Shown here in pieces: positions 1 to 64,000 of a stretch of 64,000 nucleotides of DNA. The position numbers were made by a program, and so were the translations under genes. The stretch comes from Thermoanaerobacterium sp. RBIITD (GTDB lineage: Bacteria > Bacillota > Thermoanaerobacteria > Thermoanaerobacterales > Thermoanaerobacteraceae). Within the stretch, counting starts at the first letter, position 1. Each line of letters begins with the position of its first letter. The DNA is taken from the NCBI RefSeq assembly GCF_900205865.1, contig NZ_LT906662.1, positions 248,001-312,000 on the forward strand. Reading direction: 5' to 3'. The notes beneath the pieces were generated by a model. The model was not told where the DNA came from. It saw only the letters and a list, made by a program, of their open reading frames with translations, and made no database searches.

Positions 1-2
1 GC

Positions 3-473
3 GAAAAAATATCTTATGTAAATTTAAATGGTGAGGATATACCTTTAGCAGAAGAAACTACAGGAATATCATACGATAAAGAAAGTTATTTTACTTTTTA
101 TATCAAGGAGGTTCAAGAGTACCTTAATGCCTTATCTAAAAAAATAGAAAATCTGCAAAAAGAGAAAATACGCCTTGAAAGGAATTTAAGTCAGAGAAAC
201 TATGAGGTTTCATTAAAAAATAGAAGTATAGAGGAATTAAAAGATAATTTAAAAAAAATTTATGAAGACAAAGCTAAATATTCTTCAAAAGTCGATAATT
301 TAAATACAATGTATAATGGTGTTCTCTCAGAAAATGAAAGATTAAAAAAGCAGATAAAAGATCTGCAAAATAAAATAATCATATTAAATTCGAAGTTAAA
401 TGAAAAAATGGAAATGGGTACAATTGACAAATTAAAATCAATATTTTTTGGTAAATCTAACGAACACCTATGA
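3..473 (+). CDS. C-terminal part of a coiled-coil protein (5' end outside window)
   Basis: The frame is open from the window edge to a TGA at 471-473 and gives about 156 residues with no start codon needed, so this is the tail of a longer gene. From roughly residue 38 to 140 it is rich in Glu, Lys, Leu, Asn and Gln with heptad-like spacing, which suggests a long coiled coil. It ends in a short basic stretch (DKLKSIFFGKSNEHL). I do not recognise the family: coiled-coil tails of this kind occur on surface-assembly proteins, glycosyltransferases and methyltransferases, and the N-terminal domain that would decide is missing. Its last 17 bases overlap the convergent DUF3343 gene. Confidence 0.55.
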   Translation, partial: EKISYVNLNGEDIPLAEETTGISYDKESYFTFYIKEVQEYLNALSKKIENLQKEKIRLERNLSQRNYEVSLKNRSIEELKDNLKKIYEDKAKYSSKVDNLNTMYNGVLSENERLKKQIKDLQNKIIILNSKLNEKMEMGTIDKLKSIFFGKSNEHL

Positions 474-714
474 CATTATAACCATAATATGTTTTTTCAA
501 CCTCATATATCCCTTTATAAGGGATATTTATTCTTTGTATGATTATTTTTACAACTTCTACGAACTCTAATCCAAATTTTAAAGAGTGACTGCAGCTGTT
601 CATTATAGACCTCGGTGTTGGAATAAACTCAACTGGTATATTATTTTGTCTTAAGATTTTCTCACATAATACAGCATGTTGATATGAATAGAATACCAAA
701 ATAGCATATCTCAT
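457..714 (-). CDS. DUF3343 (putative Se/S carrier-like) protein
   Basis: 85 residues, the usual size for DUF3343 (PF11823). The N-terminus reads as a beta strand (YAILVFYS) followed by a helix (AVLCEKIL), then IPVEFIPTPRSI and a Ser-Cys pair (MNSCSHSLKF) where the family normally has SCGxxL. The region after it (EFVEVVKII) fits the family. Members are proposed sulfur or selenium carriers or are found near redox genes; the biochemical role is not established. The start is supported by a strong GAGGAGGTG ribosome-binding site just upstream. It overlaps the 3' end of the convergent coiled-coil gene by 17 bases, so both genes share coding sequence at their ends. Confidence 0.75.
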   Translation of the reverse strand: MRYAILVFYSYQHAVLCEKILRQNNIPVEFIPTPRSIMNSCSHSLKFGLEFVEVVKIIIQRINIPYKGIYEVEKTYYGYNVIGVR

Positions 715-834
715 TTGAGCACCTCCTCTTTTTTAATATATTCAATTACATCATAAATTGATAAAAATTCCTCTATGTCCACATATTACTTGAAGGTTTT
801 TCATGATGTTCGTCGAATATATGTATAAGCAAAT

Positions 835-860
835 AAAAAAAATCGGGATTAACCCGGTTT
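835..860 (-). terminator. Rho-independent terminator after the M18 aminopeptidase gene
   Basis: On the minus strand AACCGGG and CCCGATT form a 7-bp stem with one mismatch around a 5-base loop, followed by a run of T (the A run at 835-842 on the plus strand). It directly follows the stop codon at 862-864. The A/T runs on both sides mean it may also work for the opposite strand. Confidence 0.75.
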
Positions 861-861
861 T

Positions 862-2265
862 TTACTTGCTTTCAAGGAATGATTTATATGCTTTATATCC
901 CATGTAAAGGTCTAGTTTTGATGATAACTCATAGGGTGAATGCATACTTAAAAGTGCGACACCGCAATCAACAACATCCATGCCATAACTTGCAGCATAC
1001 TGTGCTACTGTTCCGCCGCCACCTATATCAACTTTTCCTAGTTCACCTGTCTGCCATATAACGTTATTTTCGTTGAATATTCTTCTTACTTTTGCAACAA
1101 ATTCAGCATTTGCGTCATTTGAACCAGCTTTTCCGCGAGCTCCAGTATATTTTGTTAAGCATATGCCATTCCCAATATAAGCCGTATTTAGTTTTTCGCT
1201 TACATCCGGATATAAAGGATCAAAAGCAGAACTAACATCAGCAGATAGTAACTCAGAATTTTTCATTGTCTTTCTCAGTTTTATATCCGTAGTTCCCTCA
1301 TGTTTCTCGAGAATTTCTGCTATTGCATTTTCAAAAAACCTTGATTGCAATCCGGTATTGCCCATACTTCCGATCTCTTCTTTATCAGCAAAGATAGCAA
1401 CTGCGGTTTTTTCTGGATTTTTCACATCAAGTATTGCTCTTAGCACACTATATGCGCAAATTCTATCATCCTGTCCATATGCACCAATCATACTTCTATC
1501 AAAACCTATGTCCCTTGGCTTATATGCCGGTACAAGCTCCAATTCCGAGCTCAAAAAATCAGATTCAACTATACCATACTTCTCATTTAAAAGTTTCAAC
1601 AAATTAGGTTTTACTGAAATTTCATCAGATAAAGGTATACTGCCAATTATTGGATTTAATGCCTCACCTGTTATTGCATCAGCCATTTTCTTTTCCATCT
1701 GTTCTTTCCCGAGATGTGGTAATAAATCTGTTATGTATAGAATAGGATCCTTCTCATCTTCACCAAGTTTGAAAGTAATTTTATCACCATTTTCTTTTAC
1801 AACTACTCCATGTAATGCGAGTGGTATTGTAACCCACTGATATTTCTTAATACCACCATAATAATGTGTTTTAAATAATCCAAGTCCACCATCTTCGTAC
1901 AAAGGATTTTGTTTTAAATCAATCCTTGGTGAATCAATATGTGCAGCAGATGCTTTAAATCCCGTCTGCATCGATTCATTTCCTATTACTGCCATAACTA
2001 CTGATTTTCCCTTGTTATTATAATATACTTTACTTCCTGGCTTTAAATTTGTAGCTGTTTCAATATCTATAAATCCATTTTCTTCGGCTATTTTAATAAT
2101 TCTATCTGCAACTTCCCTTTCTGTTTTGCATTCACTCATAAACACTTTATAGTCTTCGGCAAATTCGAATATCTTATCTTTTTCTTCGCTACTTACCCTA
2201 GGCCATCCATTAATATTTTTATAGCCAAAGTTCTTTTCAATTTCTTTTAAATCATTATTCTCCAT
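862..2265 (-). CDS. M18 family aminopeptidase (aminopeptidase I type)
   Basis: 467 residues, the normal length for a zinc-dependent M18 aminopeptidase, a cytosolic enzyme that removes N-terminal residues, often acidic or neutral ones, from peptides. Visible metal and catalytic motifs are AAHIDSPR near residue 107, ADKEEIGSMG near 293, the SADVSSAFDP region near 345, a GGGGTVAQY stretch near 420 and the C-terminal MHSPYE histidine near 441. The ATG follows a GGGGGG-rich ribosome-binding site. It stands alone: a terminator lies downstream and the degSU pair upstream. No sign of frame damage. Substrate preference cannot be read from the sequence. Confidence 0.93.
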   Translation of the reverse strand: MENNDLKEIEKNFGYKNINGWPRVSSEEKDKIFEFAEDYKVFMSECKTEREVADRIIKIAEENGFIDIETATNLKPGSKVYYNNKGKSVVMAVIGNESMQTGFKASAAHIDSPRIDLKQNPLYEDGGLGLFKTHYYGGIKKYQWVTIPLALHGVVVKENGDKITFKLGEDEKDPILYITDLLPHLGKEQMEKKMADAITGEALNPIIGSIPLSDEISVKPNLLKLLNEKYGIVESDFLSSELELVPAYKPRDIGFDRSMIGAYGQDDRICAYSVLRAILDVKNPEKTAVAIFADKEEIGSMGNTGLQSRFFENAIAEILEKHEGTTDIKLRKTMKNSELLSADVSSAFDPLYPDVSEKLNTAYIGNGICLTKYTGARGKAGSNDANAEFVAKVRRIFNENNVIWQTGELGKVDIGGGGTVAQYAASYGMDVVDCGVALLSMHSPYELSSKLDLYMGYKAYKSFLESK

Positions 2266-2337
2266 TCTAATACCCCCCAGGTTATTATTTTTTAATTATA
2301 TATTAACTATAAAATATTTTTCTATTAAAAGCAAATT

Positions 2338-2970
2338 TTATGTATTAGTATTGTATATATTTTTATTTTTTAAAAGATATATGGCTGCTTGTGTTCTGTC
2401 TTTCACATCTAACTTCTTAAATATGCTATAAACGTGATTTTTTACTGTTTTTTCGCTTAAATATAATTTTTTCGCTATTGCTTTATTGCTGTAGCCTTTA
2501 GCAATTAATGATAGAATTTGCAGCTCCCTTTCTGTAAGGTCCTTTTTATAATCGTCATCATTTAAATTCCTTATTTCATTTACAAGTGATGGATGAATAT
2601 ATATTCCCCCGTTATATATTATTCTTATGGCTTTCATTAACTCATCTGAGTCGGCATCTTTTAGGATATATCCTTCAACACCGATTTTTAATGCCTCCAG
2701 TAAATATTCTCTGTCGTTATATATTGTCAAAAAAAGTATTTTATACTTTTGACTTTCATCTTTAAGCATCTTCGCAGCCTTTATCCCATTTATATGTGGC
2801 ATGTTAATATCCATCAATATTATATCTGGAGGGAATTCTTTTGCTACTTTATATGCCTCTTCACCATCTGATGCTTGATATGTAACTGTCATATCATCTT
2901 CTAATTCTATTAGCTGTTTTAATCCTTGACGCAAAAGTGCATGGTCATCAGCTATCATAACGTTGATCAT
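2338..2970 (-). CDS. degU: DegU/NarL-family response regulator
   Basis: 210 residues from the ATG at 2968-2970, which I prefer over a GTG 15 bases upstream because AGGTGGTGA sits at a proper distance before the ATG. The receiver domain has the acidic pair (ADDH), the phospho-acceptor Asp in the DIILMDINMP motif and the Lys in LKDAD. A LuxR-type helix-turn-helix follows (LTERELQILSLIAKG, then VKNHVYSIFKKL). It overlaps the sensor kinase gene upstream by 23 bases, which implies translational coupling and a cognate pair. In Bacillus DegU controls exoenzymes, motility and competence. The targets here are unknown, and the name rests on the pairing with a DegS-domain kinase. Confidence 0.85.
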   Translation of the reverse strand: MINVMIADDHALLRQGLKQLIELEDDMTVTYQASDGEEAYKVAKEFPPDIILMDINMPHINGIKAAKMLKDESQKYKILFLTIYNDREYLLEALKIGVEGYILKDADSDELMKAIRIIYNGGIYIHPSLVNEIRNLNDDDYKKDLTERELQILSLIAKGYSNKAIAKKLYLSEKTVKNHVYSIFKKLDVKDRTQAAIYLLKNKNIYNTNT

Positions 2971-4111
2971 TACTTTTATCACCACCTAATGGTATGGATA
3001 CATAGATTTGTGTGCCCTCATTAAGAGAACTATTTACTTCAAATTTTCCATTTAAAATTTGTACCCTTTCCCTCATACCTAATAATCCAAAACCATTTTC
3101 ATATGTATCGCTGTTAAAGCCAACTCCATCATCTTTTATTATTATACTTATAAAACAATCTCCAAACTCTAACTTTACTATTGCATTATTTGCTTTTGAA
3201 TGCTTATATATATTTGTTAATGCTTCTTGTATAACCCTGTAACATGTTATTTCAATTTCTGGATTAAGTCTTTTGTAATCTGAAAATACAGATAATTCTA
3301 CATTAATCCCAGTTTCTTTAATAAAATTTGTAACATATCTTGATACAGCCGGTATTAAGCCAAGGTCATCTAGAGTTGACGGCCTTAAATCATATATTAT
3401 TTTTCTAACTTCTTTTAAAGAGCCTTGTGCAATATCCTTCAAATTTTTAAGTTCTTCTTTTGACTTTTCTACGTCCTTATTTATAAGTTTTTCGCACAAT
3501 TCTGCTTTTAAAAGAACATTTGCAATTGCTTGTGCTGGCCCATCATGAATTTCTCTTGCTATTCTTTTTCTTTCTTCTTCTTGTGCTTCAATGATCTGAA
3601 TATTCAAAAGCTGCTTATCTTTTAGTTCTTCAAATTGCATGTGCATTTTGGTTAAATCACCTGTTAAATATTCTAATGCTACACCTATTTGTGTCGAAAG
3701 TTTTTCGGCCTTTTCAACGATTGACCTATACTCTAATAGCTTTCTTTCAAGCTCATTTCTCCTTAAAATTAGATCTTTTTCTTCGCGTCTCTTTAAAATA
3801 AGTTCTATTTGTATTTCTTTTGCTTCATCGTATGCCTCTTTAATAGCTTCTTCCGTCATACTGTTAAATTGCTTACTTACGTATGCAAGTTTAAGCTTTG
3901 AACGTTTTTCTTTTCTCTCTAAGACCTCTACATCTTTGATAGCAGCTTTTATGCGAACTTTTAAATCATTTATTTCATTTTCAAGGTCATAATATTCGTT
4001 TCTAGTCTTTTCCAATATTTCATATATCTGTTCCTTGCTGTTATCAATTACATCTATAGTTTTCTTAACAATATTATCAAGTTTTTTATCATATTCAAAA
4101 TTATGAGACAT
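2948..4111 (-). CDS. degS: DegS-like sensor histidine kinase
   Basis: 387 residues with no membrane segment, as expected for cytosolic DegS. Residues about 10-180 are a long charged coiled coil corresponding to the DegS sensor domain (PF05384). A HisKA_3 dimerisation/phospho-acceptor helix follows with RIAREIHDGPAQ (His near residue 188). A HATPase_c domain closes the protein, with an N-box region (CYRVIQEALTNIYKHSKA), DDGVGF and GFGLLGMRERV. It autophosphorylates and passes phosphate to the response regulator encoded by the overlapping downstream gene. A GGGGTG ribosome-binding site precedes the ATG. Confidence 0.88.
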   Translation of the reverse strand: MSHNFEYDKKLDNIVKKTIDVIDNSKEQIYEILEKTRNEYYDLENEINDLKVRIKAAIKDVEVLERKEKRSKLKLAYVSKQFNSMTEEAIKEAYDEAKEIQIELILKRREEKDLILRRNELERKLLEYRSIVEKAEKLSTQIGVALEYLTGDLTKMHMQFEELKDKQLLNIQIIEAQEEERKRIAREIHDGPAQAIANVLLKAELCEKLINKDVEKSKEELKNLKDIAQGSLKEVRKIIYDLRPSTLDDLGLIPAVSRYVTNFIKETGINVELSVFSDYKRLNPEIEITCYRVIQEALTNIYKHSKANNAIVKLEFGDCFISIIIKDDGVGFNSDTYENGFGLLGMRERVQILNGKFEVNSSLNEGTQIYVSIPLGGDKSNDQRYDS

Positions 4112-4198
4112 ATTTGCACCCCGTAGATAAAGATATTAATCTTATTCGACAAAAATCATGAAATTCCTTCATAATTTTTACTTTTACATATATAGGCA

Positions 4199-4222
4199 TA
4201 AAAAAAGACCCTCTAAGGGTTT
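4199..4222 (-). terminator. Rho-independent terminator of the tRNA operon
   Basis: On the minus strand ACCCT-TAG-AGGGT is a perfect short hairpin followed by CTTTTTT. It starts immediately after the CCA end of the tRNA-Ile gene and ends the two-tRNA transcript. Confidence 0.8.
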
Positions 4223-4299
4223 TGGTGGGCTTAGATGGACTTTAACCATCGACCTCACGCTTATCAGGCGTACGCTCTTATCGCATGAGCTACAAACCT
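4223..4299 (-). tRNA. tRNA-Ile(GAT), probably decayed
   Basis: 77 bases with encoded CCA, a GAT anticodon in a CTGATAA loop, and intact D, anticodon and T stems, so the cloverleaf is recognisable. Three features are wrong for a working tRNA. The first acceptor pair is A-C rather than G-C. The D loop reads ATGCGATAA, so the conserved G18-G19 pair is lost (GA). The T loop reads TTAAAGT, with A in place of invariant C56. G19 and C56 normally pair in the elbow, so both partners of that contact have changed. It may be a tRNA pseudogene still co-transcribed with tRNA-Ala. Confidence 0.75.
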
Positions 4300-4300
4300 A

Positions 4301-4376
4301 TGGTGGAGATGAGGAGATTCGAACTCCTGACCCCCTGCTTGCAAGGCAGGTGCTCTCCCAGCTGAGCTACACCCCC
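4301..4376 (-). tRNA. tRNA-Ala(TGC)
   Basis: 76 bases with encoded CCA. The acceptor GGGGGTG pairs with CATCTCC, the D stem and a loop with GG are normal, the anticodon loop is TTGCAAG with anticodon TGC, and the T arm is AGGAG-TTCGAAT-CTCCT. All conserved tertiary bases are present. It is first in a two-tRNA transcript, one base before the tRNA-Ile copy, and lies behind a clear promoter. Ile-Ala pairs are common inside rRNA operons; no rRNA is seen here. Confidence 0.95.
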
Positions 4377-4394
4377 ATCTTATTGACAAATATC

Positions 4395-4424
4395 ATTATA
4401 CCATATATTTTAATATAATGTCAA
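4395..4424 (-). promoter_or_regulatory. Sigma-A type promoter of the tRNA-Ala/tRNA-Ile genes
   Basis: On the minus strand TTGACA (4419-4424) and TATAAT (4395-4400) are separated by 18 bases, and tRNA-Ala begins 18 bases after the -10 box. The -35 box overlaps the stop codon of the upstream yunB gene. Confidence 0.75.
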
Positions 4425-5134
4425 TTGCTTTCTACGTTTATATTTGAATTGCCATTATTGGGAATTGGTACAGTATATTTATTACCATTTACATCAACAT
4501 AACTTCCTGGCACATCTCCTACTATAATACTATCCGCTACAGGCATATGTGTTGAAACTTGTATTTTGTCAGATACAAGTGGTGCTATAATCTGAATATT
4601 TGCTTTTATGTAAAGATATATTATATGCCGAGTTTGATTTATGCCTGCAGGCTCAAAACTTGACTGAAAGTCAACATTTACCACACCTATAGGCATTAGC
4701 CCTACTTTAACCCTTGGACCTGTACTTGCAAAAATATCTTTCGATATCAATGCCCCAAGTGGCAATTTTACATAAACAGATCCGATATTATTTAGATTAT
4801 CTTGAACATCTTGTGTTATTTTTGTTGATAGTAAGTTCATCTCAATTGTATTTGCTTGCAGCATAGATACTTTACCGTTTTTATCAGTCCTAACACTTAT
4901 TAAATCTTTATATTCTATGCCTTTTAGTACTTTTTCATTTATTGATTTATTTATAGACTTTACGGCTACATCCTGTGCCACCGTCTCACTGGCAGCAAGT
5001 AATGCTGGCCTTAATCTATAAGCAACAAATGAATACATAATAGATATTGTTAACAAGCCAATAAATACATTTAGGTAAAATTTATTTATATGATAAATAT
5101 TAAATCTTTTCTTTCCCCATCTTCTCTTTCTCAA
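4421..5134 (-). CDS. yunB: YunB-like sporulation protein
   Basis: 237 residues starting at TTG, chosen because GGAGGTG stands about 8 bases upstream. The N-terminus is basic, then one membrane segment follows (about residues 22-42, LNVFIGLLTISIMYSFVAY). The rest should lie outside the membrane. The body matches the YunB pattern: an acidic/alanine helix after the membrane segment, then a beta-rich part with VYVKLPLGALISKDIF and GPRVKVGLMPIGVVNVDF. In Bacillus subtilis YunB is needed for full sporulation; its biochemical role is unknown. Last gene of the zapA-U32-mutS2-yunB run. Its presence supports a spore-forming host. Confidence 0.88.
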   Translation of the reverse strand: MRKRRWGKKRFNIYHINKFYLNVFIGLLTISIMYSFVAYRLRPALLAASETVAQDVAVKSINKSINEKVLKGIEYKDLISVRTDKNGKVSMLQANTIEMNLLSTKITQDVQDNLNNIGSVYVKLPLGALISKDIFASTGPRVKVGLMPIGVVNVDFQSSFEPAGINQTRHIIYLYIKANIQIIAPLVSDKIQVSTHMPVADSIIVGDVPGSYVDVNGNKYTVPIPNNGNSNINVESN

Positions 5135-5184
5135 TTAAAAAACACCTCCTCTATATTTTATGTTAGAAGAGGCATTTTGGTTAC

Positions 5185-7545
5185 TTATTTTTCTTTTATT
5201 TCTACAATTGTTACACCGTCTTCACCTTCGCCATATCTTCCAAGCCTGTATGATTTGACATGTTTATTTTGTCTTAAAAGTCTTGTTATTCCACTTCGCA
5301 ATGTACCCGTACCTTTGCCATGTATTATTGTTACCTGTTTCAATCCGGCGAGGTATGCATCATCAATGTATTTATCAACTTCTAATTCGGCATCTTCTAA
5401 GTTCTTACCTCTTAAATCTATCGATGTACTTATACTTGATGATTTTTCATTCATATAAGTACTAAAACCACTTTCAATATCTTTTTCTTCCTGTGATTCT
5501 GCTTCTCTTAAATTGCTTATATGAACATTCATCTTTAAAATTCCTGCCTGTATTTTAACATTTCCATCTTTATCAGGTGAAGAAAGCGCTGTTCCTGTCT
5601 GATCAAGTGGTACAATATATACTGATTGACCAGGCATTATATTCTTGGGAATTTTTGTATATGTTGGTACTTTTGTTTTTGTAAGCCCATTTTCTAAGTC
5701 GCTTATATTCTCCTTAAGTTTTTGCCTTGCTTCTTCTATAAGCTTATTTTTTCTATCTGATTTTTCAGCTTCCCGTAATTTTGATATTATTTCATCGGAA
5801 GCTATCCTTGCATTATCTAAAATTTTTTTAGCTTTCTCTCTTGCCTTTTCAAGTATCCTGTCTTTCTCTGCCTCAGTTTGTCTCTTTTTCTTCTCATATT
5901 CCTCTTTAATTTCATTAATTTTATGCTTTAATTGTTCTATTTCTTGTTTAGACCTTTCCGCTTCGATTCTTTTCTCTTCTAGGTCTTTAATTATGTCTTC
6001 AAATCTTAAAACTTCACCGGTTATATAATTCTTTGCATTATCAATAACATCTTCACGGAGTCCAAGCCTTCTGCTTATCTCAAATGCATTGCTTTTGCCA
6101 GGTATACCTATTGTTAGCTTATATGTGGGCCTTAATGTTTCAACATCAAATTCAACAGAAGCATTCTCAACACCATCCATTTTTAGTGCATACTGCTTAA
6201 GCTCACTATAATGTGTTGTCGCAATAGTACGAGCTCCTATTCTATGAAGGAAATCTAAAATACTCATTGCAAGTGCAGCACCTTCAATAGGATCTGTGCC
6301 AGCCCCAAGCTCATCAAGCAATACCAAACTATTATTTGAAACACTATCCAATATCTTTACTATATTTGTCATATGTGCTGAAAATGTGCTTAAGCTTTGC
6401 TCAATGCTTTGTTCATCACCTATATCGACAAATATGTCGTCAAAAAAAGCAATTTCTGAGCCTTCGTCTGCAGGTATATTTAACCCGGTCATTGCCATTA
6501 ATGTAAGTAGACCTATTGTCTTAAGTGTAACTGTTTTTCCTCCAGTATTTGGTCCTGTTATGACTAGCGTATCAAATTCGTCTCCTAAGTATACATTTAT
6601 AGGTACTACCTTATCCGGTGGTAGTAGAGGATGTCTTGCATTTTTCAAATTTATATATCGATTTGTATTAAACAAAGGCTTAGTTGCATTTGTCTTAATA
6701 GAATATTTCGCCTTTGCAAAAATTATATCAAGCTCCGTCAGTACTACCATGTTTTCATGAATTTCAGAAACATGATCACTAACTTCTTTTGTTAGCTCTA
6801 TCAAGATTCGTTCGATTTCTTGTTGTTCTTTTAGTTCCACCTGTCTTAAATCATTATTTAATTCAACAACCTGCATAGGCTCTATAAATAATGTAGCACC
6901 ACTTGAGGATTGGTCATGTATGATACCCTTAAATGTGCCACGATATTCTTGCTTAACAGGAACAACATATCTGCCATCCCTTACTGTTATAATAGGGTCC
7001 TGAAGTTCCTTTGATGATGAAGTTATTATTGAGTTTAGAGTATCCCTTATTTTATTATTTATATTTACTTTTTGTCTTCTAATGTCTTTCAAAAGCGGCG
7101 ATGCATCATCTGATATCTCATCTTCTGAAATTATTATTCTATCAATTTTTTCATTAAAATCTTTAAGATGAGTTAATCTGCTATTATATTCACTAAGCAG
7201 TGGATAACTATTTTCATCCTTTTTATTTCTCAAATAAGCTTTTACCCTTCCAGATAATGATAAAAATCTTGAAATTTTTAAAAGTTGTCCAGCATTTAGT
7301 GTTGAGTTTATCCTTGCCTTATTTAAAATATCACTTATATTTTTAAATGAAAAATCTATATCGCCATATGAGCTTATAAATGATATAGCTTCATTTACTT
7401 TATCAAGTTCTTTTAAAGCTATATTGATATCATTATATGGTTTTATATTTAACGCTTTTTCTTTACCAGTTTCAGAATCACAGTATTCAACAATAAAATT
7501 AATAATTTTGTCATATTCTAAATTTTTATAATATTTATCCTCCAT
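5185..7545 (-). CDS. mutS2: Endonuclease MutS2
   Basis: 786 residues, normal for MutS2. The MutS core and clamp occupy about 1-310. The ABC-type ATPase has a Walker A GPNTGGKT near residue 330, the segment DIGDEQSIEQSLSTFSAHM and a Walker B LVLLDELGAGTDP near 410. A long charged coiled coil runs over about 510-640. The Smr nuclease domain is at the C-terminus (IDLRGKNLEDAE, then IIHGKGTGTL). MutS2 acts on branched DNA to limit recombination and in some species on stalled ribosomes. It starts at an ATG that overlaps the stop of the U32 peptidase gene by one base (TAATG), so translation is coupled. Confidence 0.96.
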   Translation of the reverse strand: MEDKYYKNLEYDKIINFIVEYCDSETGKEKALNIKPYNDINIALKELDKVNEAISFISSYGDIDFSFKNISDILNKARINSTLNAGQLLKISRFLSLSGRVKAYLRNKKDENSYPLLSEYNSRLTHLKDFNEKIDRIIISEDEISDDASPLLKDIRRQKVNINNKIRDTLNSIITSSSKELQDPIITVRDGRYVVPVKQEYRGTFKGIIHDQSSSGATLFIEPMQVVELNNDLRQVELKEQQEIERILIELTKEVSDHVSEIHENMVVLTELDIIFAKAKYSIKTNATKPLFNTNRYINLKNARHPLLPPDKVVPINVYLGDEFDTLVITGPNTGGKTVTLKTIGLLTLMAMTGLNIPADEGSEIAFFDDIFVDIGDEQSIEQSLSTFSAHMTNIVKILDSVSNNSLVLLDELGAGTDPIEGAALAMSILDFLHRIGARTIATTHYSELKQYALKMDGVENASVEFDVETLRPTYKLTIGIPGKSNAFEISRRLGLREDVIDNAKNYITGEVLRFEDIIKDLEEKRIEAERSKQEIEQLKHKINEIKEEYEKKKRQTEAEKDRILEKAREKAKKILDNARIASDEIISKLREAEKSDRKNKLIEEARQKLKENISDLENGLTKTKVPTYTKIPKNIMPGQSVYIVPLDQTGTALSSPDKDGNVKIQAGILKMNVHISNLREAESQEEKDIESGFSTYMNEKSSSISTSIDLRGKNLEDAELEVDKYIDDAYLAGLKQVTIIHGKGTGTLRSGITRLLRQNKHVKSYRLGRYGEGEDGVTIVEIKEK

Positions 7546-9893
7546 TATAATACCCCTCTATAAAAATGACCTCTAGTATAATTTTTTATTTGTAAATTGT
7601 AATCTATTCCATCTAATGCATTTTTGTAAGCTGATAACACGTTTTTTATTTCCTCGTCTTTTTCTATTGTATCATTAATTCTTAAATATGAAAGTCCGCT
7701 TTTCATAAGGTCGTCTATTTTATCAATCATCATTAACACATCAGAATTTAATATCCTTATTCTGCAAAATCCATCGCTTAATATACTCATGCAATTCCCT
7801 TTTCTGTCTTTTAGAATATATTCCCCGGTTTCACACATTTTCTTATCGCATCCATGTAAATTTTTTATAGGGCAATATTCCATCGTCATAAGTGGAAGTT
7901 TCCCATATACGATAGCTTCAAATTTCATAGTGTGCCTTTTTGTTATATCCTCTATTTGAACTAAATTCAACTCTGGTGATAATGTTATTGTATCAGTTGA
8001 GTTGAAAAAATTAACTGCCATACTGTTAAATATATTGAGATTATAGTCAATGCATATTTTAAAACCCATCTCCTTAGCAACTCTGTATAGCCCTAAATTT
8101 GAGATCAATATTTTCTTAAATCCTGTATCCTTTAATTTTATAAGTTCGAACTTAGCATCATTCATTTCTTCTCTTAAAATTTGAGGAAAAGCAGGAATAA
8201 TATCATATTCGCCAATTAAATTTTTAATACCCTTAATGTTATCAATATCCATTTTATAGTTGAAATAAATTCTATCAATATTTAATTCAGCAGCAATTTG
8301 AACATGACTTAGCTTTTCGCTGTAAAATGAAAGCTTACATTTTTGTCTTTTATTTTTATTAATCAATGGCAATTTAAAATCAACTTCTTTTGAATCATTA
8401 TAATTTAATTTAAGTTTCTTAAGTTTTTCAATCGCACGTCTTCGAGTTTCTTTGATTTCACTAACTGGTAAAAATAGTCCATCCTCAATCTCAACTTCTA
8501 TATCCTTCAAAGAAAAAGCCGTATCATTAATTGCGGATATTTTATCTACCAAAATATCCCTATCAAAAGCTTTTTTCATTGCTTTTTCGGCTTTAATCTC
8601 TCCCTCATTATGAACTATATTTTCGTTATTTTCAATGCGAATAAATAGTGGCTCATTTTCACTCATCTTTATGTAAATTGATACAGGAGACTTCTTTTCA
8701 GTGATATTAATAAGACTTTTATTTAACTCGTAATCATATGTCTTATAAATAAAATCACTTCTTTTAACGGGAACTTTCCTTTGTATTTCTACAATTTGTC
8801 CCGCCTCTGCATTATCTACCACTTTTCCATTATTAATAATTTTATCAACTTTAAAGCCGTATTTACCATTCTCTGTTGATATACCATCACCATTTGAAAG
8901 TGGCCTTATCAATTTAAGCTTAAAACTATCGTTTTGCTTTGACACAATTTCACCGACAATAACTCCTTTATTCTTAGGATTATCATAGCTCATTTCCTTA
9001 GGCTTTTTCTCAAAAAGATATCCACTTGAAAAACCTCTATTAAAAATGCTAGACATCATGTCAACATATTTAAAAACATCGAATTTTTTATTACTGTAAT
9101 AGGAATCGATAGCTTGTCTATATGACATAACAACAGATGCTACATATTCTTTCTCTTTCATTCTACCTTCAATTTTAAGTGAGTGTATTCCGGCATTTAT
9201 CAAACCACCGATATGCTCAATTGTACATAAATCGACCATGCTTAATAAATGCTTATCATGTTCTATTATATCACCTTTATCATCGATAAAGTCATATTTT
9301 AGCCGGCATGGCTGTGCACACCGCCCCCTATTTCCACTTCTTCCTCCAATTATACTGCTAAATAGGCATTGTCCTGAATACGAAACACATAGTGCGCCAT
9401 GTGCAAATACTTCAATTTCAGCTTCTGTATTGCTTACGATATTTTCAATTTCCCTAAGTGTAAGTTCCCTCGACAGCACAACTCTTTTAATCCCGGCATC
9501 ATAAGCCTCTTTTACGCCTTCTAAATTATGCAAAGTCATCTGTGTACTTGCATGCATCTTCATTTCTGGATAATAATCTCTTAAAAATTTCACGATACCA
9601 TAGTCTTGTACGATTATCGCATCTATATTAAGCTTGCATAAATAATCAATATATTTTAAAAGGGTATCAAATTCCTTATTAAAAATCAATGTATTTACCG
9701 CAATATATATTTTTGTGTCACGCAAATGGCAATATTCTACAGCCTCTTTTAGCATGATATCATCAAAATTTTCCGCATATGCACGGGCACCAAAATATTT
9801 ACCGCCAATATAAACAGCATCTGCACCAGAATTTACTGCGGTCTTTAAAACATCGTAGTTTCCGGCAGGTGCTAATAATTCAATCTTCCTCAT
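7545..9893 (-). CDS. U32 family peptidase with DUF3656 extension
   Basis: 782 residues. The N-terminal U32 barrel starts with ELLAPAGNYDVLKTAVNSGAD and contains the U32 signature (the EVFAHGALCVSYSGQC run with RGRCAQPCRL, about residues 160-200), including the cysteines thought to bind an iron-sulfur cluster. A DUF3656-type C-terminal half carries another Cys cluster (YCPIKNLHGCDKKMC). Family members include RlhA, which hydroxylates 23S rRNA, and collagenase-like proteins; this length and domain order fit the RlhA/YrrO-like group, but the substrate is not shown by the sequence. Located between zapA and mutS2 in one operon. Confidence 0.88.
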   Translation of the reverse strand: MRKIELLAPAGNYDVLKTAVNSGADAVYIGGKYFGARAYAENFDDIMLKEAVEYCHLRDTKIYIAVNTLIFNKEFDTLLKYIDYLCKLNIDAIIVQDYGIVKFLRDYYPEMKMHASTQMTLHNLEGVKEAYDAGIKRVVLSRELTLREIENIVSNTEAEIEVFAHGALCVSYSGQCLFSSIIGGRSGNRGRCAQPCRLKYDFIDDKGDIIEHDKHLLSMVDLCTIEHIGGLINAGIHSLKIEGRMKEKEYVASVVMSYRQAIDSYYSNKKFDVFKYVDMMSSIFNRGFSSGYLFEKKPKEMSYDNPKNKGVIVGEIVSKQNDSFKLKLIRPLSNGDGISTENGKYGFKVDKIINNGKVVDNAEAGQIVEIQRKVPVKRSDFIYKTYDYELNKSLINITEKKSPVSIYIKMSENEPLFIRIENNENIVHNEGEIKAEKAMKKAFDRDILVDKISAINDTAFSLKDIEVEIEDGLFLPVSEIKETRRRAIEKLKKLKLNYNDSKEVDFKLPLINKNKRQKCKLSFYSEKLSHVQIAAELNIDRIYFNYKMDIDNIKGIKNLIGEYDIIPAFPQILREEMNDAKFELIKLKDTGFKKILISNLGLYRVAKEMGFKICIDYNLNIFNSMAVNFFNSTDTITLSPELNLVQIEDITKRHTMKFEAIVYGKLPLMTMEYCPIKNLHGCDKKMCETGEYILKDRKGNCMSILSDGFCRIRILNSDVLMMIDKIDDLMKSGLSYLRINDTIEKDEEIKNVLSAYKNALDGIDYNLQIKNYTRGHFYRGVL

Positions 9894-9937
9894 TAAACCA
9901 CCTTAATCTAAATTATTAATATATATTTTAATCATAT

Positions 9938-10312
9938 TTAACTGACATCATCAAATGTTTTAATATATTCTTCTAGTTCCTCTCTCGATTCTTCAAGTTC
10001 CTTTCTTAAATTTTCAATTTCTTCGGACAAAGTCTTTATTTTATCATTGTCATTATTTAACTCTGATTTTAGTGATACAATTTGTTTTTTCAATGCGTTA
10101 TTCTCCTCTTTTGAAATAAAAAGCTCATCAGTAATATTTAGTGCCGCCAAAACTAAAATCATTTGTGTGGACAGTTTACTATAATTTTCAGATATCCCTG
10201 CTATTATTTCATTCAAATGTCCAGCTAATTTCATTATATAATCTTCGGGATAATCTGTTTTTAATATATAATCATTTCCATTTATATTAACAGTAATTTT
10301 CTTTATATCCAC
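9938..10312 (-). CDS. zapA: Cell division protein ZapA
   Basis: 124 residues starting at GTG behind GAGGGGATG. The N-terminal ZapA domain (KKITVNINGNDYILKTDYPEDYIMKLAGHLNE is split by typical YILK and PEDY motifs) is followed by a C-terminal coiled coil of about 60 residues rich in Glu and Lys. ZapA binds and bundles FtsZ at the septum. First gene of the run zapA-U32-mutS2-yunB; zapA near mutS2 is a common Firmicutes arrangement. Confidence 0.88.
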   Translation of the reverse strand: MDIKKITVNINGNDYILKTDYPEDYIMKLAGHLNEIIAGISENYSKLSTQMILVLAALNITDELFISKEENNALKKQIVSLKSELNNDNDKIKTLSEEIENLRKELEESREELEEYIKTFDDVS

Positions 10313-10384
10313 AAGAACATCCCCTCAATATCAAACGTTACTTTATTTATTTCTACAAAGAATTCAGATTTCCTTCTTTTTGAG

Positions 10385-10412
10385 AAAAAAAAGACCGTTT
10401 CCGGCCTTTTTA
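10385..10412 (-). terminator. Rho-independent terminator after pheT
   Basis: On the minus strand GGCCG-GAAA-CGGTC is followed by eight T. It covers the pheT stop codon and separates pheST from zapA. Confidence 0.8.
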
Positions 10413-12794
10413 CCTAAGTTGTGCTCCTATTTTATCATTAAGTGTTTGAATAATTTTGTCATGAACTTTTTTTACTTCTTCATCTGTCAAAGTTCTCTCA
10501 TATGACCTATACCATATTGAGTATGCGACGCTCTTTTTATCTTCTGGTATATTTTCACCAGTATATACATCAAATAATTTTACATCATCAACAAGCTCGC
10601 CGCCAGTTTTTCGTATTATATCTTCTATATCCGCTACATATGTGTCCTTTGATACAAGAATGGCTATATCTCTTTCTACCGCAGGATATTTCGGCAATGG
10701 ACTATATTTTCTTTTGAAATTCGCCATTTTAAAAATCTTTTCAAGGTTTAATTCAGATACATACATTTCTTCATTAATGCCGTAATTTTCCGTTATGTCG
10801 GGATTAAGTTCACCTAAAATACCGACATTATCACCATTAATAATCAAATCGGCTGATCTTCCTGGATGATACAAAGGATTTTTGCTCCTTACATATTTCA
10901 CGTCCTTTATATTGAGACTCTCAATCAAAGCCTCAATAATTCCTTTAAGTTTGAGAAAATCAACCTCTTTACCATACATTCCTATAATCGCCGTTTTAAT
11001 TTCTATAGGCAGTTCTTCTATTGGTAATGATTTAGGAACAAAAATTTTTGATATTTCAAAAGCTTTAAAATCAGACACTTTACGGCTGTAATTCGTATAT
11101 GCAACATTCATCATCGACGGTAATAATGTTGTCCTCATATAACCTTGATCTTCACCGAGAGGGTTCATTATTTTCACTGCTTTTCTATATGGACTATCTT
11201 CTGGTAGATTTATTTTATCAAGGTCTTTCATTCCCATAAAGGATGTTGTTATAATCTCATTTAAACCGCATGATAAAAATATATCTTTTACTCTATCTTC
11301 TAATTTTTGTTCTGTCGTTTTAATTCCTGCAGTTATTTGAGTGCCTTTTAAAAGTGTATCTTCAATATTATTATATCCATATAATCTACCAACTTCTTCT
11401 GCTATATCTGCTTCACCTTCTATGTCCCTTCTAAAAGCAGGTACTGTTACCCTTAAAATATCATTGTCATAAGTTACATCAAAATCAAGCAATTGCAATA
11501 AATCTTTCATCTCATTTTGTGTAAGATTGGTTCCTAAAAGGCTGTTTATTCTCTCATATCTAATATTTAAAACTTTGTTTTCAAAGGTTTCTGGATATAC
11601 ATCAACCATATCTTTCAATATTTCTCCACCACTGAGATCAGCCATGAGCTGTGCTGCCCTATTGCATGCAAGTACAGTTATTTCTGGATCGAGTCCTTTT
11701 TCAAATCTTGAAGATGCTTCGCTCCTCAATCCAAGTTTTTTCGATGTATACCTTATATTGCTTCCCTTAAAATTGGCACTTTCTATAAGAATATTGACGG
11801 TATCACTTGTTATCTCGGTATTTTGTCCACCCATTACACCAGCTAATCCTATTGCTTTATCAGTATCTGCTATAACAAGCATATTGCTATCTAGAATTCT
11901 CTCTTTATCATCAAGTGTTATTAATTTCTCACCATCTATTGCTCTTCTTACAATTATGTGTCTGTCTTTAACCTTATCGAGGTCAAATGCATGCAATGGT
12001 TGTCCAAGCTCTAACATAACATAATTTGTAATATCAACGATATTATTAATCGGTCTTATACCTGATTTTAATAATCTCATTTGCATCCAAATAGGTGATG
12101 GACCTATTTTTACATTTCTAACTACCCTTGCAACATAACGATAGCATAAATCCTTTGCTTCAATTGTAATCCTTGCAGGATTTTCTTCGGATATTTCCTT
12201 TATTTCTATTTTGGGCAAATTGTAACTTTTTCTATATGTCGCAGCAGTCTCCCTTGCAATACCAACTATGGATAGACAATCTGGCCTATTTGGCGTTATT
12301 TCAAATTCAATAACATCATCATTTAGCTCAAGAGCTTTTTTAACATCTTCGCCGAGAGGTAGTTCAGGCAATATAAAAATACCGTTCCTTTGAAATTCGG
12401 GAAGCATACTTTCATCAAGTCCTAATTCTCTAGCCGAACACATCATTCCATTGGATTCCAATCCTCTTAGCTTTCCTCTTTTTATTTTAACACCACCTGG
12501 CAGTGTCGAGCCATGAAGTGCAACAGGTATATAATCGCCTTCTTTAATATTTTGTGCACCTGTTATAATCTGTAATTTCTCATTGCCTACGTCGACGATG
12601 CCAACTTGAAGTTTATCTGCATCAGGATGTTTGCTCAGGGATAATATTCTCCCAATTACAACGTTCTTTATATCATTTCCATAATTTTTTATTGTTTCAA
12701 CTTTGGAACCGGACATTGTAAGGTCATCAGCAAGCTTTTTTGAATCAACTGAAACATCAACATAATCCTTTAGCCATGCGACAGATACTAACAT
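10410..12794 (-). CDS. pheT: Phenylalanyl-tRNA synthetase beta subunit
   Basis: 794 residues, full length. The order is N-terminal PheT core, tRNA-binding OB domain (about 40-150, [21 protein letters not shown]), B3/B4 editing domain (about 210-380), B5 domain (about 400-480), the class II-like fold, and a C-terminal anticodon-binding FDX-ACB domain (about 700-794, [20 protein letters not shown]). It forms the alpha2-beta2 enzyme with PheS and carries tRNA-binding and Tyr-editing functions. The ATG follows AGGAGGAAG, 12 bases after pheS. Expression is governed by the T-box upstream of pheS. Confidence 0.97.
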
Positions 12795-12806
12795 TAATCT
12801 TCCTCC

Positions 12807-13826
12807 TTAAAACTGTTTGATAAATCTCAAATCATTTTCGTATAATAGCCTTAAGTCATCTATTCCATAACTTAACATGGTTATTCTGTCAAGTCCCATT
12901 CCAAACGCAAAACCGGAGTATTTCTCTGGATCTATTCCCGACATCCTGAGTACATTCGGATGCACCATTCCTGAACCAAGTATTTCTATCCATCCAGAAT
13001 ATCCGCATACTCTACAGCCTTCGCCACCACATACAAAACATGATACATCCATCTCTGCACTGGGTTCTGTAAATGGGAAATAATGTGGTCTAAACTTTGT
13101 CTTAGTATTTGAACCAAATAATCTCTTTGCAAATAGATTTAGAACACCCTTAAGATCCCCCATTGTTATTCCTTCATCAACAGCAAGCCCTTCAATCTGA
13201 TTAAATACTGGTGAATGTGTTGCATCAATTTCGTCTGACCTGTAAACTCTACCAGGAGAAATAACTTTTATAGGTGGTTTATTTTTTTCCATTGTCCTTA
13301 CTTGTACCGGCGATGTCTGTGTCCTAAGTAAAATATTTTTTGTTATATAAAATGTGTCCTGAAGGTCTCTTGCAGGATGATCTGGTGGTGTATTTAATGC
13401 TTCAAAATTGTAATAATCAAGTTCTACTTCAGGTCCTTCTGCTATAGAAAATCCTAACCCTAAAAATATCTCCTTTATTTCATCCAAAACTTTTGTCATC
13501 GGATGTTTATGACCAATATCTATTCTATTTCCGGGCAATGTTATATCTATATATTCGCTCTTTATCTTTTTTTCTTTCTCTTTTTTTAGGATATCATCTT
13601 TTCTTGATGTAAGCATATTTTCTATTTCGCTTCTTATCTCATTTGACAATTTGCCTACTATAGGTCTTTCCTCAGGTGATAGACTTCCCATACCTCTCAA
13701 TATTTTTGTTAACTCACCTTTTTTGCCAAGGTATTTAATCCTCAATTCCTCTAAGGTCTTCATATTATCTGCTGATTTTAATTCATTTTTTGCATCTTCA
13801 AAAAGTTTCCTTAACGTCTCTTCCAA
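12807..13826 (-). CDS. pheS: Phenylalanyl-tRNA synthetase alpha subunit
   Basis: 339 residues, full length. An N-terminal coiled coil is followed by the class II catalytic core. Motif 2 lies around [17 protein letters not shown], then [11 protein letters not shown], and motif 3 is [14 protein letters not shown]. It activates Phe and charges tRNA-Phe together with PheT. The best start is a TTG at 13824-13826, because AGGAGAG lies about 9 bases before it and no ATG in frame fits. Preceded by a T-box leader with a TTC specifier. Confidence 0.97.
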
Positions 13827-13865
13827 GTAAATTCTCTCCTTTCATATAAATTTTGTTTTAGAATT

Positions 13866-14104
13866 AAAAAATCTCCATCTACAAAAGGACGGAGATATAA
13901 TACCGTGGTACCACCTATTTTGGCAATAATGCCCACTCATTATATATAACGGATAACCCGGTTATGCCTACTATTTGTTCAGCATACTGCTCAGGAGGGA
14001 ACTTTCCATTACTTAAAAACAACAATGCTCTCAATCTATGGCACTGTCTCCCTGTGTTCGTCTATAATGTACTTTACTCCTTCATTGCATTTGAGCTATA
14101 TTTT
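13866..14104 (-). promoter_or_regulatory. T-box riboswitch, Phe-specific, controlling pheST
   Basis: Minus-strand leader with the T-box core AGGTGGTACCACGGTA (13902-13917) and a terminator hairpin ATCTCCGTC/GATGGAGAT followed by T6 (13866-13896). A Stem II S-turn pattern (GAAC and AGTA flanking the stem near 13965-13985) is visible. The likely specifier codon is TTC (13999-14001), five bases before TGAGC. The same spacing occurs in the thrS leader, where the codon is ACC, so the reading TTC for Phe is well supported. Uncharged tRNA-Phe would stabilise the antiterminator and allow transcription of pheS-pheT. Confidence 0.92.
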
Positions 14105-14110
14105 GCAAAT

Positions 14111-14139
14111 ATTATAGCATTTTTGAGCTATTTAATCAA
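14111..14139 (-). promoter_or_regulatory. Promoter of the pheST T-box leader
   Basis: On the minus strand TTGATT (14134-14139) and TATAAT (14111-14116) are exactly 17 bases apart. The -35 box lies inside the last codons of the upstream RNA methyltransferase gene (stop at 14128), so promoter and coding sequence overlap. Confidence 0.75.
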
Positions 14140-14910
14140 CCTCTGCCTCTGAGATTCATATAAGCATATTGAAGCAGCTATTGATACATTAAGAGATTCT
14201 GAGTCTCCTTCCATCGGAATTAAAAATGATCCATCAATGTAATTATCTAAGCTATGATTTACGCCTCTTGATTCATTTCCAAATATTAAAGCAATATTAT
14301 TTGAAATATCGTACTCATAAATATATTTCTTTGCCTTTAAATTTGTTGATAAAATTTTTATACCATTCTTTTTTAAGTTTTCCATTAATTCACCATATAA
14401 AATTACATTAACAACAGGTATATGAAATATTGATCCCATTGTTGATCTTAATACTTTTGGATTATATATATCAACAGTATTATTTATTGTAAATACTGCA
14501 TCAGCTTTAAAGGCATCTGCAGACCTTATAATTGTTCCAAGATTACCCGGGTCCTGTACTTCATCTGTTATTATATATATTCCATTTTTCTTGACTAAAT
14601 CATCAATATCGTAATTGGGCATTTTTATAACGGCCATTATCATTTGAGGTGTAACTGTATCAGATATTTTTCTTAACACATTTTCTTGAACGACAATAAG
14701 CTTATCTTTATCAATGTTTAATGCTTCTTTATAACTATCTGAAATCAATATGTATTCTATCTTAAAATTACTCTTTAAAGCCTCAATAACATTGTTTTTG
14801 CCTTCTATATAAAATAATCTTCTTTTATACCTGTATTTTTTATTGTTAAGCTTTTTAATGTCTTTAATTAATTCATTCTTTTCGCTAGTTATAACCATAC
14901 TATATTTCAC
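14128..14910 (-). CDS. SpoU/TrmH-family RNA 2'-O-methyltransferase
   Basis: 260 residues. An N-terminal substrate-binding part (KNELIKDIKKLNNKKYR, then FYIEGKNNVIEAL) is followed by a SPOUT knot domain with its three motifs: EVQDPGNLGTIIRSADAF (about 125), LIFGNESRGV (about 208) and LNVSIAASICLYE (about 240). It transfers a methyl group from S-adenosylmethionine to a ribose 2'-OH in rRNA or tRNA. The arrangement next to rplT and pheS is common in Firmicutes for the YsgA/RlmB-like branch; the target nucleotide cannot be told from sequence. Confidence 0.9.
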   Translation of the reverse strand: MKYSMVITSEKNELIKDIKKLNNKKYRYKRRLFYIEGKNNVIEALKSNFKIEYILISDSYKEALNIDKDKLIVVQENVLRKISDTVTPQMIMAVIKMPNYDIDDLVKKNGIYIITDEVQDPGNLGTIIRSADAFKADAVFTINNTVDIYNPKVLRSTMGSIFHIPVVNVILYGELMENLKKNGIKILSTNLKAKKYIYEYDISNNIALIFGNESRGVNHSLDNYIDGSFLIPMEGDSESLNVSIAASICLYESQRQRLIK

Positions 14911-14924
14911 TTTCCTGAATATAA

Positions 14925-14955
14925 CCTAAAACCCGGCATATACCTACCGGGCCAT
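14925..14955 (-). terminator. Terminator hairpin after rplT
   Basis: On the minus strand CCCGG and CCGGG enclose TAGGTATATG and are followed by TTTTA. It lies 14 bases after the rplT stop and before the methyltransferase gene. The T run is short, so it may be leaky. Confidence 0.6.
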
Positions 14956-14968
14956 AAGTTCAAATTAT

Positions 14969-15328
14969 TTACGCATTTAACTGTTGTTTAGCTATGTTAA
15001 CTAAATCTGCAAAGGCTTTACCATCATTTATTGCCATTTCAGATAACATCTTTCGATTTATCTCGATATTTGCCTTTTTAAGTCCATTTATAAATCTGCT
15101 ATATGATATACCATTTGCTCTTGCTGCAGCGTTAATTCTGGCAATCCATAGTTTTCTAAAATCCCTTTTTCTTAATTTTCTACCAATGTATGCATAATTA
15201 AGCGACTTCATTACCGCCTGGTTTGCAACTCTAAATAGTTTGCTTTTTGCGCCATAATACCCTTTAGCAAGTTTTAATATCTTTTTATGCCTTTTTCTTG
15301 TAACTTTACCTGACTTTACTCTTGACAT
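14969..15328 (-). CDS. rplT: 50S ribosomal protein L20
   Basis: 119 residues, full length. Basic N-terminus ([22 protein letters not shown]) followed by the globular part with [18 protein letters not shown], the L20 signature. It binds 23S rRNA early in large-subunit assembly and in Firmicutes represses the infC-rpmI-rplT transcript by binding the leader. Last gene of that operon. Confidence 0.97.
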
Positions 15329-15349
15329 CTTTATAACCTCCTAATTAAT

Positions 15350-15547
15350 TTACGCATAAGGAATTAAACGTTTGATATTCTTTGCATCTGTACTGTATAG
15401 GTAAGCAATCTTTCTTAAATTTCTCTTGGTTTTTCTCGTCTTTTTAGTTAAAATATGTCTTTTAAAAGCCTTAGCTCTCTTTACCTTTCCGCTTTTAGTA
15501 AGAGAAAATCTCTTCGCTGCCCCTCTATGTGTTTTCATTTTTGGCAT
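15350..15547 (-). CDS. rpmI: 50S ribosomal protein L35
   Basis: 65 residues, full length, strongly basic. It opens with [23 protein letters not shown] and contains the [15 protein letters not shown] stretch typical of L35. Between infC and rplT with short gaps, each gene preceded by a GGAGG-like site. Confidence 0.97.
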
Positions 15548-15564
15548 GTTTATATCCTCCTTAA

Positions 15565-16077
15565 TTAAACGTTTTTAGGTGCTATTACCATCATTAAATT
15601 TCTACCTTCCATATTTGGGGTTTTTTCAACAACACCAAATTCTTCGATATTTTTTGCAAATTTATTTAATAGTTCTTCAGCAAGAGTTGTGTGTGCTGCC
15701 TCTCTGCCTCTGAACCTTATAGTCACTTTAACTTTGTTACCATCTTTTAAAAATTTCATCGCACTTTTTAATTTGACACCAAAATCATGTTCTTCAATGG
15801 CAGGAGTCATTCTAATCTCTTTAATATTTATAACCTTTTGTTTCTTTTTCGATTCCTTTTCTTTTTTGCTTTGTTCATACCTGTACTTCCCGAAGTCCAT
15901 CAATTTACATACGGGTGGATTAGCCTGTGGCGCAATTTTAACCAAATCGATATGTCTTTCCATCGCTATTTTATATGCTTCTTTTGCAGACATTAGCCCT
16001 AATTGATTACCATCCTGATCAATGAGGCGTACTTCCTTATCTCTTATTTCCTCATTAACCTGCAGCTCCTTGTTAAT
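15565..16077 (-). CDS. infC: Translation initiation factor IF-3
   Basis: 170 residues when started at ATT (16075-16077). The frame is open 27 codons further to an ATG at 16158, but that stretch has no homology to IF-3 and lies in the structured leader. The sequence [20 protein letters not shown] is the normal IF-3 start, and AGGAGGTG lies 7 bases before the ATT. An ATT start is also used by infC in Bacillus and enterobacteria and allows IF-3 to control its own translation. The N-domain, a Lys-rich linker ([11 protein letters not shown]) and the C-domain ([11 protein letters not shown]) are all present. Confidence 0.95.
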
Positions 16078-16089
16078 AAATACGCACCT

Positions 16090-16215
16090 CCTAAAATTTT
16101 CAAAAAAAATAAGCGAGTATAAGCCCGCTTCAGTATCGATGTTTATAAAACATTTCAATTGTTAACCTGACACCATCGGTGAAAGGTGAGAAGCGGGGGC
16201 TTCTACTTAAACACA
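16090..16215 (-). promoter_or_regulatory. infC-rpmI-rplT leader, probable L20-responsive element
   Basis: About 130 bases of structured leader between promoter and infC. It holds GAAGCCCCCGCTTC near its 5' end and TCTCACCTTTCACCG followed by GGTGTCAGGTT, a pattern I know from the L20/IF-3 leader of Firmicutes. A terminator-like hairpin AAGCG...CGCTT with a following A-T8 run (about 16102-16132) ends it. In the known leader L20 binding favours the terminator. The family call rests on pattern and position, without a covariance search. Confidence 0.65.
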
Positions 16216-16221
16216 TGTTAA

Positions 16222-16250
16222 ATTATAGCATATACTTTTTTCATCGTCAA
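16222..16250 (-). promoter_or_regulatory. Promoter of the infC operon
   Basis: Minus strand TTGACG (16245-16250), 17 bases, TATAAT (16222-16227). It places the transcript start near 16215, at the beginning of the structured leader. Confidence 0.8.
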
Positions 16251-16269
16251 TACCTTTTAAGTTCAAATT

Positions 16270-17316
16270 TTAGTATTCCTCAACATACTTATTATACAAG
16301 TTATAGTTATTCAACATCTCAGATATGGAATCTCCACCGAATTTTTTTGTACATTCATCTGCTATTACCCATGCACAAACAGCCTCAAGTACAACAGATG
16401 CCGCTTCAACCGCCGTAACGTCAGACCTTTCATAAACCGCTTCTATTTCTTCTTTTGTATTTATATCAACAGATTTTAAAGGCTTTCTCAAAGTAGGTAT
16501 AGGTTTCATCGCCGCTTTTATGACGATGGGCATCCCATTTGATATACCACCTTCAATACCACCTGCATTATTTGTTTTACGATAAAATTTTCCGTTATAA
16601 TATATCTCATCATGAACCATAAGACCACTATTTTTCGCAGCATAAAAACCCATACCAAATTCCACGCCTTTAATTGCTTGGACACTCATTATATTATATG
16701 CTAATATTGCATCAAGTTTTCTATCCCATTGTGTATGGCTGCCGAGGCCAATTGGCACACCATCTATTGTTATCTCAATAATTCCTCCAAGTGTATCACC
16801 GTCTTTTTTTGCCTCATCTATGCGCAATTTCCATTCTTCTTCGTTTTTTTTCCCACCTATCTCTAATACTTTGCTTTTAACTGTAATCCCAAAATTATTA
16901 AGCAAAAGTTTTGCAATGCTGCCTATAGCAACTCTTGCAGCTGTTTCTCTGGCACTTGCCCTTTCAAGTATGTTTCTCATGTCTCTCTGATTATATTTGA
17001 TAGCACCAGATAAATCAGCATGACCAGGCCTTGGCTTTGTTATTTCAGGTATTTCCTTGTCCTTCCAGTTTTCGTAATCTCGATTTTTTATTAAAAAACA
17101 TAATGGTGCACCCGTTGTTTTATTATTCCTAATGCCACTTAAAATATGGATTGTATCTTTTTCTATTGCCATCCTTTCTCCTCTTCCATAGCCGGACTGT
17201 CTTCTTTTAAGCTCATTATCTATAAAATTTTTATCTACATAAAGATTTGATGGCAAGCCTTCAATTATTGCTGCAAGTGCTTCACCATGGGTTTCACCAG
17301 ATGTTAAATATCTCAT
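16270..17316 (-). CDS. aroC: Chorismate synthase
   Basis: 348 residues, a little shorter than the more usual 360-390. Visible signatures are [17 protein letters not shown] at the N-terminus, [25 protein letters not shown], and the [14 protein letters not shown] block. C-terminally [13 protein letters not shown] and [17 protein letters not shown] are present. It uses reduced FMN to convert 5-enolpyruvylshikimate 3-phosphate to chorismate, the last step of the shikimate pathway. Its ribosome-binding site AGGAGG lies in the final codons of the upstream transporter gene, whose stop directly precedes the ATG, so the two are co-translated. Confidence 0.95.
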
Positions 17317-18564
17317 CTAAACTCCTCCTTTTCTATAAACTACCTTCGTCGGTTTATACGCTGCTACTGCAAAAAATAATATACTGGATAATATTCTTGC
17401 AATAGTTGTTATATACATAAATGTTGAATAGCCTGTCACTTCATATACCCACGTTCCAAATATTGGTGATATGAATGCAGCAAATTGCGTTACAATAGTA
17501 TAGATAGCAATATAATTCATCTTTTCTTTATGATCAGGTAATAACTCCAATAACCAGTTTAATGATAGCATTAAATATCCAGCAGTTGCAATACCACCGT
17601 AAAAATCAACAAAAGCTCCTAAATATAAGCTTGTAACTTTTGCCCACATAATTGGTATAACAGCGATCAGCAAAGTGCTTATGCTTAAAGCTAATCCATT
17701 TCCCTTCCTGTCTGCTAATTCTGCCCATTTCCTATAAGAAATTATTGATCCTATGGACCCTACAATCGTAAATATGCTCATCCAAGCATTATTGGCATTT
17801 AGGTTATCGACTTTATATATGGTAAATATCGGCCACGCCATCATCCAAGTAAATGTAAAAATGAACGAAGTAAGGCTAAAATAAATAAACTTTTTTGATT
17901 TTATAATGGATTTGAATGATTCTAAAAAAGGCATTACTGGTTCTTTCTTATCATTTTTGCTTACATAATGAAGCTTTGAAAAATAGTACGAATCTAACAT
18001 ACCAAAAACGAAGGCAATGAAAAACATTATTTGATACCCATATGGAAATTTGATCCTATCAAGCAGTAATCCTGTTATCAAAACTGATACTGTTCCAAGT
18101 AAACCCGTCCAAATATTTCTATCTGCAAAAACTTTCCCACGAAATTCGGCTGGTATCAAATCACTCATGAAAGACTGCCAACACATACCGACAATAATTG
18201 CTGGTAAATTAAGTAATCCTACAAATAGTACTACTGCTTCTGGTTTATAGCCATTCAAAAAAGGGACCAGCGCAACAAACAAGTAAAAAGTTCTTGTAAT
18301 GTATTCAAGAATGTAAGAAAATTTAAAGACATTATTTGATCTATTAATGAATATTACAGCAGGTATGATTCCAATAACAGCCATCAATGCCGGCAAAGAA
18401 TTTATTAGCGACACTTCGTAATTATTAGCACCTAATTTAATTGCAAAGATTCCTACAAATGGCATGATCATATTAAAACCTATCGAAAATGTTATACCAT
18501 TTAGTAAATTCATTTTTATGTTGTAATTGAGATATTTGTAGACCTCCCTATTTTTGGTCGCCAT
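17317..18564 (-). CDS. MFS transporter
   Basis: 415 residues from the ATG at 18562-18564, preferred because GGAGGG lies 6 bases before it; an in-frame start 60 bases upstream has no such site. About twelve hydrophobic segments are visible, arranged in two halves. Loop motifs are weakly conserved (KNREVYKYLNYN at the start, SDLIPAEFRGKVFADRN after the fifth segment, ADRKGNGLALS in the second half). I cannot name a substrate. The last codons overlap the ribosome-binding site of aroC. Members of this group often sit beside aroC in Thermoanaerobacterales without a known role. Confidence 0.85.
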   Translation of the reverse strand: MATKNREVYKYLNYNIKMNLLNGITFSIGFNMIMPFVGIFAIKLGANNYEVSLINSLPALMAVIGIIPAVIFINRSNNVFKFSYILEYITRTFYLFVALVPFLNGYKPEAVVLFVGLLNLPAIIVGMCWQSFMSDLIPAEFRGKVFADRNIWTGLLGTVSVLITGLLLDRIKFPYGYQIMFFIAFVFGMLDSYYFSKLHYVSKNDKKEPVMPFLESFKSIIKSKKFIYFSLTSFIFTFTWMMAWPIFTIYKVDNLNANNAWMSIFTIVGSIGSIISYRKWAELADRKGNGLALSISTLLIAVIPIMWAKVTSLYLGAFVDFYGGIATAGYLMLSLNWLLELLPDHKEKMNYIAIYTIVTQFAAFISPIFGTWVYEVTGYSTFMYITTIARILSSILFFAVAAYKPTKVVYRKGGV

Positions 18565-18629
18565 GATAACCCTCCATAATGGTAATCTCATAATTAGATT
18601 ATCATGTTTTTCTATAGTAATCAATATAG

Positions 18630-18657
18630 AAAAGATATGAGATAGCTCATATCTTTT
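18630..18657 (-). terminator. Terminator after thrS
   Basis: A perfect 12-bp inverted repeat (AAAAGATATGAG/CTCATATCTTTT) around ATAG, 8 bases past the thrS stop codon. The T run is part of the stem, so strength is uncertain and it may act in both directions. Confidence 0.65.
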
Positions 18658-18664
18658 GATTTAT

Positions 18665-20569
18665 CTAAAGAGATTTATTTTTTATTTCTTCTAATATACT
18701 TGATAAAAATTCTTGCAAAGATTTAGAACCAAGATCGCCTTCCCTTCTCGACCTAACAGATACATTACCTGCTTCGACTTCTTTATCACCAAGTATAAGC
18801 ATGTATGGTATCTTCTGCAATTGTGCTTCCCTTATTTTATATCCTATCTTTTCATTTCTATTATCCATCTCAACTCTAATTTCGTTTTCTAATAATCTTT
18901 GATAAATATTTTGTGCATAACCCATTTGCTTATCTGATATAGGAAGTATTTTTACTTGAACAGGTGCAAGCCATGTTGGAAATGCTCCTGCAAAATTCTC
19001 CGTAAGTATTGCAATAAATCTTTCAATACTTCCGAATACAACTCTGTGAAGCATAACAGGCCTATGTTTTTCACCGTCTGCGCCTATATATTCACAGTTG
19101 AATCTTTCTGGCATCTGAAAGTCCAGCTGTATCGTTCCGCATTGCCATGTACGTCCTATGCTATCTTTTAAATGAAAATCTATTTTAGGCCCATAGAATG
19201 CTCCATCACCTTCGTTAACTTTATATTTCAGTCCAATATGTTCCATCGCTTTTATTAAAGCATTAGTAGCATTTTCCCAATCTTCATCAGAACCTATTGA
19301 ATTTTCCGGTCTTGTTGATAGTTCAACAAAATATTCAAAACCGAATATTTTGTAAAAATAATCTATAAGTTTTATAACGCCAAGTATTTCTGATTCAACC
19401 TGATCTGGTGTCATAAATAAATGTGCATCATCTTGTGTAAAGCTTCTAACCCTCATAAGCCCATGTAATGCGCCAGATAGTTCATGTCTATGAACTAAAC
19501 CAAGCTCGCACAACCTTAATGGAAGGTCTCTATAGCTATGCATCGTTGAATTATATACAAGCAGTGCTCCAGGGCAATTCATAGGTTTAATCGCATAATC
19601 TTCTCCCTCTATTTTTGTAAAATACATATTCTCTTTATAATGATCCCAGTGACCAGACCTATGCCATAATTCTTCATTTAGTATAATTGGTGTCTTTATC
19701 TCAAGATAACCTCTTTTTGCATGTTCTTTTCTCCAAAAATCTTCAAGTATATTCCTCAGTACCATTCCCTTTGGATGAAAGAATGGAAATCCTGGTCCTT
19801 CATTGTGAATACTAAAAAGGTCAAGATCTTTACCTAACTTACGATGGTCTCTTTTCTTAGCTTCCTCTAACATATTAAGATATTCATCAATCATGCTCTT
19901 TTTAGGAAAGCTAATTCCATATATCCTCTGAAGCATCTTATTATGCTCATCGCCTCTCCAGTATGCACCAGCTACTGAAAGAAGCTTAAAAGCTTTAACC
20001 ATACCAGTTGATGGTAAATGCGGTCCCGCACAAAGGTCTGTAAATTCACCTTGTCTGTAAAAGGAAATTACAGCATCTTCTGGAAGGTCCTCAATAAGCT
20101 CAACTTTATACGGCTCATTTTTATCCTCCATGAACTTTATGGCTTCATCTCTTTGCAGGACAAATTTTTCAAGTTTTAAATCCTCTTTTATAATTTTATT
20201 CATCTCATCTTCAATTTTTGCAAAGTCCTCTACAGTAAACGGTACATCAACATCAAAATCATAGTAAAAGCCATTATCTATAGCAGGGCCTATTGTTAAT
20301 TTTACATCCTTATAAAGTCTTTTTATAGCTTGTGCCATAATATGTGATGTTGTATGCCAATAAATTTTTTTACCATCTTCATCATCAAATGTCAGTATTT
20401 CTAATTTCCCGTCTTCATTAATAGGTGTTAAAAGTTCAACAATCTTCCCATTGAACTTACCGCCAAGTGCTTCTTTGGCAAGTTTTTGATTTAAGCTCTT
20501 TGCTATTTGATACACATTTTGGCCATTTTCAAATTCTTTTTCTGTACCATCTTTTAATTTTATCTTCAT
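18665..20569 (-). CDS. thrS: Threonyl-tRNA synthetase
   Basis: 634 residues, full length. N-terminal TGS domain (1-62), an editing/SAD domain with HTTSHIMAQAIKRLY near residue 80 and a CAGPHLPST motif near 182, the class II core (MNCPGALLVY, then RYCELG-like LRLCELGLVHRHELSGAL, motif 3 MLHRVVFGSIERFIAIL) and a C-terminal anticodon-binding domain (WLAPVQVKILPIS). It charges tRNA-Thr and hydrolyses Ser-tRNA-Thr. Controlled by the T-box upstream. The ATG follows a GGAGG site. Confidence 0.97.
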   Translation of the reverse strand: MKIKLKDGTEKEFENGQNVYQIAKSLNQKLAKEALGGKFNGKIVELLTPINEDGKLEILTFDDEDGKKIYWHTTSHIMAQAIKRLYKDVKLTIGPAIDNGFYYDFDVDVPFTVEDFAKIEDEMNKIIKEDLKLEKFVLQRDEAIKFMEDKNEPYKVELIEDLPEDAVISFYRQGEFTDLCAGPHLPSTGMVKAFKLLSVAGAYWRGDEHNKMLQRIYGISFPKKSMIDEYLNMLEEAKKRDHRKLGKDLDLFSIHNEGPGFPFFHPKGMVLRNILEDFWRKEHAKRGYLEIKTPIILNEELWHRSGHWDHYKENMYFTKIEGEDYAIKPMNCPGALLVYNSTMHSYRDLPLRLCELGLVHRHELSGALHGLMRVRSFTQDDAHLFMTPDQVESEILGVIKLIDYFYKIFGFEYFVELSTRPENSIGSDEDWENATNALIKAMEHIGLKYKVNEGDGAFYGPKIDFHLKDSIGRTWQCGTIQLDFQMPERFNCEYIGADGEKHRPVMLHRVVFGSIERFIAILTENFAGAFPTWLAPVQVKILPISDKQMGYAQNIYQRLLENEIRVEMDNRNEKIGYKIREAQLQKIPYMLILGDKEVEAGNVSVRSRREGDLGSKSLQEFLSSILEEIKNKSL

Positions 20570-20593
20570 GTTTTTACCTCCTTTTATTTAAAT

Positions 20594-20811
20594 ACAAAAA
20601 AACCCCATGCCCCGAAAGAGGCAGAGGTTTCTGCGGTTCCACTCTTAATTATACTCAATATTATAACGGAATTACCGATCGGATTTATCATCCGCAGCTC
20701 AAGGGTGGTCTTCAATATTTAAAATATTTGAATGATTTCAGCCAATGTCATTCAATCTCTTTGATATTTTAAAATATCTACTTTCCCTCTCATAGCCAAT
20801 AATATTAATTT
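20594..20811 (-). promoter_or_regulatory. T-box riboswitch, Thr-specific, controlling thrS
   Basis: Minus-strand leader with the T-box core AAGAGTGGAACCGCAG (20631-20646) and a terminator hairpin with an ACC...GGT stem followed by T7 (20594-20632). A specifier ACC (20707-20709) stands five bases before TGAGC, the same geometry as the TTC of the pheS leader. ACC codes for Thr, matching the downstream gene. Confidence 0.92.
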
Positions 20812-20817
20812 TTATAT

Positions 20818-20846
20818 ATTATATAATTGATATCGAAATTTGTCAA
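20818..20846 (-). promoter_or_regulatory. Promoter of the thrS T-box leader
   Basis: Minus strand TTGACA (20841-20846) and TATAAT (20818-20823) exactly 17 bases apart, a full consensus promoter. Confidence 0.88.
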
Positions 20847-20849
20847 TAT

Positions 20850-21014
20850 CTATAAAAGTCGTACAATAAAAGCTTGAAATATACCTATAATAAATCCTAA
20901 TATTCCTCCTAAAATTACAATCATTTTTAGTTCTTTATTTGAAATGTCTATGACTATCTTTTCAAGCTTCTCAAGCTCAAATAACTTTATCTTCCCTAGT
21001 TTTGCAGCAAATTC
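20850..21014 (-). pseudogene. C-terminal remnant of a DUF445 family membrane protein gene
   Basis: On the minus strand the frame from 21014 to a TAG at 20850-20852 encodes 54 residues. They contain VIDISNKELKMIVILGG followed by ILGFIIGIFQ, which matches the C-terminal membrane anchor of DUF445 proteins. All the rest of the gene is missing. The homology stops close to 21015, where sequence of the IS1634-type element begins. The remnant has no start or ribosome-binding site. Either an IS inserted here or a later IS-mediated deletion took the 5' part; that part is not found on the far side of the IS cluster. Confidence 0.7.
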
Positions 21015-21026
21015 TTATATAACGTA

Positions 21027-21061
21027 ACCCGAAACCATTAATTTTACTAATGATTTCGGGT
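21027..21061. repeat. Inverted repeat / hairpin at the left part of the IS1634-type element
   Basis: ACCCGAAACCATTA and TAATGATTTCGGGT form a 14-bp stem with one mismatch around ATTTTAC. It lies upstream of the transposase start, a common place for hairpins that stop outside transcription from entering an IS. Precise IS ends were not determined. Confidence 0.5.
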
Positions 21062-21148
21062 AAATTTATTTTAAAATTTTGTCATTTTTATATGGATTTT
21101 TCTGGATTATTGTGTTATAATTAGTATTAAAGGGGGAGCGATGCTACT

Positions 21149-22867
21149 ATGTATCTTAGAAAAGCTACAAATAAAAAAACTGGCCGTACATACTTATCTA
21201 TTGTTCATAATTATTGGGATAAAAATACCAAAACCACAAGATCTGTAACCATTGAATCTCTTGGTTACCTTGATGAATTGGAAAAAAAGTATGAGAATCC
21301 TATTGAATTTTTTACTCACGAAGCGAAAAAGTTAGAGGAACAAAGATTATCTGAAAATGCTCATCTTACGTTTACTATTGCTAAAAATGAGTTGATACCT
21401 TCTAACTCTGTTAATCGTAAAAACTTTGGCTATGCAGCTTTTAGTAAAATTTATCATGAGCTTGAAATAGATAAATTTCTAAAAAACAGACAACGTCACT
21501 CAAAAGAAGAATATGATGCTAATGCTATCATGAAACTTCTTGTATTCTCACGCTTATTGTATCCTGCTTCAAAGAAAAAGACTTATGAGAATAAAGATAT
21601 ATTCTTTGAGAAATTTGATTTTTCTTTGGATGATGTTTATAGATGTCTTACTTTTTTCAACAAGCATAGTGAAGCTTTACAACTTTGGATTCATGAGCAC
21701 ATTAAATCTTTGTATGATCGTAATACAGATTTGGTTTACTATGATGTTACTAACTATTATTTTGAAATTGATGAGCAGGATGAATTGCGTAAAAAAGGAG
21801 TTTCTAAAGAACACAGACCGGATCCGATTGTACAGATGGGATTATTTATGGATACCAATGGTATCCCCATTACATATAAGCTTTTTCCTGGTAATGTGCC
21901 TGATAAAACTACTTTGATTCCAGCTTTAAGCAGGATCCAACGAGAATATTCTTTAGGTAGAATAATTATTGTAGCAGATAGAGGATTAACTACTGGTGAT
22001 AATATCTGGTATATTCTATCAGCTAAGAACGGCTATGTATTAAGTTATTCTATTCGTAGTGCAGACAAAGATTTTCAGGATTATGTTCTTGATGAAAGCG
22101 GATATATTAATAAGGGTAATGGCTTTAAAATCAAATCAAGACTTTACCCTAGGGAAATTCAAGTAACTGCAACGAATGGCAAAAAAATAAAAAAGGTAGT
22201 AGATGAGAAACAAGTTATTTTCTATAGTCCTGAATATGCAGCTAAAGCCAAGATAGATCATGCAGCTTCAATAGCTAAAGCAATGGATATGATTAAAAAT
22301 CCTGGGAAGTACAATAAATCTATATCATATGGTGCAGCTAAATATGTAAAGAATCTTGTTTTTGATGCTGATACAGGGGAAATATCCGAGAGTGTGCGTC
22401 AGCATTTGGCTTTTGACGAAGAAAAATTACGTGAAGAAGAAAAATTTGATGGCTATTATGCTATAGTGACCAGTGAATACAAAGAGACGCCTGAAAAAAT
22501 AATTGACATGTATCGTGGGCTTTGGAAGATAGAAGAATCCTTCAAAGTAACGAAAAGTGATTTTGAAAGTAGACCTGTCTATTTGTCGCTAAAAGAGCAT
22601 ATTGATGCTCACTTTTTGATATGCTTTATAGCACTTGTAATTGTAAGGATATTAGAATATAGATTGAAAGGCAAATATTCGGTAACAGAAATACTTGAAA
22701 GTCTTGGTAAGGCATGCTGCAGTCATATCAAAGAGAATTATTATTTATTTGATTTTTGTAATAATGCTCTTGAAGATATTGGAAAAGAGTTAAACATTGA
22801 TTTTAGAAAAAAAATTATGAGTCTTGGGGAAATAAAAAAATCTTTAGCACAGACAAAAAAGTTCTGA
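21149..22867 (+). CDS. IS1634 family transposase
   Basis: 572 residues, complete, on the plus strand against its surroundings. The start ATG follows AGGGGGAGCGATG. The N-terminal part (MYLRKATNKKTGRTYLSI, SLGYLDEL) is typical of IS1634 transposases. The DDE catalytic domain shows YDVTNYYFE near residue 197, a VADRGLTTGDNIWY block near 278 (second Asp) and the Y-2 region YRGLWKIEESFKVTKSDF near 455 with the catalytic Glu. No frame damage, so it may be active. The family moves by cut-and-paste. Confidence 0.93.
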   Translation: MYLRKATNKKTGRTYLSIVHNYWDKNTKTTRSVTIESLGYLDELEKKYENPIEFFTHEAKKLEEQRLSENAHLTFTIAKNELIPSNSVNRKNFGYAAFSKIYHELEIDKFLKNRQRHSKEEYDANAIMKLLVFSRLLYPASKKKTYENKDIFFEKFDFSLDDVYRCLTFFNKHSEALQLWIHEHIKSLYDRNTDLVYYDVTNYYFEIDEQDELRKKGVSKEHRPDPIVQMGLFMDTNGIPITYKLFPGNVPDKTTLIPALSRIQREYSLGRIIIVADRGLTTGDNIWYILSAKNGYVLSYSIRSADKDFQDYVLDESGYINKGNGFKIKSRLYPREIQVTATNGKKIKKVVDEKQVIFYSPEYAAKAKIDHAASIAKAMDMIKNPGKYNKSISYGAAKYVKNLVFDADTGEISESVRQHLAFDEEKLREEEKFDGYYAIVTSEYKETPEKIIDMYRGLWKIEESFKVTKSDFESRPVYLSLKEHIDAHFLICFIALVIVRILEYRLKGKYSVTEILESLGKACCSHIKENYYLFDFCNNALEDIGKELNIDFRKKIMSLGEIKKSLAQTKKF

Positions 22868-22895
22868 TCTCACCATGAATCTTTGACAAAAGCAA

Positions 22896-22938
22896 AAAGC
22901 CCAAAACCCTTTATTTTAAAGAGGTTATGGGCATTTTT
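22896..22938 (+). terminator. Terminator after the IS1634-type transposase
   Basis: GCCCAAAACC and GGTTATGGGC pair around CTTTATTTTAAAGA and are followed by ATTTTTTG. About 30 bases after the transposase stop codon. Confidence 0.7.
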
Positions 22939-23029
22939 TGTCCTTTTTTACTGCAAAAGTCAGGATAATAAAGTCAATAAAATTTTAAAGAGAGTTTGTG
23001 TCAAGTAGTTGTTGGCAAATTTTTTTCTT

Positions 23030-24656
23030 CAAATTTTATCCGCATAATGTTTAATGTATTGTGAATTTTCGTGCAATTGTTATTACTCCATTCTTATCTT
23101 CATATTGCGCCTTTTATATGACTTTTAATTCACTTAAACATTTGTATCTGAGTATTTCTCTTATTGCTTTTCGACTGTTTGTCATTGCACAACCTTCAAA
23201 CGGCATACCGCCTCTTTGTATGCGATATGTTTTTGCTTTTTTCTGCTTTTTGTTTACATCCGCTGCTGATAGTTTTATTTCTTCTTTTATCTCTGTTAAT
23301 TTTTCTTTTGATATTATAACATTGAAGTATGTTTCTACTACACTATAAAGTTTTCCACTTGTCTTTAAGGCTAATATCTTTGCTAAATTGTTTGCACCTT
23401 TTTCTGTCCAACTCATTTTTCCTGCATTCATTCTGCTTGCTAATGTGTCAAATATATTGTTTTCCATTGTTCCTAAATGTTTGTATTCTATTCCTTCTGG
23501 GGCTTCTGGTATTTTTATTTCTTCTCTCTTTTGGTATGGTTTTATCCCTTCTTTATTGGCTACTAAATAGTTATATAGTTTTTCTAATTTCTTCATTTGC
23601 TTTTCATCATCTTTTTGCTCTATCATTAATTTTGCTATGTATTCTAGGCTTTCTTCTGCTTTTCCTTCATCTAGCATTTTCATTAATTTGCGGGCATCTT
23701 TTTTGTTCTCTACATTCCTTATTACTGCTTGGCTTTTATGAAATGGATCTAATTGAAAATATACTCCTTCTTCTCCCAAGCTTTCTTTAATCCAACTTGC
23801 TCCATCCCCATTTATTATCTTTATTTCTATTTCGTCTATGTTGTATTCTTTTGCTATCGTTGCATCTACTAATTCTTTAAATTCTTTGCTGCTTGCAAAT
23901 CCTGCACATGCTATTTTATTATGTGTTATATATTCATTACTTCCTGGGCTTCTTTTTACCCATCCGTCGTATGCTACTGCTAATTTTATTTCTTTCTTCC
24001 CTCTGCTTTTTTTGCCTTTTGGTCTATCTTTGCCTTGCATAGATAACCATAATCCATCCATTTCTTGAAATAACATTTTTGTTTCTTTTTCTCCTCTTAA
24101 TTTGTTTTCTTTGAATAGTTTTATATCTTGTTTTTCTAATTCCGCTATTTTCTCTCCAATCTTTTGTATTATATTCCATGCAGTTGTATGGCTTATGCTT
24201 TGATTTGTTAATGATTCTATATTTTTCGCTGCTTCTCTATATGATATTTCTGTTACATTTTCTACAACTTTTTCAATAAGATTTGTTGATATATGCCCTA
24301 TTGTATCCATTTTTAAATACTCATCTAAAAGATAAACATATTCCTTTTTACCTTCACTATTTATATGTCCATAAATTCTTTTATCAAATTCAACAGTGCC
24401 CATAATTGTCTTTACGTTTGTATGCTTTTTACCTTTACACCTATATTCTTTTTTGTCCCTTTTTTCTAGTAGCATATCATCTATTTTCATAAGGATTTGA
24501 GCCATTATTTTACAAGCTTCTTCGCAGACTAATTTGTAAATTTCTACTTCTAAATCCTTGAAATTTATTTCATTTTCGTTTAAACTTATTTCTAGCATGT
24601 AATCACCTCTATAACGCTTTTTTGTTTTTTCTATTTAAACATTATAGCGGATGATT
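23030..24656 (-). mobile_element. ISLre2-type insertion sequence
   Basis: The transposase gene is bracketed by an imperfect inverted repeat: ATCCGCATAATGTTTAA at 23038-23054 and TTAAACATTATAGCGGAT at 24635-24652, identical except for one inserted A. These mark the ends or sub-terminal ends of the element. I could not identify a target-site duplication with confidence. Confidence 0.65.
23114..24598 (-). CDS. ISLre2 family transposase (UPF0236)
   Basis: 494 residues, complete. It matches the UPF0236/ISLre2 pattern: an N-terminal helical part (EVEIYKLVCEEACKIMAQILMKID), then GTVEFDKRIYG, the ISYREAAKNIESLTNQSISHTTAWNIIQKIGE helix-turn-helix-like part, the acidic block MLFQEMDGLWLSMQGKDR near residue 175 and NGDGASWI near 263 that probably hold catalytic acids. 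The C-terminus ends with RGGMPFEGCAMTNSRKAIR. Chemistry is less studied than that of IS4. The ATG follows AGGTGATTAC. Confidence 0.93.
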   Translation of the reverse strand: MLEISLNENEINFKDLEVEIYKLVCEEACKIMAQILMKIDDMLLEKRDKKEYRCKGKKHTNVKTIMGTVEFDKRIYGHINSEGKKEYVYLLDEYLKMDTIGHISTNLIEKVVENVTEISYREAAKNIESLTNQSISHTTAWNIIQKIGEKIAELEKQDIKLFKENKLRGEKETKMLFQEMDGLWLSMQGKDRPKGKKSRGKKEIKLAVAYDGWVKRSPGSNEYITHNKIACAGFASSKEFKELVDATIAKEYNIDEIEIKIINGDGASWIKESLGEEGVYFQLDPFHKSQAVIRNVENKKDARKLMKMLDEGKAEESLEYIAKLMIEQKDDEKQMKKLEKLYNYLVANKEGIKPYQKREEIKIPEAPEGIEYKHLGTMENNIFDTLASRMNAGKMSWTEKGANNLAKILALKTSGKLYSVVETYFNVIISKEKLTEIKEEIKLSAADVNKKQKKAKTYRIQRGGMPFEGCAMTNSRKAIREILRYKCLSELKVI

Positions 24657-24664
24657 CATGTGAA

Positions 24665-24694
24665 TGGAAGGTATCTTTTGGATGCCTTCCTTTT
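24665..24694 (+). terminator. Terminator-like hairpin between ISLre2 and IS110
   Basis: GGAAGGTATC and GATGCCTTCC pair (one G-T) around TTTTG, followed by TTTTT. No plus-strand gene ends here, so it may be the relic of a gene split by the insertions or an end structure of one of the elements. Confidence 0.5.
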
Positions 24695-24729
24695 TCTATT
24701 TTTTACCGCCTACTAAAATTATACACTAA

Positions 24730-25977
24730 GAAAAGACATTAATAGTAGATGTAGACATTGCCAAAGAGACACACCATGCCAGAGCTTTTGATTTCAGAGG
24801 AATAGAGTATGGTAAGCATATTGAATTTAGCAATGATAGTAATGGCATGGAAAAATTTCTTAAGTGGGCTATAGAAATTATGAATAAAAATGACAAAGAG
24901 AAGCTTGTAATTGGTATGGAGCCCACGGGTCATTATTGGTTTTGCTTTGCTCAGTTTCTTAGAGATAAGAATCATAAAGTGGTGTTGGTAAACCCATTCC
25001 ATGTGAAGCGAAGTAAGGAATTTGACGATAATTCACCAACTAAAAATGATAGAAAGGACCCTAAGACAATCGCAATGCTTGTTAAAGATGGGAGATATGT
25101 TGAGCCTAACATACCAGAGGGAATATACAGTGAGCTTAGAATTGTAGTTGATATAAGAGAAAGGCTTATGAAAGACTTAAACAGAATAAAGAATCAGATT
25201 GTAAGATGGCTTGACATATACTTTCCTGAATTTAATAAAGTTTTTGCAGATTGGGAAGGAAAAGCAGCACTGATAACATTAAAAGAATTTCCTACACCAG
25301 CGAAGGTGTTAGAAAATGGTACACAAGGAATACTTGCAACATGGAAGAAAGAAATAAAGCGGGCTGTAGGAATAAAAAGAGCTGAAAAATTAGTAGAAGC
25401 TGCCAATAAAAGTGTTGGTAAAAAGCATGGTATAGAAATGGCAGAATTAGAAATTAAACTTATACTAGAGCAGTACGAAATGCTGTTAAGGCAACTTAAA
25501 AATATAGAAAGCAAGATAGAAGAACTATTTATGCAGGTACAAGGTTCTAATGATATAACAGCTATCAAGGGTGTAGGAGTAATAACAGCAGCAACATTTA
25601 TTGCTGAAGTAGGTGACATAACAAAATATGAACATCCAAAGCAGATACAAAAATTAGCGGGATATAACCTGGTTGAGAATAGCTCTGGGAAACACGAAGG
25701 GCAAACGACCATAAGCAAAAGAGGACGAAGAAGGCTAAGAAGTACACTATACAAAATGGTAATGCCAATACTTGCAAACAATAAAGAATTTCAGGAATTG
25801 CACAAGTACTACACCGCAAGAAAAGAAAACCCGCTAAAAAAGAAACAGTCAATGATAGTGTTATGCTGTAAACTTATAAGAATATTTTTTGCCATACTAA
25901 AAAAGGGAGTAAAATACGATGGAAATAAGATGCTAAAAGACGTAAAAAGACCAGAGAAGATTAGGAATGTTGCGTAA
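24730..25977 (+). CDS. IS110 family transposase, start codon unclear
   Basis: The homologous frame runs from 24730 (EKTLIVDVDIAKETHHARAF, with the first catalytic Asp of the DEDD RuvC-like domain) to 25977, 415 residues. The first ATG in that frame is at 24847, after the essential Asp, and would give 376 residues without it. A stop lies at 24727-24729 and no ATG, GTG or TTG occurs between. The element has therefore lost its first codons or uses a non-standard start. The remaining motifs are intact: KNDRKDPKTIAML near the middle of the catalytic part, and the C-terminal Tnp domain with AIKGVGVITAATFIAEVGDI, YNLVENSSGKH and the reactive-Ser region. IS110 recombinases use a guide RNA from the element's noncoding end. 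Confidence 0.8.
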   Translation, partial: EKTLIVDVDIAKETHHARAFDFRGIEYGKHIEFSNDSNGMEKFLKWAIEIMNKNDKEKLVIGMEPTGHYWFCFAQFLRDKNHKVVLVNPFHVKRSKEFDDNSPTKNDRKDPKTIAMLVKDGRYVEPNIPEGIYSELRIVVDIRERLMKDLNRIKNQIVRWLDIYFPEFNKVFADWEGKAALITLKEFPTPAKVLENGTQGILATWKKEIKRAVGIKRAEKLVEAANKSVGKKHGIEMAELEIKLILEQYEMLLRQLKNIESKIEELFMQVQGSNDITAIKGVGVITAATFIAEVGDITKYEHPKQIQKLAGYNLVENSSGKHEGQTTISKRGRRRLRSTLYKMVMPILANNKEFQELHKYYTARKENPLKKKQSMIVLCCKLIRIFFAILKKGVKYDGNKMLKDVKRPEKIRNVA

Positions 25978-26460
25978 ATTGCATTGCTTTAGTGACACTT
26001 AACATCATGTCAGTCAAGGGCAAGGACCCCTCTCAGCTTTTCTATCCTTCACTTTTCAAAGCTGACCCTTGACAACATCGCTTCTGCGATGGCTTAGATA
26101 ACAAAGCGGTGGTAAAATAAAGCAAATAAAGTTATAGAGCTCAATTAAAAGATTCGAAGATTGACAAAGAGAGCCGGAATTGTCAGGTTGGTAATTTCAC
26201 CATAAGGGCTTAAGACCCAGCATAGGAGCATAACTGACATCCACCTCATGTAAGGCAGAACGAAGGAATTAAGGACAAAGATCCTGTGAGACATGGGAGG
26301 GTATGCCACATGAGCTTAAGTGGAATAAACAGGCCAAAATATGGAAAAAACAACAGAAGCTTATTTGGTTTACCTATAACATGTAAAATTCATGAATAAA
26401 TAGCATTGTTATACATGAGGACTTCTTTGAAGATCATGAGAATCTGAGAATGAGTGAGAT
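25978..26460 (+). ncRNA. Candidate IS110 bridge/seek RNA region
   Basis: About 500 bases after the transposase stop encode no protein on either strand and are less AT-rich than nearby intergenic DNA. A nested hairpin spans 26013-26073: outer stem GTCAAGGG/CCCTTGAC, inner stem CAGCTTT/AAAGCTG. A second hairpin, CATCGC-TTCT-GCGATG, lies at 26076-26091. More GC-containing stem-like segments follow to about 26330. IS110-family elements encode a structured RNA in a noncoding end that pairs with target and donor DNA, in the IS1111 subgroup downstream of the transposase. Family context and structure suggest this role; guide loops were not mapped and the right IS end is unknown. Confidence 0.45.
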
Positions 26461-26479
26461 ATTAAAAGAAAATCAAAGA

Positions 26480-29400
26480 TTATAGAGGGAGTGGCTTTAT
26501 ATCCATTTCATTTAATGTCTCTACTAACTGCTTTATAGTACCTTCTCTATCTCTAAAATATTGGCTGCCACGGATTCTGAAGAATTTCCATCCTAAGCGC
26601 TCCAAAATAAGTTGTCTGTTCCAATCATCCTCCCATCTTTCTGGACCATGATATGCGTCACCATCACACTCTATTGCAAGTTTTTCATTCATTCCAAACA
26701 CAACAAAATCTATACGTTTATAACCTACTCTATACTGCGGTTTAACAGAATATCCTAAGCTAATAAGGTCTTTCAATACCTTTCGTTCAAATTCTGACTC
26801 ACATGCATCCTCCAGTTTTTCATATTGCTCCACAAATCTGTGCGGATTCATACAATACCTTATTAAGCGTGATCTTACATCTTCTGGATGGAATTCGTCA
26901 GGATCAATAGAATAAAATAAAAACAATTGACTTCTAGCCCTACTTACTGCAACATTGAAGCGGCGCCGGTCATCCTCTTTATTTAAAACAGCTAATCTAT
27001 GCTCCCCTTTAGCTTCTACCAATGATAAAAACATTATATCCCTTTCATCGCCTTGGAAATAATAAGCATCACCACAGCGTATCTTTCTTTTTCGCATCTC
27101 TTCCGGCCCTAGGCTATCTAAAAGCTTAGTTTCTATGAATTCCGCTTGCTCTTTTCCCAAAAGCGATATTACTCCCATCGACATATCCTTGTATCTTGGA
27201 TCATTGCAACATGCCAAAATTTTTTCGACCAACATTTCAGCTTCTGGCTCATTTATCTTGGTTCCCGGTATTCTATATCCATTATCCACTTTTATAGAAA
27301 CTATTGGTTGCCAATCTTCACCTAACTTTGTCTCTCTTTCTCTAAGTGGCAATATTTCACCTTGGTACATGAGATCATTGCTAAACTGAATTATCTCTGG
27401 TAAACACCTAAAATGTTCTTTCAGCATGATAGTTCCTGGGAATATCTGTTTAGCTAAATCGTATAGACTGTATTGAGGCTCATAAAGCTCTTTATGAGGC
27501 ACTCCATCTAGATATCCATCCATGAGATCATGTATTTCACCCAGGTTAATGCCAACTCCTTGTGGACTTATCTGTTTATCGTCTCCAACAATCAGCACCT
27601 TTTTAGCCCTAAACATAGCCAATATTCCAAAAATATCTACTTGGCTGCTTTCATCAACTATAACAACGTCAAATGGCTGATCCCACGGTAAAAAATTCTC
27701 TATCACTTTATTAATAGGCATAATCCATACAGGAACGGCATTTCTCGCCTTTTGCATTTCTGCTTGAGCAATTTGTTTACGACGTAAAGCATATTTTCCT
27801 GTACCCTTTCCTATTCTCTTCATTTGCTGTTGCCATGCTATAAGGCTTCTGCGCTGCTCTTCCGTAACATTTATTGACAAGTTGAGCCATGTTAAATGAG
27901 TAACTAAATCAACAATGACTCTGCTCTCATCATTTTTTAGACTTTCTAACTTTTTTGTTAAACTGACGACATCATCGGACAATAATTTTCTAAGCCACGT
28001 TTCTGCCTTGCGCCATTTCCAAGCATCCATTACATTATCAGGTAATGTTAGCGGTGTCCCATTGCCACCATCTTTTAAAATCTTTTCTGCCCATCGAGGT
28101 GCAACACCGTCAAGTTTTTCTTTTAATTTTTTAAATTCATCTTCTAGCACTTCAACTTTTTTTAACCTTCTAATATTGTCAAGTATAGAATCCCATTTGG
28201 ACCAGTCTTCGTCTTTTAATGCCTTAAATAACTCTCTCCACAAATAAGAAACATCCGCATTTAACTCGATCTCTTCTTCTAAATATTTTTCGATAACACT
28301 GTACTTTTCACTGAAATCTTTGTAGTACAAATCATTTAAGATGTTTGTTAATTGATTTATAACCACTTCTATAGAAGCAAGGCTGTTGTCTTTAAAGCTT
28401 AAACCTACTTCTTCAACACCAGATTTTAAAAGTTTCCATTTGCTTTGATGCCAATCAAAAACATCTTTAATAAGTTTTAAGTAATCATGTAACAAAACTT
28501 CAAATCTTGGATTGGCAGTATCCAATTCTGGCCCATCTAAAACTGTAACAAACTTCTTCCATTCATTCGATATATTATTTTTTATTATACGTTGTTCGAT
28601 TTCCGCTAGTAATACTGACGTATCCTCTTTAGTTGTTATAAAAGCATTATTTAGGCGGCAACTATTTATAATTTTCTTAAACTTTGGATTAAATAATTTT
28701 GCAATAAAATTTATCTTCTTTGATTTCTCAAGATAATTTTGCATATCTTCTACATCATTTTTCAATTCAGTTAAAACACAATCCAAAGGCAATACTATTT
28801 CATACTTACTTGTGTATTGCTTAAGCTTTATTACTTCCTCAACTTGACTTGTCATTCGCTGATAAAAATTAGCCCAACTTTCATAGAGATAATCGCCTTT
28901 ACCCACATCTTGAAAAATTAAATTCATCCATGGACTGCTTGAAAATTTTTTTGCTTCTTCATATGCAAAAGTACATTCTTTTAGTAAACTATTTATCCTT
29001 TCAATGCTCAAATTTGAAGGCATATTGTATGACTTCAAAAAATCAGGATCTATTTTTTCTTTATAGTAATTAATTTTCTCTTTTATCTCCCTAATGCTCA
29101 TGCTATAAGGCAATTTCTCAATATCTGGCAGTTTGTAATTTAACATCTCTCTATCTTTGTTTAAAATTATACCTGCCAGTTCATATAGCCTTTTTAGCTC
29201 TTGCAAAGAAAGAGGAAGTTCTGCATCTTTATCCAGTTCATCAGGAATATAGTCATACTCCTCTTCATTTTCAGCAAGCCATTTGCCAAGTTCTGATAAA
29301 GAATATTCTTTTCCAAATATTGAATAAGTAATCGTCTCTCTTTTTGAAATCTCCTTAATGCGCTGTTTTAAATTTGAGATTTCCATCCTAATCTTTCTTA

Positions 29401-31108
29401 ATTTATCCTTTAATTCTTTGATAGTACTTTTAGCAGCAGGCTTATCAAGTGAAATAACATTTTCTGTCATCGTCATTACAGCCTGTTCTAACTCGGCAAA
29501 AGAACCAGCATCATCAGTTAATAAAGTAATGCAAAGTGGTCGTATATTCTCAGGAATTTTTTCACGGAGCACCTTAAGAGGTCTTTCTGCTTTTGCTGTT
29601 ACAAGGACTCTTTTCCCAAGTGCCAATAGATGAGATATAAGATTTGCTATTGTATAACTTTTACCTGTTCCTGGTGGTCCCTGTACAGTGACTCCCACGT
29701 GTGATGCCAATCTTTCTACTACCTGAAACTGCTCGTTATTCGATGGCAGTGGAAGTAATATCTCATCACTAGATGTAGAATGTGTTTCACTATTATTCTC
29801 ATCAAAAGCATCATCTATTATTTCTACTATGCTCCTTATAGGTGCGGGTACCTTATTACCGTTTTTGAGCCCTTCTAAAATAGTCTCAATATCTTGAACA
29901 TATCCCATTTTTCTTCTTCTTATAAAGATCACAGGCTCATATGTTATGACCGCATGTGTACTAATAGAAAGATCATTTGCATCAAAAAGTACTTTTCCTT
30001 CAGAGCTCAATTGATTTACAATTCGGGTAAAAAATTCTGTACATGCCCCTTTATCCCATGGATTTATGGGGTCCTGTGAAAGCTGTTCTTGCATTTTCAT
30101 AAACAACCTGACATACTGTGGATCTGTTCCCTGCAAGAAATTAACTTCTAATGTGGTTGGCAACATCCCTGGAGATACTTTTATTACGCCATGTAAATCG
30201 TCAAAATCAATAAAAACTTTTGTTGCAAGAAGAGGATGACGGATTAGGTAGCCATTCAAATTCCAATAGAGCATGCCATGTCCCCATACAAGTTCCAAAT
30301 CCTCTTGTTCTCTCTCTAAACGCTGACTTAATAAAAACAATTTATTATATAGCTTTTTAATCTTAACTTTTGGTTGCGCTTTTAGAGACCAAGGAATCCA
30401 CTTTTTGTTGAGCCATAAGTTCCATATATTAACACGTTCTGCATCATCCTCAAATTTTTCTACTTTATTTTTATCTGCTTTTTCTTTATGCTCTTCATCG
30501 ATTTCTTTCTCTATAATTACTTTAGATTCTCTAACTTTTGGTTCTGTAAAAGGATCGTCCCATCGCCCATCGAGCCATTCTCTGACCTCTTCAGGCGGGT
30601 CTGGTGGATTAGGTATATCCTGCTTTTTTACTATTAACCAAGAATCCTGATCATCACTAAGAACAGAGCAGCCATCTCCTATAGGTATATCTTTATACCA
30701 AGTTACTACTTCTTCATAATTTGATATATTTCTAACAGGTTCCTCCATTTTTGAGCGATATGCTTTAAGAAATTCAAAGAGATTAATAAGCTTTGAATTA
30801 GTATCTTTCTCTCCTTCTGGATGATTCAAAGAAACATAATCCTTTTTACCATTGCCTTTTTCTAAATTGTCTTTCCTTTTAATATTCTTTATCTCTTTTT
30901 CAAACAATTGTTCTACTGTCCTTGTTGTCACACTCTCGGCTATATCTGGTTTAAAATCTGATAAATAATCTAAAAATTCTTCTAAATTTGGTTCATCTTG
31001 AACTTTATTGCGTAAATAATTCTGAATTAATTCTACTACTCTATCAGTAATAGATGACTGTTCTTTTGCTCCTTTTCCCTGTGTGGTTTCCTTAAAAGCC
31101 TCCCTCAA
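26480..31108 (-). CDS. Large UPF1-like SF1 helicase with Vsr-like/DUF559 nuclease domain (Hhe-like)
   Basis: 1542 residues. TTG start behind AGAGGAGCGGAGAAG. Order: N-terminal part of about 450 residues without clear motifs (an acidic/basic stretch near 200-225), Walker A VQGPPGTGKSYTIANLI near 476, a long helical insertion of about 600 residues, Walker B FDVVIVDESSQVD near 1147, then LIVGDDKQISP, LKEHFRCLPEI, YYFQGDERDIM and NVAVSRARSQL, the later SF1 helicase motifs. A C-terminal domain (about 1430-1535) has EFERKVLKDL, RIDFVVFG, LAIECDGDAYHG and W-KFFRIRGSQYF, a Vsr/PD-(D/E)XK fold with Asp, Glu and the DGDAYHG block intact. Architecture resembles the single-gene antiphage protein Hhe. A defence role is inferred from that and from the neighbourhood. 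Confidence 0.82.
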   Translation of the reverse strand: MREAFKETTQGKGAKEQSSITDRVVELIQNYLRNKVQDEPNLEEFLDYLSDFKPDIAESVTTRTVEQLFEKEIKNIKRKDNLEKGNGKKDYVSLNHPEGEKDTNSKLINLFEFLKAYRSKMEEPVRNISNYEEVVTWYKDIPIGDGCSVLSDDQDSWLIVKKQDIPNPPDPPEEVREWLDGRWDDPFTEPKVRESKVIIEKEIDEEHKEKADKNKVEKFEDDAERVNIWNLWLNKKWIPWSLKAQPKVKIKKLYNKLFLLSQRLEREQEDLELVWGHGMLYWNLNGYLIRHPLLATKVFIDFDDLHGVIKVSPGMLPTTLEVNFLQGTDPQYVRLFMKMQEQLSQDPINPWDKGACTEFFTRIVNQLSSEGKVLFDANDLSISTHAVITYEPVIFIRRRKMGYVQDIETILEGLKNGNKVPAPIRSIVEIIDDAFDENNSETHSTSSDEILLPLPSNNEQFQVVERLASHVGVTVQGPPGTGKSYTIANLISHLLALGKRVLVTAKAERPLKVLREKIPENIRPLCITLLTDDAGSFAELEQAVMTMTENVISLDKPAAKSTIKELKDKLRKIRMEISNLKQRIKEISKRETITYSIFGKEYSLSELGKWLAENEEEYDYIPDELDKDAELPLSLQELKRLYELAGIILNKDREMLNYKLPDIEKLPYSMSIREIKEKINYYKEKIDPDFLKSYNMPSNLSIERINSLLKECTFAYEEAKKFSSSPWMNLIFQDVGKGDYLYESWANFYQRMTSQVEEVIKLKQYTSKYEIVLPLDCVLTELKNDVEDMQNYLEKSKKINFIAKLFNPKFKKIINSCRLNNAFITTKEDTSVLLAEIEQRIIKNNISNEWKKFVTVLDGPELDTANPRFEVLLHDYLKLIKDVFDWHQSKWKLLKSGVEEVGLSFKDNSLASIEVVINQLTNILNDLYYKDFSEKYSVIEKYLEEEIELNADVSYLWRELFKALKDEDWSKWDSILDNIRRLKKVEVLEDEFKKLKEKLDGVAPRWAEKILKDGGNGTPLTLPDNVMDAWKWRKAETWLRKLLSDDVVSLTKKLESLKNDESRVIVDLVTHLTWLNLSINVTEEQRRSLIAWQQQMKRIGKGTGKYALRRKQIAQAEMQKARNAVPVWIMPINKVIENFLPWDQPFDVVIVDESSQVDIFGILAMFRAKKVLIVGDDKQISPQGVGINLGEIHDLMDGYLDGVPHKELYEPQYSLYDLAKQIFPGTIMLKEHFRCLPEIIQFSNDLMYQGEILPLRERETKLGEDWQPIVSIKVDNGYRIPGTKINEPEAEMLVEKILACCNDPRYKDMSMGVISLLGKEQAEFIETKLLDSLGPEEMRKRKIRCGDAYYFQGDERDIMFLSLVEAKGEHRLAVLNKEDDRRRFNVAVSRARSQLFLFYSIDPDEFHPEDVRSRLIRYCMNPHRFVEQYEKLEDACESEFERKVLKDLISLGYSVKPQYRVGYKRIDFVVFGMNEKLAIECDGDAYHGPERWEDDWNRQLILERLGWKFFRIRGSQYFRDREGTIKQLVETLNEMDIKPLPL

Positions 31109-31432
31109 TCTTCTCCGCTCCTCTCATATTTTCATCACATTATATATTTTATATAATATTTATTACATTGTTAACCATATTCACATTATTCTCCAAAATT
31201 ATATTTTATATTTCCACATTGCATACTTAAATTCCTTCAATATTATAAAAAAATTTTACATGATAAAATATAAATACATATACAATGTTTCTTAACATAA
31301 CTGTTGAAATGCAACAGTAAAGTTATTATCATACTATGTACAAGCAAAAAAAGGCTTTCACTTTTACTTAAAGTAAAAAGAAAGCTTTCAGGTAAAAAAT
31401 ATTTTAAATATGTAATATGCCTCTCTATAAAT
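31109..31432. other. Intergenic AT-rich stretch
   Basis: 324 bases without a supportable gene. It carries a short perfect hairpin (ACTGTTG-AAATG-wise, ACTGTTG at 31300-31306 with CAACAGT at 31312-31318) and the ferritin terminator at 31345-31390. The promoter of the large helicase should be here on the minus strand, but no convincing -35/-10 pair was seen. Confidence 0.5.
31345..31390 (-). terminator. Terminator after the ferritin-like gene
   Basis: Minus strand GAAAGCTTTC-like long stem: AAGGCTTTC (31351-31359) pairs with GAAAGCTTT (31380-31388) with an inner CTTTTACTT/AAGTAAAAAG stem, then T7. A near copy of this hairpin occurs at 38364-38405. Confidence 0.75.
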
Positions 31433-31735
31433 TTACTTATATTTTTCAATCATTTCCTCTACTTCTTTAGCACCATCTTCATACAGCTTTTCTTCGTCTG
31501 GTGCCAATTCCTTTAAAAGCCTCAAAAATTCTCCTGCATGTACTCTTTCCTCATCAGCTATATCTACTAAAACAGCCTTTGCCAATTCATTATCTGTAGA
31601 TTCTGCTAACTGCGTATAAAGTTGAATCGCTTCATACTCTGCAGCTACCATAAAGCGTATAGATCTTACTAACTCTTCATGGGTAATTTTATTTTTATTA
31701 GCTAGTCCAGCAAATGGAGTCCCAAAATCAGGCAT
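31433..31735 (-). CDS. Ferritin-like protein of the encapsulin-cargo type
   Basis: 100 residues. The start MPDFGTPFAGLANKNKITHEELVRSIRFMVAAEYEAIQLY has the first metal-ligand Glu in AAEYEA; the second helix has DIADEERVHAGEFL with Glu and His in ExxH spacing. This short two-helix form is typical of encapsulated ferritins, which assemble as annular decamers and oxidise iron inside encapsulin shells; a rubrerythrin-like label is the alternative. The C-terminal stretch (ELAPDEEKLYEDGAKEVEEM) could be a loading region. No encapsulin shell gene is present in the window. ATG follows AAAGGGGG. Confidence 0.78.
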   Translation of the reverse strand: MPDFGTPFAGLANKNKITHEELVRSIRFMVAAEYEAIQLYTQLAESTDNELAKAVLVDIADEERVHAGEFLRLLKELAPDEEKLYEDGAKEVEEMIEKYK

Positions 31736-31774
31736 ACTGTAGCCCCCTTTTATATTTTATTCGATTACACATCC

Positions 31775-31780
31775 ATTATA
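31775..31780 (-). promoter_or_regulatory. Possible -10 element for the ferritin-like gene
   Basis: Minus strand TATAAT preceded by GG, about 40 bases before the start codon. No good -35 match was seen at 16-18 bases. Confidence 0.35.
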
Positions 31781-31814
31781 CCATAAAATTATGAATTTGC
31801 CGAATTTGCTTATT

Positions 31815-32297
31815 TTATTTATAAAAACTTTTTGTTTTGTCTAAAACTTCAAGTATTATAAATGCGATGATACTGCCTGTTACTGTATTAATCAGAAATG
31901 GCATAACAAAGAAAAATGCTCCCACATCTTTACCTATAACATATTTTGCTATTGGAAATGCAAGTATTGCACCAACAATGCCTGTTCCAAATATCTCACC
32001 AAATACTGCCAGTAATTTCTTGTTTGTTTTTTTGTAAAGTAATCCAGCGAAAAACGCCCCAATCATGCTGCCCGGAAAAGCCAGCAATGTACCAGTACCT
32101 ATAAAATTTCTGATTAATGATATAGAAAATGCGATTAATACAGCATATCCTGGCCCGAGTGTCACTGCTGATATTACGTTAATAATATGCTGTATTGGTG
32201 TTGTTTTTGAAACTCCTACAGGAAAAAATATAAAATTTGCAAACAGAACCCCAATTGCAGTTAGCATTGCTGAGTATGTAATTTTTTTAGTATCCAT
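31815..32297 (-). CDS. thiW: ThiW, thiamine-precursor transporter S component
   Basis: 160 residues when started at the ATG at 32295-32297 (MDTKKITYSAMLTAIGVLF). An ATG 30 bases upstream lies inside thiC and has no ribosome-binding site; the chosen start has only a weak AGGTTGGGA. Five or six membrane segments are visible with glycine-rich helices (GPGYAVLIAFSISLIRN, FPGSMIGAFFAGLLY). ThiW is the substrate-binding S component of an ECF transporter, thought to import a thiazole precursor of thiamine; the energising AT module would be shared and is not in the window. It follows thiC and lies under the same TPP riboswitch. Confidence 0.88.
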   Translation of the reverse strand: MDTKKITYSAMLTAIGVLFANFIFFPVGVSKTTPIQHIINVISAVTLGPGYAVLIAFSISLIRNFIGTGTLLAFPGSMIGAFFAGLLYKKTNKKLLAVFGEIFGTGIVGAILAFPIAKYVIGKDVGAFFFVMPFLINTVTGSIIAFIILEVLDKTKSFYK

Positions 32298-32313
32298 ATA
32301 GCTTATCCCAACC

Positions 32314-33642
32314 TTATTTTTCATCATTATATTTTAATAAGCTGACATTCTCGCCGCGAATAACTTTATTCATGTTTCTTACAGCACACATATTCCCACA
32401 CATTGTACATGTTTCACTGTCATGAGGCAAAGATTCGCTTCTATACCTACGGGCTTTTTCAGGATCTATTGATAATTTAAACATTTCTTCCCAATTAAGC
32501 TTTTTCCTTGCGTAAGACATAGCGTTATCCCATTTTTCTGCATTACGTATGCCTTTTGCTAGATCTGCTGCATGCGCAGCTATTTTAGAAGCAATGATGC
32601 CTTCTTTCATATCTTCAATCTTTGGAAGCCTCAAATGTTCCGCAGGTGTAACATAACACAGAAAATCTGCTCCACTTGCTGCGGCAATCGCACCGCCAAT
32701 TGCACTTGTAATGTGATCATATCCTGGAGCAATATCTGTTACAATTGGCCCCAATACATAAAACGGCGCACCATGACACAGCTTTTTCTCCAGCAAAACA
32801 TTTGCTTCGATTTCATTTAGTCTCATATGCCCCGGTCCCTCAATAATGACCTGAACATTCTTTTCATAAGCTCTTTTTGCTAATTCTCCCAAAGTTATAA
32901 GCTCTTTTATTTGGCATGCATCTGTGGAATCATTTATACAGCCTGGCCTTAGTGCATCGCCAAGGCTTATCGTTACATCGCACTCAGCACATATGTCAAG
33001 AATATCATCAAAATATTCATAAAAAGGATTTTCCTTTTCATTTAATTCCATCCATGTATATAATAAAGAGCCTCCGCGAGAAACAATATTTAGAAGCCTT
33101 TCATTTCTTTTAAAAATTTCTGCTGTTTCTCTATTAATGCCTGCATGGATGGTCATAAAATCAACGCCGTCTTGTGCATGCCTTTCCACGATTTTTATAA
33201 ATTCTGAAGGAGTAATGTCTTTTAAATCCTTGTCGTAATATCCTACAGCATCATATACTGGAACAGTACCTATCATAGCTGTAGAAATCTCTATCAATCT
33301 GTTTCTAAATTCAAAAGTCTTACCGTATGAACTTAAATCCATAATTGACTCTGCTTTCATTTCTATTGCTTTTTTTGCCTTTTCTAATTCTGCATCTACA
33401 TTGTTGCAGTCCCTTGATACACCTAGGTTTACATTTATTTTTGTTCTAAGGCCTTCCCCTACACCTTCTGGACTAAGTGCTTCATGGTTTTTATTCGCAG
33501 GTATGACTACTTCACCAGAAGCTATCTTACTCATCAATAAATCCACTTCAATATCTTCTTTAGCTGCCACAACATTCATCTCTTCTGTAATAATTCCTTT
33601 TTTTGCTGCGTCTAATTGTGTAGTGTAGTTCATTTTAGTCAT
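32314..33642 (-). CDS. thiC: Phosphomethylpyrimidine synthase ThiC
   Basis: 442 residues, the short bacterial form. It is a radical-SAM enzyme that rearranges 5-aminoimidazole ribotide into hydroxymethylpyrimidine phosphate. Visible: VNLGVSRDC near 70, [12 protein letters not shown] near 178, [10 protein letters not shown] near 248, [15 protein letters not shown] near 290, and the C-terminal cluster [12 protein letters not shown] (CxxCxxxxC) for the 4Fe-4S cluster. First gene after a TPP riboswitch. Confidence 0.97.
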
Positions 33643-33720
33643 CCTTTCATAAATTATTTTTTTGATACTTGTAAAATGAAGGGGAGAAAGAAGGTAGTAT
33701 TTGATGTCAGAATAATAAAA

Positions 33721-33841
33721 AAAGCTTTACCGCATGGTAAAGCTTTATAATCACAAGCCTGCTTCCCTACGGTAGTATTAACTACATCAGGTTCTAAGGG
33801 TTAGGTTTTACCTTCTCAACCAAAATGGTTCCCCCGCAAAC
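33721..33841 (-). promoter_or_regulatory. TPP riboswitch with terminator, controlling thiC-thiW
   Basis: The aptamer (33757-33841, minus strand) has GGGGGAACC, TGAGA, ACCCTTAGAACCTGAT, GTTAATACTACCGTAGGGAAGC, the conserved thi-box sequence, and a P1 stem GTTTGC/GCAGGC. The expression platform is a perfect terminator AAAGCTTTACC-ATGC-GGTAAAGCTTTTTTT (33719-33747). TPP binding should favour termination before thiC. Confidence 0.95.
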
Positions 33842-33868
33842 TAATTTCACAAGTATTAAATTAATCTA

Positions 33869-33897
33869 ATTATACTTTAAAACTCTAAAATTGTAAA
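33869..33897 (-). promoter_or_regulatory. Promoter of the thiC riboswitch transcript
   Basis: Minus strand TTTACA (33892-33897), 17 bases, TATAAT (33869-33874), about 28 bases before the aptamer. Confidence 0.78.
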
Positions 33898-33957
33898 GGT
33901 AAAAAATTATATCCATAGTATTTTAAGTAAAAGTAATTAGAGCTTGTAAGCCTCAAA

Positions 33958-34461
33958 TCACTCCTCTATCATGATAGATTGCATGTCTTCTATAAACTGT
34001 ACTACATCCCTTCTTAAATTATCAACAGTATGGGGGAAAATATCTAGTAGTCTTTCAATGCGTTCTGATACTAGGTTAAATCCATAAACATTACGAAATA
34101 CATGACGAAATCCCCTAAATTCATTAAGCAATAACTTTGAATTAGAACTAATAAAAGCCGGCCTTTCTCCTTCTATAGGAGTCGACATTTGTTCAAGTAA
34201 TTCTAGATGCCATTCAGAGCTTGAAGGGATCAAATTATCTATATTTCTACCCACAATTTTAAACATATTCTTAACGGAAGTATAAAAATCATGAAAAATA
34301 GAGCCAACAGCCCTTAGCATGAAATCATCAGCCAATTTCTCTCTTCTATTTTTACTTTCTAATAAGCCTCTTTCATTTAAAGTATCATATAATTTCTGTA
34401 TATTCTCAAGTTCTAACTGTAGTCTTGCTAATGTAACTTTAATTTTATTAATATCCGTCAC
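33958..34461 (-). CDS. HEPN (HepT-like) ribonuclease toxin
   Basis: 167 residues, mostly helical. The motif GFRHVFRNVYGF (about residues 117-128) gives an Arg, then RHVFRN with His and Asn and a Tyr, the layout of the HepT-like active site and of the Tyr that the partner enzyme adenylylates. This is the larger HepT-like_2 type rather than the 110-residue DUF86 type. The gene overlaps the upstream nucleotidyltransferase by 4 bases (ATGA), the usual arrangement of MNT-HEPN modules. HEPN cleaves RNA when not modified. Confidence 0.82.
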   Translation of the reverse strand: MTDINKIKVTLARLQLELENIQKLYDTLNERGLLESKNRREKLADDFMLRAVGSIFHDFYTSVKNMFKIVGRNIDNLIPSSSEWHLELLEQMSTPIEGERPAFISSNSKLLLNEFRGFRHVFRNVYGFNLVSERIERLLDIFPHTVDNLRRDVVQFIEDMQSIMIEE

Positions 34462-34835
34462 TCTATAATCCTCCCTTCTCTTAATATTTCATTTAGCAGA
34501 GATTTATAAGCTTCTTTTTGCGTAACTATGCTTATTTTATAAGGCTTTGCAATATTTTCAACATCAATCAACATTGTCCAATAGTTAAATTTACTATCAT
34601 CCCAGCCATCAATAAAAATATCAATATCAGATAGATTATCAAAACGGTCATCCCTTGCAAGTGAACCATACAATATAACCTTATCAACAAAATACTTTTC
34701 TTTTAATATCTTTGCAATTTTATATACTCTATCAAAAGCTTCTTTTTTTCTATACGTTTCTATTTCTCTATCTTTTTTGACTTTTATACGCCATGTTTCA
34801 CGTATATTTTTTCTCTCTTGATCCGAAAGCGGCAC
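34458..34835 (-). CDS. MNT-type nucleotidyltransferase antitoxin
   Basis: 125 residues starting at GTG behind AGGTGGTGATATT. The pol-beta nucleotidyltransferase motif GSLARDDRFDNLSDIDIFI (about residues 57-75) has GS and DxD intact. In known MntA-HepT pairs such a protein adds AMP groups to the HEPN Tyr and so blocks the toxin. It overlaps the HEPN gene by 4 bases. The pair may act as a defence or stabilising module. Confidence 0.86.
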   Translation of the reverse strand: MPLSDQERKNIRETWRIKVKKDREIETYRKKEAFDRVYKIAKILKEKYFVDKVILYGSLARDDRFDNLSDIDIFIDGWDDSKFNYWTMLIDVENIAKPYKISIVTQKEAYKSLLNEILREGRIIE

Positions 34836-34921
34836 AATATCACCACCTAAAATTTGTACGGCTTAATTTTATCATTTTACATCAAAATAATCAATTCACT
34901 TAAAATATATAATAAACCATC

Positions 34922-34951
34922 AAAAAAGTGAAGGAGTTTCCTTTACTTTTA
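34922..34951 (-). terminator. Terminator of the asr operon
   Basis: Minus strand AAAGTAAAGGA-AAC-TCCTTCACTTT followed by TTT, just after the asrC stop codon. Confidence 0.75.
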
Positions 34952-34953
34952 AT

Positions 34954-35967
34954 TTAACATTCACAAACAGGCTTAACATTTATGTTTGACCTGTATTCAG
35001 TTTCTGACCAAAATATTCTATCTGCAACCATAGCTTCAGGGTTTAATTCTACACCCTTTAATATAAGCTCTTTAAATTTATTGTATCCAGCCCTGTCTAT
35101 CAAGTGACCTCCATGGAGATATACTGGTTTATGATTCAATACTTCTGCTGAGAAATCTTGCCAATTTTTAAGTATGCCCAGCACTACATCTTCTGTTACC
35201 CAATTCAAGAAAATCTTTCCCATGCGAGGTGTCTGTTTTCCGGTTCTGCCACCAATGAGGACTCTGTAGAATTTCTTAGGATTTCTAGACCAAGCGCCTG
35301 TGGGACATACAAGTGCACACTCACCACAGCCAACACAGCAGCACGAATCTTTCTCGATTTTTCCATTTACCATATATAAAACACCTGTAGCATGTTGTTT
35401 ACAAGCCTCGATACATTTCTTACATCCTATACAGCGATCGTAATCATATTCTGTTTTTGTAATGCCTATAATTCCAAAATCGTTGAAATGAGCCTTTGCA
35501 CAGTCATTAGGACATCCGGCTATGCTTACTTTTATATGATAATCACTTGGAAAGATGATTTTTTCAATTTTTCTTGCAAGTGATGTTGTGTCTATATTTG
35601 CCTTTATGCAATGTTTATTTCCTATGCAAGCCATAATGTTTCTAGAACCTATCGTTGGATATCCATTGTCATCTACTTCCATGTCAACACCACAAAGGTC
35701 TACTTCTATCTCTTTAATGAACGTCTTTATATACTTATTGACTTCATCGATATATTCATACTTTATTCCAGGTATTGATAAAGTTTGTCTTACGCCAAGA
35801 TGAAATTGTCCATTTCCCCATGTTTTTGCAATATGTTCTACATATGACAGATATTTAGCATCCATTACACCGCCTGGAACACGCATCTGCAGCATGAATT
35901 CACCGCGGACTTTCGATTGCCTGTAACAATTTCTGCGGACTTTTTTTACATCTATATCATAGTTCAT
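34954..35967 (-). CDS. asrC: Anaerobic sulfite reductase subunit C
   Basis: 337 residues from the ATG at 35965-35967, which has GGAGGTG 6 bases before it; a GTG 15 bases further upstream lies within that ribosome-binding site. Siroheme/4Fe-4S half-domains are seen with GNGQFHLGVRQTLSIPGI at the start, CIGNKHCIKANIDT and SIAGCPNDCAKAHFNDFGIIG. Two ferredoxin clusters follow (CIGCKKCIEACKQHA and CVGCGECALVCPTGAW). It is the catalytic subunit reducing sulfite to sulfide. Confidence 0.95.
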   Translation of the reverse strand: MNYDIDVKKVRRNCYRQSKVRGEFMLQMRVPGGVMDAKYLSYVEHIAKTWGNGQFHLGVRQTLSIPGIKYEYIDEVNKYIKTFIKEIEVDLCGVDMEVDDNGYPTIGSRNIMACIGNKHCIKANIDTTSLARKIEKIIFPSDYHIKVSIAGCPNDCAKAHFNDFGIIGITKTEYDYDRCIGCKKCIEACKQHATGVLYMVNGKIEKDSCCCVGCGECALVCPTGAWSRNPKKFYRVLIGGRTGKQTPRMGKIFLNWVTEDVVLGILKNWQDFSAEVLNHKPVYLHGGHLIDRAGYNKFKELILKGVELNPEAMVADRIFWSETEYRSNINVKPVCEC

Positions 35968-35997
35968 TACATACACCTCCACATTTAATCAAGTAAA

Positions 35998-36786
35998 TTA
36001 ATCAAGTAAATCCTTCGCTTTTGTGTAGTTAAACACAGGACCTTCGAGGCAAACATACGTTTCGTTTATCTTGCAGTGACCGCATTTTCCAACTCCGCAA
36101 GACATTTTTCTCTCAAATGAAACCCAGATTTTATCTTCCGGCACACCATTTTTCAATAATTCTAATGCTGTAAAATGCATCATAACTGGCGGACCAACGA
36201 CAATGACATTGTAATCATCAAAGGTATCAAATGGTATTTTACTTATATGCTCTGTAACCAAGCCAACTTCAAATCCATCGACTTTTTTCTTATCAAGAGT
36301 ATATATGGTGTTAAATTTTGTCTTAAAATTATTTAAATCTTCTTTAAATAAGACGCTGTTTTCATCTTTAAAGCCTGCTATAAAGTGTAGTGATTTTATT
36401 TCTTCCGAATTATCATAAAAATACTTAAGTAAGCTTCTCACAGGTGATACACCTGTACCACCAGCTATAATGACTAGGTCTTTTCCTTTATATTTGTTAA
36501 CAGGGAATGAATTACCATAAGGTCCTCTCATGAATATCTTATCGCCAGGAGATAAGTTAAATATCTCATTTGTTACTTTTCCAACTTTTCTTATAGTAAA
36601 TTCCATCCAATTGTCACCCATAGCGCTTATCGATATAGGTGCTTCACCTATCTTTGGAATGGAAATCTGAAAGAACTGCCCATGCTCTGCTTTTACATCA
36701 ACTTCAACTCTAAATGTGTATTCCAAATCTGTCTCATGAACTATTTCAAGTATCTTATATGGCTTAGGCATGAAAATATTATTCAT
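35998..36786 (-). CDS. asrB: Anaerobic sulfite reductase subunit B
   Basis: 262 residues. Ferredoxin-NADP reductase-type fold: FAD-binding beta barrel (1-95), NAD(P)-binding half with VIIAGGTGVSPVRSLLKYF near 110, and a 2Fe-2S motif CGVGKCGHCKINETYVCLEGPVF near the C-terminus. It passes electrons from NAD(P)H towards the A/C subunits. It overlaps the end of asrA by 8 bases. Confidence 0.95.
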   Translation of the reverse strand: MNNIFMPKPYKILEIVHETDLEYTFRVEVDVKAEHGQFFQISIPKIGEAPISISAMGDNWMEFTIRKVGKVTNEIFNLSPGDKIFMRGPYGNSFPVNKYKGKDLVIIAGGTGVSPVRSLLKYFYDNSEEIKSLHFIAGFKDENSVLFKEDLNNFKTKFNTIYTLDKKKVDGFEVGLVTEHISKIPFDTFDDYNVIVVGPPVMMHFTALELLKNGVPEDKIWVSFERKMSCGVGKCGHCKINETYVCLEGPVFNYTKAKDLLD

Positions 36787-37825
36787 TTATGCTGCCTCCT
36801 TTACCCGACTTCAACTTTTCAACTTCATCGTATAAGCGATTTATCGTTGTCGAAAAGGATATTAACTCTGGACATCTTTCATCACAGCGGCCGCAACCGA
36901 CACACATGTTTTCCGTTTTAAAGCGAGCTTTATAATCATATACTTTATGAAGTGTACGGAATCTCATCCTTTCACCGGCAGTTTTTCTAAATACATGGCC
37001 ACCCGCCATCTCTGTAAAATCCTTGTGCATACAGCTTGCCTGCACTCTTCTTCTTTCGCCGACATTTACATTTTCACTGTAAATTAAATCAACTGTATTA
37101 AAACAGCTACATGTTATGCAAGCAGCAGTACAAGCACCGCAGCTTATACAGCGGGAATTAAAGCTTTCCCACATGTCAAGATCATATACTTTTTTAAGTA
37201 GATCTGTGTTATCTATTTCTGGAACATGGACAACCTTCGGATTTGATTTTACGAATTCAGGCTTAAAATCTATTTCTTTCTTATCTTTAAATATGTCAAT
37301 AAATTCATCATCTTTAACTTCAACCATTACATTATCATTATTAAATCTTATCGCTAGACTATAGTTATCTGTTTTATTGGAGTTCATGGAAACGCAGAAG
37401 CAGGTATCCCAGCCATCTTTACATTCCATCAAAACGAATTTTACTTTTTCACGGAATCTTTTGTAATAAATATCTTCTGCACCACCATTTTGGAGGAAAA
37501 TCGTATCAAGTCTTCTTATGCCATTTATATCACAAGCTCTTACAAATAATAGTATTTTTTTATCAAATACTTTGCTTTCTCTGTACTCATCCTCTGTGAA
37601 ATAAAACAAAGCTTGTGTTATTGGATATATGACTTCTTTTGGTGAAGAATCGGATTTTTCATCGTATACAATATCGCTCAAAGATTTTATCTCATCATAT
37701 CTTATAAGATCTGTGTCAGAATACCGGCCACGATTTTCAAAACGTTTCGGTGCATAAATTTTATAATCTTTCTTCAGTAGATTTAAAATATCGTCAAAAT
37801 CTTTATTCTCAATTAGATATCCCAA
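36779..37825 (-). CDS. asrA: Anaerobic sulfite reductase subunit A
   Basis: 348 residues. TTG start with AAAGGAGGAGAG upstream. Two ferredoxin-type cluster motifs are visible: CISCGACTAACITCSC with one extra Cys near residue 230, and CVGCGRCDERCPE near 312. AsrA is the electron-transfer subunit of the dissimilatory-type, NADH-dependent sulfite reductase known from Salmonella and clostridia. First gene of asrABC, same strand and tight spacing. Confidence 0.95.
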   Translation of the reverse strand: MGYLIENKDFDDILNLLKKDYKIYAPKRFENRGRYSDTDLIRYDEIKSLSDIVYDEKSDSSPKEVIYPITQALFYFTEDEYRESKVFDKKILLFVRACDINGIRRLDTIFLQNGGAEDIYYKRFREKVKFVLMECKDGWDTCFCVSMNSNKTDNYSLAIRFNNDNVMVEVKDDEFIDIFKDKKEIDFKPEFVKSNPKVVHVPEIDNTDLLKKVYDLDMWESFNSRCISCGACTAACITCSCFNTVDLIYSENVNVGERRRVQASCMHKDFTEMAGGHVFRKTAGERMRFRTLHKVYDYKARFKTENMCVGCGRCDERCPELISFSTTINRLYDEVEKLKSGKGGSINE

Positions 37826-37918
37826 GTTCTCTCCTCCTTTGAAAGTTAAAAATTATTTAGCAGATTTTGATATAATTATAACATCAAATATTTAACGAGT
37901 ATAATAATAAAAATTTAT

Positions 37919-38295
37919 AGAAACCATAACAGGAACTTATATGTTAAAGATGCTAATCCAGAAGTAAAGCAATTAATTGAGCAAATAGAAAAGGAAATTG
38001 GAGTAGTTCCTCCAACAATACGTGTAATGGCAAATAAGCCAGAATATCTTAAACTCTTGAAAAATCACGTGTTGTAATGTGAACTGACAAGATAGACGGG
38101 AAAACAAAGCTTTTTGTTGCATTGACCGTATCAATTTTAAATATTTGTAAAATGTGCATTACTACCTACACCAAAAAATTAAAAGAAGAGGGCGTAACCG
38201 ATGAAGAAATTATTGAGATTTTATCAATCATCGACCTAGTCGGTGGTTTAAACCACTTCAACAATGGACTTATGATAAAACCACCTCAAAAATAA
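37919..38295 (+). pseudogene. Broken carboxymuconolactone decarboxylase / AhpD-like gene
   Basis: On the plus strand one frame (37919-38077) reads DANPEVKQLIEQIEKEIG then VVPPTIRVMANKPEYLKLLKNH and hits TAA. The family then continues in another frame from about 38090: LFVALTVSILNICKMCITTYTK, KKLKEEGVTDEEIIEILSIIDLVGGLNHFNNGL, ending at TAA 38293-38295. The CxxC (CKMC) is kept but the final His of the CxxCxxxH pattern is Tyr. No start codon or ribosome-binding site precedes the first part. Frameshift plus stop mark it as a pseudogene. Confidence 0.75.
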
Positions 38296-38627
38296 AATTT
38301 TAAAATGAGAATACATCTGCTGCTATTTAATGAAAATGCAAAAATTTAAATGATGATATAAAAATAAGGCTTTCCTTTTATTACAGTAAAAAGAAAGCCT
38401 TATTAGGTTCTCCACATCTGCATACACATCCGGCCTATTTTTAACATGTAAACTATGTACTTCTTTAACAAGGGTGCTTATAGATTCATAATCATTTTAC
38501 ATTGCTTTTCTTGTTTTTATATTCATTAGATTTTCAGCCCCTTTTTAAAGTCAAATAAAGAAGCAACCTTAATTTACTTCATTATCCTTTTTGTGTTGCA
38601 TTAATTTAAAAATATTTATCATTAATA
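38296..38627. other. Intergenic stretch with one terminator-like hairpin
   Basis: 332 bases without a gene I can support. The hairpin at 38364-38405 is described separately. Short fragments of coding-like sequence occur but none exceeds about 25 residues. Confidence 0.5.
38364..38405. repeat. Terminator-like hairpin, near copy of the one at 31345-31390
   Basis: AATAAGGCTTTC and GAAAGCCTTATT form a perfect 12-bp stem around an AT-rich arm (CTTTTATTACAGTAAAAA). It shares GGCTTTC, CTTTTA and GTAAAAAGAAAGC with the ferritin terminator. No intact gene ends here. Confidence 0.6.
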
Positions 38628-39085
38628 TTACGCAATAAGGCTTTTCAGTTCACGCAAAACAGTGGTTTCTCTGCCCAGTATTTCAGTTGAAAAATCCCCC
38701 ATTTTAAGATAAAATTTCTCTACAGATTTACCATTGCTTTTTAATAACTTTTCAAGACTCTTAGGATATCCTACACATATAAATGTCAATGTTATTTCTT
38801 CAATCTTTATGTCATTTACTTCTTTTTCGTCATTCCCATCCACATTCATTATTGATTTATGTAAAAATGCATAACTTAGTCCTTTAAAATACTCATCTAT
38901 AGATACATAATCATTTGATGCTTTATATTCTATTACATTATATTTTTTAAATATCTTTGCTATCTTTTTATCTATATTGATTTCATCCGATGTTTTTTAT
39001 GCATCTATCCTTAATAATAAATATACCTCTTTATTTCCTTGAATTTTGGTAGTTAATAAAGTTAATCTCAAGTACATATGTCAAT
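38628..39085 (-). pseudogene. Decayed PD-(D/E)XK-like nuclease gene
   Basis: The minus-strand frame is open from 38996 to 38628 and encodes KKIAKIFKKYNVIEYKAS, NDYVSIDEYFKGLSYAFLHKS, then IEEITLTFICVGYPKSLEKLL. The VIEYK and DYVSIDEYFK segments match a clostridial PD-(D/E)XK-like family often seen near mobile DNA. A TAA at 38997-38999 interrupts the same frame, which continues upstream (GNKEVYLLLRIDA) before dissolving into other frames. The only ATG (38847-38849) lies after the catalytic part, so no useful protein is expected. Confidence 0.55.
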
Positions 39086-39228
39086 ATAATGTTTTTCTTC
39101 ATTATCTCTTAAATAAAATACTGTATGATATTTGTCTATTTCTATATAATTAAAATAAATATATTTATTGTTATCGTTTCTTTATTTTCCTGTGTTCCAA
39201 ATACTTTCTGTAATATGAAATCATCATC

Positions 39229-41355
39229 TTATTTCCTCTTCTTTTTATTTTTGTTTTCCTCAGCTTTTCTAAAAGCATCAGCAATTGCAGTATTGCTATT
39301 TTTATAATTTCTATCTATTTTACTGTAGCTGTCCTTTTTTGCAACATTACCGCTTTTCTTAGACCTTTTTATATTGTTTTCTAAAAATGCCTCTTCATAT
39401 TTAAGTATTTCAGGTAATGCCTTTTTATTTCTGAATTCATTTAATTCCATATACCTGTAATTATTCGCATCTTTAATTTTTATAACTTTAGACTTAATCA
39501 ACATAAATTCTTTTATCGTATCTATGTTTTCTATGTCTTGCCCATTTAAATATTTATCTGAAAAATTCCTCTTGTAAATATTTATGTATTTGTCCAAATC
39601 ATCTTCATTAAAATAATCAAAACTAAAATAATCATATTTTTTATTTAAGTCTTCTATGTATAATTTTACTTTCTCAACTTTAACCCTACCAAAACCATAA
39701 GGCTTTGCTAATCCGATATTTTGGTAACAGCCATCATTTAATTTTAATGCCCAACCTAAAAGTCCCAATTCTTCTTCATCTAAATTTGTAAAATATATCC
39801 TACCTTTAAATATAGTGCCTTCTTTTAAAGGGTGTATTGTAAATTTCATTTCTTCAGCTTTGGCATCTTCTAATTCTGGTTTCTCTATATAATCCTTTAA
39901 CCAATACTGTTTAAAACCTCTTATTTTAAAATCATCCTCATAAATCTTAAGCAACTTTTTATCTGCGTCTTTATCCTGTTTTAAGTATAAATTATAGCTT
40001 GTAGGTTTCGGTTCTGCAAGTATTATAGTCATTACGCTATCTTCATCTAATACTGGCTCTCCAACAACTTCTGCATCTTCAAAACTGACACGGGATTTAT
40101 AATTAAAATTCTTATCTTCTCCATCATCTCTTTTTAACTTTTTACTAAAGCCAAATATCCCATCTGTATAACTTACATCTTTTGTATCTTTATACAATTG
40201 TGACACACCATCTAAAACTGTTTTTGTATAATAAATTCTTAAATAAGGTGTAAATCCAAAATGTAATCTATCGGTATTTATATAGAATACCGGCTTTCTT
40301 TCATTTTTTTTAGGTAAAGCAAAAAACTCCTTGCCTTTAAAAATTTCCTCTTTATTATTCATCTTTTTGGTTCGTATCAGGTCATCTTTATAAGCTTCTA
40401 TATCTTCTCTCAGAATTTTTATATTTCCGCTTTTATCATCTGCTTCAGGAACTATATAATGGCTTAATTTGCCTAATATAAAACCTCCAGACAATAAATA
40501 TCCATTTTGGCTGAGTATGCCTTTTCTATTTATATCAATTATTCTTCCAGTTTTACTGTCAAACTCAAATGATATCCCTGTTTGATATGGTTTATATATT
40601 CTTTCATTTGATAAATCCTTTAAAATGCTTTTTAACTTACTATTCAACTCTCTTTCTTTGCTCTTGTTATCCTTATTCTTTGCTATTTCTCTTTTAATCT
40701 CTTTCAATTCAACTTCACAGTTTAACAAATCTTTTTTATACATAAAATTGATTCCATCAATATTTTTATTTGACGCAATCCTTCTTAATATTATCTCATC
40801 AATCCTGAAATACGGTACACCTACTTTTAATTCTTTAGCTGGTTCGATATAATATTTATTTGCTCTATTAACTATATATCCTGCTTTAACATTCTTTGCT
40901 ATTCTTCTAGTTACATCAACACCTAAAATACTTTTATATCTTGCACTTAAAGAGTTATTACCTGCAATGTCTCTATATAAAAACCTCGAATTTTCAATTT
41001 CACTGTTTTCATAATTACCCTCTTTATCCTTCTCTCCAATAATATTGCTAAAACTTAAAATCTGACAATTAGTCCTTGCTATACCTCTAATTGTATTTCC
41101 AGGAATAGCATATTTCCCGTTTGTATTGATAAAAAAATGTACCTGCTTATCTTTAACACCTGTAGATACAATTATAGGCGTCTCTGCTTTTAAAGTATAT
41201 TCTACATATCCGCTCAATCCTTTAAAATCATTGTGCGCTGGAAGTTCCTCTATTTTTTTATATTTCACTACTGCTTTCTTTGGAAAACTAACAAAATTGT
41301 ACGGTGCTACTGCATATTGACCTAATTTCTTTTTTTCTATTATCTCCGGCTTCAT
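39229..41355 (-). CDS. Large type III CRISPR RAMP protein (TIGR03986-like)
   Basis: 708 residues, last gene of the type III operon. The N-terminal RAMP/Cas7-like fold has VEYTLKAETPIIVSTG, then YAIPGNTIRGIARTN (the RAMP IPG-S-KG-R motif as IPGNTIRGIAR) and SRFLYRDIAG. A charged helical insertion is at about 215-260. The C-terminal half repeats a RAMP part ending in YQNIGLAKPYGFGRVKVEKVKL, the glycine-rich loop. The last 40 residues are basic and low in complexity (ENKNKKKRK), possibly for RNA binding. The length and motifs fit the TIGR03986 family of type III-D-like systems. ATG follows AGGAGTGATAAT. Confidence 0.8.
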   Translation of the reverse strand: MKPEIIEKKKLGQYAVAPYNFVSFPKKAVVKYKKIEELPAHNDFKGLSGYVEYTLKAETPIIVSTGVKDKQVHFFINTNGKYAIPGNTIRGIARTNCQILSFSNIIGEKDKEGNYENSEIENSRFLYRDIAGNNSLSARYKSILGVDVTRRIAKNVKAGYIVNRANKYYIEPAKELKVGVPYFRIDEIILRRIASNKNIDGINFMYKKDLLNCEVELKEIKREIAKNKDNKSKERELNSKLKSILKDLSNERIYKPYQTGISFEFDSKTGRIIDINRKGILSQNGYLLSGGFILGKLSHYIVPEADDKSGNIKILREDIEAYKDDLIRTKKMNNKEEIFKGKEFFALPKKNERKPVFYINTDRLHFGFTPYLRIYYTKTVLDGVSQLYKDTKDVSYTDGIFGFSKKLKRDDGEDKNFNYKSRVSFEDAEVVGEPVLDEDSVMTIILAEPKPTSYNLYLKQDKDADKKLLKIYEDDFKIRGFKQYWLKDYIEKPELEDAKAEEMKFTIHPLKEGTIFKGRIYFTNLDEEELGLLGWALKLNDGCYQNIGLAKPYGFGRVKVEKVKLYIEDLNKKYDYFSFDYFNEDDLDKYINIYKRNFSDKYLNGQDIENIDTIKEFMLIKSKVIKIKDANNYRYMELNEFRNKKALPEILKYEEAFLENNIKRSKKSGNVAKKDSYSKIDRNYKNSNTAIADAFRKAEENKNKKKRK

Positions 41356-41359
41356 ATTA

Positions 41360-41827
41360 TCACTCCTTAAAAATTAGTTCACAAGGCTTTACATAACTTA
41401 TATAAGCCTGATTATCATCATCATAACTTATATATTTCCTTACCCTCAGTTTTTCAGCATATACTTCTTTCTCACCATATCTGGGATATAAAATAAATAC
41501 AGACTCTATATATTCGTTTTTTCCCACAGAATCTTCTTCAATAAATATTGTTCCTTTTAATTTATCATCATCAGTAAATAATCTTATCTCTGCACTGCTA
41601 TTAAAAAATCTCGCCTCAATAAGGTTGTCATAATCTATATCTACATTTGAGATTTTATCAGATAATACTGAATCGTAGTTGTAAATTATACAATCTATCA
41701 ATCCTAAATTTATCAATGTCTCTTTATTCAAATTATTTTTTAATGTAAATTCTCCATCAAAATCAAATTTAAAAATTTCTTTCAGACTGTTTATATCTAA
41801 TTTTTTTAACCGATAACTATTATTCAT
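41360..41827 (-). CDS. csx19: Csx19-like (TIGR03984-like) type III-D protein
   Basis: 155 residues. LIEARFFNSSAEIRLFTDDD near 80-100 resembles the conserved core of Csx19/TIGR03984 proteins, which occur only in type III-D loci and whose role is not well known. The position between the double RAMP and the large RAMP gene also fits. The ATG overlaps the preceding gene by 8 bases with GGAGGGTAAAG as ribosome-binding site. The family call is from short similarity plus order. Confidence 0.6.
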   Translation of the reverse strand: MNNSYRLKKLDINSLKEIFKFDFDGEFTLKNNLNKETLINLGLIDCIIYNYDSVLSDKISNVDIDYDNLIEARFFNSSAEIRLFTDDDKLKGTIFIEEDSVGKNEYIESVFILYPRYGEKEVYAEKLRVRKYISYDDDNQAYISYVKPCELIFKE

Positions 41828-43100
41828 CTTTACCCTCCTGTCTCATGAAGTTTTTTGCGGCTGCAACATAATAATTTAATTTTTTTTCATCGGAAATTGA
41901 CTTTTTATCAAAATCTATGTTTATAACTTTATCGCCAATCATTATTTCCATTGTACGTGCTTTAAATCTACCTCTCCCTATATTGCTACCGCCGCCAAGT
42001 GGTAGATTTTCCGTCCCCATATCTCTTAAAGCAAGTGTTATTAAGCCAATTGCATAATTATCAAATACATCATCATTTTTCTTTCTGTAAAGAACTTTAA
42101 ACTGGGTCTCCCCTTTCACAGGAATATCATTCGTTAAGGCAGTACTTCTTGTACCACCAGCAAATCTATCAATTTTTATTCTAATATAATGTACTTTGTC
42201 TTCAAAATTTCTATTGTCTATTATAGATTCATTTACAAAAACTCTGCTTAACATATGCTTTTCTTCCTCATCCTGCGTATCACCAAACATTTCTTTTGCT
42301 TTATCTAAACTATCAAAATGTTTTGCAATTTTTTCAACTCTTGACCTTAAAACACCCTTAAAACTGCTGCCAGGTACTATATATTCTGAACCTGATTTAA
42401 TGTTTCTCCTGTCAGCATCTCCTGTTTTAAAAGTTTTAGGAGCTCCTATTAATAATGGCGTAGTAAACTCCCCATTTATTATAAATGTAATATATGCTTT
42501 GTCTTCAACAGTATTGAAAATATTATCTTTGATTTCCTTCATGCCTGAAAAATCGTTTTTTAGATATTTTGTTAAATTATCTATTTCCCCCAAATCAAAA
42601 ACTAAATTTTTAACGCTTATTACTTCAAAAATCCCTAAACCGTTACTTTTATTGCTTCCAAAGCGAATTATACCTTTATTTAGAGCCCTTAAACATTTAT
42701 AAATCATTTCATCTAAACTTTCATGTTTTTCTTTACTATGTATTTCAAAAGTTAAACTAAATTTTAATCCCTTACATAAATATTTCTCGTCAATTTTGTG
42801 CTTATCTTCTTGGCTTCCTGCTACATCATCAATAGCGACTCTATTTCTTCTCTCAAACTTAGTTATTTCTGCAAACGCATCTTTTACATAAATAGAGCTT
42901 TCAATATTCTGCTCACCAAAAAGCTTTATATAATCTTCACCAATTGATTTTAGGTAAGCCCTAAAAGAACCCACAATACTTGTTGCAGGAAGATATGCCT
43001 TCCCTTCTTCTTTATCAATCAAAATATCCCTGTCATCATCTCCAATATAGAGAGGAGATTTGCTAATTATTTCTGCTGTTATAAAACTAACCTCTCTCAC
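41820..43100 (-). CDS. Double RAMP (Cas7-Cas7 fusion) type III protein
   Basis: 426 residues with two RAMP domains. The first (about 1-175) has SKSPLYIGDDDRDILID, then YLPATSIVGSFRAYL and FGSNKSNGLGIFEV. The second (about 200-405) has GEFTTPLLIGAPKTFKTGDADRRNI, YIVPGSSFKGVLRSRV and LPLGGGSNIGRGRFKA. Each carries Asp residues (DDDRD, GDAD) placed where Csm3 has its target-RNA cleaving Asp. Such subunits line the crRNA. GTG start with AAGGAGGATGACAA upstream, overlapping the csx10-like stop by 4 bases. Confidence 0.83.
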   Translation of the reverse strand: MREVSFITAEIISKSPLYIGDDDRDILIDKEEGKAYLPATSIVGSFRAYLKSIGEDYIKLFGEQNIESSIYVKDAFAEITKFERRNRVAIDDVAGSQEDKHKIDEKYLCKGLKFSLTFEIHSKEKHESLDEMIYKCLRALNKGIIRFGSNKSNGLGIFEVISVKNLVFDLGEIDNLTKYLKNDFSGMKEIKDNIFNTVEDKAYITFIINGEFTTPLLIGAPKTFKTGDADRRNIKSGSEYIVPGSSFKGVLRSRVEKIAKHFDSLDKAKEMFGDTQDEEEKHMLSRVFVNESIIDNRNFEDKVHYIRIKIDRFAGGTRSTALTNDIPVKGETQFKVLYRKKNDDVFDNYAIGLITLALRDMGTENLPLGGGSNIGRGRFKARTMEIMIGDKVINIDFDKKSISDEKKLNYYVAAAKNFMRQEGKDE

Positions 43101-44692
43101 TTGTCATCCTCCTTCCTAATCTGATATTGGCAAAGTCCTATTAAAACTTTTAAATTCATTTGATATACAAATTTTTCATCTACATCTGATTTGATTTTTC
43201 CAATCTCAATTCTCTTTACTTTAGCTTCACTATAAAATGAATCAACATTATTACTATTTACAACAAAATCATTTAAAAACTCTACAAAATCCCTATCTCT
43301 GTACTTTATTCTACTTAACTGCTTGTATGAAGAGTTTTTTGAAGCACTTCCTTTAGTCTTAATATTTTCTATAAATTCCTGATAATATTTAATTCCTTCA
43401 TAAGGTTCTTTATAAAGCATTTCAGTAAAAAGATCCTTATAATTGCCCCACTGACTTTGCCTTAACTCTTTTTGACCTTCTAAGTCATTATCTATATCCA
43501 AAACCTTTTCTGCTATTTTATCTTCAACCCTTTTCTTAAATATCATGGTAACCATATCTTTTAATTGTTTCTCGTCTTCAGGTCTAAGTCTTTCCAATAA
43601 TTCATGCAAATCGCTCTTAGTGTCATTTTCATCGCCATAACTCTTTAATTTAGAAATCTCTTCAATATCATCAAGCAATACAACTCTACCAAAACCATCT
43701 GCTTTTTTTTCTCCTATACCTCTGTCAACAAATTCTTTTAATACTTCTTCATTGATCTCTCCTTCAATCTTGTATTTAAATATGCTTCCTGCTTTTATTC
43801 CAACTATTTGAGGCGTGCGACAGTTCCATTTATTATTAAAATTAGTCAAAGGTTTAGTTTCAATTGAACTATCAATATAAACAACTTTTTTAAGATTCAA
43901 TTTTTCACGAATATATTCGGGTTCAATAAATGTTTTATACTCTCCCAATTCATTCCGATATATAATGTCCGACATTGCATAAAGATAAATATAATCTTCA
44001 AAATCGTATTTACCTCGAAACATCAGGTATTCTGGATTGTCATTCTCACTTTTCATATTTGTAATCTTGCACTTACCATAACCGCTCCCTTTTGAGCCCC
44101 CTATATATATAACAGCATCATTAAATAATTCTATAACTTCATCTACATATGCCTCATCTTCAACTTTTATAATGCCTTTAAACAACTGCCCCCTTTTTAT
44201 AGAGTCGTATCTAAAAAGGTTGTTTTTATTTCGCGATTTGTTTATATGAAGATTAGACTTTTTCTTAACTTTCACTATGTCATACTCACCATTATCATAT
44301 TTCGAAAATTCTGCAATACGTATCCTTTCAAATCCAGGGTCAAGTTTATTGTCAATACCAAGTTTGAGCTCCAAATACCTTTCAAATGACTTTATATCAT
44401 TTTTGGGTGCAAAATAACATTTTGGAAAAGGAATACTTCTTTCGTCATACTTATCTTTTACTGGATATGCATTTAAAAATTTAATCCCACCTTTTAACAA
44501 TTTTTCTTTATGGATTCCTTGATTTATATCTGATATACTATTTTTCTTTATGTATTCATATATGAAGGCTCCTCTAATAGCTGAACCGGTTATATATTCC
44601 ATCGACTCCTGTGAATCTATTTGAACATTTGTTTTTGCAAGCTTTATATCCTCTAATGCTTCTATATCATATGTTAGGTACTTTGCCATCAT
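43097..44692 (-). CDS. csx10: Csx10-like RAMP protein (Cas5-like subunit)
   Basis: 531 residues. N-terminal RAMP part: MEYITGSAIRGAFIYEYI near 30 and VIYIGGSKGSGYGKCKI near 200 (glycine-rich loop). A second RAMP-like part contains GIGEKKADGFGRVVLL near 340. The C-terminal 170 residues are helical and charged. Csx10 is the marker of type III-D systems and takes the Cas5 place at the crRNA 5' end. Overlaps the preceding RAMP by 26 bases with GGGGGTAAAGG as its ribosome-binding site. Confidence 0.72.
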   Translation of the reverse strand: MMAKYLTYDIEALEDIKLAKTNVQIDSQESMEYITGSAIRGAFIYEYIKKNSISDINQGIHKEKLLKGGIKFLNAYPVKDKYDERSIPFPKCYFAPKNDIKSFERYLELKLGIDNKLDPGFERIRIAEFSKYDNGEYDIVKVKKKSNLHINKSRNKNNLFRYDSIKRGQLFKGIIKVEDEAYVDEVIELFNDAVIYIGGSKGSGYGKCKITNMKSENDNPEYLMFRGKYDFEDYIYLYAMSDIIYRNELGEYKTFIEPEYIREKLNLKKVVYIDSSIETKPLTNFNNKWNCRTPQIVGIKAGSIFKYKIEGEINEEVLKEFVDRGIGEKKADGFGRVVLLDDIEEISKLKSYGDENDTKSDLHELLERLRPEDEKQLKDMVTMIFKKRVEDKIAEKVLDIDNDLEGQKELRQSQWGNYKDLFTEMLYKEPYEGIKYYQEFIENIKTKGSASKNSSYKQLSRIKYRDRDFVEFLNDFVVNSNNVDSFYSEAKVKRIEIGKIKSDVDEKFVYQMNLKVLIGLCQYQIRKEDDK

Positions 44693-45347
44693 CCTTTACC
44701 CCCTTTAAAAAGCTATCTACATAGATTTGAGTCATATCCTTATACTCACCATCTTGAAAAACCTTAAAGTTACATTCAACTTCTCCTTTGCCCCTTGTCC
44801 TCATAGTACCAATATGCCTTAACATTTTCGCTGTGATAGCTATAATCCCCAGCTCTTCTTCAGATAATTCTCTGCCAGAATAAATATCAACCACAAATAT
44901 AAGCCCTTTCTTAATCACTCTAAATTGCCTTAAAGAGCCTTTTTTATAAGAACCATCGTCATCGAGACTTGTAAAACTTCTTACATCTGTTAAAACATCT
45001 TTTACTTCATCGCAATCAAAAAGTCTTTCTTTTACTCCATATGCCAAAACACCCCTTATATTTTCTGCAATTCTGCAATCGGAGAATTTGAGGTTCTTCC
45101 ATGAATCTACTCCTCCATTTTCCTTCCCAAGAAGAGATACTAATAAATGCTTATACTTCTCTTCCCCTAACAACTTTACCACTTCTGACATTTCTTTTCT
45201 AAAATTGCCTTTAAATGTCTTGCCCTTCATATAAGGCAGCCCATACTCATCATAAACTATTTCTAAATCAACTGTTCCCGGTATTGAATAGCCACTTCCA
45301 AATATTGTTTCTGTCAATAGTTTCATTTCAATTCTATACTTTCCCAT
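44667..45347 (-). CDS. Csm3-like RAMP (Cas7) protein
   Basis: 226 residues, one RAMP domain. KLLTETIFGSGYSIPGTVDLEIVYDEY is followed by LPYMKGKTFKGNFRKEM, so Asp27 sits where Csm3 has the Asp that cuts target RNA. The C-terminal loop is IGTMRTRGKGEVECNFKVF. Likely the backbone or cutting subunit. It overlaps the end of cas10 by 14 bases. Confidence 0.82.
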   Translation of the reverse strand: MGKYRIEMKLLTETIFGSGYSIPGTVDLEIVYDEYGLPYMKGKTFKGNFRKEMSEVVKLLGEEKYKHLLVSLLGKENGGVDSWKNLKFSDCRIAENIRGVLAYGVKERLFDCDEVKDVLTDVRSFTSLDDDGSYKKGSLRQFRVIKKGLIFVVDIYSGRELSEEELGIIAITAKMLRHIGTMRTRGKGEVECNFKVFQDGEYKDMTQIYVDSFLKGVKDDGKVPNI

Positions 45348-46866
45348 TTTTATCCCCTTTCAAATCATTTATAAAAAGATCCATTATCTCAATAGCATCA
45401 TAATACATGCATTTATCATTATAAAAGCAAAAATCTCCAGTTGTCCCTTCTAATCTCGAAAAACAATTTTCTAAATTATTTACTTTTAAAAATCGTTCAG
45501 TTTCTTTTTCTCCTTCTTTGAGGACATCTCTTAACTGTTTGAGCTTACTTCTTGGAATCTTTTTCTCGTAAATTTCTTTATCTGAGATGTTTTTATATGC
45601 CTCTTTAAAATTTTTATAGCTTGTCCATACTTCCTTTTCATTATTATTCATATACAAAGGCCTCATATATAGTTCTTTCCCATCAAGTGTTTTATAGAAT
45701 TTCTCCCTTATATCGGCTATTGTACCTGATAACTCCCCTTGTTCAATATGCCAATCTATAAGTGAAAAGTCCTTATCTTCATTATAATAATCCTTGATAA
45801 TTTTTCTTTTGGCATTGCTGCATAAATCCTCAGCTAACTGATAAGCTTTAGCAAAAGGATATGATATCCTTACAATCGCAACACCTGCACAAGCATTTAA
45901 TTTAATTTTTTTACCTTTATATAATTCTATCTCCTTATCATTTAAGTACTCCAAAAAAACTCTTGCTGATTCTATACCAATTTTTCCATTTGTAACGTAT
46001 GTAACATCATCGCCAGCTACTATTATTGGTATAACAGGAAATTTGTCTTCATCTATCTTTGTATCATCTTTTAGATTATCACGATTTTTTTCTATTACTG
46101 ATGTCATCTCTTTAAAAGCATTTTCGAATATTTCTTTTACATTTTTACTAAATTTTTTCAGAGCCACTAGGTATTCTTCATTAGTTTTTTTATAATTTCC
46201 GTCTTCATATTTAAAACATGTCTTAAGTTCATTAAATTTCTCTCCCATGCGATTCCCGTCAATATGTACAACTGCTAAATAGTTTTTATCACCTTTGCTT
46301 AAATCATCAAATTCCCTTATGCTTTTGATATTTGATGGAAGCAATTTATCAAACTTTTTACTTCTTTTATCTTTAGCGCTATCTATTTTTACCTTTATTT
46401 CTTTACTTATATATCTATCCTCTTCATCCTTATATTCAGCAGGTAATCCAGTAGCTCTGCATACCGTCTCAATTCCAAATGAATTTTGGATGCCACTATA
46501 CATCCTCCTATTCTTCTTTACAGCAAGTTTATGATAAGATTCATCGATTTTATCAATTACTCTATCTTCTTCCACATCATATTCCTGTATAACGAAAAAC
46601 ACCTCTATGCCAGGATAACTTTTAAGTATCTCTTTACTTATTTTACTTACAAACTCCTTTGCTTTATCTACAGCTTCAAAATTGTAAAGACTTCCGCCAC
46701 CACCATTATAAACAACATTTTTGCTGTAATCTTCTTCTATTTCCATTGGTAATTCCTCTACTATTTCTTCGATAATAAAGGAAGCACCTATGTTTTCTTT
46801 TAACCTATTGCTGGAAAATATATAATCTTGTTTTCTTGATATTTCCCATAAGACCAACGCATTCAT
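45334..46866 (-). CDS. cas10: Cas10, HD-less, type III large subunit
   Basis: 510 residues, short for Cas10. It opens directly with the first palm domain (LVLWEISRKQDYIFSSNRLKENIGASFI, then NGGGGSLYNF), so no N-terminal HD nuclease exists. The second palm has AVVHIDGNRMGEKF near 197 and IPIIVAGDDVTYVTNGK near 290: the cyclase motif is AGDD in place of GGDD, with both Asp kept. KKIKLNACAGVAIVRISYPFAKAYQLAEDLCSNAK follows, the usual Cas10 region. It should convert ATP to cyclic oligoadenylate when target RNA is bound, feeding the CARF proteins encoded directly upstream. ATG follows GGAGGAAATTAA. Confidence 0.88.
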   Translation of the reverse strand: MNALVLWEISRKQDYIFSSNRLKENIGASFIIEEIVEELPMEIEEDYSKNVVYNGGGGSLYNFEAVDKAKEFVSKISKEILKSYPGIEVFFVIQEYDVEEDRVIDKIDESYHKLAVKKNRRMYSGIQNSFGIETVCRATGLPAEYKDEEDRYISKEIKVKIDSAKDKRSKKFDKLLPSNIKSIREFDDLSKGDKNYLAVVHIDGNRMGEKFNELKTCFKYEDGNYKKTNEEYLVALKKFSKNVKEIFENAFKEMTSVIEKNRDNLKDDTKIDEDKFPVIPIIVAGDDVTYVTNGKIGIESARVFLEYLNDKEIELYKGKKIKLNACAGVAIVRISYPFAKAYQLAEDLCSNAKRKIIKDYYNEDKDFSLIDWHIEQGELSGTIADIREKFYKTLDGKELYMRPLYMNNNEKEVWTSYKNFKEAYKNISDKEIYEKKIPRSKLKQLRDVLKEGEKETERFLKVNNLENCFSRLEGTTGDFCFYNDKCMYYDAIEIMDLFINDLKGDKNGKV

Positions 46867-47808
46867 TTAATTTCCTCCTTCAATTTTAAACTTCTCAATT
46901 ATTTTTTCAACAAAAGATTCATTAAGATTTATAAAAGAAGCCCTTTCATCCATTTCATATTCATAATCACTTTTTATATCTTTTTTAAGTCTCATTACTG
47001 TTTCTCCATTACAATCGGATTGATATATTATCTCACTTTTACTGCCGCCCAATTTATCTGAAATATCCTTTATTTTAAATAGCTCCATCTTATACTCGGA
47101 TTTGTTTTTATTTTCATATTTAGATTTAAAACACATTATAAGTCGCCCATCTAAAATATAAACTTCATCTACATTTATAGGTAGTCCATTTTTAGAAGAG
47201 ATAAACTCAGGATTCTTTATATACTTAACTTTTCCATTCAAAATCTCTTCCTGAGACTTTGAAGATCTACTATAGCCGTGTATTCTTGTGATATCTTCCA
47301 CAGACAAATCAAATCTATTTACAATTTCTTTAATAGGAAATTTTTTATCTTTATCCTTGTAAGAATACTCAAATATTTGTTTGTCATCATCATCTACATA
47401 TGAAATTGTAACAGCCAAAATATCTTCTTTTAAATTCGCAAATCTTTCTGTAAATAAAGCTGACATTACTTTAGTACCACTTGAATAATCTAAGATTACT
47501 TTTCTGGCATAACCTCCATAGCCAGCATCTTTTTTAATTGAGTCTATCACATCCTTAATACATTTTTGAATTTTTTTAGTATTACTTTTATCACATTCTA
47601 CAAATTCTACGCTTATTTTAGGTATTTTTTCGACAACTACTTTTGATAAGTTTTCTGCGATTTTCTTAGAACTTATATTGTTCCTAGTAGGTTTCGTATA
47701 GACAAGCTTAATCTTCGTATTCTTATCAGCATTTTTTAGTATTGTGATAAATGCCGGCAAAGGGTTTGTTCCTATGAGAGAAATAAGATAATCAGCATTG
47801 CATTCCAC
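46867..47808 (-). CDS. CARF-domain protein with Card1-like C-terminal nuclease fold (first of two)
   Basis: 313 residues. GTG start with GGGAGGGG upstream, overlapping the previous gene by 17 bases. The CARF domain (1-150) has the ligand loop LIGTNPLPAFITIL and VILDYSSGTKVMSALF, where the family has YTGGTKxM. A linker with DLSVEDITRIHGYSR precedes a C-terminal part with INVDEVYILDGRLIMCFKSK and ELFKIKDISDKLGGSKSEIIY. The latter matches the end of the DUF1887/Card1 PD-(D/E)XK domain; Asp and Lys can be placed, but the usual Glu (or Ser) before Cys-Lys is not. It probably binds cyclic oligoadenylate made by Cas10. Confidence 0.75.
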   Translation of the reverse strand: MECNADYLISLIGTNPLPAFITILKNADKNTKIKLVYTKPTRNNISSKKIAENLSKVVVEKIPKISVEFVECDKSNTKKIQKCIKDVIDSIKKDAGYGGYARKVILDYSSGTKVMSALFTERFANLKEDILAVTISYVDDDDKQIFEYSYKDKDKKFPIKEIVNRFDLSVEDITRIHGYSRSSKSQEEILNGKVKYIKNPEFISSKNGLPINVDEVYILDGRLIMCFKSKYENKNKSEYKMELFKIKDISDKLGGSKSEIIYQSDCNGETVMRLKKDIKSDYEYEMDERASFINLNESFVEKIIEKFKIEGGN

Positions 47809-49075
47809 TTCTAACCCCTCCCATAATCCATTCTTTTAATTTAGCTTTTAAATTGTGAAAATCTTGTGCCCCTAATATAAGTGTATTTTTAGTAGTAAAA
47901 TCGTCCCATATGTTTTTGTATTCGTCCTCTATTTGTTTAACATTCCAGCATAAATTAATAAAGCATATTCCTGATTCGTCACCTGCTAAATACTTCGCCC
48001 TTTGTTTTATTTCATATAACTTTTTCTTGGCAACTTCAGTATCAGATTCTGAAGTCACTGAAATAGCAAATATTTTATATTTTCTATATGCCACTAAATC
48101 AACTTCAAATTCATCTTTATTACTATCATCATACTTTTTAGTGATATTTGATAGTGCATCATCTATAATGGCTTCACCCTTAAGTTCAACTAATATATTT
48201 AAAATATATTCCTCTAGCCACTCTGTCTTTTTAAAATAATTAAACATGTCTTTGCTGCTGTCAAATCCTAAAGAATTAATGTCTATATAATCTTTCATTT
48301 CAGAACAATTGCGAAATAATCCATTTAATTCATTTTTAAATTCTTCACTTGCTTTATTGTATTTTTTAGAAAGGCAGTATAAAGATTTTATAAAAATTAT
48401 TACTTTGTTGTATTCATCATCGTTTTTCATATTTGCTACTAAATCACCCAGTTTATTTGATAACTCATTCATTTTAGATTTGTATTTTATTTTATCAAAT
48501 CTAATCATATCAGCATCTAAATATGTACATACTATGTCCATTACACTTAGATCGCAGCATCCATTTAGCTCAGATAACTTTTTTGAAAAGTGATTAAAAT
48601 CCTGCTTATTTTTTCTTTTGTATTCACAGTATATAAACTCTCTTTCAGGATCAATATAAGTCAAATTCACATCTGTATCTCGCTTTTTATAATCATAATT
48701 TTTGACTACATCATACGCTGCTGATGACATTACCTTTGTACCACCATTGTAATTTAGCTCCAAAAGATTTATATTATTGCCTTCCTTTAAGGTTTCATCA
48801 AGTTTTTTTACCAAAGCATCTTTTATAGATCCCATATAGGATTTATCTCTAATCACAATTTTCTCAACCTTATTTGTAATGTTTTTAGTAACTATTAATT
48901 TCCTAAATCTTTCATATGGATACTCTGCTGTCTCATCCGTACATATGCAAATTATTCTCCCATCATTTTTTAGCCTCGTCACAGCAGAAATTATATTTGG
49001 AAATGGATTTGTCCCCATTATCACATATAACACATCTGCTTTATTTTCTAAAAAATTATCCTGCTCAACAGACAT
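47792..49075 (-). CDS. CARF-domain protein with Card1/Can2-like nuclease domain (second of two)
   Basis: 427 residues from the ATG at 49073-49075, preferred because GGAAGGTGAG lies before it; in-frame starts up to 49117 are possible. The CARF domain has YVIMGTNPFPNIISAV and LLELNYNGGTKVMSSAAYDV, the family signature. The C-terminal DUF1887-type part has EWLEEYILNILVEL, then DEFEVDLVAYRKYKIFAISVTSESD and EIKQRAKYLAGDESGICF. Where Card1 has Glu-x-Lys this has Ser-Val-Thr, so nuclease activity is uncertain; an ISCTT-type variant exists in related proteins. First gene of the type III operon as transcribed. Confidence 0.8.
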   Translation of the reverse strand: MSVEQDNFLENKADVLYVIMGTNPFPNIISAVTRLKNDGRIICICTDETAEYPYERFRKLIVTKNITNKVEKIVIRDKSYMGSIKDALVKKLDETLKEGNNINLLELNYNGGTKVMSSAAYDVVKNYDYKKRDTDVNLTYIDPEREFIYCEYKRKNKQDFNHFSKKLSELNGCCDLSVMDIVCTYLDADMIRFDKIKYKSKMNELSNKLGDLVANMKNDDEYNKVIIFIKSLYCLSKKYNKASEEFKNELNGLFRNCSEMKDYIDINSLGFDSSKDMFNYFKKTEWLEEYILNILVELKGEAIIDDALSNITKKYDDSNKDEFEVDLVAYRKYKIFAISVTSESDTEVAKKKLYEIKQRAKYLAGDESGICFINLCWNVKQIEDEYKNIWDDFTTKNTLILGAQDFHNLKAKLKEWIMGGVRSGMQC

Positions 49076-49610
49076 ATGATACTCACCTTCCATTTCATAT
49101 TCTTTGATGACCAGCAATAAACTTTAAAAATATATGAGCTAAAACCATAACCCCTTCAAGACAATTAAAAACTTTAAAATAAAAAAACAATATCATAGAA
49201 GTGGTTCACTTAGAAGATGTTGGTATAAGCCTTCTAAAAAAATTTTGTAAATAAGGCATTATTATACCTTCATTTTATCACTTTATTTTTCTAAAAACAA
49301 CATAAACATTTGAAATATTTTGACACATAGAAAAAAATAAAAAGATAAAAAATCCTGTTTACTAAAATTGCCTTTGAATCTTCACAGACATTCCTTCTCT
49401 TTCATTCCCTCAATATTCCTTTCGAATTCTACCATTTTCGTTTGAGCACATCAAAAGTATGTCTTCAGCATCAACATAATTACTTTCTTAAAAACATATT
49501 ACATAAATATTTATATACCACTATTTTTTAGCTAAAGTTTCCAAAGCAACTGGTGATATTCGATGCATGCTATACTTCCATTGCATGTATTCAAATTCAG
49601 AAAGAAGATA
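49076..49610. other. AT-rich upstream region of the type III operon
   Basis: No gene I can support. A TATAAT on the minus strand (about 49262-49267, AAGGTATAATAATG) could be the -10 box of the operon, but no good -35 was seen. Pieces of coding-like sequence in several frames (for example NYVDAEDILLMCSNENGRI on the minus strand near 49440-49490) suggest further gene decay. No CRISPR repeats are present. Confidence 0.45.
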
Positions 49611-50019
49611 ATGGCTATATATAAAAGCAATAGGCCTAAAAAAGAGAAGGCTCAGCTTATAAATGAAGAGTTTAAAAAAACTTATAAACACTATAAATAA
49701 AGTCTTTAATATATTGAATAAGCTGCATGATAGGAAACAAATTTTCACTAGTGATCTAAAGAGAATATTAGATATGTTGGTAAATAGAACAGGTTATCTT
49801 TATAGTTAGTATGGGGAATACCATAAGATAGATGAGGATGTGACCATTATAATTAAAACTCTATATGACCCGGCAATAAAAGAAGAAGGCATTAAAGAGG
49901 GCATAAAGAAAGGCCAAATTGAAGGCAGAATAAAGAAAGCTCAAGAAAATATACTCAATGCCATAAATGTTAAGTTCGATGCATTTTCTTATGATCTTAA
50001 AAATAAAATATTAAAATAA
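49611..50019 (+). pseudogene. Broken Rpn/PD-(D/E)XK transposase-like gene (C-terminal part)
   Basis: On the plus strand an ATG after AGAAAGAAGATA opens RPKKEKAQLINEEFKKTYKHYK, stops, and continues in another frame with VFNILNKLHDRKQIFTSDLKRILDM and, after an in-frame TAG, KEEGIKEGIKKGQIEGR and KAQENILNAINVKFDAF, ending at 50017-50019. The tail with repeated EGIKxG is typical of Rpn family recombination-promoting nucleases. At least one frameshift and one stop. Confidence 0.6.
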
Positions 50020-50159
50020 AGTTGAAAGTAAACTGAATTAAATTTTGATTACAGTTATTAAAAGCAATTCAATAGATTACCTCACTGATGATTAAAATCA
50101 ATCAGTGGAAAGACATACCCTTTTCACATACTACTCATTGTGTGCCCCAGAAAATGTCC

Positions 50160-53100
50160 TCACTGGTCTTTATTGTACTGCTCTTTCGTATACTCGCTCA
50201 AAATTTTGTATGCTTTCCCAAAATAAGGTATCTTCTCCCATAATTCATGATTTCCTATAAAGACAACCCTATACTTTGCCCTTGTCACAGCCACATTGAG
50301 TATATTGGGTTTGCTTCCAGCCCATCGAGCAGCTGCTTCACTTCTTCCATCACAGCCGAGTATAATAATAGCTTCATTTTCTTCCCTTCCTTGAAATGTA
50401 TGAATGGTTCCACAAGACCTTTCCAACCATTGATTAATATCATCATCATTATATTGCTTATGGTTTTCTTTAATAGATTCCCTCAGGGTTTTCTTCATAT
50501 TATATATGACAGATTTAAATGGACTTATAATAAAAAGATTAGGAAGTTTACCGTCTAATTTCATCGCATCTAATACAATTTGAACAACCATTTCTCCTTG
50601 TTCTTTAACATAGTGATCCTTGTTTCCATTTTCTTTACCTCCTATATTTAGCCATTCAGATTTATTAAATATAAGTTGTATATTTTTATCTGGTTCTTTT
50701 GTTTCCTTAAGCATTCTACCATTATATGCAATCTCATTAGAAATAGAAAACATAGGATCTATACAGCGTCTATGTACCAACAATGGACAGCCAGCCCACA
50801 CATTATTATCTCCGCAAACCAAATACCCCCCATATCTATTTGCTTTATCCGCAAAATTCTGAACCGATACAGTCTTAGAAATGTATGCTTTATCTATATT
50901 TAATTCCGCTGCAAATTTCTCGTAAAATATATCAGGTACTGTAACAATAGGTTCTATTTGCATAGGGTCACCAATAACAATGGATTTACATGTCCGCCAC
51001 ATTGCTCCTAAAGCAGATTGAGGAGTGGCCTGTCCGGCTTCGTCGATAATAAGCGTACCAAGTTCTTCTTTACCTATATACTTTAAAAGCGTAGATACCG
51101 ACGCAAATGTAGTGGAAATTACAGGCACAATAAAAAATAACGTATTGATCAAATGAGCATATGCATCTCTTCTGTTCTGTATAGAAAATTTATTCCACCA
51201 CATATTGACCAAACAATTTATATTTTGCTTTACTGATTTTGAGTTTAAGATAAACGCCTTATGTAGTCTTAATGCATAATAGAATAATTCTTCTCTGAGT
51301 TTATCATATTCTTTATCAGTCCATGGGCAAGCAAGTTGAGAATTTATATTTTTCTCTATATCCACCCAAAATTCTTCACCAGCAAAATTAGAACCAAACT
51401 GTTTCTTAATCTCTGCAATATCTTCATTTCTTTTTGCCAGTTTTTCTTCCTTATCTTTTAAATAACTCTTATCTGTTTCATATTTCCTTCTCAGATTATG
51501 TAGATCACGTAACAAATTACTTATTTTCATATCCATATCTGTACGTTTGATTATAGCTGAATTCAATTCCCCTCTCAGCTTGGTAAGCTGAAAAACAATA
51601 GGGTCATTTTTAAAAAAGAAAGAGAATACTCTTTTGAAAAGTGGAAGCCGGGTTTTGAGCAACCTATAGTTTTCTGTTAACATTTTTATTTGGTCAACTA
51701 TAATTTTTTGTTCCTCTACCTTTAAACTGTATATATTCTCTTGTTCTTTTAAATCTCTTTGTTCCTTATCAATTTTACTTCTAATATTACTGCATTCTTT
51801 TTTAAGCTCATAATATTCGTTTGTTGCATCAACTGCATCCTTAATTTTTTCTCTGTAATCCATAACCTTTGAATACTTATCCATGAATTCTTTTTTTGCG
51901 CTGCACCAATCAGGTTTACTATCTTTATAATAATTTTTCAGATTTATATCATTATTAAACCAAATAGCATCTATAAATTTATTAATATTTGATTTTTTAC
52001 CAAGTCGTGCAGATATTAACCCCCAGCATTTTTTATTACTCAGTAATTTATTTGCAATTCCAGAGAAATAGATCTCTTCATTACAGTCAATATCAAAATG
52101 TGATGTATTGCTACTTTTGACGCTTTCAGCAGTTGGTAATTCCATAGAGATATTCTCAACAGCTGTATTATTATTAGACGCAATTAAAATTCCATATTTA
52201 GTAAGCAGTTTATCAGGTTTATAATAATATCTTAAAAATTCATTCTCTGGCATTTTAAATTCTTGCTGTTTAAAAGCGCAATCTGGATTTTCATATTTGC
52301 ACATGAGCAACGCTCTTTTGACCACATTTTCAGCTACTATCTCTTTTATAAGGGTTGTTTTCCCTGTTCCGGGTGGTCCATTTATTGAGAATATCCACCC
52401 CATATTTTTATCTTCTGATATGGCCAAATTTATGGCTATTTGCTGCATAAAACTTGGGCTATATTCAGATGGCCATTTTCCAAGCGGAAATTTATCAGGT
52501 AATAGCCACTTTTCCATCTCTTCCTCATTTTTGCAAATCTCTATTCTATTCTTGTCCTCTTTTAATGCTCCTATATAATCAACAATTTTATCATTATTCT
52601 CAATCTCATGCTCTTTTAAACTATTTATTATCTCCATAATATCTGTAAGATAGAAACTGGATACCATATTTTGAACCGTATCCAACTCAGTCTCATCTTG
52701 TTTGAAATTATTATCATTTGACAAACCGCTATCTACATTGTATTCAACTGAGTTATTATTGTTTGTCTTAATATATTCTTTATTTATAGATACGTAAAAC
52801 TCATTATCTTCCATTTTAATTTTTACTGGAATCTTGTTCATGACAAATTTAAAAATCTTCATCAAATCTTCATACGACATTATTTTGTCTTTTAGTTGTA
52901 ACTCATCTAATATAGAACTATCTATTTCTTTATTGAATTCCTTTATTTCTGATTCATCAAGTGCTACATTTAAACTTTTACTTTCTATTACCTTAGCAGT
53001 TGCCCAGATCAAATTAACCACGCGAAATGATTTTTCAATGTATTTTCCTTCATAAGTTAATTGAAACACACAGACACAGGACAATGATGTATCTTTATCA

Positions 53101-53351
53101 ATTAGATCATCTCTTTCACCAATGGCATTGAACATATCCTCAATTAAATCCTGCAGAGTAATCTTACCAAGATATATGTTATATACAAATGTATCATTTG
53201 CATCATTAGTCTTGGCTACATATGGTATGATTTTCCTATTTTTATCTGCTATCACCCTATCGCCTTTTATCTCAGGCCAAAATGGCATAAATAACTCCAA
53301 TTTATACCAATAATCTAATATATTTTTAATCTCATCTAATTTATGATCCAT
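50160..53351 (-). CDS. UPF1-like SF1 helicase (AAA_11/AAA_12)
   Basis: 1063 residues. The first 300 have no recognised motif. Walker A INGPPGTGKTTLIKEIVAEN is near 324, a helical, coiled-coil insertion lies near 480-700, Walker B LGTLIIDEAGQATPQSAL near 769, then SIVIGDPMQIEPIV, GTIHTFQGREENEAIIIL and PNILNVAVTRAKYRVV near the C-terminus. All SF1B helicase motifs are present. It has no nuclease domain. Genes of this type often occur alone in defence islands, and its position 1.1 kb upstream of the type III operon supports that guess, not a proof. Ribosome-binding site weak (AAGG close to ATG). Confidence 0.8.
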   Translation of the reverse strand: MDHKLDEIKNILDYWYKLELFMPFWPEIKGDRVIADKNRKIIPYVAKTNDANDTFVYNIYLGKITLQDLIEDMFNAIGERDDLIDKDTSLSCVCVFQLTYEGKYIEKSFRVVNLIWATAKVIESKSLNVALDESEIKEFNKEIDSSILDELQLKDKIMSYEDLMKIFKFVMNKIPVKIKMEDNEFYVSINKEYIKTNNNNSVEYNVDSGLSNDNNFKQDETELDTVQNMVSSFYLTDIMEIINSLKEHEIENNDKIVDYIGALKEDKNRIEICKNEEEMEKWLLPDKFPLGKWPSEYSPSFMQQIAINLAISEDKNMGWIFSINGPPGTGKTTLIKEIVAENVVKRALLMCKYENPDCAFKQQEFKMPENEFLRYYYKPDKLLTKYGILIASNNNTAVENISMELPTAESVKSSNTSHFDIDCNEEIYFSGIANKLLSNKKCWGLISARLGKKSNINKFIDAIWFNNDINLKNYYKDSKPDWCSAKKEFMDKYSKVMDYREKIKDAVDATNEYYELKKECSNIRSKIDKEQRDLKEQENIYSLKVEEQKIIVDQIKMLTENYRLLKTRLPLFKRVFSFFFKNDPIVFQLTKLRGELNSAIIKRTDMDMKISNLLRDLHNLRRKYETDKSYLKDKEEKLAKRNEDIAEIKKQFGSNFAGEEFWVDIEKNINSQLACPWTDKEYDKLREELFYYALRLHKAFILNSKSVKQNINCLVNMWWNKFSIQNRRDAYAHLINTLFFIVPVISTTFASVSTLLKYIGKEELGTLIIDEAGQATPQSALGAMWRTCKSIVIGDPMQIEPIVTVPDIFYEKFAAELNIDKAYISKTVSVQNFADKANRYGGYLVCGDNNVWAGCPLLVHRRCIDPMFSISNEIAYNGRMLKETKEPDKNIQLIFNKSEWLNIGGKENGNKDHYVKEQGEMVVQIVLDAMKLDGKLPNLFIISPFKSVIYNMKKTLRESIKENHKQYNDDDINQWLERSCGTIHTFQGREENEAIIILGCDGRSEAAARWAGSKPNILNVAVTRAKYRVVFIGNHELWEKIPYFGKAYKILSEYTKEQYNKDQ

Positions 53352-53544
53352 ACCTTGTTAACCCCTTCTCTTCTCGAATGCTGGTTTACCTCTGAGCCAA
53401 ATTTTCCTACTTTCATGACATGGGCTCTGCATAATTTAACATATAAAACCCCTAATATATATCAAATTGTTTTTTTAAATTTTACCATAATAAACATATC
53501 GATAAAATTTAAAAAAAAATATGATATTATTTCGTCTTTAATCA

Positions 53545-54618
53545 TCACAAATATTCACTCTTCTCCTTTTTAAGCTCCTGCAATACTTCTTTCACATTCT
53601 GAGCTTTGTCTTTTGAGCATATTAATAAAGCATCCTCTGTGTCTACAATTATGACATCTTCTATGCCAAGTGTTGCGATGAGCTTTTCGCTTCCTGTTAT
53701 GATACATTTCTTTGTATCTACGCTTACCACATTGCCTTTTATGACATTGCCATTCTCGTCTTTTTCGTAAAGCCTTTCTATTGATGTCCAGCTTCCTACA
53801 TCATCCCAGCCAAAATCACCGGGCACCACATAGACATTTTTTGCTTTTTCCATTATGCCGTAATCTATCGATATGCTTTCAAGTTTTGAGTATTCTTCAT
53901 ATAATACTTTCTCTATCTCATCTGAATCAAAGTATTCTCTTATCATATTTAATGCTTTGTCTAATCCGGGCATGTATTCTTTTATTGCCTTTAATATTGT
54001 TGATGTTTTCCATATAAACATACCGCTGTTCCAGAGGTAATCTCCGCTTTTTACATATTTAACTGCAGTATCATGATCTGGTTTTTCTACGAATTTTTCT
54101 ACCTTATATATAGGATTATTGTTTATTATTTCATTTGTAAGTTTCCTAAAGTTTATATATCCATATCCTGTTTCTGGATGTGTAGGTTTTATACCTATTG
54201 TCACGAGATTGTCACCATCTTGTGCTTTTTCTAATGCTGATACTAATACATCTATATATGTTTCTTCATCTTTTATCACATGGTCAGATGGAACAACAAC
54301 CATTAGAGAATTTTTATCAAGTCTTTCTGTATGTAGTGCCGCAAGTCCTATACATGCTGCAGTATTTTTACCCATTGGCTCTATCAATATATTTTCAGTC
54401 GGTAGTTCCGGTATCTGGTCGCTAATAATACCGGCGTAATCTATGTTTGTAACAACAAATATATTTTCAATCGGCATCAATTTTTTAAGCCTGTCCACTG
54501 TTTGCTGAATCATCGTCTTTTCGCCATAAAGCTTCAAGAACTGCTTTGGCATCTTTATCCTGCTTTTGGGCCAGAATCTTTCGCCTTTGCCCCCTGCCAT
54601 TATAACACCTGTTATCAT
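53545..54618 (-). CDS. manC: Mannose-1-phosphate guanylyltransferase
   Basis: 357 residues from the ATG at 54616-54618 with AAGGGTGAT 3-5 bases before it; GTG/ATG codons 6-9 bases upstream are less likely. Nucleotidyltransferase motifs: VIMAGGKGERFWPKS, then KQFLKL, VVPSDHVI near 110 and GYGYI near 150, FVEKPD near 178, and a C-terminal GDFGWDDVGSW region. It makes GDP-mannose from GTP and mannose 1-phosphate for surface glycans. No second, phosphomannose isomerase domain. Last gene of the polysaccharide run. Confidence 0.9.
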   Translation of the reverse strand: MITGVIMAGGKGERFWPKSRIKMPKQFLKLYGEKTMIQQTVDRLKKLMPIENIFVVTNIDYAGIISDQIPELPTENILIEPMGKNTAACIGLAALHTERLDKNSLMVVVPSDHVIKDEETYIDVLVSALEKAQDGDNLVTIGIKPTHPETGYGYINFRKLTNEIINNNPIYKVEKFVEKPDHDTAVKYVKSGDYLWNSGMFIWKTSTILKAIKEYMPGLDKALNMIREYFDSDEIEKVLYEEYSKLESISIDYGIMEKAKNVYVVPGDFGWDDVGSWTSIERLYEKDENGNVIKGNVVSVDTKKCIITGSEKLIATLGIEDVIIVDTEDALLICSKDKAQNVKEVLQELKKEKSEYL

Positions 54619-54692
54619 ATGCATCACCCTTTTTTAAAAGTTCGTGTATAAAAATATAATTTACTTAACATAATAATAAGAGGAGTGATTTT

Positions 54693-54806
54693 ATGCTTAA
54701 TAATAAATTTTATAAAGGCTTAATTAATGGATTGTTTTGTAGCTCCATAATATGGATTTTTATTATTATATTAATCAAGGCTATCAATAAGCACCATCTT
54801 TTTTAA
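54693..54806 (+). CDS. Small membrane peptide, 37 residues
   Basis: On the plus strand, AGGAGTGATTTT precedes ATG at 54693 by a good spacing; the frame runs 37 codons to TAA at 54804-54806. The peptide begins MLNNKFYKGLINGLF and continues with a hydrophobic segment (CSSIIWIFIIILI), then KAINKHHLF. One membrane helix, positively charged ends. The last 23 bases overlap the end of the convergent sugar transferase gene. No known family, but ribosome-binding site, length and a clean hydrophobic helix are those of a real small gene. Confidence 0.5.
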   Translation: MLNNKFYKGLINGLFCSSIIWIFIIILIKAINKHHLF

Positions 54807-56163
54807 GTACCGCGGGTATCGTCTTAAAAAGAATATTTATATCGAGCCATAAATTCCAATTCATAATATAATGCATATCCATTTTAATTCTTTCTTCATA
54901 ATCAACGTCATTCCTGCCGCTAACCTGCCATAAACCTGTTACACCAGGCAATACACGCAAAAGATACTTTCCATATTCTTTATACATATTTATTTCTTCT
55001 AAAACAATTGGCCTTGGACCAACTAAACTCATATCACCTTTTAAAACGTTAAAAAGCTGCGGTAATTCATCAAGACTTGTCTTTCTGAGAATTTTCCCTA
55101 TTTTCGTCAACCTTGGATCATTTTTTAGTTTGAATGTTTCTTCGTATTCCTTCTTTAAATCCGGATCCTCGGATAAAATTTTTTCTAATACTTCCTGCGC
55201 ATTTACTACCATAGTTCTAAATTTATAGACATTGATAAGTTTGCCGTTTAATCCTAACCTTTTATGCTTAAACAATATAGGCCCTGGTGATGTTATTTTT
55301 ATCAAAATCGAAATCAAAACTAATAATGGTGATAAACTTGTGATTAACAACAATGAAAGTGTAAAATCAATTAACCTCTTTAATCTGGCAGTTGTCCCGC
55401 TGATTAAAACATCTTTTATTTTTAATACAGGAGTATCTTCTATAAATACAATTTCTACTGGATAGTTCATTAAATTAATCGCATTTCCTAAAGTATAAAT
55501 ACTTATATATTTCAAAAGACAGTAATCAACAATTTCTTCAACGTCATCTATTTTAGAAGTAATAATAATCGATTTAACATTATATTTATCAATAATTTTT
55601 CCTAAGTCTTTAATATCCCCTATACAATTAAAAAAACTGTTATTTTCATGATGTTCAGATAAAACACCTATTATATTAAGTCCAAATTCATGTTTCTTAT
55701 TTATCTCTTTTAATAAATTCTCACTAAAAGTCTGAATTTCACCAATGGCTAATGTATTTATCACCCCCTTGCCTTTACTATACTCTAATTTTCTAAGATA
55801 TAAAAGCAAATACTTCCCGATGATTTGGAATATAAGTGACAAAATAATAAAATACCCTAATGTTAATCTTGAAAATATAGTATTTTTTATTGAATATGAT
55901 ATTATAATATATAAAGATGTAGAATATATAAGTCCTTCAAATATAACACTTATTTGTTCAAATACATTGCTAAAATTTTTTTCATATATACCTTTAAAAT
56001 ATAAAACTAATAAATCTATAACCATAATAATCAAGAAAGAATATATATACCATTCAATAATAATATTTTTAAAAATAAAATTAAAGCGCAAAAATAAAGA
56101 AAGAACAAAGGAGAGTAATAGAGCAAACGCATCTATTACTATATTAAAAGATTTATATTTCAT
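54784..56163 (-). CDS. Polyprenyl-phosphate sugar-1-phosphate transferase (initiating glycosyltransferase)
   Basis: 459 residues. Four or five membrane segments in the first 130, a Rossmann-like CoA_binding_3 part (about 140-250), then a cytosolic Bac_transf domain: KRLIDFTLSLLLI, TSPGPILFKHKRLGLNGK, YKFRTMV, SLDELPQLFNVLKGDMSLVGPRP and LPGVTGLWQVSGRNDVDYEERIKMD. These are the WbaP/CpsE catalytic motifs. It loads a sugar phosphate (often galactose or glucose) onto undecaprenyl phosphate, the first step of repeat-unit assembly. Confidence 0.93.
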   Translation of the reverse strand: MKYKSFNIVIDAFALLLSFVLSLFLRFNFIFKNIIIEWYIYSFLIIMVIDLLVLYFKGIYEKNFSNVFEQISVIFEGLIYSTSLYIIISYSIKNTIFSRLTLGYFIILSLIFQIIGKYLLLYLRKLEYSKGKGVINTLAIGEIQTFSENLLKEINKKHEFGLNIIGVLSEHHENNSFFNCIGDIKDLGKIIDKYNVKSIIITSKIDDVEEIVDYCLLKYISIYTLGNAINLMNYPVEIVFIEDTPVLKIKDVLISGTTARLKRLIDFTLSLLLITSLSPLLVLISILIKITSPGPILFKHKRLGLNGKLINVYKFRTMVVNAQEVLEKILSEDPDLKKEYEETFKLKNDPRLTKIGKILRKTSLDELPQLFNVLKGDMSLVGPRPIVLEEINMYKEYGKYLLRVLPGVTGLWQVSGRNDVDYEERIKMDMHYIMNWNLWLDINILFKTIPAVLKKDGAY

Positions 56164-56181
56164 ATATTATACACCTTCACT

Positions 56182-57021
56182 TTAAACTGAAAATTTAAGA
56201 TAGCTTTTTAGTCCTTCTTTCCAATTTCTCAATTCGTAGTTAAATCTCAGTTTTAAAACATAATTACTGAGAACAGAATATTTCGGTCTTAATGCCGGTG
56301 CATTATATTCTTCTGTTGTTATTGGTTCTACATTAATATTTATATTGGCAATTTCAAATATCTTTTTAGCAAATTCAAACCAAGTCGTTTCTCCACTGTT
56401 TGTCATGTGATATGTCCCGTATGCATCTGTTTTTATAAGAAAATACAATCCTTCTGCGAGATCTCTCGTAAAAGTAGGTGTCCCATGCTGATCATTTACT
56501 ACTTTAAGCATATTTCTCTCTTTAGATAATCTCAACATCGTTTTAACAAAATTATTGCCATTTATGCCGTATAACCATGATGTTCTTACAATATAATGTT
56601 TATCCAATATTTCTTTTACTATGTTTTCGCCCGCAAGTTTGCTCCTGCCATAAGTATTTAAAGGATTAGGTGTATCAAATTCCGTGTATGGTATATTTTT
56701 ACTCCCATCAAAAACATAATCTGTCGATATGTACACCATTTTTGCATTTATGTCACTACATATCGAAGCAATATTACCTGCACCCAAAGCATTTACATTA
56801 TAAGCTAAATCAATATTTTTTTCGCAGTCATCTACTTTTGTATATGCAGCGCAATGTATTATTATATCGGGCAAATATTCTTTTATAAATTTATGTGTAC
56901 TATCTATATCAGTTACATCAAATTCTTCTCTTCCTGCAGCTACAACATCTTCCTTATCTTTTAAAAGCTCATATAAATCATATCCCAGCTGACCTGTTTT
57001 GCCTGTTACTAATATTTTCAA
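56182..57021 (-). CDS. rfbD: dTDP-4-dehydrorhamnose reductase
   Basis: 279 residues. The nucleotide-binding loop is GKTGQLGYDLYELL, then YISTDYVFDG near 100 and YGRSKLAGE near 128 (catalytic Tyr and Lys), and RTSWLYG. It makes dTDP-L-rhamnose in the last step, using NAD(P)H. Fourth rhamnose gene as transcribed, 9 bases after rfbB. Confidence 0.95.
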   Translation of the reverse strand: MKILVTGKTGQLGYDLYELLKDKEDVVAAGREEFDVTDIDSTHKFIKEYLPDIIIHCAAYTKVDDCEKNIDLAYNVNALGAGNIASICSDINAKMVYISTDYVFDGSKNIPYTEFDTPNPLNTYGRSKLAGENIVKEILDKHYIVRTSWLYGINGNNFVKTMLRLSKERNMLKVVNDQHGTPTFTRDLAEGLYFLIKTDAYGTYHMTNSGETTWFEFAKKIFEIANININVEPITTEEYNAPALRPKYSVLSNYVLKLRFNYELRNWKEGLKSYLKFSV

Positions 57022-57030
57022 TTACGTCAC

Positions 57031-58038
57031 CTACCTGTTTTTATACATCTTTACATAATAATCCTGATATTCACCTGATATTATCTTGTTCCACCATTCT
57101 TCATTGTCTATATACCATTTTATTGTTTTCTTCATCCCTTCATCAAAATGGTATATTGGTTTCCAGCCAAGTTCTTGCTGTATTTTTGTTGAATCTATAG
57201 CGTAACGCCTATCATGTCCAGGTCTATCTTTTACATATTTAATTAATGATTCTGGTTTGTTCAGTTCTTTTAATATAAGTTTCACTATCTCTATATTTGC
57301 TTTCTCATTGTTTCCACCTATATTATATACTTCACCAATTTTCCCCTTGTGCAGTACTAAATCAATGGCTCTACAGTGATCTTCTACATACAACCAATCT
57401 CTTACATTTAATCCGTCACCATATACCGGTAGTTCTTTGTCATACAATGCGTTTATTATCATAAGAGGTATTAATTTTTCGGGAAATTGATACGGTCCAT
57501 AATTATTTGAGCATCTTGTTATATTTACAGGTGTTCCAAACGTATGATGATAAGCTCGAACAAGTAAATCAGCCGATGCTTTACTTGCAGAATAAGGGCT
57601 ATTTGGTGATAATGATGTTTGTTCAGTAAAATACCCCGTTTTTCCAAGCGAACCGTATACTTCATCAGTAGACACTTGCAAATACTTTTTAACACCATAT
57701 TTTTTTGCTGCATCTAACAAAACTTGCGTACCCAAAACATTAGTTTTTAAAAATATACTAGGATCTTCTATACTCCTATCAACATGGGACTCTGCAGCAA
57801 AGTTTACAACATAATCTATACCATCCGAAAATATTTTTTCAACTATCTCCCTGTCTGTTATATCGCCTTTAACGAATATATAATTAGAGTTGTTTTCTAC
57901 ATCTTTTAAATTTTCAAGGTTTCCTGCATATGTAAGTTTATCTAGGTTTATTACTTTATAATCTTTATGTTCTTTAAGCATGTATTTTATAAAGTTACTT
58001 CCTATAAACCCTGCTCCACCTGTTACTAATACCTTCAT
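57031..58038 (-). CDS. rfbB: dTDP-glucose 4,6-dehydratase
   Basis: 335 residues. TGGAGFIGSNFIKYML at the N-terminus binds NAD+. AAESHVDRSIEDP, the STDEVYGSL motif near 125 and YSASKASADLLVRAYHHTFGTPV (Tyr, Lys) are as in RmlB. It makes dTDP-4-keto-6-deoxyglucose. Downstream of rfbC. Confidence 0.96.
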   Translation of the reverse strand: MKVLVTGGAGFIGSNFIKYMLKEHKDYKVINLDKLTYAGNLENLKDVENNSNYIFVKGDITDREIVEKIFSDGIDYVVNFAAESHVDRSIEDPSIFLKTNVLGTQVLLDAAKKYGVKKYLQVSTDEVYGSLGKTGYFTEQTSLSPNSPYSASKASADLLVRAYHHTFGTPVNITRCSNNYGPYQFPEKLIPLMIINALYDKELPVYGDGLNVRDWLYVEDHCRAIDLVLHKGKIGEVYNIGGNNEKANIEIVKLILKELNKPESLIKYVKDRPGHDRRYAIDSTKIQQELGWKPIYHFDEGMKKTIKWYIDNEEWWNKIISGEYQDYYVKMYKNR

Positions 58039-58047
58039 CTTAACACC

Positions 58048-58512
58048 TCACCTGTTTTTTGTAGTCCAATCAAACCCTATTGTCGGATCATCCCATGGTA
58101 TCCTATATTCATCAGGATTTTCTCGGTTATATGACATCGTAGTAAAATAAGTTATTATTACAGGTTCATTTCCTAAAACTCTATACCCATGTGCAACACC
58201 CACAGGTATTAATAATAAAATTGGATTGTGCTCACCCATATAAAATACATTTGTCATACCTTTTGTAGGCGAGTCATCTCTCATATCATGCAGTACAACC
58301 TGTGCATTACCTTTTGGAAAAAACCACAAATCATCCTGTAATTTGTGGTAGTGAAATGCTTTTATTACACCTGGATATGTTAAAGACATAGAAGCCTGTC
58401 CAAATCTTTTTAAAAGGTTATCGTCATCTCTCAATATTTCCATGAAGAAGCCTCTATCATCAACGTGCTTTATAAGTTTTTTTACTTCTACCCCTTGTAT
58501 TAATTCTTCCAT
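58048..58512 (-). CDS. rfbC: dTDP-4-dehydrorhamnose 3,5-epimerase-like protein
   Basis: 154 residues, short compared with the usual 180 or so. Cupin RmlC fold: DDRGFFMEILRDDDN, then KAFHYHKLQDDLWFF (His pair), PVGVAHGYRVLG and NPDEYRIPWDDPTIGFDW at the end. The catalytic His in FHYHK and the HGY block are seen. Only three bases after rfbA. Confidence 0.9.
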   Translation of the reverse strand: MEELIQGVEVKKLIKHVDDRGFFMEILRDDDNLLKRFGQASMSLTYPGVIKAFHYHKLQDDLWFFPKGNAQVVLHDMRDDSPTKGMTNVFYMGEHNPILLLIPVGVAHGYRVLGNEPVIITYFTTMSYNRENPDEYRIPWDDPTIGFDWTTKNR

Positions 58513-58514
58513 TG

Positions 58515-59282
58515 CTAATCCTCCATTTCTTTTGTAGATGCTGCATATTCTAATGCATCCCTAAAATTAAGCTCTATATTATACGATAATTCATTCGCTC
58601 TTTTTAAAGATTCAAATGTTCCCGCATCTGTCCATGAACCCTCAAGTATGTCATATGTAAGTGTACCATCTTTTATATATGCATTATTTACGTCTGTTAT
58701 TTCAAGTTCTCCTCTTCCGGACGGCTTCAGCGTTTTGATTATATCAAAAACTCTGCTGTCATACATGTATATACCTGTCACACAATAATTACTCTTCGGA
58801 TTTTTTGGCTTTTCTTCAATTGATATTATTTTACTTCCTTTTAATTCTGCGACACCAAACCTTTCTGGATCCGGAACTTCTTTTAATAAGACTTTAGCAC
58901 CTTTTTCTTGTTTTTCAAAGCTTGATACAAACGAATTGATATTATCTTCAAATATGTTATCGCCAAGTATTACAACACATTTATCTCCATTTACAAAATG
59001 CTCAGCTAATCCCAAAGCCTGAGCAATACCACCAGGCTGATCCTGAATTTTATATGTAAACTCTACACCAAACTCATAACCACTGCCGAGTAAATTAACA
59101 ACACTACCCATATGTTCTTTACCAGTTACAATAAGTATTTCTGTAATTCCAGCCTCGATTAGCCTATAAATAGGATAATAAATCATTGGATATTTTCCTA
59201 CAGGTAGTAAATGCTTGTTGGTTACTTTTGTTAGTGGAAACAATCTTGAACCCGTTCCACCAGCTAATATTACACCTTTCAT
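58515..59282 (-). CDS. rfbA: Glucose-1-phosphate thymidylyltransferase
   Basis: 255 residues. GVILAGGTGSRLFPLTKVTNKHLLPVGKYPMIYYP at the N-terminus is the RmlA nucleotide motif; QDQPGGIAQALGLAEHF, CVVILGDNIFED and ISIEEKPKNPKSNYCVTGIYMYD follow. It is shorter than the 290 residues of enterobacterial RmlA and lacks the C-terminal helices, as in many Gram-positive forms. It makes dTDP-glucose. Confidence 0.94.
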   Translation of the reverse strand: MKGVILAGGTGSRLFPLTKVTNKHLLPVGKYPMIYYPIYRLIEAGITEILIVTGKEHMGSVVNLLGSGYEFGVEFTYKIQDQPGGIAQALGLAEHFVNGDKCVVILGDNIFEDNINSFVSSFEKQEKGAKVLLKEVPDPERFGVAELKGSKIISIEEKPKNPKSNYCVTGIYMYDSRVFDIIKTLKPSGRGELEITDVNNAYIKDGTLTYDILEGSWTDAGTFESLKRANELSYNIELNFRDALEYAASTKEMED

Positions 59283-59286
59283 TATA

Positions 59287-60207
59287 TTAAAATCTCCTCT
59301 CTTTAATTAACCAGTAATTTGTGTTCATACTGATTCTTTTTTTTATAAATAATGGAATAAATTTATGTTTTAAACCACATTGATAACCAGAATACCTGAA
59401 TATATTGTCAATTATCGCATATATTATCCATTTTTTATCATTATTCCACAAAAATTCAATCTCATCTTTCAAAAATTTAATTCCTTCGCCTTCTGCTTTT
59501 CCATATTTCAAAATCCAGCTATTTTCTGAAAAGAATACGCCAATGTCAAAATTTCTTTTAAATTGTTTTATCGGACTATAATTATGATAATGTATAACTA
59601 TCGCGTTTGGCGAATATGCTATTTTATATCCATTTAGTATAAGCTTAGATGCAATAATCATATCTTCATTCATAATGGTATTATCCGGAAATTTCCCGGC
59701 TTGCTCAAATTCTTTTCTCCTTATTGCCGAACACACATTTGAGAAAAAAAATGCTTTAATTCTTAGTTCTTTAATATTTTCTTTGCTCTTTATAAATCCT
59801 TTTTCCGGATAATTAAAAAGTCTCGCAAACTTCTCAGTTGGTATAGCATCTTCATTTGCTATTTGCCTTCCGTATACTGCAGCTACATCACTATTTTTTA
59901 ATGGTCCAACAATATTTTCAATAAAATATTCATCATATGGAAGTGCATCCTGTGTTAAAAAAATAATAGCATCTCCTGTAGAATTTTCTACAGCAAAATT
60001 TCTCGTACCACCATGGTCGAAATCCCTGCGTTTTATTTTTATAACTTTAGCCCCTTCTTCTTCTGCAATCTCTGCAGTATTATCATTAGATTCAGAATCC
60101 ACTACTATTACTTCATCGGCTTTTTGCGTCTGATTCTTTAGCCTTTTTAAGAGATTTTCAATCGTCTTTTCGCAATTTAGAGTTGGAATTATTACTGAAA
60201 CTTTCAT
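59287..60207 (-). CDS. GT2 family glycosyltransferase, possibly a rhamnosyltransferase
   Basis: 306 residues from the ATG at 60205-60207 (AGGTGATTGCAG before it) rather than the TTG 6 bases upstream. GT-A fold: VSVIIPTLNCEKTIENLLKRLKNQ, VVDSESNDNTAEIAEE, GGTRNFAVENSTGDAIIFLTQDA (Asp motif), NEDMIIASKL. The C-terminal part holds AIVIHYHNYSPIKQF. Rhamnosyltransferases of this size are common beside rfb genes, but the sugar is not shown by sequence. Its start overlaps the preceding gene by 50 bases. Confidence 0.86.
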   Translation of the reverse strand: MKVSVIIPTLNCEKTIENLLKRLKNQTQKADEVIVVDSESNDNTAEIAEEEGAKVIKIKRRDFDHGGTRNFAVENSTGDAIIFLTQDALPYDEYFIENIVGPLKNSDVAAVYGRQIANEDAIPTEKFARLFNYPEKGFIKSKENIKELRIKAFFFSNVCSAIRRKEFEQAGKFPDNTIMNEDMIIASKLILNGYKIAYSPNAIVIHYHNYSPIKQFKRNFDIGVFFSENSWILKYGKAEGEGIKFLKDEIEFLWNNDKKWIIYAIIDNIFRYSGYQCGLKHKFIPLFIKKRISMNTNYWLIKERRF

Positions 60208-61162
60208 CTGCAATCACCTTTTCCTTTGTTTTACCCGGTATAAGCATGACAATTATAAACCCGAAATTTCGCAAAAAGCCATATTTGAAGAATTTATACT
60301 TAAATATGCGATAAATTCTTTTAAGCCTGCCTACTTCAAAAAGTGTAATAAAATTATAAATAATGTCTTTTTGCTCTTTTGCAAGCATGTTCTCGTATAT
60401 TGAATAAAACTCTTTGCCTTGGTTAATAATTTTATTAATTGTTTTAACTGCTTCATCATAATTTAAGGTTTTATTAATAAAATAGGAAATTCCGTATTTC
60501 TTTGCACCTGTATCATTTCCTCCATGTTGTCTATAAAGTATAAGTGGTTCGTCAATATACTCAACAATACCAAATGCCGATGCTATTAGTGCAAGCCACC
60601 AATCATGCATTATTGCGTTGCTTGGAACGGTTTTTAATAAATTCTTAAGTTTTCTGTTTATCATAACAGTACAGCCTGTAACATTGTTTTGTATTAAAAG
60701 ATTATTCAATCTTTTTAAATTTGGATTCAACTTTTGATATTTCCAAAAAGATTCATTAATTGTTTTCGAGCCAACATCTACAACTTTTAAATTAGAATGA
60801 ACCAATATAGGCTTATCTGGATAAAGTTTTTCCAAATCTTTCATTTTCCCTATAGTTATTTCTATCTTGTCAGGTATCCAAACATCATCTTGATCGCAAA
60901 ACATAATATAATCAGCAGTAGAATAATTTAATAACTTAAAAAAACTCATTGATGCTCCAAGATGCTTATCACTATCATTGATAAAATATATTTTCCCATT
61001 AAGCTTTTTGACATACTCTTCTATTATATCTAACGTTCTATCGCATGAACCATCATCACGTATTAATAACCGCCAATTTGTATAAGTCTGATTTAAAATA
61101 GACTCTATTTGTTCTTTTATATATTTCTCCCCATTATATGTTGATAAAAGAATATCTACCAT
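60158..61162 (-). CDS. GT2 family glycosyltransferase
   Basis: 334 residues from the ATG at 61160-61162 (VDILLSTYNGEKYIKEQIESIL), preceded at a somewhat long distance by AGAGGATT; an ATG at 61216 lacks any such site. Motifs: IRDDGSCDRTLDIIEEY, DYIMFCDQDDVWIPDKIE (DxD type), and MHDWWLALIASAFGIV. The C-terminal half is helical with a basic hydrophobic end. Transfers a sugar in the repeat unit. It overlaps the next glycosyltransferase gene. Confidence 0.86.
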   Translation of the reverse strand: MVDILLSTYNGEKYIKEQIESILNQTYTNWRLLIRDDGSCDRTLDIIEEYVKKLNGKIYFINDSDKHLGASMSFFKLLNYSTADYIMFCDQDDVWIPDKIEITIGKMKDLEKLYPDKPILVHSNLKVVDVGSKTINESFWKYQKLNPNLKRLNNLLIQNNVTGCTVMINRKLKNLLKTVPSNAIMHDWWLALIASAFGIVEYIDEPLILYRQHGGNDTGAKKYGISYFINKTLNYDEAVKTINKIINQGKEFYSIYENMLAKEQKDIIYNFITLFEVGRLKRIYRIFKYKFFKYGFLRNFGFIIVMLIPGKTKEKVIADESFSNNSNSKLRKDD

Positions 61163-61246
61163 ATAATAATCAATCCTCTTTGTAAATGTGCTTCTTCTTT
61201 GCTCTTCTATTTTCATCTATATATCATCTATGTAACTATATACCCC

Positions 61247-61467
61247 CTATTTTGGTATCGAAACCATATAGCTCTTAATCACATCACCGTTCGATATTCT
61301 AACATCTAATTCACCGTATATGCGTCCATGTTCCTCCTCATTTTTTTTATTTTTGAATTTACATAATTTATTGCTAAATTAAAGTCATTATTTTTGCCCC
61401 AACTAAAGTGCTTACATTTTATTGGTACTCCATTTGTTTTTATCGCATAAAATATATTACACCAATT
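61247..61467 (-). pseudogene. Gene remnant following the large glycosyltransferase
   Basis: Directly after the TAG of the large glycosyltransferase gene the same frame continues with NWCNIFYAIKTNGVPIKC, KHFSWGKNNDFNLAINYVNSKIKK. At a run of eight A (61341-61348 as T on the plus strand) coding shifts by one base to NEEEHGRIYGELDVRISN, GDVIKSYMVSIPK and TAG. It has no own start or ribosome-binding site. It may be a lost C-terminal extension of the large gene or the end of another gene. I do not recognise the family. Confidence 0.45.
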
Positions 61468-64000
61468 CTAATCTATCTTAAAGAGTTTATATTTATACTT
61501 TGATAGAGTCGCATATATTATTGAAGCTATGTTATGCTTTGATAACATTTTTCTTATTTTTTCTTGCCCTTCTTTAGCTTTTACCTTTGCGATATTTGTA
61601 TTTTTATATATATAAGCCAATAATTGCGATGCTTCTTCAACATCTGGATTAGCCCATAACCAACCCTTTTTATAAGGTCCCCAATCTTGCGGAATTGGTG
61701 ATAGTTGATAATTTACATAAAAAACACTTTTTTCATCTGTAAAATCTAAAACTCCAGAATATTTCGTGCATACAACTGGAACACCATGTAACATTGCTTC
61801 TGCCACGGTGAGACCAAAGCCTTCTGCACGAAATAGTGCTAAATAAACATCTATATTTTCATAGAAAAAATTTTTTTGTCCATCAGTCCAATATTCTTTA
61901 ACTATATATATATTCTTGCTATTTTTAATTTTATTATTTATCTCTAACATATCAGTTGTATGTTTATCCCAACCAGAAATTTTTAATATCAAAGCTACAT
62001 TTTCATTGTTATTAAATGCTTTAATAAACGCTTCTATAACCCCAATAGGGTTTTTTCTATAAGACCAACTATTTAAGTCGCACATATAGCCAACTATAAA
62101 ATTATAATTCTTTCTTATATCCTTTAACACAGCTATTTCTTCACTTTTTATGCTTTGTAACTCTACTACATGTGGTACAACAGAAGTATTAATATTTAAC
62201 TTTTGTAAAGCTTCTTTCATATATGAGCTTATTGAAAAAATCTCATCAAAGTATGGACTTGCATTTACAAAATCATTTGTAGGCTCATTTGATTCCCACG
62301 CCCAAACTCCTATTACATTAGAGATTTTTTTAATGCGAGCAAAAAAATTTCTTCTATAATAAGAATATTCTAAAAAATGAAGAAACTCATTCGCTGTCAT
62401 ATGAACAAAAACGTAAGATGGATAATATGTTATATATTCTTTAATAAGTCTATTAAACCAATCCTTTTCAGATAAATCAAATTTTTTTATTTGAAAACCT
62501 AGAAGTTCTAATGATTTAATATAACCTCTAGCAGCTTCTCCTACACCAGACTTTGCGCTCAAATGACCTATGTAAAATACAGTCGGTTTTCCAGCTTTGT
62601 TATATTCAGATTCACGTATAAGTTTGCTTAAGTTCTCTCTTAAATCTTTTAAGGGATCTTTTCTTACAAATTCTTCAACTAATTTAAAATACTCAGGATG
62701 TTTTTCACGCATGATTTTACTATTTCTTTCATTTAATTTTTTCTTTTCTTCTGACAAGAAAGAACCACCATGTTTGTGATAAACAAAAAGATTTGTAGCT
62801 ATCACATGTTTATAACCATTCTTTCTTGCTCTCATAGACCAATCATTTTCCTCATAGAAGCCTCTTCCAAATATTTCATCAAAAAGACCAATCTTTTCAT
62901 ATACTTTCCGATTTACAGCCATACAAAATCCAACTGCTGTTGGAATTTCAACATAATTTTTTTCAAAATCTACATATTGAAAGTATGAATCTAAGGTAGC
63001 AACATCCATACCCTCAAATATTGGATTGTCAACAAGAAAATTTGGAAAACTACAAATTGTCCCTGCATTAGTAAATGGAGTTACACTTGCAATATTATTT
63101 TTTATTATTATTGGATATATCATTCGTTCTAGCCAATGTGGTGGTACCTCAGTATCTGTATTTATAATAACAAAATGATTTTTAGTAAGCTTAGCAAGTT
63201 TATTAACTGTCTTTACAAAACCTAAATTCTCTTCATTCTCAATAATAGTAATGTCTATATTTGGATTATTATTTTCAAAATCTGCTAAATATTTGGATAT
63301 ACTGGGATCCGTACTCTTATCATTTGCTATTAAAAGTCTATAAGGAACAAAAGTATTTTTTACAATGCTTTTAAGTAAAGAATCTAAAAATTCTCTTCCA
63401 TTATATACAGGAATCAATATATCTATTGGCCTTGAAATACTTACTTGTGGTATGAAAGGTTCTGGTAATAATAAATCTATAACATCCGATATGTTCTTGT
63501 AATTTTCTTCGTATATCTTTAAATCTGAATTTACAGTATTTAACTTCAATCTCATCTTATCAAAAAACGCTTTTAATCCATACGTTCTTATGTAATCGAT
63601 GCTCTTTTTGACGTTCGTTTTATTAATTAATCTCAATAGTTTTATGAGTTTTGCAGGGTCATTTTGAATTGCTAATAATCTCTCTCCATTGTTTACCTTC
63701 GTTTTTCTACCTTCATATTGACCATATTTTATATAGTGTACAAGAGGATTTAATCCTGCATCTTTAACATCTGGATTTGCTAACAAGTAGTATCCTGAGT
63801 CAAACTCAGGATTTGGCCATCTTCCTTCTTTTGCACCAAATAAAATATAATGCAAAAGTGGATTTACACCGCTTTGAGCCACATCGGGATATTTATCTAA
63901 ATAAAACGCCGTCTGAAAATATGGACTAGGATTTCTTCTTTCCTTTTCACCAAATAATATATAATGTTTAATTGGGTCTATGTCAGCTTGTCTTACATCT
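61468..64000 (-). CDS. Large multidomain glycosyltransferase with N-terminal 38-residue repeats (5' end outside window)
   Basis: The frame is open from the window edge to TAG at 61468-61470, more than 840 residues; the ATG at 63880-63882 lies inside a repeat, so the true start is further upstream. At least two and a half copies of a 38-residue repeat (pattern NPLxHYILFGxKEGRxPNPxF--YYLxxxPDV) are followed by a GT2 domain (PIDILIPVYNGREFLDSLL, FVIINTDTEVPPHWLERM, GFYEENDWSMRARKNGY) and a GT4-like half (VFYIGHLSAKSGVGEAARGY, RKNPIGVIEAF, FRAEGFGLTVAEAMLHGVPVVCTKYSGV). It may add two sugars. The repeats could bind the membrane side or the glycan. Confidence 0.85.
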   Translation of the reverse strand, partial: DVRQADIDPIKHYILFGEKERRNPSPYFQTAFYLDKYPDVAQSGVNPLLHYILFGAKEGRWPNPEFDSGYYLLANPDVKDAGLNPLVHYIKYGQYEGRKTKVNNGERLLAIQNDPAKLIKLLRLINKTNVKKSIDYIRTYGLKAFFDKMRLKLNTVNSDLKIYEENYKNISDVIDLLLPEPFIPQVSISRPIDILIPVYNGREFLDSLLKSIVKNTFVPYRLLIANDKSTDPSISKYLADFENNNPNIDITIIENEENLGFVKTVNKLAKLTKNHFVIINTDTEVPPHWLERMIYPIIIKNNIASVTPFTNAGTICSFPNFLVDNPIFEGMDVATLDSYFQYVDFEKNYVEIPTAVGFCMAVNRKVYEKIGLFDEIFGRGFYEENDWSMRARKNGYKHVIATNLFVYHKHGGSFLSEEKKKLNERNSKIMREKHPEYFKLVEEFVRKDPLKDLRENLSKLIRESEYNKAGKPTVFYIGHLSAKSGVGEAARGYIKSLELLGFQIKKFDLSEKDWFNRLIKEYITYYPSYVFVHMTANEFLHFLEYSYYRRNFFARIKKISNVIGVWAWESNEPTNDFVNASPYFDEIFSISSYMKEALQKLNINTSVVPHVVELQSIKSEEIAVLKDIRKNYNFIVGYMCDLNSWSYRKNPIGVIEAFIKAFNNNENVALILKISGWDKHTTDMLEINNKIKNSKNIYIVKEYWTDGQKNFFYENIDVYLALFRAEGFGLTVAEAMLHGVPVVCTKYSGVLDFTDEKSVFYVNYQLSPIPQDWGPYKKGWLWANPDVEEASQLLAYIYKNTNIAKVKAKEGQEKIRKMLSKHNIASIIYATLSKYKYKLFKID

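Follow-up and report, generated by a model that had tools for sequence, protein, structure and literature searches.

An eight-gene CRISPR effector operon in Thermoanaerobacterium sp. RBIITD opens with two CARF genes and has neither an array nor cas6 alongside, which raises the question of where its guide RNAs come from and what a second CARF protein would contribute. The reading favoured here, with a probability of about 0.7, is that of a horizontally acquired, intact III-D1-like module that would use crRNAs supplied in trans and that carries a Can2-type nuclease, CARFa, together with a dead partner, CARFb. The analysed window is a 64-kb stretch, bases 248001-312000 of the complete chromosome (3,402,993 bases, 3.40 Mb), and the operon lies on its minus strand at 39229-49075. 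Each of the eight ORFs overlaps or touches its neighbour (overlaps of 17, 14, 26, 4 and 8 nt, one abutting pair and one 4-nt gap), and a promoter scan returned 86 sites against 72 expected, which is not above useful background. An initial annotation, made from the sequence alone, had described an eight-gene effector operon; ORFs and HMM scans confirm that it is real and that the gene list was correct (Table 1).

Table 1. Features of the operon and its island (window coordinates), and CRISPR loci elsewhere (chromosome coordinates)
Feature	Position	Strand	Evidence or content
CARFa, CARF + PD-(D/E)xK nuclease, Can2 type (predicted), 427 aa	47792..49075	-	PADLOC Csx1 1e-50, CARF4_PDDEXK 2e-46; PDB Can2 8q3y 7e-8
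CARFb, CARF + shortened Can2 fold, predicted pseudo-nuclease, 313 aa	46867..47808	-	PADLOC CARF4_PDDEXK 3e-20, residues 4-189
Cas10, HD-less, cyclase motif AGDD	45334..46866	-	PADLOC Cas10d 2e-143; PF22335 palm2; PDB 8s9t_C 3.5e-30
Cas7 (Csm3-like)	44667..45347	-	PADLOC Cas7_IIId 5e-74
Csx10 (Cas5 of III-D), with C-terminal extension	43097..44692	-	PADLOC Cas5_IIId 3e-67; TIGR02674 2e-18, under curated cut-off
Double Cas7 (Cas7-2x), two candidate RNase sites D23/D25, D228/D230	41820..43100	-	PADLOC Cas7_IIId 1e-75; PDB 8s9t_D 1e-17
Csx19	41360..41827	-	TIGR03984 6e-10, above cut-off; PADLOC Csx19 3e-37
TIGR03986 RAMP (Cas7 with insertion)	39229..41355	-	TIGR03986 1e-102, above NCBIfam cut-off; PADLOC Cas7_IIId 6e-236
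Species-specific island, operon + SF1 helicase gene	38979..53417	.	Whole-genome BLAST of window 36800-56000, 20 family genomes
Array	668464-687722		288 spacers by repeat matching, ~290 repeats; adjoins I-B locus cas6-cas1-cas4-cas3
Array	1258409-1258572		2 spacers (3 repeats)
Array	1889519-1894416		70 spacers
Array	2725823-2729257		45 spacers
Array	2741537-2742099		8 spacers
I-B locus	687946-695709		With cas6 + cas1
Second I-B locus	1252630-1265392		With cas6, joined to III-A genes
III-B module	2729508-2736575
Second III-D operon	2742259-2751106		Fused Cas7-Cas5

The III-D-like assignment of that annotation is also borne out, as HMM scans that included the TIGR03986, TIGR03984 and Csx10 models found a Cas10 with cyclase palm domains, the csx10 signature, and Csx19 together with a TIGR03986 RAMP. 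Both CARF proteins belong to the CARF4 class by HMM (Csx1/CARF_PDDEXK, 7e-23 and 1e-50). By its profiles, the operon is classed as type III-D, unfused and III-D1-like. It shares the order Cas10, Cas7, Csx10, Cas7-2x, Csx19 and Cas7-insertion with the III-D1/III-Dv systems (Synechocystis III-Dv, PDB 8s9t-x; Saccharolobus III-D, PDB 8bmw), and resembles them further in its HD-less Cas10, the catalytic Asp of its Cas7 sites and the CARF effector gene upstream. In contrast, Synechocystis III-Dv fuses Cas7-Cas5-Cas11, whereas the subunits encoded in the window are unfused, and the Synechocystis operon adjoins cas6, adaptation genes and an array, none of which stands beside the operon described here. 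The core system is an ordinary type III-D of a known kind.

How common the arrangement is can be judged from a survey of 84,980 species genomes, which yielded 71 III-D loci in Cyanobacteria, Chloroflexota, Bacillota and others. The gene order CARF-Cas10-Cas7-Csx10-Cas7x2-...-TIGR03986 recurs in nearly all of them, and an array is present in the examined flank of 22 of the 71, or of 13 of the 37 loci that span at least 19 kb (within ~10 kb). Both the CARF-first order and the absence of a nearby array are ordinary for III-D. The proposal that the order CARF-CARF-Cas10 has a special meaning, with the receptors made ahead of the effector, is not supported, since CARF before Cas10 is the usual order across the 71 loci.

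The effector core appears to be intact. Cas10 begins straight at the palm domain, without an HD domain, which is present in Cas10 of only 3% of III-D loci (PMC11229360). Its residues D203, D286 and D287 are kept, and are conserved in 70/70, 70/70 and 69/70 III-D Cas10 homologues, respectively; the first position of the AGDD cyclase motif is variable among III-D. In the Csm3-like Cas7, D27 aligns to D26 of the III-Dv Cas7-Cas5-Cas11 subunit and is an Asp in 68 of 69 homologues. D230 of Cas7-2x is invariant (64/64), and at the first site of this protein D25, which aligns with D33 of III-Dv, is Asp in 33 and Glu in 13 of the 64 homologues. Since the catalytic Asp residues of Cas10 and Cas7 are conserved, target cleavage and cyclic-oligoadenylate synthesis are both predicted to be intact.

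The AF2 model of CARFa (pLDDT 89) aligns with VC1899 at a VIA-align Z of 29 and with T. brockii Can2 (TbCan2) at Z 27-28, and the active-site residues E288, E324, D326, S339, K350, E355 and R359 are all kept. Among 55 homologues E288, D326, E355 and R359 are conserved in 55/55, K350 in 54/55, S339 in 53/55 and E324 in 41/55. Both fold and residues place CARFa with Can2/Card1, that is, a CARF domain joined to a PD-(D/E)xK nuclease with catalytic Glu/Asp, and the E-x-D motif is the same as in the known enzymes (T. brockii Can2, PDB 8q3y-8q44; SthCan2, 7bdv). In T. brockii Can2 and CARFa alike, S-x-T replaces E-x-K. The idea that CARFa is dead because its E-x-K reads S-V-T was considered and rejected, as the serine is found in 53 of the 55 homologues and S-x-T is the family norm; it is also countered by T. 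brockii Can2, which reads S-L-T and was crystallised with DNA. CARFa is predicted to be a Can2-type nuclease with a retained active site that would be activated by cA4, the known Can2 ligand.

CARFb has the same fold in a shortened form, as its AF2 model (pLDDT 89) superposes on T. brockii Can2 with Z 25 over 280 residues, and sequence search linked it to no Can2 structure. An alignment that includes the L182 and L183 copies reveals that the helix bearing E288 is deleted and that E355 and R359 are lost. The position of E324 is taken by N, K or S across the three known copies, and equivalents of D326 and K350 are retained. CARFb has the Can2/Card1 fold but lacks the catalytic Glu in 3/3 copies, and its CARF motif region is kept (GTNPLP, DYxSxTK). 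From sequence and model, CARFb is a Can2-fold paralogue without catalytic glutamates, a predicted pseudo-nuclease.

This makes the pair noteworthy for a reason that was invisible to the author of the initial annotation: one of its members is a conserved dead nuclease. In the 71-locus survey the CARFa/CARFb pair occurs at three loci, those of the window, Clostridium aestuarii (L182) and Clostridiaceae UBA7994, and a search for CARFb homologues in plasmids, viral contigs and a 398-genome phylum sample found no more copies of the pair, the phylum sample giving one distant match (28% over the CARF part). In the tree the CARFa trio and the CARFb trio each form one clade (each 100/100), all six proteins join in a single group (98/95), and the branching order is the same in both clades, with the window copy next to UBA7994. 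The two proteins diverge at about equal rates, with identities of 39-45% among CARFb copies vs 41-46% among CARFa copies. The presence of the pair in three lineages, the congruent clades and the similar divergence indicate that CARFb is an old duplicate kept under selection and not the product of decay in a single strain. The core of Schnuerera sp. xch1 (L181) is 49-60% identical to the window operon and lacks the pair, from which it follows that CARFa/CARFb is not essential to the core. At 1238-4278 of the Schnuerera locus, two CARF-HEPN genes, one of them fused to Csx20, stand where the CARF pair would be; by sequence, the effector cassette appears to have been swapped in this genome and the core retained.

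In Can2 enzymes two CARF subunits dimerise and hold one cA4 between them at the interface (PMC7969007). A single gene supplies both subunits of the Can2 homodimer, whereas CARFa has a co-conserved dead paralogue that is translated directly after it, the first 17 nt of CARFb lying within the end of CARFa. The closest parallel is Can1 of Thermus thermophilus (PDB 6sce), in which one of two unequal Can2-like halves likewise carries a functional nuclease and the other a nuclease-like domain devoid of active-site residues. Its origin has been proposed to lie in the duplication of a Can2-like gene, followed by active-site decay in one half. The two halves of Can1 are joined in one chain, which nicks supercoiled DNA; the nuclease-like half is needed for activity despite its missing active-site residues, the R206E/R249E variant being inactive (PMC6981274). 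The N-terminal half has been described as a duplicate without active-site residues (PMC6981274, PMC7969007). In fold comparison CARFb lies on Can1 residues 3-278 (Z 17) and CARFa on residues 291-631. The likeness to Can1, which is defined by two CARF domains, a nuclease and a nuclease-like domain in one chain, concerns the halves only, as CARFa and CARFb are encoded separately, with the active half ahead of the inactive one instead of behind it, and we infer their association. Since CARFb resembles the N-terminal and CARFa the C-terminal half of Can1, a two-gene Can1-like heterodimer is the simplest reading. The chances are put at about even that the two proteins assemble into an asymmetric heterodimer, equivalent to Can1 but encoded by two genes, in which a single composite cA4 site would be combined with a single functional nuclease site. 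The stricter form, an obligate asymmetric heterodimer with a two-CARF cA4 pocket and a single nuclease site, representing a natural two-gene intermediate between Can2 and Can1, is put at slightly below even. No report of a CARF heterodimer was found in the literature searched, and the pairing of a dead with a live CARF nuclease is the new part of this system, a variation on a known effector class.

The main rival, which we regard as a tentative possibility, is that CARFb acts as a separate regulator, a dead homodimer that would bind, buffer or slowly degrade cA4 and restrain a homodimeric CARFa. The conserved CARF motif region of CARFb fits such a role, type III systems often carry ring nucleases and sinks, and CARFa holds every residue needed for Can2 homodimer function. 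However, CARFb retains a whole-length Can2-fold C-terminal domain, which would be superfluous in a pure sink, the 8-17 nt gene overlap and the congruent trees suggest a fixed stoichiometry, and Can2-family CARFs reportedly have no ring nuclease activity (PMC12825302).

The operon lies in an island that was absent, save for short scraps, from 19 other family genomes in whole-genome BLAST. Its flanks are conserved in the genus, though they are not adjacent to each other there, and these two observations together identify the operon and the helicase gene as a species-specific island. The SF1 helicase gene (50160-53351) lies upstream of the operon and shares its strand. Its 1063-aa product hits the MkoC profile of Mokosh at 1e-69, with only the C-terminal end of that profile unmatched, and this may be a second defence gene. 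The scraps at the island edges (49120-50080 and 38400-38980) are of transposon or repeat type, some of them repeated elsewhere in the genome and in the family, and the plus strand at 49120-50080 resembles pieces of an Rpn-type PD-(D/E)xK transposase. Between asrA and the island, an apparent broken carboxymuconolactone-decarboxylase-like gene lies on the plus strand at 37920-38295, and similar DNA is found in genus relatives. A species-specific location, transposon scraps at either end and the lack of an array would also fit a silent relic stranded by horizontal transfer, but this is unlikely given eight intact, coupled reading frames and the retention of all tested catalytic residues of Cas10, Cas7 and CARFa.

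A tandem-array search found no CRISPR array in the 64-kb window, which also contains no relics of the genome's own repeats (the best match, with 10 mismatches in 30, is at chance level). Whole-genome Cas1/Cas6 searches place neither gene in the window, as the initial annotation had stated. Its description of the operon as array-less holds for the window only and fails genome-wide, as the search for arrays and cas6 that it called for revealed five arrays elsewhere in the chromosome, with ~413 spacers in total, and two cas6 genes. The arrays come from a reading of bases 1-2,852,000, with their spacers counted by repeat matching, and a pattern search of the whole chromosome found no further copies of their repeat families; the final 551 kb was covered by this pattern search for known families only, so that an array with another repeat is possible there. 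The cas6 genes (687946, 1264652) and one full-length cas1 (688985) were located by whole-genome searches. The repeats of all five arrays share one 3' end and yield the same 8-nt crRNA handle, ATTGAAAC; in the crRNA sense each repeat ends in GGAATTGAAAC, which gives the handle AUUGAAAC.

Close relatives point in the same direction. In Schnuerera sp. xch1 and C. aestuarii, which hold the closest relatives of the window operon, arrays lie on both sides of it. The Schnuerera repeat, ATATCTAGACTACCTATAAGGAATTGAAAC, is nearly identical to that of the array at 2741537, ATATTTAGCCTACCTATTAGGAATTGAAAC, and the repeats of C. aestuarii end in GGATTGAAAC. Furthermore, cas1 is present elsewhere in the genome in 3/3 close relatives. 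The arrays, Cas6 and common handle in the chromosome, together with the arrays that flank the operons of relatives, make supply in trans the best reading, and crRNAs most likely reach the III-D complex in this way from the chromosome's own arrays. The suggestion that the operon uses arrays elsewhere is strongly supported by the five arrays, two Cas6, one full-length Cas1 and shared handle, and we infer that the complex would load their crRNAs. The other option offered, that the operon acts independently of CRISPR RNA in the manner of HRAMP and ARAMP, the array-less type III derivatives, is very improbable: neither array nor cas6 lies in the window, but the complex keeps its catalytic Asp residues and has the complete canonical set of III-D subunits in the order common to 71 loci, many with arrays, arrays flank the operon in close relatives, and five compatible, same-handle arrays and Cas6 are available in the same genome.

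The arrays have further features of their own. In the large array at 668464-687722, spacer blocks are duplicated (for example, spacers 46-51 equal spacers 75-80), and most of its spacers, compared with phage records at megablast sensitivity, gave no phage matches. A region of the same chromosome, 1800921-1873435, is matched by sixteen distinct spacers, mostly with 1-4 mismatches, and four of the five arrays contribute to this set. This region resembles an integrated plasmid or conjugative element, with ParA-like, ParM-like, primase and helicase genes, and in the three arrays with GGCTAAA-type repeats 4/4 spacer matches to it are antisense to the ORF concerned. The mixed III-A / I-B locus contains a Cas1 fragment (58-aa frame, 1257684-1257818), which represents a broken adaptation module adjoining the 3-repeat array.

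In the proposed mechanism, Cas6 of the I-B loci would process the chromosomal arrays and the III-D complex would load the resulting crRNAs in trans. Once the complex has paired with a target transcript, its Cas7 subunits would cut this RNA and the HD-less Cas10 would make a cyclic oligoadenylate, probably cA4, which in turn would activate CARFa; an asymmetric CARFa-CARFb heterodimer would favour nicking over double-strand cutting. The genome is a clean example of a chromosome in which several CRISPR types share one crRNA handle and a III-D effector has no array of its own. If the heterodimer reading is true, a living two-gene stage would allow the path from Can2 duplication to Can1 to be tested, and would reveal how a retained dead partner lets type III systems tune the DNA damage that they cause, nicking versus cutting.
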